In this document: positions 1 to 41,788 of the stretch, in pieces
How the letters are laid out: each line of letters begins with the position of its first letter
Numbering within the stretch: position 1 is the stretch's first letter
Made by a program: the position numbers and the translations under genes
Assembly (NCBI GenBank): GCA_028288595.1
Contig: JAQBNK010000130.1
Span: forward strand, 1-41,788
Direction: 5' to 3'
DNA: 41,788 bases
Source of the DNA: Chitinophagaceae bacterium
GTDB taxonomy: Bacteria > Bacteroidota > Bacteroidia > Chitinophagales > Chitinophagaceae
The notes under the pieces: model-generated
Told to the model about the DNA's origin: nothing
The model's input: only the letters and a program-made list of their open reading frames with translations
Database searches by the model: none

Positions 1-1
1 T

Positions 2-2053
2 AAAAAACTGAAACATAAGGGCGCTTGCTTTGAGAGTGATGCTCAGTTACTTTTTTCATTTCAGATGATACAGTCTGGGGAGCGAAAGTTCTCTGATCCG
101 TCCGGTGTACTGCTCTCCGCATCTGCCGCCAAAGCGTATTTCGGAGACCGTGATCCGATCAATCAAATTATACAGGTCGATAATTTTCCGCCGTTAACTG
201 TTACGGGTGTTTACAAAGATTTTCCGGAAAATTCTCAATGGGCAGGATTGCAGTTTGCTGCATCTTGGGATCTTTATTTTAATCACTTGCCTTGGAAGAA
301 TGAAATAATTGATCCATGGCGACCGAATTTCGTGTCACTTTATGTTGAATTGAACGACAATGCAGACTATGAAGCCGTTTCAAAACACATCAAAGATGTG
401 AAGCTTAAAAATGTGAACGCCGATCTTGCAAAAAAGAAGCCGTCGCTGTTTTTATTTGCGATGAAAGACTGGCATTTGTATTCCTCGTTTGAGGGAGGCA
501 AAAAAATCGGTGGTCAAATACAATACGTATATATGTTCGGGATCATAGGAGTACTCATCTTATTGCTGGCTTGTATCAATTTTATGAATCTCAGTACAGC
601 AAGAAGTGAAAAAAGAGCAAAGGAAGTGGGTATTCGTAAAACACTGGGCTCGAATAGAAAACAACTCATCTATCATTTTTTTACAGAATCTTTTTTGACC
701 GTTTCATGTTCTTTTATTCTTGCTGTAATGTTGGTACAGGTGTCCTCACCTTTATTCAGTTCCATCACCGGGAAGTCGATAATGATCTTATGGAACAATC
801 CAATTTTTTGGGTGGTATGTTTAATGGTAGTTATTGTCACCGCTCTTATCTCGGGCAGTTATCCCGCCTTTTATTTGTCATCCTTCAACCCCATCAAAGT
901 CTTAAAAGGGAGTTTCAATGCAGGCCGAAGTGCCTCCCTTCCGCGAAAATCATTATTGGTCTTACAATTAACAATATCTGTCAGTTTTATTTTTGCTACG
1001 GTTGTCGTGTACCGGCAAATTAGGTTTGCAAAAAATCGTCCTGTTGGTTATACACGTGAAAGACTTCTCTCCATTCCGGTATCCGATACTTCAGTTCATA
1101 CCCATTTTGATGCGATCAAAACAGAAATGGAAAAAACAAAATCAATATACTCGGTGGCCGAATCCGGCAGTACCACAACAGCAGCAGTCGGCACTACCGG
1201 AGGGATCAGTTGGCCGGGCAAAGATCCCAATTTGGCTACGGACTTCTCTACAGTTTGGATATCGTATGATTACGGTAAAACAGTCGGCTGGCAGCTTGCC
1301 GCAGGGAGGGATTTTTCCAGGCAATTTACTACGGATTCCTCATCGATCATTTTGAATAAAGCCGCTGCCGACTTTATGGGCATTAAAAATCCGGCAGGCA
1401 GTTCAATTACTTGGTTTGATAAGAAATATACTATAATCGGCGTTATCAAGAATATGGTAACAAACTCACCGTATGAAACTGTGAAACCGGCTATATACGG
1501 ATTGTTGCCTGATCCCGCTCCGTATCTGCTTGTAAGTATTAACCCTGCTGCAGATGCGCACAAAGCCTTAGAACAAATAGAATCTGTTTTTAAAAAGTTC
1601 ACTGCACAGGCATTTGAATACGAATTTGCAGATGCAGATTATGCAAGAAAATTTGCCGATGAAGAAAGAGTAGGTACCCTTTCGGCTATTTTTACTGTCC
1701 TGGCCATTATTATTTCCTGCTTGGGTTTATTCGGTCTGATATCTTTCATTGTAGAACAACGGAAGAAAGAAATCTGGATACGTAAAGTACTCGGCGCTTC
1801 AGTAACCAATATTTGGTTACTGCTTTCTACGGATTTTTCTTTTTTAATCATTATGTCTTTAATCATTGCTTTTCCTTTTTCCTATTATTTTATCAATGAG
1901 TGGCTTCAGCACTATGCTTATCGAACTGAGCTGTCCTGGTGGATTTTTGCGGCAGCAGGAGTTTCGCTTTTCGCTTTAGCCATTACAACCGTAAGTATCC
2001 AGGCAATTAAAGCTGCGTATGAAAGTCCGACAAAGACTCTCAAAACTCAATAG
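2..2053 (+). CDS. ABC transporter permease, MacB/FtsX type (5' truncated by window edge)
   Basis: This is the C-terminal part of a permease of the MacB/FtsX class, the inner-membrane partner of an ABC ATPase that moves substrates by mechanotransmission rather than through a pore. The frame is open from base 2, upstream of the first ATG at 65, so the gene starts outside the window. Visible in order are a periplasmic MacB-type domain, a membrane segment followed by the RSEKRAKEVGIRK coupling motif, more membrane segments ending in SGSYPAFYLSSFNP, a second periplasmic domain, and a second FtsX block (ISCLGLFGLISF, then RKKEIWIRKVLGAS). It is a clear paralogue of the permease at 39103-41460. The substrate cannot be told. 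No terminator is evident in the 209 bases that follow. Confidence 0.9.
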   Translation, partial: KKLKHKGACFESDAQLLFSFQMIQSGERKFSDPSGVLLSASAAKAYFGDRDPINQIIQVDNFPPLTVTGVYKDFPENSQWAGLQFAASWDLYFNHLPWKNEIIDPWRPNFVSLYVELNDNADYEAVSKHIKDVKLKNVNADLAKKKPSLFLFAMKDWHLYSSFEGGKKIGGQIQYVYMFGIIGVLILLLACINFMNLSTARSEKRAKEVGIRKTLGSNRKQLIYHFFTESFLTVSCSFILAVMLVQVSSPLFSSITGKSIMILWNNPIFWVVCLMVVIVTALISGSYPAFYLSSFNPIKVLKGSFNAGRSASLPRKSLLVLQLTISVSFIFATVVVYRQIRFAKNRPVGYTRERLLSIPVSDTSVHTHFDAIKTEMEKTKSIYSVAESGSTTTAAVGTTGGISWPGKDPNLATDFSTVWISYDYGKTVGWQLAAGRDFSRQFTTDSSSIILNKAAADFMGIKNPAGSSITWFDKKYTIIGVIKNMVTNSPYETVKPAIYGLLPDPAPYLLVSINPAADAHKALEQIESVFKKFTAQAFEYEFADADYARKFADEERVGTLSAIFTVLAIIISCLGLFGLISFIVEQRKKEIWIRKVLGASVTNIWLLLSTDFSFLIIMSLIIAFPFSYYFINEWLQHYAYRTELSWWIFAAAGVSLFALAITTVSIQAIKAAYESPTKTLKTQ

Positions 2054-2262
2054 ATGTTAATCAACCGTTTCTGCCGAGTAAGTTAGTCCATGATGTAAAA
2101 GTGCACAAAAGCGGATTGCAAAAAAAAGCAGTTATTGATATGTTGTGAAATCATCTTGCATGTATATAGTGGGCACATTACGACTAGGATGCCAGTCGAA
2201 ATTTAGAAAGTGAATTAGTATCCTTTTATTTAAACTTTGCAGCAGGGGTCAATTTCAGCTTC

Positions 2263-2907
2263 ATGAACTTTAATTTCTTTCGAAATAAAAGGAAAAAATC
2301 TTCACTTACGTTTTTCCTTTCCTTGCAGGATAGACTGGTTCAGCAATTAGATGCTGACCGTTTGACTTGGCAGCAAGCAATTGTGCATGCAGAAAACGAA
2401 TACGGTTACAACAAAGGAGCCTACGCTTTTTTTAATGCTTTTGCTTTTTATAGACTGTCATTTCTTGATATCATTCTTTTATATAAAGCTTTTCATGGTT
2501 CAAAGGAAACGCTTGAAAAAAAATTATATGCAAAGATGCTTGCCCTCCATCTCTATGAATTTATACAGGATATACCATCCATATTTGGTAAACCTTTTGC
2601 TAACGATTTAACTATTCTGCTTAACCATGAACTGGGGGACGAACTAGCTATTATCAAAAGAAATATAAAAGACATCAAATCATCCAGTTTGGGATATCTA
2701 AAGGAAATTAGAAATACGGTAGCTGGCCATAAAGACGCAAATACTTTTAAGCAAATAGAAATAATTGAAAGTATTAATTATGATAAGATTGACGCGATAT
2801 GCTTATGCATCTACGGTATTTATCTGCAGATAAACAAATTTGAAAAAAATATAAGAGATGCGATTAAAGAACAGATTGGTAAAAAAGGAGAAACAAAAAA
2901 TGAGTGA
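2263..2907 (+). CDS. Hypothetical protein with HEPN-like Rx5H motif
   Basis: A 214-aa, largely alpha-helical protein that I do not recognise as a named family. Near residue 150 it carries EIRNTVAGH (R150, N151, H156), which fits the Rx4-6H motif of HEPN domains; these often act as RNases in toxin-antitoxin and antiviral systems. No signal peptide or membrane segment is visible. Its stop lies inside the start of a decayed small gene (ATG at 2900), which in turn overlaps the ATPase gene at 3151, so the three form one overlapping cassette. The cassette is AT-rich compared with its flanks, which suits horizontal transfer. The HEPN assignment rests on one short motif and the helical character, so it is tentative. 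Confidence 0.7.
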   Translation: MNFNFFRNKRKKSSLTFFLSLQDRLVQQLDADRLTWQQAIVHAENEYGYNKGAYAFFNAFAFYRLSFLDIILLYKAFHGSKETLEKKLYAKMLALHLYEFIQDIPSIFGKPFANDLTILLNHELGDELAIIKRNIKDIKSSSLGYLKEIRNTVAGHKDANTFKQIEIIESINYDKIDAICLCIYGIYLQINKFEKNIRDAIKEQIGKKGETKNE

Positions 2908-3164
2908 AGATGATTTTACTTAGCAGGCAATGCTGCGAACATTGAAACGACTGAAGTTAAAACAGAACCAAGGACATAGTCTGTGACAGAGATTCTAACA
3001 TCAATATTTGAAGAAACATTCAAAGGAACATTTTTAGCCATGACAGAAGAAGAACAAAGCATTAATACCTTACAAAAGAACTTGCTGGTTTAGAGAGAGA
3101 CAAAGTTTCTTATATTAATCAGTTAGGGAATATATTAAAACCACAAATCAATGAAACTTTTTGA
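2900..3164 (+). pseudogene. Decayed small coiled-coil protein gene between HEPN-like and ATPase genes
   Basis: A start ATG at 2900 follows a strong AAGGAG site (2885-2890) and overlaps the upstream stop. Its frame reads MSEDDFT and stops at 2921. Shifting by one base at about 2920 opens a second frame (LAGNAANIETTEV...) that stops at TAG 2977-2979 and then continues through VTEILTSIFEETFKGTF and MTEEEQSINTLQK. A second one-base shift at the AAAA run 3074-3077 opens ELAGLERDKVSYINQLGN, which ends at TGA 3162-3164 inside the ATPase gene. Joined, this gives about 87 residues of charged, coiled-coil-like protein with operon-style overlaps at both ends. Two lost bases and one nonsense codon point to a dead gene; sequencing error or recoding is less likely. 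Confidence 0.6.
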
Positions 3165-4098
3165 AATAATAAATAGTTGGTTTGACAGCTCAGAAAAAAG
3201 TGAGCTTGACCATTTCGATTTAGACAAAATACGAAAAATCATAGGTGAAATAAAAGTTGAACCCTTTCTTACTTTTATGCAATCGCAAACCGAAGAATTT
3301 TTACGTAACATATCAATTTCTTCAAAAGAGAGTAAAGGACAGGAACGAAAATTTATTGTAATTAATGGCGTTAGCGGTAGCGGCAAAACAAATTTAGTTT
3401 ATGAATATTTACAGGACTTCCTATTGGCAACTGGAGTTATAAAAGAAAATAAGGTGCCTATTAACAAAATTGCCTGCCACGACATTAATGACTTTGGACT
3501 TCATGGACGAAATATTGACGATGTAATTAATAAAAAAGTAAGTGACAGTAAAGACGGCATTTTAATAATTGACGAATTTACAGTTCGAGACAAAAATGCT
3601 CCGCTAATTGCAGACCTGCTAAAGAAAATATATTTAGATAAAGATTTTCTTTTTACCGCGGTAATTCTTATGGGAGAATTAAAAAGCAATTCTGCCTTCC
3701 TCTGCACTTACAGTCTTGAGAACATTTTCCCTAACAAATTCCGACTAAATTTTTATACCCCAAGTTTCATTCAAATTGCAGAGGTTTTTGAGGCATATTC
3801 TCAAAGAAAAGGCGGTTATATTTTATCGGAAAAAGCAAAAGCAGGCTTAATTTTTTATTTCGGTAAAATTAAAACTATAAAAAAAATCAAGTCGGACCTT
3901 AACAGAAAAGGAACATCAAAATTTTTGTACAGGGAAAGGAATTTCGTTTATACAAGCGAAATGCTTCCCATCTATAAAGACATTGTTGCAATCAAAACAG
4001 ATAACAATATTATGATTGAGCAACTTGACATTCTCAACACAAATTCTTATAAAAAGATGCTTAACGACCTACAACTTTTGGAAAAATACATTAGCTAA
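3151..4098 (+). CDS. P-loop ATPase (AAA-like), unknown function
   Basis: A 315-aa protein with a clear Walker A motif GVSGSGKT (residues 73-80) and Walker B motif GILIIDEF (136-143, acidic pair D141/E142), hence a P-loop NTPase, probably of the AAA+ or STAND-like superfamily. It has about 65 N-terminal residues before the P-loop and a lysine-rich helical C-terminus after residue 220. No membrane segment is seen. It is the last gene of the AT-rich cassette that begins with the HEPN-like protein, and its start overlaps the decayed middle gene by 14 bases. ATPases paired with HEPN proteins are common in defence and abortive-infection loci, but no specific known system is recognised here. Confidence 0.8.
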   Translation: MKLFEIINSWFDSSEKSELDHFDLDKIRKIIGEIKVEPFLTFMQSQTEEFLRNISISSKESKGQERKFIVINGVSGSGKTNLVYEYLQDFLLATGVIKENKVPINKIACHDINDFGLHGRNIDDVINKKVSDSKDGILIIDEFTVRDKNAPLIADLLKKIYLDKDFLFTAVILMGELKSNSAFLCTYSLENIFPNKFRLNFYTPSFIQIAEVFEAYSQRKGGYILSEKAKAGLIFYFGKIKTIKKIKSDLNRKGTSKFLYRERNFVYTSEMLPIYKDIVAIKTDNNIMIEQLDILNTNSYKKMLNDLQLLEKYIS

Positions 4099-4206
4099 TA
4101 TTGGTATTACCGCTACCGGAAGAACGGACAGCCAATTTCAATTTCGCTTTTTATTGTTAACCTGAAATTATTTTTAAATTGAGGAGTTGTTCGCGGCGGA
4201 AAGGTT

Positions 4207-4698
4207 TTATTGCTTTCTTGTTTTACTCACCTTGTGATTTATGCTCCGGTAAATTTGATAAAATTTTGCTTTCTCTCCTGTCGTGATGTACCCGAACCGC
4301 AAAATATGAACGTCTCCTGCTAATATACTTTTTTGATATGCCTGCAATGCGTTAAAAGAAATAACGGTAATCTGTTTAGGAATAAAATTAAGATGCGTTG
4401 TCTTGTCTTGTGAATTGATAAAACATTTTGTGGTGAGTTTTTCGCCTTGCACTAAGCTTTCGACCATGAAGTCGTGAATAGAAATAAAGTCATTGGAGGA
4501 ATTATAAAACCAAAGTGTAAAATCATAATTATAGGCAGCTGAACCCATGTGCGACTTATTCACCGGGTCGATTCGTACCTCCCTGTCGATAATCTTTAAT
4601 TTTCCTTTTTTGGAAAGATTGTTTAACAACCAGCCAAGAATAGTTCCGATGACGGTGGCTATGATGGTAGAAAAAGTTTCAATGAGTCTGGAATCCAT
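4207..4698 (-). CDS. Hypothetical protein with single N-terminal membrane anchor
   Basis: A 163-aa protein with one hydrophobic segment near residues 8-25 (ETFSTIIATVIGTILGWLL), followed by a mainly beta-type soluble domain with no recognised motif. The topology suggests a membrane-anchored protein of small size. It lies downstream of the minus-strand genes ending at 4782 but is separated from them by the strong hairpin at 4749-4783, so it probably has its own transcription. It converges with the ATPase gene at 4098. I cannot assign a function. Confidence 0.7.
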   Translation of the reverse strand: MDSRLIETFSTIIATVIGTILGWLLNNLSKKGKLKIIDREVRIDPVNKSHMGSAAYNYDFTLWFYNSSNDFISIHDFMVESLVQGEKLTTKCFINSQDKTTHLNFIPKQITVISFNALQAYQKSILAGDVHILRFGYITTGEKAKFYQIYRSINHKVSKTRKQ

Positions 4699-4748
4699 TT
4701 AACAAACTGCTTTCAAAATTGTATAAAAACCTCGCCGGATAAAAATAA

Positions 4749-4783
4749 AAAAAGAAAGGAGGATTAAATCCTCCTTTCTTTTT
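4749..4783 (-). terminator. Bidirectional rho-independent terminator
   Basis: A perfect 16-bp stem (4749-4764 with 4768-4783) around a three-base loop, GC-rich in the middle (GGAGGAT/ATCCTCC) and flanked by A and T runs on either side. It begins at the stop codon of the YjzC-like gene (4782-4784), so it most likely ends transcription of that minus-strand operon. The T-run allows it to work in both directions. Confidence 0.85.
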
Positions 4784-5000
4784 AAGCCAGCTGGATCAGT
4801 GTCCACGTTACTGCTTTGCCAGCGTAAGGAGGCATCCTGTTACCCTTGGCTATGGGAGCAGTAGTACTTGGGGTACCTGCTACTTTCCAGACACCACTTT
4901 CGGGACAGTTTTCTCCTGTCTTTGCTGTTCTGCCTACGGCCATAGTAGAAATTTTTTTTGCCTCCAGTGATAAGAGTGAAGACGATCTCTTTGAACTCAT
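4782..5000 (-). CDS. Small YjzC-like protein
   Basis: A 72-aa protein whose core, GRTAKTGENCPESGVWKVAG followed by TTAPIAKGNRMPPY, resembles the small YjzC-type proteins (motif GxxxPxSGxW, a GN/GD-phiPP segment and a C-terminal TWxLI). The family is common but has no settled function. The gene lies 29 bases downstream of the membrane HEPN-like gene on the same strand, and its stop is embedded in the terminator at 4749-4783, so it appears to be the last gene of that operon. A plus-strand frame over the same bases has no such family resemblance and was rejected. Confidence 0.7.
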   Translation of the reverse strand: MSSKRSSSLLSLEAKKISTMAVGRTAKTGENCPESGVWKVAGTPSTTAPIAKGNRMPPYAGKAVTWTLIQLA

Positions 5001-5029
5001 TTTTCGCAGGAGTTCTGTTCTGCGGTTAG

Positions 5030-5653
5030 CTAATTCAAAGGCTTTTGTATAGCAAAAAAATAGTCCTCTGCCTTTTCTCTTGCTATGCGGTAAAGCGATA
5101 AGGTGATACTGATACCGGCTATAAAGGAAGCTGCAATCAGCGAACGCTTTTTCCTTACCGCGAGTTTATGAGCCTCCTCGTTTCTGATTTCCTTAATAAT
5201 TTTCAGGTGGTGAAAATCCTCTTTGCAGATAGTGCCGGTTTTAAGTGCGTAATCGATGTAATCATGGAAGGTTGCATTCCTGCTTTTCGCCTTCATTTCA
5301 TTAATGAAAGCCTCATTTTTTTCAAATAGTTCACGCAAGAGACTCTCAATTATTTTAGCAATAACCATAACAGCCCGGCTGTCCTGTTTGATTTCAATTA
5401 AATCTGAAATTTCTTTTAGTTCTTTGGCAATATCACTGTCAAGGTTAGGTGATGACGCAATCAGTAAACGAATCTGGTTTTTAATTTGGTCATACAGATC
5501 ATGGTTTGCTTTCAAGGCCGCGTCAAGCACACCAATACGTTTTGCTTTTATATAGTTTTGTCCAACCAGGTAAATCAGTAACAGCACCGTAAGCGGTATA
5601 AGTACCTGCGGAATTTCATTTTTCTTCATAAGGTTAACGGTTGACGGAGACAC
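5030..5653 (-). CDS. Membrane protein with central HEPN/DUF4145-like domain
   Basis: A protein of about 200 aa with two membrane segments (around residues 17-31 and 171-190) flanking a helical cytoplasmic region. Just before the second segment is IKEIRNEEAHKLAV (R157, N158, H162), an Rx4H motif like that of HEPN/DUF4145 domains. The longer start at 5653 overlaps the DUF1883 gene by 20 bases; the internal ATG at 5629 (MKKNEIPQ) lies just after that gene's stop and is equally plausible. A membrane-tethered HEPN-like protein beside DUF1883, WYL and nuclease genes suggests a stress or defence role, but the domain call rests on one motif. It sits between the DUF1883 gene and the YjzC-like gene, same strand, tight spacing. 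Confidence 0.75.
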   Translation of the reverse strand: MSPSTVNLMKKNEIPQVLIPLTVLLLIYLVGQNYIKAKRIGVLDAALKANHDLYDQIKNQIRLLIASSPNLDSDIAKELKEISDLIEIKQDSRAVMVIAKIIESLLRELFEKNEAFINEMKAKSRNATFHDYIDYALKTGTICKEDFHHLKIIKEIRNEEAHKLAVRKKRSLIAASFIAGISITLSLYRIAREKAEDYFFAIQKPLN

Positions 5654-5894
5654 TGGCTTTTACTATACCGGGGTACCCCCCGAGATTAATCACTACATGC
5701 CACTGCCCGGCTGAAGGTGCTGCGACGCGAAAGCGAGACACTTTAGCAAGCCCGCCAAAATACTGGTAACGACGTCCGGCCTTGTAGTTACTGTAATTTG
5801 AACTATCAAGTAACAGAACGTTGGCCTGTTTATCGAGATTCACTATTATTATATCTCCACTCGCTAAACTTAGATCATAATGTAAGTATTCCAT
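5634..5894 (-). CDS. DUF1883 domain-containing protein
   Basis: An 86-aa protein covering a whole DUF1883 domain: an N-terminal MEYLHYDLSLASGD, a central LLLDSSNYSNYKAG and YQYFGGLAK, and a C-terminal GQWHVVINLGG. These match the conserved pattern I know for the family (HYDL...LDSSN..NYK.G....YYGG...GHWHVV.DLGG). Its function is unsettled; in some bacteria the domain is fused to TIR domains, which hints at immunity. It lies downstream of the WYL regulator across a 66-base gap that contains a perfect inverted repeat just before this start codon, so it may have its own promoter. It overlaps the membrane HEPN-like gene. Confidence 0.85.
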   Translation of the reverse strand: MEYLHYDLSLASGDIIIVNLDKQANVLLLDSSNYSNYKAGRRYQYFGGLAKVSRFRVAAPSAGQWHVVINLGGYPGIVKASVSVNR

Positions 5895-5895
5895 G

Positions 5896-5919
5896 TGTAT
5901 TTCTTATTGCTGAAATACA
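5896..5919. promoter_or_regulatory. Inverted repeat upstream of the DUF1883 start
   Basis: TGTATTTC (5896-5903) and GAAATACA (5912-5919) form a perfect 8-bp inverted repeat with an 8-base spacer, ending one base before the DUF1883 start codon. It could be an operator or a hairpin in the leader that limits translation. The half-site GAAATAC also occurs in the two repeated sites at 9011-9024 and 9421-9432. Confidence 0.45.
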
Positions 5920-5960
5920 AAGGAAAGAGGCGCCGGCGAAATCTATTTTCGCTTTAGAAA

Positions 5961-6971
5961 TTATTTTTTTCCGTAAAGATTTACCCCCTTTCTTAAACTA
6001 TTTTTGATGCTTTCCTTAACGTGTTGGGGGGAGAGAACGGTAACGTCGGGAGTCTTACCTAAAATATATTCATATAATTCGTAAGACGGAATAACCGAAA
6101 TAGAAATATCTGTATAATCGGGCTGTTGCTTGATTAACTTCTTGCTTTTATGAATAGGCAGCGAAAGGATATAAGGAGCTTCATTTTTAGTGAACCTCAA
6201 TACAACTTCCTCAACCGGCGCATCCGGCCGCGTTATACCAAATGAATGGGTAAAATATTTTTCATTATCGAATTCAATCGTTCTTGAAAAATTTTGATCG
6301 AGTATTACGGGCTCCGATACACGGTCCAGCGCAAATGTGGTGATCTTGTTTTCACCCCTTTCAACCCCAATAACATACCACCGGTTTTTATATTCCTTCA
6401 GCATATAGGGAGCAAAAACCCGCTTTTTTATTTCACCACTGCTAAATTTCAGGTAGTTAAACTCCATGTATTTTTTTTCATCAATTGCTTCAATAATATC
6501 ACTTAAGTATTCCGCCCCGTGAGGGTTTGGAATAGTGTCTGTCTGTATAATAAAATCAGCATCGCGGTTCTCCTGGAACCGGTTTCGGATATTTACACCC
6601 TCGACAATTTTATTGATACCGCTTGAGAAAGAACTGAAGATACTATACTCGCTATACATCTTTAAGCACGCCGCATAGAACCGCATCGCCTTGATCTCTT
6701 CTTCCTTGAGCCTGAAAGTAGTAATGGAAAAAGCGGGATCGGTATAGCTGTATTGATGGGTTTTCTTGTCTTCATCTATTGGTGCATCAAAACCTGCGGG
6801 GTAAGGACGCATCATAGTTTCGATATCCAATTGAATGCTCCTTAATGTAATATTAACATCGAGTTCCCGCTGAATGATCTCTCTGAGTGTTTGGGTAGAA
6901 ACCGACTTCCAACGGCGGAGTGACCGGTCAATAATAAGATACCTTAAGCCAGGATTTTTAAACTTTGACAT
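5961..6971 (-). CDS. WYL domain transcriptional regulator
   Basis: A 336-aa regulator of the WYL family. Residues 1-65 form a winged-helix DNA-binding domain of the kind seen in these regulators, residues 150-220 the WYL domain with RWYVIGVE (197-204) and the downstream arginine of FALDRV, and the rest a C-terminal extension. WYL proteins sense nucleic-acid or nucleotide ligands and are frequent regulators of bacterial defence islands (BREX, CBASS and others). The gene begins only 6 bases after the stop of the DUF2779 nuclease gene, so the two are co-transcribed. It is the obvious candidate to bind the repeated motif in the divergent control region at 8934-9513, though this is inference. Confidence 0.9.
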   Translation of the reverse strand: MSKFKNPGLRYLIIDRSLRRWKSVSTQTLREIIQRELDVNITLRSIQLDIETMMRPYPAGFDAPIDEDKKTHQYSYTDPAFSITTFRLKEEEIKAMRFYAACLKMYSEYSIFSSFSSGINKIVEGVNIRNRFQENRDADFIIQTDTIPNPHGAEYLSDIIEAIDEKKYMEFNYLKFSSGEIKKRVFAPYMLKEYKNRWYVIGVERGENKITTFALDRVSEPVILDQNFSRTIEFDNEKYFTHSFGITRPDAPVEEVVLRFTKNEAPYILSLPIHKSKKLIKQQPDYTDISISVIPSYELYEYILGKTPDVTVLSPQHVKESIKNSLRKGVNLYGKK

Positions 6972-6977
6972 GAAAAT

Positions 6978-8933
6978 TTATTTACACCATTCCCTCCACG
7001 CTTCATAAATCATGACCATCGCAAGGGTATCCAGTTCACAATAGCGAAGCAGTGCACTCATAATTCTTTCCCGCTCGGTTTCATTCATATCGCTAAACTG
7101 CATGCGCGCATAAGCAATCATAGCGGCACCGCCGTCTGCGATGCCTGATTCTTCATCAGTAAGGACTTCATCAAGGGATTCGTTATCGATACCATTATGA
7201 ATGCACGGGAGAAGTTTATAAGGGTTAATTATATGGCCGGTCTCATCGCGTTTGATCCACGTTTCAGCTTTAAAATTTTTGCTCGGTATTTCATTTCCGT
7301 AGACAGGGCTGCTGTATTTTTCCTGGAGGTAATCACTGCAGGAAAGAATAGCAGGAAGGACGAACTTGATGGAGTTTGATCCCTTTGTTAGTGGGTGGTA
7401 ATAATAACGCAGTACCATTTCCCTTAAATCAACCATGTCTCTTTCTCCGCGCCACTGATCGGAACTGGAACTCGAGGAGTGGGTAATAGTTTTAATCCAT
7501 TCGCATAATTCATGTTTGTCCGTTTCAGCCGAATCCTGCAACTGCCGGTAGATGACATTCAAAATAGTATTCTCGTGTACGGCATACCTGAATATCGTTC
7601 CGTCGTCTCCCGAGAGTGATTCTTTTAATGCGCGGACAAATTCGAAATTCGGGAAAACACCGCGCTGTGTATTGATCCATTCATGGGCATGAACAACGCC
7701 GCCATTTTCGTCAACTGTATGATGAGAAAACTGGAAGGCAGTTTGTTCATAAGGCCTTTTCCCTGCATTAAATGGAATGGCCACAGCCGTAGTTTCGAAG
7801 TCTATGAAATGAAGGGGGAACTTCCACTGCTTCATTTCTGCAGCGAGTCCTTCAATGTCGAGAAAATGATTGGGATCATTATCACGGCATTTTTGAATTT
7901 GAAGTTCCTGCCTGTCAATCCTGCTTAAGTACGGAACGGAATCCTTTTTACCTTTTGTTTTCGGTTCAAGATCGGCTCGCTCCAGGTCCTTTAATAAGTA
8001 ACGGGCCGCCTTGACATATTCAGGTTTTTTGCGAAAATCCCATAGCTCCAGGACGAGAGGCTGGCTGAGTATTTCGTCGGTTACTCCCGCCTTTTTCCAG
8101 CATTCATGAAAACCGGATTTCTTTCCTTCCGGTTTTTGATCTGCAGGTAATTTAAACTCGCACTTCGTGCACTGACCACCAAGTGTTGCATCTATAAAAT
8201 GATCTACGGCATATTTTGCTGAAAAGAATTTTACCTGGTCTTCGAAGGAACCAAGAGCTGTGGGTTCGTTCCATATAAGTTCGACTTCTTTGTCAACGCA
8301 AAATGCGGTTAATAATGGTGTTCCAAGATTATTATAGTCTCCTTTTTCAGAGCGTTTCACCTGGTAGCGGCCTTGATCCTCGTAGACAAAGAAGAGTTGG
8401 TTCAGTCCGTCTACTGATGCCGTTTTTGATTTGTCCGACAAAAAAAGATATGCCTCAATCTCGAATTGCGGGTAAGACTTTATAATAACGTGCTTTTGAA
8501 AAGCAACATCATCGAGGTAAGGTCGCCATTTGGACTTGATTCCATTTTTTGTAGTGAAGGTTTCTTCCCCATCGATTGACTTTGCTTTTACTTCCAGCAA
8601 TTTTATTTTGTTACCCTCCTTTACGATGATATCGGCCCGGATAAAAAGATCTTCATAGCGGAAAGCACCTTCATAAATGATCACGTTTTCTTCTTTCAAC
8701 AAGGCCGCTGTTTGCTGGAGGGCTGTTTCATAATCCAGGCTTTCAATGTTGACGCCCCCCGGGTAATAAAGTTTCGCCAGTTCGCCAACCTGGAACCCGC
8801 CTTCAGCAAGTGCCATCAAAAATTCGTTATCAAGCTTTGAATCGTAATAAATATCTTTTTTACCGGTGTAAAAAAGCTTGGCTGAGCATTCGACTGCCAG
8901 TTTATAACGTGATTTAGTAAGTACGCGGGTCAT
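6978..8933 (-). CDS. DUF2779 protein: Cas4-like PD-(D/E)XK nuclease fused to RNase H-like exonuclease domain
   Basis: A 651-aa protein with two parts. The N-terminal half looks like a Cas4/RecB-type nuclease: an early cysteine (C16, in AVECSAKLFY), D101 in IRADIIVKEG, E114-x-K116 in LLEVKAKS, then GQCTKCEF (C255, C258) and HECW (C278), which together would make a four-cysteine iron-sulfur site. The C-terminal half is the DUF2779 domain, an RNase H-fold exonuclease with HFIDFE (D378, E380) and later acidic residues near a YCELDTLAM segment. Such proteins probably degrade or trim DNA. It is the first gene of a minus-strand operon with the WYL regulator. A candidate promoter (TTG at 9010-9008, TTATTTTG at 8988-8981) precedes it. 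Confidence 0.88.
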   Translation of the reverse strand: MTRVLTKSRYKLAVECSAKLFYTGKKDIYYDSKLDNEFLMALAEGGFQVGELAKLYYPGGVNIESLDYETALQQTAALLKEENVIIYEGAFRYEDLFIRADIIVKEGNKIKLLEVKAKSIDGEETFTTKNGIKSKWRPYLDDVAFQKHVIIKSYPQFEIEAYLFLSDKSKTASVDGLNQLFFVYEDQGRYQVKRSEKGDYNNLGTPLLTAFCVDKEVELIWNEPTALGSFEDQVKFFSAKYAVDHFIDATLGGQCTKCEFKLPADQKPEGKKSGFHECWKKAGVTDEILSQPLVLELWDFRKKPEYVKAARYLLKDLERADLEPKTKGKKDSVPYLSRIDRQELQIQKCRDNDPNHFLDIEGLAAEMKQWKFPLHFIDFETTAVAIPFNAGKRPYEQTAFQFSHHTVDENGGVVHAHEWINTQRGVFPNFEFVRALKESLSGDDGTIFRYAVHENTILNVIYRQLQDSAETDKHELCEWIKTITHSSSSSSDQWRGERDMVDLREMVLRYYYHPLTKGSNSIKFVLPAILSCSDYLQEKYSSPVYGNEIPSKNFKAETWIKRDETGHIINPYKLLPCIHNGIDNESLDEVLTDEESGIADGGAAMIAYARMQFSDMNETERERIMSALLRYCELDTLAMVMIYEAWREWCK

Positions 8934-9513
8934 TGTCAGTTATTATAGTGGTACAACCGGGGTTGTGATGCGGATACGGGCAAAATAAGTCTTCAGGACT
9001 TTAAAAACAACCGTAGAAATACGGGAATTTGCTTAAATCTTTCTTAAAGGCATGCCTCTTTGCTGGCCAATGCACCTAGTCCTGCGTAATTGAATTACCA
9101 AGTAGTGATAATTTTATGCTTATTGGGCTTTATTAGATAACCCCTTCGTCTTTTCTTAACCCTGATGATGCAATAACTATATTTAAATGTTACGCTAACA
9201 TTTTCTATACTGATTGCCGTAGCTACACCTTTTTAAGTTGGTAAGCGGTACGGGCGTATCTTAAAATAAGGGGTTTAAAGAGAGAAGGCAACATTGTAAG
9301 GGAAGAAAGATAGACACACGAAAAACTAGGAAACAAAGAAATTTTTTCGAGCAAAATGCTCCGGCCAATAAAATAACGAGGCCTCGGGGAATATATTGAA
9401 TGGTTTTGGGAAATAAATAGGTAGAAATACGGTATTTATTAAAAAATAAATTATTTATACTTGCTGCCAGGCGAAGGCCGGGTAATTTCCCTTTAACATT
9501 CACGATTGCAACC
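8934..9513. promoter_or_regulatory. Divergent control region between the nuclease and 910-aa operons
   Basis: A 580-bp gap with no supported gene; the only frame here (9261-9515, minus) looks spurious. It holds two copies of GTAGAAATACGG (9013-9024 and 9421-9432), each about 80 bp upstream of one start codon. The first lies in the dyad CCGTA-GAAA-TACGG; the second is flanked by AATAAATA (9412-9419) and TATTTATT (9433-9440). Candidate -7 elements are TTATTTTG (8988-8981, minus) and TATACTTG (9456-9463, plus), 22 and 23 bases from the nearest repeat. A 10-bp palindrome, CGAGGCCTCG, lies at 9377-9386. Confidence 0.55.
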
Positions 9514-12246
9514 ATGATTGATCCTGATATTTATTGTTCGTTAACACTACATATTGCGCTGGCCACCACTCCTCAAAAACAGGAAAAAGAATTCGACAAA
9601 AGCGTACGGGAATCCTATTTTGAACGATATAGAAAAAATATCGGTTCCTATTGTAATGACAAATTTAATGCAGGCTCAGCGCCAAAAGGATACGAAACCG
9701 AGACACCCACACTTTATAATCCATTGCGCTATCATTTACTGGGAAACTATGACATGGCTTACATTTCCCTGATTGATAATTTTAAATTTGCGCAAAAATT
9801 ATTTGAGCCGCAGGTCTACAGTACCGAAAAGGCAACTCTTTTTGGACCACACAGTTTTCAATGCCTGACAGGACTTGCGCAAAGTAAAACAGATGACCTT
9901 CACCAATTTTTCCATAATCATTTAAAGCCAGGGGGTAAACGGGAATATTTTTTAGCTATTTGCAATCTGAAATTAAACAATGGGTTCTTAATAGGTGCGG
10001 GGAAGAAATACTCCGACGCCGTAATTAAGAAAGTTGGAGAATTAGTCACCAAATTTAATGCCTGCGAAACAACAAAAACATTTCAAAAAACTGATTTCCT
10101 TTTACTGCAGTCTTTTTCCTGGTTTGAAATTTCGCTGCTCTTATTTACAGACGACCCGGAAAGTATTTCTTCAATTTTGAAAGAGTTAAGAGGGCTTACG
10201 ATTGTTGATCTGCACGAGGCTGACCTGATTATCGAAGATTCATTGTATAAAGCATTTTTTGCAAAAGAAGAAATAGGTGACCTATCAAAAATTAATGTGT
10301 TTTCAGATACCCACACGTATTTTGGGTTAAATTCTGATTTGGTTTTTGGAAGCGAAGCCGAACCCTTTGTATCGGATTTTCTTTCAAAGGATATTAAATT
10401 AAGATCCGATATCGAATGCCAGGTCAAGCCTGGCCATATGCACTTGCTACGGCAATTTCTTGAACAGCAGAATGTAAAACTGTTTGATCTGAATCAGCGT
10501 CTGCTTGTGGCGGGAAAAAGCGACTACTTCATTGTGAAAGATTCACAAAAAGCGAATAATAATCTGAGGTTGCTTTGGCTGGCAACAGCGGAAGATGGAA
10601 ACATCTATAATCACGTAAGAAAAATTAAAACTCAAATTCAATTTGATGGACAACATCCTTACCACAATCCCGGTGATAGAGACGACCGAAAAGTATTTAA
10701 TCTGGCCTCCTCACTTGGTTACTTGAGTATTCCTGTTTCTAACATAACTGTTTTGGAAAAGAATTTAAAGGCACTGAAGATAGCCAGACCTATCCGTTCC
10801 AAGATTCTAAAATTGTTCTCAAATTATAACAATGGGATTCAGGACGTCATACTATTTCCCTTTTTTCTGGATTTCAAAATTTTCATGGATGAACTTGAGG
10901 AGATGATTAATTACGAATATAGAATCTGGAAGGAAAATACCGGCGAGCCCCAAGTACATACACTTGAAACTGCTCTGATGGAACGAATTAAAATATTTCA
11001 GGAAGGTTATAATATACGGATGTTGAATTGTTATCAGTTTGAAGATATCACAGATTTTGATCTCGATTTTAATTCTTCTATCCAGCAATTATTAAGCGTT
11101 TACAGTACAATGGCATTCGAACTTGGAAATGCGTTTTTCACAAAGAAATATTGGTACGGTCCAATTATACAGCTAAACTTAAAAGAAACGATTGCCAACT
11201 ACAATTCCATTAACTACTATATCCATGACCTTACTTCACCAGAGTTTGTGTTTGCTACCATCATAAAAGAAATTTTGAACTTCTTTTATCTTGATGAAAG
11301 AAAAAAAGAAATGCAGGAATTGCTTGATGAACACCAGCAAAATGTCAAATTGCTTTCGGAATCCGATCCGTATTTATGGGAAATGATTGAATTAGAGTTA
11401 ATTGACCTGCAGTATTATTTAGTGGATACTATGCGGTTTATTATAAGTTTCAATTTCGACTTTGAACTCTTTTACTACTGGTTCTGGACATACAACTTTC
11501 AAAATTCATCTCTCTATAATAAAACAGGTGGAATGAATGAAATCCATTTTAAAAAAGAACTGTTCCGGATTTTATTCATTGGTAAATTGCTTGGATTTGA
11601 TACCGAAAATCTAAAATGTCCTTTACCAGAAATTTTTACTTTTTGGGACCGGCATTTTAAAACCATTTCAAAACAAGTAAATCGTTATCATGATTTTTTG
11701 AAAGAAAACGATATACTAAGAAAGCTTTTGGGTTTCCTGTTTAAGTTTCTCGACAAAACAATTGGCAGGATGGGCAATGATTATCGGAATGTTCCATCTA
11801 AATTATCCGATAATATTGCCAAGGTTATTCAACAGCTAAGCAATGAAGGGATAATATTGACTACCCAGGTTGTAAATTTCTTGTTTTCAAAAGCTTTATT
11901 CTGTCAGGACCTGGCGGACAAAACCAATAAATATAACGTCGACAACTCATCACTTTTCTATTTTCAATGTTTCATGTATTATTATCTCGATAACATTTAT
12001 AAAGCTAATAATAAAACTATAGCATTGCTTCGGCGTAACTGGCTAACGGGTCAGCCACTTAAATGCTTTTTACAGGAACAGGCAGAGCATCTCTATGTTG
12101 TTGATCAGACCGGGGGCCTTTTCTTTGATGATTTAAATAATTTGAACATTTACTTCCGCCAATCTGCAGCAATGCTTGATTGGCTTTGGAATTATTCCCT
12201 CAAACACAAAAAAATATTTATAGTCGAGACCTATGGAAGACAATAA
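9514..12246 (+). CDS. Large hypothetical protein of unrecognised family
   Basis: A 910-aa protein that I do not recognise. It has no signal peptide and no clear membrane segment, so it is probably cytoplasmic. No Walker, nuclease or TIR-type motif is evident by eye. The N-terminal 130 residues include a patch YHLLGNYDMAYISLIDNF, and the C-terminal half (from about residue 450) is helical and rich in aromatic residues (for example FDFELFYYWFWTYNF). Its last 14 bases overlap the start of the phosphoesterase gene, so the two are translationally coupled and probably act together. Its promoter region is shared with the nuclease/WYL operon. Candidate roles are a sensor or scaffold for the phosphoesterase; this is inference from context only. 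Confidence 0.8.
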   Translation: MIDPDIYCSLTLHIALATTPQKQEKEFDKSVRESYFERYRKNIGSYCNDKFNAGSAPKGYETETPTLYNPLRYHLLGNYDMAYISLIDNFKFAQKLFEPQVYSTEKATLFGPHSFQCLTGLAQSKTDDLHQFFHNHLKPGGKREYFLAICNLKLNNGFLIGAGKKYSDAVIKKVGELVTKFNACETTKTFQKTDFLLLQSFSWFEISLLLFTDDPESISSILKELRGLTIVDLHEADLIIEDSLYKAFFAKEEIGDLSKINVFSDTHTYFGLNSDLVFGSEAEPFVSDFLSKDIKLRSDIECQVKPGHMHLLRQFLEQQNVKLFDLNQRLLVAGKSDYFIVKDSQKANNNLRLLWLATAEDGNIYNHVRKIKTQIQFDGQHPYHNPGDRDDRKVFNLASSLGYLSIPVSNITVLEKNLKALKIARPIRSKILKLFSNYNNGIQDVILFPFFLDFKIFMDELEEMINYEYRIWKENTGEPQVHTLETALMERIKIFQEGYNIRMLNCYQFEDITDFDLDFNSSIQQLLSVYSTMAFELGNAFFTKKYWYGPIIQLNLKETIANYNSINYYIHDLTSPEFVFATIIKEILNFFYLDERKKEMQELLDEHQQNVKLLSESDPYLWEMIELELIDLQYYLVDTMRFIISFNFDFELFYYWFWTYNFQNSSLYNKTGGMNEIHFKKELFRILFIGKLLGFDTENLKCPLPEIFTFWDRHFKTISKQVNRYHDFLKENDILRKLLGFLFKFLDKTIGRMGNDYRNVPSKLSDNIAKVIQQLSNEGIILTTQVVNFLFSKALFCQDLADKTNKYNVDNSSLFYFQCFMYYYLDNIYKANNKTIALLRRNWLTGQPLKCFLQEQAEHLYVVDQTGGLFFDDLNNLNIYFRQSAAMLDWLWNYSLKHKKIFIVETYGRQ

Positions 12247-13921
12247 GATTAAGATACTATGGCTTACAGATATTCATTTTTCGGCCGAATATTCGGCGAT
12301 AAAAGGTGAACTACAATCATATTTAGATTATTTTTTTATTAAGGTTGAGCAAGAGGAAAATATTCGCCCCTTTGATTACATCTTTGTTACGGGCGACTTG
12401 GCTCAGGCAGGAACAAAAAAAGACTATGACGAACTATGGAAACGCATTTTTGAACCATTAACCACCATTTTTAAAAATAGGGGAACTCCGCCTCCAAAAA
12501 TTATTACCATTCCTGGAAATCATGATGTGAATTGGGATGAGTCACCATTCTTAACAGAATATTTAAATAACCAAATGCCGGGCTTTAGTGAGCAGTCGAG
12601 AAATGATTTTTTGAAAGTTAATTTTGAAAATTTTAAAAAGCTTTTTGCTGATTATTCATTTTTTGTCAACAATACAGCAGCTTTTTCTTTGCCTCATTTA
12701 CAGGTTTCAGAACAATATGCAAGTCATCGGTTATTTGGCTACGTCGTCGATTCTGATAAGGGTCTTATTATTATACTTATTAACTCCGCTTGGTATTCCC
12801 TCGGGAATCAATTTAACAAAATGCTGGTAGACAAATTCCAGTCTGATGCATGTGCAAAAGGAGAAGAACCGGATCTGAACGACCTGTTGAAGTTTAAAGA
12901 TTTGATTTCAGAATATAACAGTCAAATTACAGGTACGCCTTTAGCGGAAATAAAGGAAATGCAGGAACTTTTTTCAAAGTATGCTGATTTTGTAGTTGTC
13001 ACTTGCATGCATCATCCCTTAAACTGGTTGGATTGGAACGAGTACTATTCATATGACAATAGCACTAAAAACGCCGCGGGTATAGTTACCGAAATTATCG
13101 ATCATAGTGACCTCCTGCTTACAGGGCATGAGCATGTTCCGGTAAATTTTTCTCCGGAAAAAATATTTAAAGACACAATATTGTTAAAGGGGGGTTGTTT
13201 TCTTTTTGATAACCAGCATAAGAAAGTGACGCTAAAACATAACTGGTTTTCAGTTCTCGAAATAGATTCCATTAAGGGAAATGCAAAAGAGTCCCGATAT
13301 CTTTTTGAGAAACAGGGCTGGATGAGTAAAACTCAATATCTGCGGTTTTCAAAAAAAAACGATAAGTATCCTCTGACTATGGCCAGGCGAGAGGATGTTC
13401 TAAATAAATTAGCTCGCTTCTGCTCCTCTGAAAAGCTAATCAAATATTTAAAAGAGTGGAGTGTTTGTGAAGCCGTACAGGCATCCGACCTTGTAGTTCA
13501 ACCAGAGCATTTTGACTTTTGTGAGGTCTTTCAATATCGAAAAAAAGGTCTTTGTGAATGGTATTTGATAGCCAAACAACCGAACTTTTATGAGCAGATA
13601 GATACCGGGTCCTTCTTGAAGTACATAGACGATTTGCTGGCCACCGAACCGGTGCAACGTACGGTTATCCGCTTCCTGGTACCGGACATCCATGTAGATG
13701 ACCATTCAGCTGAGCTGTATAAGGATGGTCAAAAGGATAGGTATATTTGTCTTGAAAAAATTGCTTCAAGGGCTGACAGGTTGTTCGATGCCTTTAGGCA
13801 TAATTTTTTCATAAGGTTCGAAGATAATCCGGCAATGCACGACGTCTTCAAAAAAGTACAGGATTTGTGTTTTGTCAATCATATTATTCCTTACTGGGTC
13901 TTGGAAAGAAATGCAAGGTAA
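12233..13921 (+). CDS. Calcineurin-like metallophosphoesterase with C-terminal extension
   Basis: A 562-aa protein whose first 310 residues carry the full metallophosphoesterase signature: TDIHF (D13, H15), GDLAQAG (D55), PGNHD (N96, H97, D98), CMHHPLNW (H260, H261) and GHEHVP (H299, H301). It would hydrolyse phosphoesters with two metal ions; the substrate (cyclic nucleotide, nucleic acid end or phosphoprotein) cannot be told. Residues 375-562 form a separate domain that I do not recognise. It overlaps the 910-aa gene by 14 bases and is followed, after 175 bases, by a small gene on the same strand. The pairing with a large unknown protein is the most unusual gene arrangement in the window. 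Confidence 0.9.
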   Translation: MEDNKIKILWLTDIHFSAEYSAIKGELQSYLDYFFIKVEQEENIRPFDYIFVTGDLAQAGTKKDYDELWKRIFEPLTTIFKNRGTPPPKIITIPGNHDVNWDESPFLTEYLNNQMPGFSEQSRNDFLKVNFENFKKLFADYSFFVNNTAAFSLPHLQVSEQYASHRLFGYVVDSDKGLIIILINSAWYSLGNQFNKMLVDKFQSDACAKGEEPDLNDLLKFKDLISEYNSQITGTPLAEIKEMQELFSKYADFVVVTCMHHPLNWLDWNEYYSYDNSTKNAAGIVTEIIDHSDLLLTGHEHVPVNFSPEKIFKDTILLKGGCFLFDNQHKKVTLKHNWFSVLEIDSIKGNAKESRYLFEKQGWMSKTQYLRFSKKNDKYPLTMARREDVLNKLARFCSSEKLIKYLKEWSVCEAVQASDLVVQPEHFDFCEVFQYRKKGLCEWYLIAKQPNFYEQIDTGSFLKYIDDLLATEPVQRTVIRFLVPDIHVDDHSAELYKDGQKDRYICLEKIASRADRLFDAFRHNFFIRFEDNPAMHDVFKKVQDLCFVNHIIPYWVLERNAR

Positions 13922-14096
13922 ATTTGGTTAATAATTTTTTTATGTTATTTTTAACGCTTATTACAAAAAAAATCGACGCTTTGGGTGAAATTCTTCTGGC
14001 TTTTTACTCATTATCTTGGCTCGAGCTTAACAATGGCTTCAGTAATTTTATCCTCCGATCCGCCCCTGCTAATCTTCTTACTTTAAATTCCAACAT

Positions 14097-14522
14097 ATGC
14101 AAGTTAATTTCGTAAATAGTATGGATCTGGATCCCGTATTTAGAAAGTTAGTTGTTGCCTACCAGCATTCTTCGCTTAATTTAAATTCTTCGTATGAGGA
14201 ACAACATGAGAAAGCAGAAAAATTTGTTGCAGGATTAGAAGATTCAGAGAAAAATCATCTTTTATCTGAAGGGGCTATAAATATCGTTGAACTTTCATTT
14301 AGCGATGAATTGTCACCTGAGGAAAAATTCTATTATACTATAGCTTTTCGAAACTTTTATGAGACTGTGGTAAACGTCATAGCAGGTTATCAGCCGGCTT
14401 TCCAGGACTTTGAAGGATTTGAAAGGCAGGCCTCTCCACCTCTCGAAGCTTACCAATATATTGGACATAATAAACTTCAGATCAAAGAGGGTGTCCGAAG
14501 TTATTCGCTATTATTTGAGTAG
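14097..14522 (+). CDS. Small acidic hypothetical protein
   Basis: A 141-aa acidic protein with no recognised domain. The first ATG (14097) gives MQVNFVNS; an internal ATG at 14121 (MDLDPVFRK) is also plausible. Segments such as NSSYEEQHEKAEKFVAG and SDELSPEEKFYYTIAF suggest an all-helical soluble fold. It lies 175 bases after the phosphoesterase gene and just before a strong terminator, so it may be the last gene of that operon. The intervening bases hold only a frame (13867-14115) that overlaps both neighbours and lacks support. Confidence 0.65.
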   Translation: MQVNFVNSMDLDPVFRKLVVAYQHSSLNLNSSYEEQHEKAEKFVAGLEDSEKNHLLSEGAINIVELSFSDELSPEEKFYYTIAFRNFYETVVNVIAGYQPAFQDFEGFERQASPPLEAYQYIGHNKLQIKEGVRSYSLLFE

Positions 14523-14547
14523 GTAGAATTAGTGTCCAACCTATTTC

Positions 14548-14582
14548 AAAAATGACTCACCATTCCACGGTGAGTCATTTTT
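14548..14582 (+). terminator. Rho-independent terminator
   Basis: A perfect 14-bp stem (14548-14561 with 14569-14582; core ATGACTCACC/GGTGAGTCAT) around a seven-base loop, ending in five T. It lies 26 bases after the stop of the 141-aa gene and ends the phosphoesterase operon. Confidence 0.85.
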
Positions 14583-15240
14583 ATACCCACTACCTACCGT
14601 TTTACAAAGCTGGATACCCCAGACTATCTTCAGCCGTCGGTTAGGCATAGCTAGGTTACCGCACTTCGTGGGCCACGCGTTGTAACCCTGTTTCATTAAG
14701 TTGAGGTTTGAAGGCCAAAAGATCTATTTTAAAACAAGGTCTTAGGACGTTCTTATTTATAAGAGGGCCAATTTAAAATATAAATCGGGTCACTATTACC
14801 CGATAACTGGTGACATATTGTTCACCGAAATCGAGGCCCCATGATAGCGGCCAGATGATTAAATTCTCGGTGTTTACGGGAATATGCCGGCACTGAAACA
14901 TCGGTGAGGTGGCACGTATGGTGATCCTTCGGACCACAGGCTGTTCAGACTTATTTCAAGCTGCTCCGGGCCTCGAAAGCAAAATTCCAATATTTATATA
15001 CCGTGCAGCATTCTTAGCTCCTTGGTGATTTGTCTGTTAAAATCCAGGCTGCGGCCGCTGGTTACAGTAAATTTTCGCTTTCCCATTTAAGGACCTTCCC
15101 GGCTATCTACCTATTGAGGTTTTTAAAAACTGTTTTATAATCCAGGATAAAGTCGATTACTATACTGAAGCCGTTCCCAAACATCTATAAATGCTCGTCA
15201 GCGAGCTTTCAATGTGAGCCCTAATTGATGATTCTATACG
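14583..15240. other. Unexplained non-coding region with inverted repeats
   Basis: About 660 bases without a supported gene, more GC-rich than its flanks in places. It contains hairpins ATCGGGT/ACCCGAT (14784-14804) and GGTGA/TCACC (14809-14826), and a 9-bp inverted repeat TCGAGGCCC (14831-14839) / GGGCCTCGA (14968-14976) enclosing 128 bases that can fold further (CGG/CCG, TGTTT/AAACA, TCC-TTC-GGA). On the minus strand there are also open stretches, including a 30-codon frame at about 15000-15092 (MGKRKFTVTSG...). Either a structured RNA or remains of a decayed gene would fit; I recognise no known family. Confidence 0.35.
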
Positions 15241-15255
15241 TTATTTTAAATAATG

Positions 15256-15302
15256 TTGATTACAATAAACTAAATTAGTATATTTGTTTACTATAGTAAA
15301 CA
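15256..15302 (+). promoter_or_regulatory. hipBA promoter and palindromic operator
   Basis: A near-ideal Bacteroidota promoter: TTG at 15256-15258, then 20 bases, then TATATTTG at 15279-15286 (consensus TAnnTTTG). The perfect 18-bp palindrome TGTTTACTATAGTAAACA at 15285-15302 overlaps the end of the -7 element and stops two bases before the antitoxin ATG. This is where a HipB-type dimer would bind to repress its own operon. Confidence 0.75.
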
Positions 15303-15304
15303 TT

Positions 15305-15616
15305 ATGAATGACAGGGCAATTGTAATATTACCGCGCGTGCAGTCAGTCTTAGACCAGTTAGGCGAACAGATTAAGTTAGCCAGGTTAAGGCGAAAACTA
15401 ACGGCCCAACAGGTTGCTGAGCGGGCAGGTATCAACCGTACAACCTTATGGAATATTGAAAAAGGGGCAGCAAAAGTTACAATGGCAGCTTTTGCGCAGG
15501 TGCTGTTTGTTTTGGGAATGGAAAAAGATTTACTCAAATTGGCGGCCGACGATGAGCTGGGTAGAAGAATCCAGGATTCAGGATTGATTATTAAAAAAAG
15601 AGGACCTAAAAAATAA
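15305..15616 (+). CDS. hipB: HipB-like antitoxin, XRE-type HTH
   Basis: A protein of 103 aa from the ATG at 15305 (MNDRAIVILP); the longer TTG frame from 15284 would start inside the promoter and operator, so the ATG is preferred. It carries a Cro/C1-type helix-turn-helix (LGEQIKLARLRRKLTAQQV through GINRTTLWNIEKG) and a basic tail. Such antitoxins bind and neutralise HipA-type kinases and repress their shared promoter; the 18-bp palindrome at 15285-15302 is the likely site. The hipA-like gene starts 3 bases after this stop, so the pair is one operon. Confidence 0.88.
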   Translation: MNDRAIVILPRVQSVLDQLGEQIKLARLRRKLTAQQVAERAGINRTTLWNIEKGAAKVTMAAFAQVLFVLGMEKDLLKLAADDELGRRIQDSGLIIKKRGPKK

Positions 15617-15619
15617 GTT

Positions 15620-16852
15620 ATGTTGATCTTGGTATATGCAGACTGGCATGAGCTGGGCGGACCGGTTTTAATGGGTGAACTAAATGTTGACCACATAAAA
15701 GGACGGGAGGTCTTTTCTTTTGCCTATGATAAAAAATGGTTGAAGTCTAAACACGTGCAGACGATTGATCCCGACCTGCAATTATACAGTGGTCCCCAAT
15801 ATCTTTCAGCGGATAAAAAGAATTTCAGCGTCTTTCTCGACTCATCGCCGGACCGCTGGGGTCGTGTGCTGATGGATCGAAGAGAAGCTTTGATGGCGAA
15901 ACAGGAAACAAGAAAACCAGGAAACCTTTTTGAAGAAGATTATTTGCTCGGTGTTTTTGACGCACACCGTATGGGTGCACTTCGGTTTAAAAGAGACCCT
16001 CAGGGAGATTTTTTAAACAATAATAAAAGCCATTCTGCTCCGCCCTGGGCCACACTACGTGAACTGGAAAATGCAAGCATTCAATTGGAACAGGGTCTTT
16101 TGAAAGACATCGAATCGCTAAAATGGATTAATATGTTATTGGCACCCGGTGCTTCACTCGGAGGAGCAAGGCCGAAAGCAGGTGTGCTGGATCCCCTGGG
16201 CAATTTATGGATAGCGAAATTTCCGAGCGTGAATGACAAAATAAATGTAGGTGCCTGGGAAATGGTAGCACACAGGCTTGCACTAAAAAGCGGTATTCAA
16301 ATCGCTGAGGCAAGCCTCAAAAAATTTAATACAACACATCATAGTTTTTTATCAAAACGGTTTGACCGTATTGGTGAGCAACGGATTCATTTTGCTTCTG
16401 CCATGACTTTACTTGGACACAATGACGGTGCGGATGGCGTTTCTTATTTGGATATAGCGGCTTTTACCATGCAACACGGTGCACAGGTACAGGCTGATCT
16501 GGAAGAACTCTGGCTCAGGATTGTCTTTAATATCGCAATAAAAAATACAGATGATCATTTACGAAACCATGGTTTCATATTAACAACGAGCGGATGGAAA
16601 CTCTCTCCTGCTTATGATATCAATCCTGTCTATCACGGAAAAGGGTTAACACTTAATATTTCACAAACCGATAATGCCCTGGATTTTGACCTGGCACTTT
16701 CTGTTATTAAATATTTCCGAATCCCACTGCAAAAAGCAAAGAAGATTATCGAACAGGTAAAAAACTCGGTTACGGCCTGGAATGAAGCTGCAAATGAATT
16801 TAAGATCCCAGTCAAAGAAATTGAATTAATGAGTGCTGCATTTGAGTCATGA
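15620..16852 (+). CDS. hipA: HipA-like serine/threonine kinase toxin
   Basis: A 410-aa HipA-family kinase, close to the usual length of about 420-440. An N-terminal HipA_N-like domain (around 20-120) includes LDSSPDRWGR; the kinase core includes GASLGGARPKA (178-187, the Ser/Gly-rich nucleotide loop), the lysine of LWIAKF (K200), the catalytic IKNTDDHLRNHGF (N309, D311, D312, H313, N316) and AYDINP (D333, metal binding). Known HipA kinases phosphorylate tRNA synthetases and halt translation, causing persistence. All key residues look intact. It follows the antitoxin gene by 3 bases. It sits at the downstream edge of the presumed defence region. Confidence 0.92.
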   Translation: MLILVYADWHELGGPVLMGELNVDHIKGREVFSFAYDKKWLKSKHVQTIDPDLQLYSGPQYLSADKKNFSVFLDSSPDRWGRVLMDRREALMAKQETRKPGNLFEEDYLLGVFDAHRMGALRFKRDPQGDFLNNNKSHSAPPWATLRELENASIQLEQGLLKDIESLKWINMLLAPGASLGGARPKAGVLDPLGNLWIAKFPSVNDKINVGAWEMVAHRLALKSGIQIAEASLKKFNTTHHSFLSKRFDRIGEQRIHFASAMTLLGHNDGADGVSYLDIAAFTMQHGAQVQADLEELWLRIVFNIAIKNTDDHLRNHGFILTTSGWKLSPAYDINPVYHGKGLTLNISQTDNALDFDLALSVIKYFRIPLQKAKKIIEQVKNSVTAWNEAANEFKIPVKEIELMSAAFES

Positions 16853-16894
16853 AAACAAGCTTGTATAATAACTGCATATTTTAAGCCGCCAGGA

Positions 16895-17581
16895 TTACTT
16901 CACACGTTTAGCAACAAAAAGGGAACTGCCGTATTTCCAATCGATTTTATTGACAACGTTATTTTCATCTTTTAAAAAATTCATTACCGCCCAGTTGGAC
17001 CTGTCGAGATATTTATTTTCACCTAAAGGAATTAAGATAGTAGTGCCTCGCCCTCCGGATACTATTAATTGTTCGCCGGCACCCTTGATTGTTATTTCAG
17101 CCCCGGGGAAAAAGAAATTATCTCCGAATTTATATACCCCCTCCAGGCTGTTGTAACTTTTTGGATTTTGTTTGAAATTAGTGACCTCTACTATCTCGTA
17201 CGGTTTATCATAAAGTATGGCCCCTATATCTTCCGCAATCAGTCTTGAAACAGTGGACACATTATTGGACAATACAATTATGCACTGCCTGTCTTCAAAA
17301 TAGCTGTGAAATTCAGAACTGAAACCGGGTACACCACCACTCCATAAAGTTAGTTTATGCCCGTTTCTTTCACTAGCAGGGTAAATAGACTTCAATTCTT
17401 CGTCTGTAAACATATTCCCGCCTTTTACTACCCCGTCCCATTTATATAAATCCTGGGTTGTGGACACTAGTGAGCCGTTTCCGGTTTTACTTCTAAAATT
17501 ATTATAGGGCGCATTGGCAAGACCTGATATTCCCGAAGGACTATAGCCGTTACTTATTCCCGTATCAATAGCAAGCCCTAA
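16895..17581 (-). pseudogene. Serine hydrolase, C-terminal part after an in-frame stop
   Basis: This stretch continues, in the same reading frame, the serine hydrolase whose N-terminal part is at 17582-18202; only the TAA at 17582-17584 separates them. The first readable codons give LGLAIDTGISNGYSPSG, the expected linker of class C beta-lactamase-like hydrolases, and the region holds HKLTLWSGGVPGFSSEF, the counterpart of the GHGGxxPGF motif near the third active-site element, followed by a C-terminal lipocalin-like domain. A GTG at 17467 could in principle start a shorter product, but that would lack the catalytic serine. The part is therefore dead unless the stop is read through. Confidence 0.75.
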
Positions 17582-18202
17582 TTAATGATGGGTATTACTC
17601 ATTCCTGCTGGAACAAAAATGTTTTCTGTTAAAAATTCACCGTATGAGGTTCCACTGACTTTCTCGATTAAAAAAGCAAGTAGCCTGTAACCGTGATTAC
17701 TATATACAGTTTTGGTACCGGGCTCAAATGCCAGTTTTATTTGCCGGATGCTATCAAGCGTTTCCTCCATTGAATACTCACGGGTAAAATCTTTAAAATC
17801 ACCTACTATTCCGGATTGATGGTCGATCAGATGTTGTATAGTTATTTTGTTCCCGTTGGGAAACCCTGTAATATATTTTCCAATGGTATCTGAAAAAAAT
17901 AATTTTCCTTGCTTTTGTAAAATTAATAATGCAGCGTCTGTGAACCGTTTTGAGATCGAAGCAATCTGAAACTTTGTATCATTTTTAAAAGGAACCTCCA
18001 GGGCATAGTTAGCCAAACCATAACTTTTTTGAAAAACAACCCGGCCTTGATAACCGATCAGTATGTTACCGCTAAAAACATTGTACTTTATATACGGCTG
18101 GATATACTTATTTATTTTCTGGTCAAGGTTTTTAATGTTTATCTGCGCTGAACAAATCAAAGGCATCAGGAAACAGAGTAAAATAATGATCTTTTTTTTC
18201 AT
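17582..18202 (-). pseudogene. Serine hydrolase (class C beta-lactamase-like), N-terminal part
   Basis: The N-terminal 206 residues of a periplasmic serine hydrolase of the class C beta-lactamase/penicillin-binding type. It has a signal peptide (MKKKIIILLCFLMPLICSAQ), the SxxK nucleophile motif in QIASISKRFTDA and the YxN motif in VYSNHGYRLLAF. It ends with GMSNTHH at a TAA, after which the frame continues without shift for another 229 codons (16895-17581). The full ancestral protein would be about 435 aa, a normal length. One nonsense change explains the break, so this is a recent pseudogene or, less likely, a sequencing error. Confidence 0.8.
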
Positions 18203-18365
18203 ACTCAGGATTTTGCAACGAATAAAGACATTTTTAATGTTTCGCTTTTATTTTATTCGATGACTGACACTATAGGTCGGCGGATATACGCATGTGGTTT
18301 ATCGGTTTTTTATGCACTTTATCGATTTATCGTGTCTTAATTATTATATTTTTTTAAATTAACAG

Positions 18366-19133
18366 ATGAAGACACTAAAGTCATTTACTTATAAACATTC
18401 AGATACAATAAGAAAGCTTGGCATTTTTTTACTCATTTATTTTTTCATAGCTTTTTTTTATTGGGTATCTATCTACGTTACTTCTAATGACACTTACAGG
18501 GATGCATGGAAAGAAACGATAATAAATTTTTTTTTAAAGCTTGTTATCATCGTCCCTATTTACTGGATCATTTTTAAATACTTCAGTGGTTTTAGTTTAA
18601 CAAGGCGTATATTATTGCATATAGTAGCTTTACCCTGTTATATTTTCCTGTGGCTGAATTCTTATTATTATTGCCTCGATCTTTTTCATTTAACACACAT
18701 AGGTTGGCCTTATAGTTTCTGGTATTATTATATCCATTCATTGATTTATTTAGTTTTATTCGGGGTATTACACCTGCATGAAAGTTATGTTGCCCTGATT
18801 AGGCAAAAAGAAAGGAATTTACTGAAGGAATACCTGCAGCATTTCCCGGATTATGAAATTGTTTCAGAATGCAAAAACGGAATTGATGCGATAGGTGCAA
18901 TTAATGTGCTTAAGCCGGACCTGATATTTTTAGATATACAAATGCCGGGAAAAACGGGTTTTGAAGTATTAGAGGAAATAGAATTTATCCCCAGGATTAT
19001 TTTTACAACTGCATTTGACAAGTTCGCCATTCAGGCATTTGATGTAAATGCCGTTGACTATTTGCTCAAACCATACACTATGGAGCGATTTGTCCGGGCT
19101 ATGCATAAAGTTTTTTTTCTCAAACTGATATGA
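18366..19133 (+). CDS. Four-TM sensor-kinase N-terminus fused to a truncated receiver domain
   Basis: A 255-aa chimera. Residues 1-145 have four membrane segments (about 17-37, 53-72, 81-100, 118-137) as in LytS/YesM-type sensor histidine kinases. From about residue 150 the sequence becomes a response-regulator receiver starting within helix 1 (LLKEYLQHFPDYEIVSECKN), with the phospho-acceptor in IFLDIQMPG (D190), the threonines of IFTTAF and the lysine of YLLKPY (K235). The kinase core and the receiver's first strand with its acidic pair are both missing. The likely origin is a deletion that joined adjacent kinase and regulator genes. It ends at 19133 because of a frameshift at an eight-T run; the LytTR part follows. 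Confidence 0.8.
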   Translation: MKTLKSFTYKHSDTIRKLGIFLLIYFFIAFFYWVSIYVTSNDTYRDAWKETIINFFLKLVIIVPIYWIIFKYFSGFSLTRRILLHIVALPCYIFLWLNSYYYCLDLFHLTHIGWPYSFWYYYIHSLIYLVLFGVLHLHESYVALIRQKERNLLKEYLQHFPDYEIVSECKNGIDAIGAINVLKPDLIFLDIQMPGKTGFEVLEEIEFIPRIIFTTAFDKFAIQAFDVNAVDYLLKPYTMERFVRAMHKVFFLKLI

Positions 19134-19498
19134 TAGATAATATTCAAAAACTTACAGAATTAGTAAGCAACAAAAATAAGGATACCATACTGGTAGAATA
19201 TGCTAACCGGCTCATAAAACTATCTTTAAAGGACATTATTGCAATAGAAGCGGATGGAGATTTTTGTAAGATTCACACCAAGGCCAAAATTTATCTGACA
19301 GGGAAAAATATAACTGAACTGGAAAAAAGATTAAAAGTTAATAGTTTTCAAAGAATTCATCGCTCATGGATCATTGCTTTGGAAGAGATTTCAGAAGTTT
19401 ATAAAAATACAGATGGCCCCTGTATACTTTTAAGCAACGGTATGAAATTGAAGGTAAGCAGAAGCTATATCCCTGATTTCAGAAAACTTATTTTATAA
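19130..19498 (+). CDS. LytTR DNA-binding domain, split from its receiver by a frameshift
   Basis: A 122-aa LytTR domain (IIAIEADGDFCKIHTK, then FQRIHRSWIIAL and the C-terminal beta-rich end), which binds DNA through beta strands. In intact family members it follows a receiver domain in one protein. Adding one T to the T8 run at 19111-19118 would join the two frames through FFSQTD directly into this segment, so the ATG at 19130 is probably an internal methionine, although it overlaps the previous stop by four bases and could be translated by coupling. Whether a free LytTR domain is functional here is unknown. Confidence 0.75.
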   Translation: MIDNIQKLTELVSNKNKDTILVEYANRLIKLSLKDIIAIEADGDFCKIHTKAKIYLTGKNITELEKRLKVNSFQRIHRSWIIALEEISEVYKNTDGPCILLSNGMKLKVSRSYIPDFRKLIL

Positions 19499-19628
19499 TT
19501 TTTTTTGTAACAGATTATTATAACCGTTTCATGCCTTAGATAATGAGATGGTATTACCGCTGATTGCAATTACGTCTCGTCACTTTCAGTTGTTGTGTGA
19601 GCAAGTCATGTCGTAAGTTGCCCAGGGG

Positions 19629-20048
19629 TTAATCTCCGATCAAAAGAACAGAATCGGCCGGGTTGTTTTTAACCCTCATTAATATCGTAAAGTCATCTAC
19701 TTTCGTTGCCCTCCAATTATTATTTAAATAACCAAACTTCGTTGGAAGATCAAAAGCTATATTCACATCAGATTCATTATCGTTAATTGTCGAGTGTGAC
19801 CATTTTCCGATTTCAACAATATTGCTTCCCTGGTTAGTTATCTGTCTCGCATACACTTTTCCCTGATCATCGAATACGAATTTCATTCCGGGATAATAAT
19901 TAGCATAGTTGCTGGGACTGGCCCATACCCTGCTAACCGACCAATAAGCAAAGCGCAATGACTCACCGGTTGACCGATGGCTATCCCCATCTTTATAGCA
20001 ACCCACCATCAATGTAAAGGCAAACAATAAAACAATCAATGCTTTCAT
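19629..20048 (-). CDS. Small lipoprotein of unknown function
   Basis: A 139-aa protein with a lipoprotein signal: hydrophobic MKALIVLLFAFTLMVGC, with lipobox MVGC and the modified cysteine at residue 17. The mature part is beta-rich (FVFDDQGKVYARQIT, TILMRVKNN) and has no recognised motif. It would be anchored to the outer membrane or the periplasmic side of the inner membrane. It stands alone, convergent with the LytTR gene and divergent from pafA. Confidence 0.8.
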   Translation of the reverse strand: MKALIVLLFAFTLMVGCYKDGDSHRSTGESLRFAYWSVSRVWASPSNYANYYPGMKFVFDDQGKVYARQITNQGSNIVEIGKWSHSTINDNESDVNIAFDLPTKFGYLNNNWRATKVDDFTILMRVKNNPADSVLLIGD

Positions 20049-20314
20049 TTTGGTAAATTTCTATTAAGATGCCCTAAGCAAAAATTATGCTGCTGCATAA
20101 GTATGTCAAAAACTGCTCATTATACTATTTGAAGCTCCTGTTAGTGCTTACCAATGTCTAAACCTGCTTTTTTTGCCCGCCATTTTTTATTCCATCCCTT
20201 CCTATTTATCTTTATTACTATGCCTGAAATAAAATTCCATATTGATTCGAATAGCAAAGAAAAAATTCAGGATAGTTGAAATATTTTTCCAGGTAACTGA
20301 CCACTTACATCCCA

Positions 20315-21991
20315 ATGAAAACCAAACTACCGGGCTTGCTGATCTTATTTTTAACTGTGACAAGTTTAGCGGCGCAAATAAAAAAGGGCAGCATATTGAG
20401 AAAGGAAGTACCCGCTCCTGCCGCTGATGTGACCCGTCCAAAACTTGTCGTAGGCATTGTCGTGGACCAGATGCGCTGGGATTATCTTTTTCGCTATTAT
20501 AGCCGCTATCAAAATAATGGCTTCAAACGCCTTTTGAACGAGGGCTTCAGTTGTGATAATACGCAGGTCAATTATATCCCGCCTTACACCGCCCTCGGCC
20601 ATACCTGTGTTTACACGGGCTCCGTTCCAGCCATACATGGCTTGTCTGGAAATAATTTTATCGAGCAGGCTACCGGTAAGGAACTTTATTGTACAGATGA
20701 CAGTAGTGTAAAAACAATAGGCAGCCAATCAAACGCAGGGCAAATGTCTCCCCGTAACCTATTAACGACCACAATAACCGACGAGCTTCGGCTCGCCACT
20801 AATTTTCGTTCTAAAGTAATTGGTATCGGATTAAAGGATCGGGGTAGCATACTACCGGCCGGACATACCGGCAATGCTGCTTATTGGTTTGATGATAGCA
20901 ACGGTAATTGGATCAGTAGTACGTACTATATGAATGATCTCCCGCAATGGCTAAAAACATTCAACCAGAAAAAACTGCCGGAGAGTTATTTAAAAAAAGA
21001 CTGGAATCCCCTGTATTCTTTAAACACCTATACACAAAGCACAGCGGACAACAATGCTTACGAAGGCAGGATAGAAGGGGCTGAGACGCCAACTTTACCG
21101 GTTAAAACTTCTATGATATATAACGGGAATTTAGGGATGATCCGGTTCACCCCTTACGGTAACACATTAACCACCGATATGGCCATGGCCGCTATAAACG
21201 GCGAACAGTTAGGCCAGGGTACATCTACCGACTTCTTGGCCGTTAGCTATTCAGCAACCGATTACATTGGGCACTGGTTCGGGCCGAATTCAGTGGAAGC
21301 TGAAGACACTTATCTGAGACTGGACAGGGACATCGCGGCTTTTTTAGAGTTTTTAGATACCAGGATCGGCAAAGGAAATTATACAATATTCCTCACTGCA
21401 GATCATGGTGCAGCCCATAACACGGACTTTTTAAAAGATCACCGGATACCATCAGGTTTGTGGGATGATGGAACAACTTTAAAAAACCTCAATAAACTCC
21501 TGCAGGAAAAGTACAAGCAGGAGCAATTGGTGATCAGCCTGGTAAATTACCAGGTAAATCTGAATAACATCTTGATCACCAAAGAAAAAATTAACATAGA
21601 CTCGATTAAACAGGATTGCATCACCTATCTGCAAAAATTGCCGGGGGTTGCGTATGTAGTTGATATGGCTCAGGCGCAATCAGTCAATATCCCTGAAAGA
21701 TTGCGAACCCGCATTGTCAACGGTTATTATAAAGAGCGTAGCGGTGCTATACAGGTTATTTTAAAACCGGGCTGGTTTACCGGCAAAATAGGGCATGGAA
21801 CAAGCCACGAAAGCCCATATCCGGACGATTCTCATATTCCACTGATATTTATGGGATGGGGCATAAACCATGGGCATTTAAACCGTGAAATAAACATGAC
21901 GGACATCGCACCTACAATCGCCGCATTACTGCATATACAAGCGCCAAATGGAAATATAGGCAAGCCGGTTGAAGAAGTGCTTAAACAATGA
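20315..21991 (+). CDS. pafA: PafA-type alkaline phosphatase
   Basis: A 558-aa secreted phosphomonoesterase of the alkaline phosphatase superfamily, close to the well-studied PafA of Elizabethkingia. After a signal peptide (MKTKLPGLLILFLTVTSLAAQ) come VVDQMRWDY (D51, metal), YTALGHTCVYTGS with nucleophile T92, SGNNF (N113), GLKDRGSILPAGH (K174 and R176, phosphate binding), YSATDYIGHWFGP (metal Asp and His), TADHG (metal Asp and His) and GTSHESPYPDDSHIP (metal His). All active-site residues expected for PafA are visible. Its role is scavenging phosphate from phosphomonoesters in the periplasm. The gene stands alone; no Pho-box-like site was recognised upstream. Confidence 0.93.
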   Translation: MKTKLPGLLILFLTVTSLAAQIKKGSILRKEVPAPAADVTRPKLVVGIVVDQMRWDYLFRYYSRYQNNGFKRLLNEGFSCDNTQVNYIPPYTALGHTCVYTGSVPAIHGLSGNNFIEQATGKELYCTDDSSVKTIGSQSNAGQMSPRNLLTTTITDELRLATNFRSKVIGIGLKDRGSILPAGHTGNAAYWFDDSNGNWISSTYYMNDLPQWLKTFNQKKLPESYLKKDWNPLYSLNTYTQSTADNNAYEGRIEGAETPTLPVKTSMIYNGNLGMIRFTPYGNTLTTDMAMAAINGEQLGQGTSTDFLAVSYSATDYIGHWFGPNSVEAEDTYLRLDRDIAAFLEFLDTRIGKGNYTIFLTADHGAAHNTDFLKDHRIPSGLWDDGTTLKNLNKLLQEKYKQEQLVISLVNYQVNLNNILITKEKINIDSIKQDCITYLQKLPGVAYVVDMAQAQSVNIPERLRTRIVNGYYKERSGAIQVILKPGWFTGKIGHGTSHESPYPDDSHIPLIFMGWGINHGHLNREINMTDIAPTIAALLHIQAPNGNIGKPVEEVLKQ

Positions 21992-22087
21992 AATCCACCC
22001 TATGGATATATAATTATTGCTATTTCAGTTCACAACGGATAATCCTTCTTTAAAATAAACAAGACTCCCGTATTAATAACAGAACGA

Positions 22088-23542
22088 TCATCTTAATAAT
22101 ATTTTTTTAAACACAGGGTCATAATTATATAAAAATTCTTTTGCAAATAAATCTTTATTATACGTGGCTCTAAACAACCATTCTTGCAAGGACAGATCCC
22201 GGCGAATTTTAACTTTATCATGAAAACAGTCAAGCACTTTGCGCACGTTACTATGGTCAGTTACAGCTTCAATACGAAACATCAGGTGCGAGTTAGGGAG
22301 CCTAAATATGAAAGGATTTATTCCCTTACCTAAAAAAACTCCCGAAGCACTACCAGCATTTATAAGTTTGTCGCTGGATTCACATAGTGTAGTTAATGTT
22401 CCAGCTGCTGAGAAAACCTCTTCATCCTGGATAAGGTAAATATTACCAGCAAAGCGGACGGAGTTTGCGTCGGGAATTACTTTATAATTTTTATCATCTT
22501 CTACAACTAAAAATTTTTGATTGTTGAGATACGGCACTTTGGTAATTGAAGGATGCCAGGCAGGATTAATTTTCAGCAGAACATCCTTAACCTGACTGGA
22601 ATTATTAGCTAATATGCGCGTGTGTGACTTTATTGTATCTTTTATTAGTGCCCTTACTACATCCAGCCCTACATCATCAACACCTCCGCCATTACCCCTA
22701 ATGTCAATAATGACTTTTTTTAAAATATTTGCATTGCCGATTTTTTTTATTGTATCAGGCAACCAGGGTTCCCACTCGGGACTCATTTCAGGGAGCCTTA
22801 TATACAAAATTTGGCCCTCCGAAAAATATTCAACCTTAGGTCTTATGTTCTCCGTAATTGACAATGATACACTCTTAAAGGAAACCGTGTCATAATAATT
22901 GAATGACATGCTAAATTGTTTACCCCCCTTTAGAAAACTCATCGAAATGGATTTATTCGTAGTCAGAGAAGGTGCCCTGTAGAAAAGATCTGTGTATAAA
23001 ACATTAGATCTGCTATCCCATTTTTTCAAAATGGATTTAACGAAAAATGAAACAAATTGTTGGACAGGAATACCTTTTACTTTTTGTATTATACTTCCTT
23101 TTTTAACTAGTCTTCCTTTGTAATAAAAATCAGTATAAATAATGTAATTGCCTTTAATGTATTTTATGGGTAATCTAAGCCTGCATTTTTTGTAAAGATT
23201 GTTATAAGCAGTAAATGCCCTTTGATTAGCCTTACGGCTTTCCAGAAGTTGGACGCTGTCAAACGGTGAAACTGAACACTTAACAAATCTTTCAATTGGA
23301 CGATTAAAAAAGTCATCCCACAACAAATTAGAGTGATCATCATTACATAAATCAATAGCCTTTCTCGCAAGAATGTAGAAATCGTCCTTAGTTCGGCAGT
23401 TCACTATTTTCTTTCTTAAGTTTCTAAGGTCTAAAAGAATATCTAATCCAGTAATTTTTTTTCGTATTGGAATTTGTGCATCCAATTCTTTTATTACTGA
23501 GGTTAGATAATCATAATCCTGATACATTTGTTTTTTTGACAT
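22088..23542 (-). CDS. S41 family peptidase-like protein lacking its signal peptide
   Basis: A 484-aa protein of the tail-specific protease (S41) type. The C-terminal half has the S41 core: VIIDIRGNGGG, then EEVFSAAGTLTTLCE with the presumed catalytic serine, and ASGVFLGKG. An N-terminal helical region (MYQDYDYLTSVIKELDAQ...) resembles that of secreted relatives, but the start at 23542 leaves no signal peptide. Upstream in the DNA a signal-peptide-like start exists (ATG at 23636, MNSLLIALTMMIFF) but is cut off by a ten-T run and a TAA at 23546-23548. The protein as it stands would stay in the cytoplasm and is probably inactive. It converges with pafA. Confidence 0.75.
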   Translation of the reverse strand: MSKKQMYQDYDYLTSVIKELDAQIPIRKKITGLDILLDLRNLRKKIVNCRTKDDFYILARKAIDLCNDDHSNLLWDDFFNRPIERFVKCSVSPFDSVQLLESRKANQRAFTAYNNLYKKCRLRLPIKYIKGNYIIYTDFYYKGRLVKKGSIIQKVKGIPVQQFVSFFVKSILKKWDSRSNVLYTDLFYRAPSLTTNKSISMSFLKGGKQFSMSFNYYDTVSFKSVSLSITENIRPKVEYFSEGQILYIRLPEMSPEWEPWLPDTIKKIGNANILKKVIIDIRGNGGGVDDVGLDVVRALIKDTIKSHTRILANNSSQVKDVLLKINPAWHPSITKVPYLNNQKFLVVEDDKNYKVIPDANSVRFAGNIYLIQDEEVFSAAGTLTTLCESSDKLINAGSASGVFLGKGINPFIFRLPNSHLMFRIEAVTDHSNVRKVLDCFHDKVKIRRDLSLQEWLFRATYNKDLFAKEFLYNYDPVFKKILLR

Positions 23543-23636
23543 GGTTTAATCAGAAATATTTGCCGGAAAATAAAAATGGACCTGGCTATGCGAAAAAAAA
23601 AATCATCATGGTCAGTGCAATCAATAAGGAATTCAT
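23543..23636 (-). pseudogene. Remnant signal-peptide segment of the S41 gene
   Basis: Reading minus from ATG 23636 gives MNSLLIALTMMIFFFA and then a stop. Removing one T from the ten-T run gives ...IFFSHSQVHFYFPANISD followed by TAA and then TMSKKQMYQDYDYL in the frame of the S41 gene. A frameshift plus one nonsense codon would therefore explain the loss of the secretion signal. Confidence is limited because the match to a signal peptide is by eye. Confidence 0.5.
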
Positions 23637-23689
23637 ATAAGGAATTTTGCGCTAAAGTAGTATGTATGCCGGTTTATAAATAGTAAAAA

Positions 23690-24526
23690 TCAAGCAGTCA
23701 GATTGTCTCTTAATAGCAATAGACTGTCATCAATAACAGAGATAGATGAGCTTAAGGATGAAGGAGTTGAGCTTGTGAATTTCTTAAATTCTTTAATAAA
23801 ATGATTTTGGTCATAGTAACCCAAATCAAAACTAAGCTCCGTGAGATTGTGCTTATTGGTAACCCCTTTTAAGGCATGTCTAAACCGTTGCGTCGACATG
23901 AATAGTTTTGGTGTATATCCTGTATGATCCAAGAACCTTCTTCGCAACGTTGAATTGTCAATGTGCATTGCTTCAGCAAGATTGCGCAACGAGTCTGTAA
24001 CGCGGGGCAATCGAAGATGATTAACTAACCAAGTCATTTGCCTGTTTGTTTCACTATTCTTGAACATGCCAAAAAGAAAATTTTCTAACTTCGTAATCTT
24101 CGCGGAAATTGTTAGTGAACTAAACAATATCTCGCACATAAATAAAGATTTGGCTGTAAAGAGCGTGCTAAATATATTTTCATCAATTATTAGTTCTGAG
24201 TAAGGTTTTTTTGTTAAAAAAGACAGTGCGCCGGGTTGAAATAGAATACTTAGTTGTTCCATTGAACCATTAATATGTGCGTAAAAGCGCTGTGTGTGGA
24301 ACCCGTAAAGACGGCTAGTACAAAATTGACCACCACCGGCTTGTACATAGTTAAAATTATTTTCCCTGTTATAAGAGATCCTGTTTTCTTTATAAATAGA
24401 TAAACAGAGATTAACATTGGCAAAAGACACGTAATGATTTGTTGTGTTTGCAGGAGTGGTAGTAAAAATGTATCCCTGAATAAATTGCTGTAGTTGGGGA
24501 TTGGCAGCTATGAATTTTATTTCCAT
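23690..24526 (-). CDS. AraC family transcriptional regulator
   Basis: A 278-aa regulator with a C-terminal AraC-type double helix-turn-helix: SLRNLAEAMHIDNSTLRRRF (first HTH, around 180-200) and LTELSFDLGYYDQNHFIKEF (second HTH, around 228-248). The N-terminal 160 residues form a ligand-sensing domain of the kind common in Bacteroidota (LSILFQPGALSFL), with no ligand identifiable. It stands alone with its own upstream inverted repeat at 24585-24603. Its neighbours on both sides are damaged genes, so a target cannot be guessed. Confidence 0.88.
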   Translation of the reverse strand: MEIKFIAANPQLQQFIQGYIFTTTPANTTNHYVSFANVNLCLSIYKENRISYNRENNFNYVQAGGGQFCTSRLYGFHTQRFYAHINGSMEQLSILFQPGALSFLTKKPYSELIIDENIFSTLFTAKSLFMCEILFSSLTISAKITKLENFLFGMFKNSETNRQMTWLVNHLRLPRVTDSLRNLAEAMHIDNSTLRRRFLDHTGYTPKLFMSTQRFRHALKGVTNKHNLTELSFDLGYYDQNHFIKEFKKFTSSTPSSLSSSISVIDDSLLLLRDNLTA

Positions 24527-24584
24527 CTAAATATGCGATTGTTTTATGTTCAGTTGTGCTTGTGCATATATAAATTTACCATAT

Positions 24585-24603
24585 CTCTAAAATTAATTTA
24601 GAG
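24585..24603. promoter_or_regulatory. Inverted repeat upstream of the AraC regulator
   Basis: CTCTAAA (24585-24591) and TTTAGAG (24597-24603) form a perfect 7-bp inverted repeat with a 5-base spacer, about 60 bp upstream of the regulator's start. It is a possible autoregulatory operator. It is AT-rich, so chance cannot be excluded. Confidence 0.3.
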
Positions 24604-24951
24604 TGCCTCATAAAAATAATATGTCAAAAAATGCTTATTATTTTGTCGCTTTGCTTCTGTAATGGCAAAGGTGAAATTTTTATGATTGTTGCAATTATCA
24701 AAATGAAATATTCAAAAAAAAAACCAGCGGATATCCTCTCTTGTTTGTCCCTTGATATGATTTGTAGTATTCTGTTCATATCAATAACTGCTTTTTTTTG
24801 GGTTTGCCTATCAATAAAAGAAATCATATCAAATATATTTATTGAATTCAAAGTTATAGCGGCAGAATACTTTGGAACACACTTACTCCCCTCAACAAGA
24901 CTGCAGTGCAACGTTTCACTCGAAAAGAAGATCACCTTCAACAAATAGAAT

Positions 24952-25387
24952 ATGAAACAGTTATTTCTTATTACATCAATTACTTTGTTATTATTGTCTT
25001 GTATTAAAACTGATACTGCACCATCACTGCCTGAGCCATTAATTGGTAAAATGGAGAATGGTTTTGGTTAAAAGTGCTTCAGGCTTAACTACAATAAAAC
25101 CTTCCTCCACGGCAGAAGACGTTGACATCGCATTTACACTGACAAGCATCACTAAAGGGATTTTTACTGGGAAAACACCTACTAATACCATTACGGATAA
25201 CTTGTATTCAATCGGCACAGATCATTCTTTGAAAATTAAAAATTTAGCCATGACCAAAACAGGAGAAACATCCTGGGGGCTTGAATTTGTGGACAATATT
25301 TGCACCTCCTTCCAGTATAATTATGAAACTCCCGAAAGGCTTATTATTAAGGCTGCTGATAAAACGCTGTTATTTGAAAAACTATAA
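24952..25387 (+). pseudogene. Frameshifted lipocalin-like lipoprotein
   Basis: ATG 24952 gives a lipoprotein signal (MKQLFLITSITLLLLSC) and reads to TPSL-like linker PSLPEPLIGKMENGFG, stopping at 25069-25071. In the frame one base further on, the sequence continues as WRMVLVKSASGLTTIK and on to 25387. Removing one A from the AAAA run 25048-25051 joins them as LIGKWRMVLV, the typical opening of small lipocalin-like lipoproteins of Bacteroidota. The whole protein would be about 144 aa, with a beta-rich body. As written, only an anchored stub is made. A terminator follows at 25405-25431. Confidence 0.7.
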
Positions 25388-25404
25388 ACTGAACATCGGC
25401 AGAT

Positions 25405-25431
25405 AAAACGAAACGATTAATCTTTCGTTTT
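25405..25431 (+). terminator. Rho-independent terminator (one-base bulge)
   Basis: AAAACGAAACGATT (25405-25418) pairs with AATCTTTCGTTTT (25419-25431) with a single bulged C, followed by TC-rich sequence. It lies 17 bases after the stop of the lipoprotein gene. Confidence 0.6.
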
Positions 25432-25682
25432 TCTTGATTGATGAAAAAGAAACCTGTGTACATATCTGACATAAACGCTAACTACTTTACTTCAGAAGAA
25501 ATGAGTTCAACTATCAGAGCAGTTTTACTTTTTTTATTTTTTACTTTTTAAAGCACGCTGCGGTGAATAATCCACGCTTATGATCTCTAAATATTTATAT
25601 GCACTTGCTGCCAATGGGTTCACTTAAGTCAATCGTCGCATCTTTATAAAAAGCAATTTTTTTGTATTTGATCTTAAAAGAT

Positions 25683-25709
25683 AAAAAAAGGAGCAGTAAA
25701 AACTGCTCC
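25683..25709 (-). terminator. Rho-independent terminator on the minus strand
   Basis: Read on the minus strand, GGAGCAGT-TTTT-ACTGCTCC (25709-25690) is followed by seven T (25689-25683). It is a strong terminator and fits the end of the decayed minus-strand gene whose tail ends at 25792. A second hairpin, ATGTGCAATA/TATTGCACAT (25714-25739), lies just upstream of it. Confidence 0.75.
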
Positions 25710-25791
25710 CGGAATGTGCAATATTTCACTATTGCACATGAGAAAACTTTTATAAATGCCAGCCAGTAAAGAATGATAAAATTAAGTCTAT

Positions 25792-25944
25792 TTAATTCAG
25801 CTTGAATGTCAATTCCTGCCTGATTGTACTTTTGTCTTAATAAGAAATCAGCTTGGTAAAATATCTGTATGTAATTCCTGGGAGCATCTGTTTTAGCAGC
25901 ATTCGAATTCTGTTATCATGAACGTTTACAAGTTTTTTATCGGG
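25792..25944 (-). pseudogene. C-terminal remnant of an unidentified gene
   Basis: On the minus strand one frame reads PDKKLVNVHDNRIRMLLKQM, then LPGITYRYFTKLISY, a TAA, and DKSTIRQELTFKLN before a final TAA at 25792-25794. The same frame continues upstream across a TGA into FFLNRLSALSP. The KLN-type ending after alternating hydrophobic residues and the strong terminator 83 bases further on suggest a true gene end with two nonsense codons. The family is not recognised, and the upstream part appears to be lost. Confidence 0.4.
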
Positions 25945-26161
25945 TCAGGGGGACAGAGCACTTAATCTATTCAGGAAGAAAAACATACAGTAAAAAAAAT
26001 TCGTCCTGGATAAATTAGTTGGTGGTTAGTCATAATAATAAAAGTGCTTCGTGATATAAAATCAAAAGCAAGAGCGGATTAAAAATGTATCAAACGATGA
26101 CACTGGTTACAAAGAACTTTTCAGCCGAGTGTCCGGGACTCAAACGTGGTGAACTCCCCTG

Positions 26162-27454
26162 CTAGTTTTTTAAAAGATGGATCTGTTTGATAATGGCATT
26201 CAGTACAGGGTCGTTGTTTTGCCGGTAATCATTAATAGTCAGAGGAACGCCAAGTGATGGTTCAATCGCATCCCTTTTATCGCGGGGGTCACCGCCTTGC
26301 CAATATTGAGAAGAATACAATACAGTAATCCCTGATACCGGCAAAACAACGCTTTTAGTTTCTCCATAATGATTCGGAGCAGCCCCGGTTGGCTCTCCGG
26401 CAAATATGACGTTGCACAGTCGTTCAACGTCGCTTGCCAGATTCATTGCCGCAGAAAAAGTAAGCCTGCCGATAATCGTATAAAAATGGCCTTGCCGGCT
26501 TATTTTATCGTTTCGCATAAGCGCCCGCATGAGATATTTGTTAAGCGTGTTATCACCACCATTATTGTTACGGATATCGAGGATGAAAAAATGGGCATCA
26601 AGTGTATCCATCGTGAGAGAAAGCCGTTTACAAAAATCCTCAAAGCCCTCACTTTCCTTTTCCTGCACGGCATTAAACTGACAGTACATCAGTTGTAATG
26701 AATCGATATACTTGAACCAGTAATTATCGCCAGTCTTTTGCAGGTACATGGGCCGTGTACCGCTTCCCGCTGCGCTAACCAAATCCAAAGCACTGTTCAT
26801 TGGAAGTGAGGGAAACAAAACCTGGAATATTGTTCCGCTTGAATCTTGCAGCTCCACAGAAACATTACCCATTTCTTTTATCGCACCTATTGTTTGTAAA
26901 ACCTCAGGGATAACTAACCTGGAAGGGAGGATGTCGTGGATCGCCATTTCATTACCACCGTGGATATAAACCCGAAGTTTTTTTATGGCATCCTCTATAG
27001 AAAGACCGCCAATACGGGTTACTTTTGCGCCTGCATATTTTTCATACTTTTTATCAACGGAACGGACATATATGCCATCTATGAACCAGTACAAATTAAC
27101 GGGTAACCGATGAAACGCTACGGCACTATCCCGCCTCAATGCTATTTGAGTGTGCCCGTCATGAAGGCTGGCCACAAGCTTTGAAAGCTCCATAATAACT
27201 TCTGTTCTGGAAAGCCCATTAATTCTTTTTTTTAATCGGAGTGCCATAGAATCAAAGCTAATCCTGTCTGGACCGCACTTTAATTTTGGATGCTCATTAT
27301 CCAGTTGGCGTACCAGCAAATCAAGATCGTTGGACCAGTTGGAAACTTTTTTTCTTCCCTGGCAAAAACCCGGCGCGTTAAAAAGCAAAACAGCGCAGCA
27401 TACGAAGAAGAACTTCAGAAAATTGTTCATGATTTTTTTATGTTCGGGTTTCAT
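26162..27454 (-). CDS. Secreted S41 family peptidase-like protein
   Basis: A 430-aa protein of the S41 (C-terminal processing protease) type. The start is more likely ATG 27430 (MNNFLKFFFVCCAVLLFNAPGFCQG), which gives a clean signal peptide; the annotated longer start adds eight residues. Mature features are LVASLHDGHTQIAL (the conserved DGHT of this subgroup), FFILDIRNNNGGDN, GRLTFSAAMNLASDVE with the presumed catalytic serine, and FAGEPTGAAPNHYGE. It resembles many Bacteroidota S41 proteins of unknown substrate. It stands alone, divergent from the outer-membrane protein gene at 28013. Confidence 0.88.
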   Translation of the reverse strand: MKPEHKKIMNNFLKFFFVCCAVLLFNAPGFCQGRKKVSNWSNDLDLLVRQLDNEHPKLKCGPDRISFDSMALRLKKRINGLSRTEVIMELSKLVASLHDGHTQIALRRDSAVAFHRLPVNLYWFIDGIYVRSVDKKYEKYAGAKVTRIGGLSIEDAIKKLRVYIHGGNEMAIHDILPSRLVIPEVLQTIGAIKEMGNVSVELQDSSGTIFQVLFPSLPMNSALDLVSAAGSGTRPMYLQKTGDNYWFKYIDSLQLMYCQFNAVQEKESEGFEDFCKRLSLTMDTLDAHFFILDIRNNNGGDNTLNKYLMRALMRNDKISRQGHFYTIIGRLTFSAAMNLASDVERLCNVIFAGEPTGAAPNHYGETKSVVLPVSGITVLYSSQYWQGGDPRDKRDAIEPSLGVPLTINDYRQNNDPVLNAIIKQIHLLKN

Positions 27455-28012
27455 AATTCATATTTAATAACTGCGCAAAAATAAAAATTGTTTGTCGCTA
27501 ATCAGTTTCTGCTAAACTTTTGTGGAACCGCTTATCACTTTTACATTGCATGCCCTACTTCACAAATTCACCTTTATAGGATAGTTTATAACAGCATCTG
27601 CCAGGTAACAAATATTCGCATCGATGTAAACACTTTGACCTTTCCTAATATATATCAGTCACCAAGCTGACTAAGGAAGAAAGAGCAACTGGTAACTTAA
27701 AATTTTTCTGATTTGTATGAATACTTACATTACCCGGTTCCATAAAAGCAATTTTTAACATACATATTGTGCTAATGCCGATAGCTGGTTAGTGGTAGTT
27801 TGTTTTGACAATCTGCCGAAGGCGGTACATAGCACTTCTATTACCTACTTAATTCGACTCTGACTTATCTAGCAAGTGTAACTTCACCGACACTTTTGTT
27901 CAGCTGTTGTTTGAAGAGAGAAAGCCTGGAGAGTATAATTAAAATTAGCAGGAATTGACATGCCTATTTTTAAATGGAATTCTTACTTTCTCCGGTAAGA
28001 AATTCCTTTGCT
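27455..28012. other. Long intergenic region without a recognised gene
   Basis: About 560 bases between two divergent genes. A frame of 60 codons at 27488-27670 has no supporting features. A small dyad AGTCA-6-TGACT lies near 27658-27673. I see no clear -7/-33 promoter; the region must still hold promoters for both flanking genes. Confidence 0.4.
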
Positions 28013-30466
28013 ATGAAAAGAATCTTACTCTGCGTTTTGGTTATCTCACCCTCTATTTATGTTCAGGCACAGTTACAAAAAATTGGCAGGGTCTCGGCTA
28101 TCGTCGTTAACGAACAAAAGGTACCGCTTGAAAATGCTACAATTGAACTTATTAGAGCTAAAGATTCCTCGCTTGTTAAAGTGGCCTTTACTGGCAAGAA
28201 CGGTGATATGGAATTCGACAGGCTTGCCCTGGGAATTTATCGTTTAAGAATTAGCATGGTAAATTATATGACAACCATATCACCAATATTTTCAATCACT
28301 ACTGATCAATTTGTTTTACAATTACTTCCCGTTACACTTACTTCAAAACCTGCAAATATGCCGGGTGTAATGGTATCTGCAAAGAAGCCTTTCATTCAGA
28401 AATTAAGCGACAGAATTGTTGTGAATATTGAGAACAGCATTGTAAATGCGGGAAGTTCTGCCCTGGATGTGCTGGAACGTTCTCCCGGTGTAAGTATTGA
28501 TCAGAACGATATGATCGCGCTTCGTGGAAAACAGGGTGTAATTATAATGATTGATGGGAAACCGAGCCCGATGACGGGTGGCGATCTTGCAAACTTTCTC
28601 CGCGGCCTTGCATCATCTGCCATTGAGAGGATAGACATTATTACAAACCCTTCAGCCAAATATGATGCTGCTGGTAACTCAGGTATCATTGATATAAGGA
28701 TGAAAAAAGACCAGCGTCTTGGTGCTAACGGAAACATTACAGCAGGCTATGGACAAGGTATTTACCCGAAAGCAAATGCAGGTTCAACCTTTAATTATCG
28801 AAATAAAAAAGTAAATGTATTCGGCAACTACAATTATGTATACAGAATGAATCTTAACCATTTAATACTTGATCGAAATTTTTATAATAACGGCGTGTTC
28901 AATGGTGAAGACAACAAAGATAATTACACTAAAACTCCCCTCAATTCACATACTGCACGCCTTGGTGCAGATTTTTTTGCAACAACTAAAACAGTTTTTG
29001 GTTTTATAGTAACATCCAACTTCAACCATTTGACTCCTTCTAATAATAATAACTCTTTAGTGATTGACGCCCAAAAGCAACCCTCTTATACATTTGAAAA
29101 TAATTCATATACTAACAGTCATTCAAACAATGTGGTTGTTAATATTAATATTAAGCACCAGTTCGACAGTACGGGAAAAGAGCTGACCGCCGATGCAGAC
29201 TATGGGGTGTATCATTCATCATCTTTATCAACAAATTCCACGAAATATTTTAAATTAAATGGCAGCACGCAGCAGCCTGATTATATTTTAAAGGGTGACC
29301 AAACCGGGAAACTGATTTTAAGAACTGCTAAAGCTGATTATGTAAATCCCTTAGCAAGGGGCGCAAAACTTGAAGCAGGAATTAAAACAAGTTATGTCTC
29401 CTCTGATAATGACGTAAAATTTTTCGATGCAAGCAGTGGTACTCCTCAAAACGATGAAACGAAAACAAATCATTTTTTGTATGATGAATATAACAATGCA
29501 GTCTACTTAAACTTCAGCCGGCAACTCAAAAGGTTTAATTATCAAATTGGTTTACGGGGCGAACAAACTAATGTAAAAACCAGACAGGTAAAAGGAAATG
29601 TTTTATGGGACTCAAGTTACTTCCAGTTATTTCCAAGTGTTTTCTTTAATTATAATCTTAAACAAGATCAAACGGTAGGTTTGTCGGTAAGCCGCCGTAT
29701 TGATAGACCCGGCTATTCTCAATTAAATCCCTTTTTGTTCTTAATTGACATTAGTACTTATTCAACAGGAAACCCGTCACTGGCCCCTCAGCTAACCTGG
29801 TCATATGAATTAAGTTATACTATAAAAAATTTAAACTTCGCACTCGGATATAGCCATACTAAAAACGATCAGAACACGGCAGTTGCAAGATTTAAAGATG
29901 TGTTCCCAAATATCCCACAGGCTGATAATGTAACAGTACTGATTCCGGTAAACCTGACCTCATCAGATTATTTTGGACTTACAGTTGCGGCGCCTGTAAG
30001 AATAAATAAATGGTGGAACATGATTAGTAACGCGAACTTTTATTACCAACATTTCAACGGTGTCCTTGGTACAACAAAACTAAACAGTGGCAAACCGGAA
30101 CTGAATGTTAAAATAAATAATTCATTCACATTGAAAAAAGGATGGTCAGCAGAACTAAATGGAAACTTTTTTTCAGGCGGCCAAAATGGTTTTATGGTCA
30201 TAGACCCTCAATGGGGCATTGCGGCAGGAGCACAAAAAAACGTCATGAAAAATAAAGCAACGCTCCGGTTTAACATCACAGATATTTTCTGGACGAATTT
30301 ACCGAAAGCCGTGATCACTTATAATAATTATATAGAAAAGTGGCACGCCTACCGTGAGTCACGGGTAGCAACTCTTACATTCACTTATAAATTTGGGAGA
30401 AATACGGTTCAGGCCGCAAGGCCCAGAACTACTGCATCTGAAGAAGAGAGGAAAAGAGCACAGTGA
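28013..30466 (+). CDS. Outer-membrane beta-barrel protein, TonB-dependent receptor-like
   Basis: An outer-membrane protein of 817 aa from ATG 28013; the frame opens at 27974 but only the later start gives a clean signal peptide (MKRILLCVLVISPSIYVQAQ). Next come a carboxypeptidase-regulatory-like beta-sandwich (VSAIVVNEQKVPLENATIEL), a plug domain (SALDVLERSPGVSIDQND, IERIDIITNPSAKYDAAGNS) and a large barrel of the OMP_b-brl_3 type ending in ATLTFTYKFGR. No TonB box is obvious. Such proteins take up or exchange unknown ligands, and the family also occurs next to GLPGLI genes. It is monocistronic and ends before the terminator at 30694-30733. Confidence 0.88.
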   Translation: MKRILLCVLVISPSIYVQAQLQKIGRVSAIVVNEQKVPLENATIELIRAKDSSLVKVAFTGKNGDMEFDRLALGIYRLRISMVNYMTTISPIFSITTDQFVLQLLPVTLTSKPANMPGVMVSAKKPFIQKLSDRIVVNIENSIVNAGSSALDVLERSPGVSIDQNDMIALRGKQGVIIMIDGKPSPMTGGDLANFLRGLASSAIERIDIITNPSAKYDAAGNSGIIDIRMKKDQRLGANGNITAGYGQGIYPKANAGSTFNYRNKKVNVFGNYNYVYRMNLNHLILDRNFYNNGVFNGEDNKDNYTKTPLNSHTARLGADFFATTKTVFGFIVTSNFNHLTPSNNNNSLVIDAQKQPSYTFENNSYTNSHSNNVVVNINIKHQFDSTGKELTADADYGVYHSSSLSTNSTKYFKLNGSTQQPDYILKGDQTGKLILRTAKADYVNPLARGAKLEAGIKTSYVSSDNDVKFFDASSGTPQNDETKTNHFLYDEYNNAVYLNFSRQLKRFNYQIGLRGEQTNVKTRQVKGNVLWDSSYFQLFPSVFFNYNLKQDQTVGLSVSRRIDRPGYSQLNPFLFLIDISTYSTGNPSLAPQLTWSYELSYTIKNLNFALGYSHTKNDQNTAVARFKDVFPNIPQADNVTVLIPVNLTSSDYFGLTVAAPVRINKWWNMISNANFYYQHFNGVLGTTKLNSGKPELNVKINNSFTLKKGWSAELNGNFFSGGQNGFMVIDPQWGIAAGAQKNVMKNKATLRFNITDIFWTNLPKAVITYNNYIEKWHAYRESRVATLTFTYKFGRNTVQAARPRTTASEEERKRAQ

Positions 30467-30693
30467 AACCAGGCCGGCTAAGGATCTGAAACATATACCT
30501 GTTGCTACTCCTACTTCATAATATAGAATGCCACAATTATCTCTGTGCATATACTCATTGAGCTGTAGAATTTTTTTTATAAAATAGTGTTTATTGTCAA
30601 AGTGAAAAAAACGTGCTGAAGCATTTTTTAATTTAGTTTTAAAACAAATGCTCTTAAGCTGTAAAAAAAAGAAGAACTATCAATACAATTTAT

Positions 30694-30733
30694 AAAAAAG
30701 ACACAAAGCACTTTTTCGCTTTGTGTCTTTTTT
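30694..30733. terminator. Bidirectional rho-independent terminator
   Basis: A perfect 16-bp stem (30694-30709 with 30718-30733; core GACACAAAGC/GCTTTGTGTC) with an eight-base loop, flanked by A and T runs. It lies between convergent genes and can end both: the barrel protein gene (+) and the acetolactate-decarboxylase-like gene (-). Confidence 0.88.
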
Positions 30734-30749
30734 ATTATACAACATCCAT

Positions 30750-31454
30750 TTAATTTGCAGGTAACAATAATTTGCTTTCTGGAAGTAACTCCAGCCCGTA
30801 TACATGTGCGGATATTTTTTTCCCTGGGAACCATCCATGCAAGTGAAGATATGTATCATGAAAGGTCCAAACATGCTGATGTTTTTTAGAAAAAAACCCC
30901 AGCAGTTCTACGTTTTCATTTGTGAAAGTTCCTACTTGCCCTGACGCCATGTATTTAGCGAAAGAAAATTTTGTATCATCGTCATCCCAGCTAATAACCT
31001 GCCAGGTTATCGTGTTTGCTTTTCCGATAATTTTAAAGGGAAATGGCTTTGCTATGTTAATGCCTGATTTTTCAGCAACAGATGGCAGATAGACTTCAAG
31101 TTGCTCCCGGGTTTTAATGTCTTCGGGGATATCGATTGTCTGCCACTTATCAACCTTGCTATATACAATCAAAGCGGCATTTTTATCATAGGTCTCCGCC
31201 AGTCCGGGTTGGCCCTGTTTAATTTCACTAACATAAGACTTACCATCGATAATGGTTATCTCCCCTTTCAAATTCTCAAGTTCACCTACTCCATACAAGT
31301 GCTCAATTTGCTTAATTGATTTTAGTTCTAAGCGCGAGCTGATATCGCCTCCATGCATGATTTCCATGAGCGCGCCTTTGTATTCTACTTTGAGCTCGTT
31401 GTCGGTTTTTGTAACCAACATAAGTGAAGAAATAAATAATAATATTGCTTTCAT
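30750..31454 (-). CDS. Acetolactate decarboxylase-like protein
   Basis: A 234-aa protein resembling alpha-acetolactate decarboxylases: EYKGALMEIMHGGDISSRLE, HLYGVGELENLKGEITIIDG (the conserved glutamate region), and a C-terminal DTYLHLHGWFPG followed by SAHVYGLEL, matching the zinc-binding HxH...GHVLDFEL of the family. The classical enzyme makes acetoin from acetolactate in the cytoplasm. Here the N-terminus is hydrophobic (MKAILLFISSLMLVTK), so it may be exported, and it follows a TonB-dependent receptor gene by 17 bases; this context is unlike a butanediol pathway. The true substrate may differ. Confidence 0.78.
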   Translation of the reverse strand: MKAILLFISSLMLVTKTDNELKVEYKGALMEIMHGGDISSRLELKSIKQIEHLYGVGELENLKGEITIIDGKSYVSEIKQGQPGLAETYDKNAALIVYSKVDKWQTIDIPEDIKTREQLEVYLPSVAEKSGINIAKPFPFKIIGKANTITWQVISWDDDDTKFSFAKYMASGQVGTFTNENVELLGFFSKKHQHVWTFHDTYLHLHGWFPGKKISAHVYGLELLPESKLLLPAN

Positions 31455-31471
31455 AAATTTTGTTTTTAGGG

Positions 31472-33679
31472 TTAATTTAATTTGTATCTAAGGCCTCCAT
31501 AAATCATTCTGCCGGTCAGCGGTCCCCAAACCATTGAAGCATCAAAATCTTTAGCATTTGGACTTTGATAATCTATAATGGGGTTTTTCTGCATATAGTT
31601 TCCAAAATTTTCAGTACCGGCATATATCTCCAGGTTAGGTCTTATTTTTCTGTTGACATGTAAGTTTAGGAGCACATATGCAGGTGCGGCAGAAGGCAAA
31701 CCGACTGATTGAAAATATTGCGTACTACCCGGCAATCGCTGCACACCAAGCCATTGTCCCGAAAAGTCAAATGTCCATTTGTTACCATTAGTTGCATAGC
31801 TAAACTGTAACAAGCCTTTCTGTTTATTCACAAACGGTTGAACCTTGAGGCCAGAATGGAAAGTCGCCTTTACATCGTTCCATTTATATCCAATATGAAC
31901 ATCGAATCGCTTAAAAGGCTTGTACGATAATTCCAGTTGTACGCTGTTAGAGTAACTCTTCCCGTTTAAGTTATAGAACCTTATCTCGTAAGGATCGGCA
32001 TCCCTGTCAACGATTAGCTGGTCAGAAAAAGATGTCCGGTAAATATCTGCTACAAAATCACCGCTTCTGCCGGCCAGGTGAAAACTCTGGGTGAAACTCA
32101 TTCCGTATGCCAGGCTTTGTTCTTGTTTTATACTTTGCTCTAATACTATCCGGCGTGAACTTATTAGCGAACCGATATTTTCGGCAATTGCATTAGGCGT
32201 CCGTCTTCCTTTACCAGCTGAAACACGAATGGCAGTATTTTTTCCTATATTATATAATAGGTGGAATCTTGGTGTATAGAAAAGGCCATAGATTGAATTA
32301 TAGTCAGCTCGCAATCCAAAGATCGCAGTCACATTTTCAAGGCTTTTATTCGTGTATTCAAAATAACCACCCGATACAAGTTCGGTTCTTTGCAGTGCAG
32401 TGTCAAACGGTAGCCCCTGGGGTAAATGATCGCCGAGCTTTTCTTTATAGTGATCTATATTGATACTTGCTCCCATTTTATACTGATGCGCTGTCGTACC
32501 CAAAATATTCATATAGATGAGGTTCCCGTAAAGGTTTTGTTGCTGACCACTATAGTTTTTATACCCAAAGCTGGAAACCTGTTCGTGCACTGATCCATTA
32601 ATGATGATACCTACACTCTTGAAGGGCCGGCGTGGATAAAGATGACCAATTTTTGCAAATACATTGGCTCGCTTTATTGTGGACTCGTAGACATACTTAT
32701 TTACTTTTGCACTGTCAAGTGTTCCACCCAACCGATGGTTATATACTACCTGCACGCCAAAATTCAGGATGCGTTTTTTCGATTCATATTTCCACCTGTT
32801 TAAAAAATTATATTGCGTGTTTAATGGGACATCCCTGAAGCCGTCATTATTCTTATCCATCTTACGACCAAGCCCGCTGGCATGCAATAATAGTAGTGTG
32901 GACCATGACTTGTTAAAGCGTTGGGAAAGGTGGATATTATTTTCCGTTTTACCCATTGAGTTAATGTAAGCATTGTAATAAAGCTTGTCGCTTACATCTG
33001 GTTTCTGTAACTCGACATTTATCTGCCCCGTCATGGATTCATATCCATTCACCACCGAACCAGCTCCCTTGCCAATGTTTACGGAACTGATCCAGGTTCC
33101 TGGAATATAACTTAAGCCGTAAGGAATATTAAGTCCCCGTACCCCGGGAATATTCTCAACATCTATTTGAACATAGGTTCCATCGAGGCCAAACATTTGA
33201 AGTTGTTTAGACCCAGTTACGGCATCAGTATTAGAGATATCAATGGTCGTGCTGCTGCCAAAACTTTCAGACAAATTACAACATGCGGCTTTGGTCAGCT
33301 CGTGAGCTGTAATGACTTCTGTTTTCATCACTTGTGCCCTGTCTGTAAAAAAAAATTTCTTATTAGCGGATACAGTAACGTCCTGCAATTTGCCTTTCGG
33401 CTTCAAAAAAATAACATACTCCGTATTTTCTTTAATAGTGATACTGTCAGTTTGATACCCGGCCCGGCCAATAAAAAGCCGCTTGCCTAATATATTATCA
33501 GAACTTATTTTAAAATTGCCAACGGTATCAGTAACCACCCGGCTTCTACTTGTAAAAAAAACGGAAGCGCCATCAACTGGCTTTTGACTGGCAGAATCTA
33601 ACACCCTTCCCTGGATGGATTGTGCAAAAACAGGTAATGTAAATAAGATCGTGCAGCAAAATAGATATGCTCTATACAT
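31472..33679 (-). CDS. TonB-dependent receptor
   Basis: A 735-aa TonB-dependent outer-membrane receptor. A signal peptide (MYRAYLFCCTILFTLPVFAQ) precedes a carboxypeptidase-regulatory-like domain (IQGRVLDSASQKPVDGASVF), a plug (LTKAACCNLSESFGSS, QLQMFGLDGTYVQI, IPGTWISSVNIGKGAGSVVN, ESMTGQINVEL) and a 22-strand type barrel ending in GRMIYGGLRYKLN. The CCNLSESF/GAGSVVNGYESMTGQ plug is typical of Bacteroidota receptors found near heavy-metal (often copper) binding proteins. It lies 56 bases after the HYC_CC_PP gene and 17 bases before the acetolactate-decarboxylase-like gene, so the three probably form one operon. Confidence 0.92.
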   Translation of the reverse strand: MYRAYLFCCTILFTLPVFAQSIQGRVLDSASQKPVDGASVFFTSRSRVVTDTVGNFKISSDNILGKRLFIGRAGYQTDSITIKENTEYVIFLKPKGKLQDVTVSANKKFFFTDRAQVMKTEVITAHELTKAACCNLSESFGSSTTIDISNTDAVTGSKQLQMFGLDGTYVQIDVENIPGVRGLNIPYGLSYIPGTWISSVNIGKGAGSVVNGYESMTGQINVELQKPDVSDKLYYNAYINSMGKTENNIHLSQRFNKSWSTLLLLHASGLGRKMDKNNDGFRDVPLNTQYNFLNRWKYESKKRILNFGVQVVYNHRLGGTLDSAKVNKYVYESTIKRANVFAKIGHLYPRRPFKSVGIIINGSVHEQVSSFGYKNYSGQQQNLYGNLIYMNILGTTAHQYKMGASINIDHYKEKLGDHLPQGLPFDTALQRTELVSGGYFEYTNKSLENVTAIFGLRADYNSIYGLFYTPRFHLLYNIGKNTAIRVSAGKGRRTPNAIAENIGSLISSRRIVLEQSIKQEQSLAYGMSFTQSFHLAGRSGDFVADIYRTSFSDQLIVDRDADPYEIRFYNLNGKSYSNSVQLELSYKPFKRFDVHIGYKWNDVKATFHSGLKVQPFVNKQKGLLQFSYATNGNKWTFDFSGQWLGVQRLPGSTQYFQSVGLPSAAPAYVLLNLHVNRKIRPNLEIYAGTENFGNYMQKNPIIDYQSPNAKDFDASMVWGPLTGRMIYGGLRYKLN

Positions 33680-33735
33680 AACAAAAAAATTATTAAATGA
33701 TTAAATGGTCGAAAGCAATGAACTTTTTACATCAA

Positions 33736-34137
33736 TCAAATAATAAAATGCTGTATAAGGAGATAGCGATATCGTGTATAAAGCAACGGGGGGCCTGTGG
33801 CAAAAAATGGAGAGACCACTTCTTGAACATCAAATTCATTGTGGTTAAAAACAAAAGGACCTGGAGCAACGGCCAATAACAATTGTTTTAAAACTTTACC
33901 CTCTACCCCTGCTTTAGCATCAAAAACTTTGTAAGCTACCTTGCAGCTTTTCTTTTCCTGGCTAAAAGGTTTTTTCTTGTGCGAACAGCATGATTTATGC
34001 TTCCCAGCCATAGCGCAGGACGACTTGCCAGCAAATTCCCTAACTGCATTAATTTTCGTGCAGTCATGAATATATACTCCGACAGATGACTCTGCAAGAA
34101 ACGCTAATACCGGTAGTATAATTATGAGACGCATCAT
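33736..34137 (-). CDS. HYC_CC_PP family protein
   Basis: A small exported protein, about 133 aa from the methionine at 34137 (MMRLIIILPVLAFLAESS); the frame opens at 34191 but the first 18 residues look non-natural and precede the signal peptide. It has the spaced motifs of the HYC_CC_PP family: YIHDC (usually HYC), CCSHKKKP, and a near C-terminal GPPLL. The cysteine and histidine pattern suggests metal binding. These proteins usually sit beside TonB-dependent receptors of the copper-type group, as here. The exact function is unknown. The HYC motif is imperfect (HDC). Confidence 0.75.
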   Translation of the reverse strand: MMRLIIILPVLAFLAESSVGVYIHDCTKINAVREFAGKSSCAMAGKHKSCCSHKKKPFSQEKKSCKVAYKVFDAKAGVEGKVLKQLLLAVAPGPFVFNHNEFDVQEVVSPFFATGPPLLYTRYRYLLIQHFII

Positions 34138-34297
34138 TACTGTATTCGAAGTTACTAAAAATAGCTCTGGCCACGAAAGTGCGCCATACAAAAGCAGGAA
34201 ATGACATGTATTATAATTAAATAGCGATCACTCATCTGGAAAAAAAAATTGCACTGGTTTTTCTTTAGCTAATCGTGACGCAATTAATGTTGTTTCA

Positions 34298-35059
34298 TCA
34301 TTGTATTCCGTTTAATGCCTTGGTTGATTCCTCCCTATATTTTTTCTGCTCTGCTTCGAAACCCGCGGCGCTAATTAGTTTCCCTTTACCTGGTGCCTTT
34401 AATTCTTTTTGCTTAAGATTACCGCTTATTGAAACTGCTTCAAATAGGGTTTTTCCTTTATTATTTTCTACAGCCAGGATGGCGCCGGGCAGGCCGGTAT
34501 ATTTATCCGGTCCAATCATTTGTGGTATTGAAGGTGCATACCAGGCTACCACATTAACCGTGTCTATCCGTTGAGTTACCGTAACTGTTTTTGAGTGCAC
34601 AGTTACTATCCAGTCTTTCCGTACCAGTTTCCCGGATGCCTTTTTACAATCATATCCTTGTATCGTTTTAGTTTCGGTTAGCGTTAACCAGTTTAATTCA
34701 GGTATTCCGTCTTTAACCAGGTATTCCTGGCCTCCCAGGTCCTCTGTGTTTAATCTCAATTTGTTTTTGAAATCGTGATATTGAATTCTTAGGTTATTAT
34801 TTACCTTAAACCCTATTTCTACACCATTATTTTGAAATTTCTCATCTTCATCTGTACTTGGAACGTTCCTGAATAAAGATATTTCGGGCGAATACAATAG
34901 CTGATAGCGGGAGATCTTTTCTGGCAAATTCTGAGCTACCCCGTTCATGGTCAGCGAGCTCCCGCTTCGGGCTTCATATAAAATTGTCCCATGCTCCTGT
35001 TGAGCATGATTAAAAAAAGGGATGGATAAAAACAACCCAATGATTAAAGTGATTTTCAT
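34298..35059 (-). CDS. GLPGLI family protein
   Basis: A 253-aa exported protein with a signal peptide (MKITLIIGLFLSIPFFNHAQ) and the family's namesake motif, here YTGLPGAILAVEN (usually GLPGLIL). The rest is beta-rich, with the usual GYDCKKASGKL segment before it. GLPGLI proteins are periplasmic, of unknown function, and are typically encoded next to an outer-membrane barrel protein; the gene here follows one by 27 bases, so the two are co-transcribed. Confidence 0.92.
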   Translation of the reverse strand: MKITLIIGLFLSIPFFNHAQQEHGTILYEARSGSSLTMNGVAQNLPEKISRYQLLYSPEISLFRNVPSTDEDEKFQNNGVEIGFKVNNNLRIQYHDFKNKLRLNTEDLGGQEYLVKDGIPELNWLTLTETKTIQGYDCKKASGKLVRKDWIVTVHSKTVTVTQRIDTVNVVAWYAPSIPQMIGPDKYTGLPGAILAVENNKGKTLFEAVSISGNLKQKELKAPGKGKLISAAGFEAEQKKYREESTKALNGIQ

Positions 35060-35086
35060 AATATCTGATTTATTTTTTTGAAGAAG

Positions 35087-37837
35087 TCATTTACCGGCTG
35101 AGGATAAACCAACACGTGAAAGACTGTAGGTAAATCCAATTGAAAAAAATCGTCTTAAAAGCGAGCTCTCTGAGTCCTCTAAATAATTCCGGGTGGCCTC
35201 CCTTGATATCCTGTTGTTTTTGTTGAAAAGATCAGCAACAGCACATTTGATTTCTCCTTTATTATTTTTTAGAACGAGTTTACTGATTGATGCATTTAAT
35301 AAGGGCAAGGCTTGATTAAACCCTTTGCTAAGACCAGTATTTACCGAGTAGCTAAACTCAGATTGCAGGATGATATTCTTTGGCATCTCAAGTATCGTTT
35401 CGATCTCATAATATTGGTTGAAATAATGACGATTCATCATGGACTGCATAGCATACCTGACATTTATGTAATTAATTCTGGTGCTTAGTGTAAAATTGCA
35501 ACGGCTTCCTGCATTTGCGGTTAGCTTCATTTCCGGGCCCAATGAAAGTGAGGTAACACTGGTAACCTGGCCATACGATATCATAGGAGTTTTTGAAAAG
35601 TAATTATTTGCCCCCAAAGAGATATAGCCATTTAACACCGGTACCTTCCGGCTAAAATTAATGTTGGAAAAAATAGAGTAAGCACCATTTCGGTTTACCG
35701 GCCTATAGGTATTTATTCCCGACAGACCTGTACTGTCTGACATGGTAATTTTATTGCGCGTTAATAAATAGTTTACGTTAATATTAATAAAGCGGCTCTT
35801 ATAAGGATGCAACGACTTAAAAGATAAACTGGCATTGTGGTTATACTCTGGTTTTAGCGAGCTATTACCTTGCCGGATATTTAAGGGATCAGAATTATCT
35901 GTCACTGGTTGTAAAAGATAGTTAGCGGGAGGGGTAATGAAAGTAGCATAAAGCAGGGTTATACTCTTGTACTTTGAAGGACTAAACTTAAAGCTGGCAT
36001 TGGGTAGCACATTGATGAAATTCCTTGTTAAGGATGCGATATTTTCCTTTAATTTTGTTTGCAGTTCTGATCTCTGAACCAAAGTTCCAAGATAAAATCC
36101 AGTCTTATATTTCTCGTTGCGAAAGCGAAATCCCATGTTTTGATATTCATAAGTGTTTTCAGATTGATTGCTCAAAGGATTATTTAGCAAATCATAATTT
36201 TTAGAAACCGTATTAAAGTCATAAGCGGCTATCAGATCTTTCCCGTTTGCTTTGTGAGCAGCCGTGCTTATTTCCAACAAAGAACTTTTAAATAAACCCT
36301 CTGTAAAAATGGCCTTTGCCAGGAATCCGGTAGTTGTTACATATGAATTTGTTCGCTGGTTAATTGTATCTTTTATTAACGATGGTACTTGTCCATAAAA
36401 AATGTTTTCAGATTGTTGTTGCCCGGTTATTTCGGTTTTTCTGATCTCTGTAGACAGGCTAAAAAAGAAACTTCTGCCCCGGTGCTTCATCTTCTTCTTG
36501 TATGTAATATCTATTACACCATACTGCTGAATTTCTTCGCTATTGATTTGCGTGTTGCCTTCATTAATAATGGTTCCATTCTGCTCTGACGTGTTGTAAG
36601 TTTTCAATAATTTGTTGCTTGATTTTTTCCTGTTAAAGCTTGCAGAAAATTTCAGGGCACCTATTTCTTTAAGTCTTTTTTCAAATACTGCATTGGCCAG
36701 AGACGTATTGATTCTGGCTGAGGCCTGTTGCTGCTGCTCATAAGCCCTTGGCGAGACGGGAGAAAAAAATTGCCTTGATAACCGGGATATGTTCATAGGA
36801 TGATCAAAGTAATATAGGCAGTCGCCGTGCATATCCTCACGTGGGTCATTAAAACCATTGAAATTTATTCCGGCGCCTGCTGCAGTTACGATGCTGTTGT
36901 CTGCTGTCAGATCTGGTTTTAATTTTTGATAATTGGAGCCGCTATTTAGCCTTTCCATATTTTTTGACATACCTGCGCCTTCGGCAATAGAAGTAATTTC
37001 TTCATTGATGTTATTTGCTCCACCAATCAGCGACATCTGCTGTTTTTCATTAAACCTGTTTAAATTTCCCTTAGCCAGATACCTGTCTTGTGTTCCTTTA
37101 GCCGCATTTACTTTACCAAAACCGCCTTTGCGGCGATCCTTTTTAAAAGTAAGATTGATTGTTTTGGAGCCACTACCATCATTAAAGCCAGACAATTCCG
37201 AACTCTCGGTGAGTTTATCAAAGACCTGTATTTTGTCAATAGCATCAGCCGGCAGGTTTCTTGTTGCTGTCTTAGGATTATTTCCAAAAAAGCTTTTGCC
37301 ATCGACTAATACGTTCCTGATTTTTTCACCATTCAGATTAATAGTTCCATCCTTATCAATGTAAAAGCCTGGCAATTTCTTTAATAAGCTTTCAACAGAG
37401 GCGTTAGGCGCAGTTTTAAACGAACCCGCGTTGAATTCAGTCGTGTCTCCTTTCATGGTGATTGGAGGACTTTCTGATTGCACTGTTATTTCTTCTAATA
37501 AATTCGGGCTCATGACCATGAGAATTATTCCAAAATCAGTCTGATTGTTCTTACGATCAACCGCAAAGTTTTTTTTGACAATTTTATAGTTTATGTGACT
37601 AACGTGCAATTGGTATCTTCCCGGTTGCAGCGATTCAAAAAAGAAATTCCCCTGACTGTCTGTTATTACAAACGTGACGAAGCTTGAATCGGAGTTTTTT
37701 ATTATGCTGACTGAAGCTCCTTCAACACCAGATCCTGTAGTTGAATCTAATAGACTACCGCTCACTCTGCTTTTTGTTTGCTGAGCGCCACAATGATTGC
37801 ACATAAAAAACAAAAATGAAAGAATGAATATTTTCAT
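35087..37837 (-). CDS. Outer-membrane beta-barrel protein (TonB receptor-like), GLPGLI partner
   Basis: A 916-aa outer-membrane protein with a signal peptide (MKIFILSFLFFMCNHCGAQ), a carboxypeptidase-regulatory-like domain (GSLLDSTTGSGVEGASVSI), a plug region (SVESLLKKLPGFYIDKDGTI, NVLVDGKSFFGNNP, AIDKIQVFDKLTESSELSGF) and an OMP_b-brl_3 barrel to the C-terminus. This plug with VDGKSFFGNNPK is typical of the GLPGLI-associated group. It is the first gene of a two-gene operon with the GLPGLI gene and probably forms an export or uptake complex with it. The substrate is unknown. Confidence 0.92.
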   Translation of the reverse strand: MKIFILSFLFFMCNHCGAQQTKSRVSGSLLDSTTGSGVEGASVSIIKNSDSSFVTFVITDSQGNFFFESLQPGRYQLHVSHINYKIVKKNFAVDRKNNQTDFGIILMVMSPNLLEEITVQSESPPITMKGDTTEFNAGSFKTAPNASVESLLKKLPGFYIDKDGTINLNGEKIRNVLVDGKSFFGNNPKTATRNLPADAIDKIQVFDKLTESSELSGFNDGSGSKTINLTFKKDRRKGGFGKVNAAKGTQDRYLAKGNLNRFNEKQQMSLIGGANNINEEITSIAEGAGMSKNMERLNSGSNYQKLKPDLTADNSIVTAAGAGINFNGFNDPREDMHGDCLYYFDHPMNISRLSRQFFSPVSPRAYEQQQQASARINTSLANAVFEKRLKEIGALKFSASFNRKKSSNKLLKTYNTSEQNGTIINEGNTQINSEEIQQYGVIDITYKKKMKHRGRSFFFSLSTEIRKTEITGQQQSENIFYGQVPSLIKDTINQRTNSYVTTTGFLAKAIFTEGLFKSSLLEISTAAHKANGKDLIAAYDFNTVSKNYDLLNNPLSNQSENTYEYQNMGFRFRNEKYKTGFYLGTLVQRSELQTKLKENIASLTRNFINVLPNASFKFSPSKYKSITLLYATFITPPANYLLQPVTDNSDPLNIRQGNSSLKPEYNHNASLSFKSLHPYKSRFININVNYLLTRNKITMSDSTGLSGINTYRPVNRNGAYSIFSNINFSRKVPVLNGYISLGANNYFSKTPMISYGQVTSVTSLSLGPEMKLTANAGSRCNFTLSTRINYINVRYAMQSMMNRHYFNQYYEIETILEMPKNIILQSEFSYSVNTGLSKGFNQALPLLNASISKLVLKNNKGEIKCAVADLFNKNNRISREATRNYLEDSESSLLRRFFSIGFTYSLSRVGLSSAGK

Positions 37838-38342
37838 TGTGAACTAGCTCTTCATAAAAAGACATTTAAAAGCTGAAACCAAACTAAATGCGGGGTTAAT
37901 TAAGGTTAACGTCAACAATAAAGCAGGATATGACATGCCTTGTAATGTCGGGGACTTATCACCCATCAAGTCATAAAAAGTTTTCTGGATTTTTAAAAAC
38001 AGAATCACTATTTTTTTTGAAATTTTAGCTCAACGACGAGAACTTGTTTTCACTTGAAAAGCTGCATTTCTTGCTGAACAGTGTAAGAGTAAAATTGGTT
38101 TAAAGCAGGTTGTATTCCTCTGCCGGGTCATTGTGAATAACCAATGCGTAGTTGTATTAATATCAGCCTAACAAAAATAAGTGCTTCTGTATTTAGTGTA
38201 AGTAAATGAACAGTTACTGTCCGTTTTTGAACAGTTGAAAAAATTGGCAGGGGCTAAGTATATGCTTATCATGGTGTTATGATTTGGCACTATTCTCACT
38301 GACTGGCATCCTTAAAGAATTGCTTTCACCTAAACTTTCTGT
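37838..38342. promoter_or_regulatory. Intergenic control region with enhancer-like repeats and a possible sigma-54 promoter
   Basis: A 505-bp divergent gap. TGAACAGTT occurs twice, at 38207-38215 and 38228-38236, exactly 21 bp (two helical turns) apart. Together they contain the imperfect dyad ACTGTCC-6-GAACAGT (38216-38235). Downstream, TTGGCAC at 38284-38290 resembles a sigma-54 -24 element, about 58 bases before the ABC ATPase start, but the -12 element (TCAC at 38296-38299) is poor. The layout suits an NtrC-type activator such as the one beginning at 41650. Confidence 0.45.
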
Positions 38343-39044
38343 ATGAACTCGCTGATTAAACTTTCCTATGTCAATAAAATTTACCTCACAAGCCAGGTTG
38401 AAACAACAGCTCTCAATAACCTCTCCCTTGAAATAATCAAAGGAGAATTTGTATCCGTAATGGGGCCATCCGGCTGCGGCAAATCTACACTTCTTAATAT
38501 CCTGGGATTACTTGACCAACCCGATAACGGTAGTTACTTATTAGATGGAATTGAAGTTGGAAACCTGAATGAAGAATCAAGAACATATATAAGGAAACAA
38601 AAAATAGGCTTCGTTTTTCAGGGCTTCAACTTGATAGAAGAATTAACCGTTTATGAAAATGTTGAACTTCCGCTCATTTATGCAGGCCTTTCCTTGGAGG
38701 AAAGGAAAAGACGGGTGGCAGACACACTTCACCGCCTGAAGATTTATCACAGGAGAAGGCATTTTCCAGAACAACTATCAGGGGGACAGCAACAACGTAC
38801 CGCCATTGCAAGAGCGGTCATCAATTGTCCCGAAGTCATTCTGGCCGACGAGCCCACCGGGAACCTTGATTCATCTACACGCGCTGAAGTCATGGAATTA
38901 TTATGTGATCTGAATGCCTGCGGAACCACCGTGTTAATGGTTACTCACTCTGAGCATGATGCTGCTTATAGCCATAGAATAATACGAATGCTCGATGGAT
39001 GCATGCTTGACGATAGGGCACGTTCAATCACGAAGAGTGCATAG
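38343..39044 (+). CDS. ABC transporter ATP-binding protein, MacB/LolD type
   Basis: A 233-aa ABC ATPase with Walker A GPSGCGKST, Q-loop (GFVFQGFN), signature LSGGQQQR, Walker B VILADEPTGNLD and the H-loop TH of MVTHSE. The short length and sequence place it with MacB/LolD/FtsE-type ATPases that power large-domain permeases. Its partner is the permease that begins at 39103, 58 bases downstream. It is the first gene after the presumed enhancer and sigma-54 control region. The gene order (ATPase, permease, NtrC-type regulator) is common in this group of bacteria. The substrate is unknown. Confidence 0.93.
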   Translation: MNSLIKLSYVNKIYLTSQVETTALNNLSLEIIKGEFVSVMGPSGCGKSTLLNILGLLDQPDNGSYLLDGIEVGNLNEESRTYIRKQKIGFVFQGFNLIEELTVYENVELPLIYAGLSLEERKRRVADTLHRLKIYHRRRHFPEQLSGGQQQRTAIARAVINCPEVILADEPTGNLDSSTRAEVMELLCDLNACGTTVLMVTHSEHDAAYSHRIIRMLDGCMLDDRARSITKSA

Positions 39045-39102
39045 TCTGATGAGATGTTCCATTAGTTTACTTATAAAAATTATAAATCTCAAAACTACAA
39101 AG

Positions 39103-41460
39103 ATGTTGAAGAATTATTTAAAAACGATGTACAGAAGTTTTCTAAATAATAAAACTTTCAGCTTATTAAATATTGCCGGTTTGGCAATTGGTATTGCATG
39201 CGCAGGCTTTATTTTTTTATGGGTTGAGGATGAATTAAACTATAATAGTTTTTTTGCGGATGGAGAAAATATTTACTCCGTGAAAGACAACCAGACTTAT
39301 GACGGTACAACGTTCACATTTGATGCAACACCAGGCCCGCTTGCTCCCGCTATGCAGCAAGAAATCCCGGGTATCCAAAGTGTCAGCCGATCCTCCTGGC
39401 CGCTAAATCTTACTTTCTCCCTTGGTGATAAGGCCTTGTCCGAGCAAGGCCGCTATGTAGATTCGTCCTTTACCTCAATTTTCCATCTTAAGATTATCCG
39501 GGGTTCTCTACATGGTGTCTTTTCGGAACTACATAGTGTGGTAATTTCACGTAAACTTGCTGAGAATTTTTTCGGCAGGAAAGATCCCGTGGGTCAAACC
39601 CTGAAAGTTGACAACAAAAATGATTTCATAATTCGGGCCGTTTTCGAAGACCTTCCCACGAATGTAACAGTACCATTCAATTGGCTGGCATCATACCATT
39701 TATTTGAGGGAAAAAACAGTTGGCTCCGTCAATGGAATAGCAATGGAGTGTGGACTTTTGTGAAACTGCAGCCACACACTGATCTGACAGCTATCAACAA
39801 AAAGCTGTATAGCTTTATCCAAACGAAGAACAAAGAAGCTGTTGCTAAAATATTTTTGTTCCCTTTAAAAAAATGGCGGTTGTATAACCAGTTTGTCAAT
39901 GGCCGGGAGGCAGGAGGAAGAATACGCTATGTAGAACTCTTTACTACCATTGCATGGATTATTCTTTTGATTGCCTGTATTAACTTTATGAATCTCGCTA
40001 CTGCAAGATCTGAAAAAAGAGCACGCGAGGTCGGTGTCAGAAAAGTAATGGGTGCGCGCAAAAAAATGCTTGTAATTCAATTTATCAGTGAATCAATAAC
40101 CATTGCGCTGGTCGCTGCTTTCGTTTCGATAGGCCTTATGTATCTGCTGATGCCCTCCTTTAATCTCCTTATTGGTAAAACGCTTTCCGTTTCCATTGAA
40201 AATACTTCTCATCTGTTTTCCTTGTTATTAATTGCACTCATTTGCGGTGTCTTAGCCGGGAGCTATCCCGCTTTTTATCTTTCTTCTTTCAACCCCGTAA
40301 TGGTTTTGAAAGCTCAGAAAATGAATACAGGACTCGGCGCTGTTTTTATCCGGAAGGGCCTGGTAATACTCCAATTCAGTATTTCCCTGATTCTGATCAT
40401 TTCAACTATTCTTATTTATGAGCAAATTAGTTATGCCAGGCAAAGAGATCTGGGATATGCAAAAGATAAACTTGTGTATGTCGAGTTAAACGGCAATATG
40501 CATAAGAGCTATTATCCGATTCGCGATGAAATGATTAAAACCGGGCTTGTGGAGAATGCTACAATCAGTTCAAGTTCAATTCTCCAATTTGGAAGCAATA
40601 CCGGAGGTTATAGCTGGCCAGGAAAAGACCCGTCTAAACAAGTATTGATAACGGTTGAAAGCATAACACCGGACTATATCCCTACAATGGGAATTCATAT
40701 AAAAAAGGGCAGAAATTTTTATAATAATATTCCCGCTGACAGCAACAATGTTATTATCAACAGAGCATTCGAAAAAATAATCGGGAAAAAAGATGCAGTA
40801 GGAATAAAACTGGTAAATGGCGGTTCAGCCCGTACAGTTATCGGGGTTGTTGATGACTTTGTATATAATAACATGTATGCAACTCCTTCCCCCATGATTA
40901 TGTTTTCTGATACGTCTTATGCAAACTACCTCACAATCAGGATTAGCAAGAATGCTGACGTTAAACAAACCCTGAGTAAACTGGGGTCTATAATCAGGGC
41001 AAACAATCCTGGCTATCCTGTCGAATTTAAATTTGTAGAAGAACAATTTGAGCAGTTGTTTAAAACGGAGACTTTGGTTGGTAGGCTTGCAGGTATCTTC
41101 TCTGCTCTTGCCATCTTGATTTCCTGTTTCGGGCTTTTTGGATTGGCCGGTTATACGGCCGAAAGAAGAACAAAAGAAATAGGAATTCGAAAAGTTCTCG
41201 GGGCATCCATTCCGGCACTTGCAAGATTGCTTTCAGTAGATTTTCTAAAACTGGTGGCCATTTCCTGCCTTATCGCCTTCCCGGTAGCATGGTGGTATAT
41301 GTACAAATGGCTGCAGGATTACCAGTACCGAATTACAATTCAATGGTGGATTTTCCTGGCATCGGGTATTATTTGTCTTCTTATTGCGATGGTAACCGTT
41401 AGTTTCCAGGCCATCAAAACAGCCTTAGCCGATCCCGCAAAAAGTTTGAGAACAGAATGA
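39103..41460 (+). CDS. ABC transporter permease, MacB/FtsX type
   Basis: A permease of 785 aa from ATG 39103 (MLKNYLKTMYRSFLNNKTFSLL); the longer frame from 38995 overlaps the ATPase gene and is not needed. It has the duplicated FtsX architecture: a first membrane helix (LLNIAGLAIGIACAGFIFLW), a MacB-type periplasmic domain, a membrane block with RSEKRAREVGVRKVMGAR and AGSYPAFYLSSFNP, a second periplasmic domain, and a second membrane block with RRTKEIGIRKVLGAS. The partner ATPase lies directly upstream. It closely resembles the truncated permease at 2-2053, which suggests local duplication of this module. Confidence 0.93.
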   Translation: MLKNYLKTMYRSFLNNKTFSLLNIAGLAIGIACAGFIFLWVEDELNYNSFFADGENIYSVKDNQTYDGTTFTFDATPGPLAPAMQQEIPGIQSVSRSSWPLNLTFSLGDKALSEQGRYVDSSFTSIFHLKIIRGSLHGVFSELHSVVISRKLAENFFGRKDPVGQTLKVDNKNDFIIRAVFEDLPTNVTVPFNWLASYHLFEGKNSWLRQWNSNGVWTFVKLQPHTDLTAINKKLYSFIQTKNKEAVAKIFLFPLKKWRLYNQFVNGREAGGRIRYVELFTTIAWIILLIACINFMNLATARSEKRAREVGVRKVMGARKKMLVIQFISESITIALVAAFVSIGLMYLLMPSFNLLIGKTLSVSIENTSHLFSLLLIALICGVLAGSYPAFYLSSFNPVMVLKAQKMNTGLGAVFIRKGLVILQFSISLILIISTILIYEQISYARQRDLGYAKDKLVYVELNGNMHKSYYPIRDEMIKTGLVENATISSSSILQFGSNTGGYSWPGKDPSKQVLITVESITPDYIPTMGIHIKKGRNFYNNIPADSNNVIINRAFEKIIGKKDAVGIKLVNGGSARTVIGVVDDFVYNNMYATPSPMIMFSDTSYANYLTIRISKNADVKQTLSKLGSIIRANNPGYPVEFKFVEEQFEQLFKTETLVGRLAGIFSALAILISCFGLFGLAGYTAERRTKEIGIRKVLGASIPALARLLSVDFLKLVAISCLIAFPVAWWYMYKWLQDYQYRITIQWWIFLASGIICLLIAMVTVSFQAIKTALADPAKSLRTE

Positions 41461-41520
41461 TAACGCCTTTACTCTTTTAACTTAAATGCAAGGGGGTAAG
41501 CTAAGTCCTGCGTCGCAATT

Positions 41521-41534
41521 TTTCCACGTGGAAA
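41521..41534. promoter_or_regulatory. 14-bp perfect palindrome
   Basis: TTTCCACGTGGAAA lies 60 bases after the permease stop and about 115 bases before the response regulator start. It could be an operator for the regulator gene. There is no T-run, so it is not a typical terminator. Confidence 0.3.
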
Positions 41535-41649
41535 CATTGAACTCATACAATCGTTGATTCGCATGTCAAATTCTGCTAATTTTTATTAGGGCATTTTTTA
41601 GATGTTAGCAAGATTGTAAATTGACCCGAAGCATAACATCGCTTTTGTA

Positions 41650-41788
41650 ATGAGTCTTAAAAATTCGAGGGTTCTGGCAGTTGATGATGATAGTGACGTA
41701 TTGATCGCCATAAAAATGTTGCTTAAGAATGAGTGCAGGGAAATTGCAATCAATAAAAATCCGGAATTGATTCCTTCTTTGCTCGGCA
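41650..41788 (+). CDS. Response regulator, probably NtrC type (3' truncated by window edge)
   Basis: The first 46 residues of a receiver domain: MSLKNSRVLAVDDDSDVLIA, with the acidic pocket DDD, then helix 1 (IKMLLKNE) and NKNPELIPSLLG. The phosphorylation site lies beyond the window. The NKNPELIPSLL segment is typical of sigma-54-dependent NtrC-family regulators next to MacB-type permeases in Chitinophagaceae-like bacteria, so a AAA+ activator domain and a Fis-type HTH are expected downstream. It would be the natural activator of the ABC operon just upstream. Confidence 0.75.
   Translation, partial: MSLKNSRVLAVDDDSDVLIAIKMLLKNECREIAINKNPELIPSLLG

Follow-up and report, generated by a model that had tools for sequence, protein, structure and literature searches.

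The locus studied here raises the question of whether two operons that point away from each other, and that have the same short motif in front of them, also answer to the same regulator. The window, by which we mean the whole stretch of 41,788 nucleotides analysed from a Chitinophagaceae genome, has an AT-rich gap of 580 bp between a minus-strand operon, which includes a DUF2779 gene and a gene for a WYL-WCX transcription factor, and a plus-strand operon, with genes for a 910-aa protein and a calcineurin-like phosphoesterase (Table 1). The first-pass annotation had taken the motif, and its equal spacing from two promoters, as the mark of one regulator acting on both operons, perhaps the WYL protein. 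The comparisons of related loci described below partly support one regulator for both operons, with the neighbouring WYL protein as the candidate.

Table 1. Genes and predicted regulatory features on both sides of the divergent gap (window coordinates).
Feature	Coordinates	Strand	Evidence or remark
DUF2779 protein, 651 aa, first gene of the minus operon (the predicted nuclease of the first-pass annotation)	6978..8933	-	PF11074 E=3.1e-21
WYL-WCX transcription factor, 336 aa, proposed binder of W1 and W2	5961..6971	-	PF13280 E=9e-15, PF25583 E=3.4e-8
DUF1883 protein, downstream cargo	5634..5894	-	
207-aa protein, downstream cargo	5030..5653	-	weak DUF4145 match below cut-off
910-aa protein, first gene of the plus operon	9514..12246	+	no family above cut-off
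Calcineurin-like phosphoesterase, 562 aa	12233..13921	+	PF00149
W1 dyad CCGTA-GAAA-TACGG	9011..9024	-	towards DUF2779 reads CCGTATTTCTACGG; then TTG; TATTTTG after 23 nt
W1 overlapping 13-bp core AAATACGGGAATT	9017..9029	+	one mismatch to AAAYACSSKRTTT
W1 TTG abutting the dyad, candidate -33 element	9008..9010	-	sequence
Candidate -7 element TATTTTG, DUF2779-WYL operon	8981..8987	-	predicted start near 8975
W2 imperfect dyad AGGTA-GAAA-TACGG, AGGTAGAAATACGG	9419..9432	+	23 nt before TATACTTG
W2 overlapping perfect palindrome AAATAC-G-GTATTT	9425..9437	+	
Candidate -7 element TATACTTG, 910-aa operon	9456..9463	+	predicted start near 9468

The motif, GTAGAAATACGG, is present exactly at 9013-9024 (site W1) and 9421-9432 (site W2), where the first-pass annotation had placed it. 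Both copies are on the plus strand, 408 bp apart, with an interval of 396 bp between them. The reported distance of about 80 bp from each start codon also holds, with 79 bases between the 12-mer and the DUF2779 start (8933) on one side and 81 bases up to the start of the 910-aa gene (9514) on the other. One copy aims away from its gene and the other towards its gene, and the two opposite-facing copies are comparable because the core is a dyad. No TTG follows the imperfect W2 dyad; the TTG at W1 is a candidate -33 element. The genome (4,139,020 bases, 4.14 Mb) has one further exact copy of the 12-mer, inside a 509-aa open frame that by eye we take to be carB-like. The related sequences inside genes, which had been mentioned as a caution, do exist and differ from the motif by one mismatch each (2708-2719 and 30396-30407). 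The middle of the gap also contains an unexplained palindrome with 8-bp arms, AAATGTTACGCTAACATTT, at 9185-9203.

The -7 consensus is TAnnTTTG at -12 to -5, according to the accessible text of PMC9723704. The spacing to this element had been given as 22 bases on the minus side and 23 on the plus side. Counted from the 12-mer itself, there are 24 bases to TTATTTTG and 23 to TATACTTG; the figure for the plus side stands, while the 22 of the minus side is a count from the 14-bp dyad. With TATTTTG taken as the minus element, the distance from the end of the dyad to the -7 element is exactly 23 nt on either side, and the equal spacing is recovered once the motif is redefined as the dyad, not for the 12-mer.

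The genus is represented by one genome. Named relatives from Mucilaginibacter and Adhaeribacter, together with the promoter type, point to Bacteroidota. The search for relatives of the WYL protein covered first 147 and later 394 genomes of the family (10 matched at 1e-40 and 5 at 1e-50), 395 genomes of the phylum (3 at 1e-45) and, with the WYL protein of locus L126 as query, 348 genomes of the order (11 at 1e-55); these samples overlap, and the genome under study is counted in each. A plasmid search returned one record, with 34 % identity. The closest WYL proteins found are those of L126 (47 %), L014 (43 %), L127 (41 %), L092 (40 %), L093 (37 %) and L128 (36 %). The gene order DUF2779-WYL of the window is kept in L014 and in L127, whose DUF2779 and WYL proteins have 59 % and 41 % identity to those of the window. 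In L126, the WYL gene is found without DUF2779 and is divergent from unrelated genes.

The gene content of these operons is as follows. L014 encodes DUF2779, WYL, an HNH protein, a cyclic-oligonucleotide cyclase and TIR-STING, that is, a CBASS. L127 has ubiquitin-like DUF2604, CEHH metal-binding, JAB and E2-E1 proteins, with matches to BilC and BilD, and L126 has HNH, E2-E1 and JAB proteins. L092, where the promoter is without the site, has a type IIG restriction enzyme, DUF2779, WYL, a phospholipase, a cyclase and an E2 protein. The immune cargo of these WYL-type operons is swapped from one locus to another (CBASS with TIR-STING, CBASS with phospholipase, and two ubiquitin-like systems). Co-location of WYL genes with CBASS in soil genomes is described in the accessible part of PMC10924106.

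Conservation of the motif at related loci had been proposed as a test, and it was seen at the three closest WYL relatives found (47, 43 and 41 %), where a related site stands before the operons containing them; it was not seen at the more distant WYL genes examined, nor at seven relatives of the 910-aa gene. The related site occurs twice in the divergent gap of L126, where the two copies face two divergent operons as in the window, and this recurrence is what favours one regulator for both operons. The L126 gap (7964-8144, 181 bp) has AAAACACGGTAT at 8027 and, inverted, at 8067. It matches the window sites at 13/14, 14/16, 15/18 and 16/20 bases (P 0.0015, 0.005, 0.003 and 0.0055; 2000 shuffles each) and ties for the best score among 186 real gaps, the gap tied with it matching the AT-rich flank only, without the ACGG core. 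Independently of the window match, the site element forms a 12-bp inverted repeat in this gap (P=0.002, 5000 shuffles). The gap of L127 has AAATACGGGGTTT and that of L014 AAACACCCTGTTT; compared alone with the window sites, L127 gives P values of 0.084, 0.096 and 0.01, and L014 is not significant (P 0.35, 0.35 and 0.19). The joint match of the relatives to the window sites has P values of 0.037, 0/300 and 0.017 at lengths 14, 16 and 18 and is not significant at length 12 (P=0.13); when the gap is taken as a whole, its most conserved stretch fails to reach significance at every length.

When the six promoters (W1, W2, the two of L126, L127 and L014) were aligned, an overlapping core of 13 bp emerged, AAAYACSSKRTTT. 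All four gaps have an exact copy, at W2 in the window, at one of the L126 sites, and in L127 and L014; the remaining sites have one mismatch (W1) and two (the second L126 site). In 303 control gaps (73,580 bp, both strands), which include the sample of this genome, other gaps of L126, L127 and L014 and gaps of distant WYL loci, there are one exact and six one-mismatch cores, and a genome sample of 302,767 bp has no exact and 13 one-mismatch cores. The sole exact control match, AAATACCGGATTT, lies in gap L018 7598-7941, just downstream of a distant WYL gene. Because the core pattern was drawn from the same sequences on which it is tested, a leave-one-out analysis was run, in which each locus was dropped from the consensus and the expected density was taken from the genome sample, which is mostly coding. 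The best matches have one mismatch in the window and in L126, and two in L127 and L014, with 0.002, 0.001, 0.060 and 0.024 expected per gap, respectively; in this analysis, L127 does not reach significance alone.

Among the WYL proteins examined with at most 40 % identity, the site was not found. The gaps of L128, L092, L093 and L015 (30-40 % identity) have no match to the window sites; L128, L093 and L015 have no core within two mismatches and L092 has one site with two. Nine relatives have no match to the 12-mer within one mismatch; L020 has a match with two, 259 bp upstream. At ten loci with 33-38 % identity to the L126 WYL protein (one of them, L139, is the L015 gene again), no site scores like the six.

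Relatives of the 910-aa protein were found in seven further genomes among 298 searched in the order, plus Mucilaginibacter pedocola. None of the eight neighbourhoods (L032-L039) gave a WYL gene, and L038, at a contig end, gave no match at all; the phosphoesterase adjoins the 910-aa gene in five of the eight (L033-L036 and L039). Within 300 bp upstream of the 910-aa relatives, none of seven has the 12-mer within three mismatches, from which it appears that W2 goes with the WYL neighbour and not with the 910-aa gene. The core genes of the two operons also occur apart, so that inheritance as a single unit does not by itself account for the shared site.

Read towards the gene, and counted on predicted rather than mapped promoters, the 14-bp dyad lies 23 nt from the -7-like element at W1, W2, the WYL side of L126 (L126A), L127 and L014, and 22 nt at the other side of L126 (L126B), the site whose core has two mismatches. 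L127 reaches 23 nt only via a second dyad, which overlaps a first one lying 34 nt from the element, and L126A has a second -7 candidate at 16 nt. The -7 element is a full match at W1 and L014 and matches in 5/6 letters at the other four promoters; the chance of a -7-like element is about 0.055 per slot of three positions, as estimated from 113 real upstream pieces. In 16 operon leaders near WYL/DUF2779 genes, 5-bp arms stand at that place only in W1 and L014. Among the strict -7 elements of 302 genes, 3/93 other elements have 5-bp dyad arms there, so that P is about 0.03 for L014 alone. Distances taken from the centre of the 13-bp core form two classes, 25 (W2 and L014) and 35-36 (W1, both L126 sites and L127), which are one helical turn apart; either the 14-bp dyad or the overlapping core may be the binding unit.

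The best explanation of these observations, and in our view a probable one, is that the WYL-WCX protein encoded at 5961-6971 has its operators at W1 and W2, with control of both operons and activation somewhat favoured. The recurrence of a related site, in a matching position, next to the nearest relatives of this regulator makes the motif look like the docking site of a protein encoded in one of the operons. A WYL dimer would bind W1 and W2 just upstream of -33 and would control the DUF2779-WYL operon, hence its own gene, as well as the divergent 910-aa/phosphoesterase operon. By contact with RNA polymerase, the protein may then activate transcription in response to DNA damage, phage infection or a similar signal.

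The window protein has both the WYL and the WCX domain, which places it among the WYL-domain transcription factors. Its predicted model has middling confidence (mean pLDDT 69.6), with helices at 7-20, 26-37 and 43-54 and strands at 65-68 and 73-76 in the N-terminal part; a Pfam scan gave no HTH match. A profile search of solved structures listed chains of DriD first and PafBC next, with CapW and BrxR chains lower, and Foldseek with the model gave the same order, PafBC being the second protein. The Foldseek alignment with DriD covers the whole length, with poor superposition (TM about 0.47, rmsd about 23 A).

The known WYL systems are compared here from the accessible parts of their reports. 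DriD of Caulobacter resembles the window protein in its WYL-WCX architecture, its similar length, a fixed distance from site to core promoter and a divergent operon as target; its sites lie at one fixed distance from -10, overlap -35 and activate the operon divergent from driD, whose own gene is not controlled (PMC12340889). In the window, by contrast, the dyad ends before the expected -33, the site also fronts the WYL operon, and the relatives are in immune operons. The constant distance typical of DriD and PafBC is found in 6/6 predicted promoters of this set (22-23 nt, one via the second dyad). PafBC is likewise a WYL activator, of damage genes, but it is a PafB/PafC heterodimer with a regulon of more than 150 genes, whereas the window motif has no genome-wide enrichment. 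SiwR of mycobacteria is a WYL activator of adjacent genes with a 19-bp imperfect palindrome, which unlike the window sites lies between -35 and -10 (PMC10693628).

Within the reading that the WYL protein binds these sites, activation appears somewhat more likely than repression, because the sites keep a constant phase relative to the -7 element and the protein is related to DriD and PafBC. The position of the site is only a hint to the sign of control, because the activator SiwR binds between -35 and -10. Repression of both operons, with the same binding step and release on infection, is a possible reading that we hold with considerable doubt. In its favour, BrxR and CapW, both WYL regulators of defence operons, repress, as stated in the available text of PMC9122601 and PMC9122588, and at W1, L126B and L127 a TTG directly abuts the dyad, so that WYL binding could exclude sigma. 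CapW is like the window protein in having a palindromic site in a shared promoter region, and BrxR in having two boxes in one island. However, CapW palindromes, of 19-24 bp, overlap -10 (PMC9122588), and BrxR uses 11-bp inverted repeats with a 5-bp spacer, the first box lying downstream of the predicted -10 (PMC9122601); the window-type sites are upstream of -33, with dyads that end 22-23 nt before the predicted -7 element, and they differ in layout from the BrxR boxes. Repression also has no need of fixed spacing, and the nearest solved structures, DriD and PafBC, are those of activators, CapW being lower in both structure searches. Encoding together with CBASS, as for CapW, is seen in the relatives L014 and L092; among the ten window proteins scanned (2263-14522), there is no CBASS and no BREX gene.

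A different view, which we consider unlikely, assigns the sites to some other regulator of the host lineage and takes the WYL neighbourhood as incidental. This view draws on two sites elsewhere in the genome. The first, C52 (L076, about 1465-1515), has the same layout, with CCGTATTTATACGC, TTG, TATCTTG 23 nt after the dyad and the perfect core AAATACCGTATTT; the ORF that it precedes is lipoprotein-like, has 279 aa and belongs to no Pfam family, and the contig measures about 3.4 kb. It was found among 30 of the 42 CCGTRTTTNNMC loci (the remaining 12 include three in the window contig); the ORF caller placed three of the 30 in intergenic positions, and C52 is the one intergenic locus with a -7 element at the right spacing, which L162 also has, inside a 121-aa ORF. 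The second, C56 (L078/L171, around 1501), is a perfect intergenic core, AAATACGGTATTT, between what we take by eye to be a gene for an XRE-type regulator and a gene resembling a C39-type peptidase/thioredoxin protein; the remaining exact cores elsewhere in the genome are coding. Each of the two may be a target in trans or may serve a different factor, and the look-alike before an unrelated gene could be either a third target or a warning. Against another regulator stand the exact core in each of the four gaps of the closest WYL genes, compared with one in 303 control gaps, and the WYL gene itself, the only regulator identified as common to the four loci among the genes examined there. The motif is also not enriched in this genome: GTANNNNTACGGT has 20 matches, compared with 30 for the reversed control, AAAYACGGTATTTA with one mismatch allowed has nine, compared with six, and CCGTRTTTNNMC has 42, compared with 40. 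A large regulon is rejected on the same counts.

It is also conceivable, at a low probability, that the 12-mer is a chance repeat of the AT-rich gap. Exact direct repeats of at least 12 bases appear in 3.1 % of 3000 dinucleotide shuffles of the gap (P=0.031) and in 4/25 divergent gaps taken from 344,555 bases of the genome, the W1/W2 gap included, and the repeat by itself is weak evidence. The geometry is less expected by chance: when the sequence behind the motifs was replaced by Markov sequence, a -7-like element was at identical spacing on both sides in 0.8 % of the trials, and within 1 nt in 2 %. The recurrence and phasing of the site at the relatives also argue against chance. That the 12-bp direct repeats enclose an RNA feature or what is left of an element would fit their separation but is highly improbable, given that 8900-9550 has no Rfam match up to E=1, that the longest exact inverted repeat of the gap has 9 bp, and that the site is single in L127 and L014 and inverted in L126.

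The two divergent gene sets under the proposed WYL control are probably linked to antiviral defence. The DUF2779 family is described as predicted 3'-5' exonucleases in the accessible text of PMC3985635. The cargo of the minus operon consists of the DUF1883 and 207-aa proteins, so that for this operon a defence role would be by association only. On the plus strand, the phosphoesterase is a distant relative of the antiphage models DS8 (NF053861) and DS9 (NF053862), far below their cut-offs, and a literature search for DS-9 found nothing. The predicted fold of the 910-aa protein (mean pLDDT 68.5) has no match at E<=0.001, so that no function is claimed for it; the two-gene unit of the 910-aa protein and phosphoesterase is a candidate defence system. 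Elsewhere in the window, a weak AbiU2-HEPN-like protein (below cut-off) followed by an AAA ATPase (2263-4098) is perhaps another defence pair, and an XRE regulator with a HipA-like protein (15284-16852) forms what by eye we take to be a toxin-antitoxin-like pair.

WYL control of defence operons is already known. In the literature accessible to our search, with subscription journals largely outside it, we found no report of an operator of the W1/W2 type or of one WYL protein facing two unrelated divergent defence operons, and the pairing of DUF2779 with WYL was not found in the available texts that mention DUF2779. As a tentative and rather doubtful generalization, a Bacteroidota lineage of WYL activators, often with DUF2779, may carry a fixed cassette (dyad, 23 nt, -7 element) that plugs CBASS, ubiquitin-like and 910-aa/phosphoesterase operons into one signal; here it would have captured an unrelated neighbouring operon via a second cassette, and possibly the lipoprotein gene in trans. 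Little is known of how the defence genes of an island are switched jointly. If the proposed WYL control is true, a single WYL protein would place two unrelated operons under the same signal by means of a promoter arrangement that is predictable from sequence, the 910-aa/phosphoesterase pair would be a candidate defence system with a known switch, and the phylum would gain a DriD-like rule of activation.
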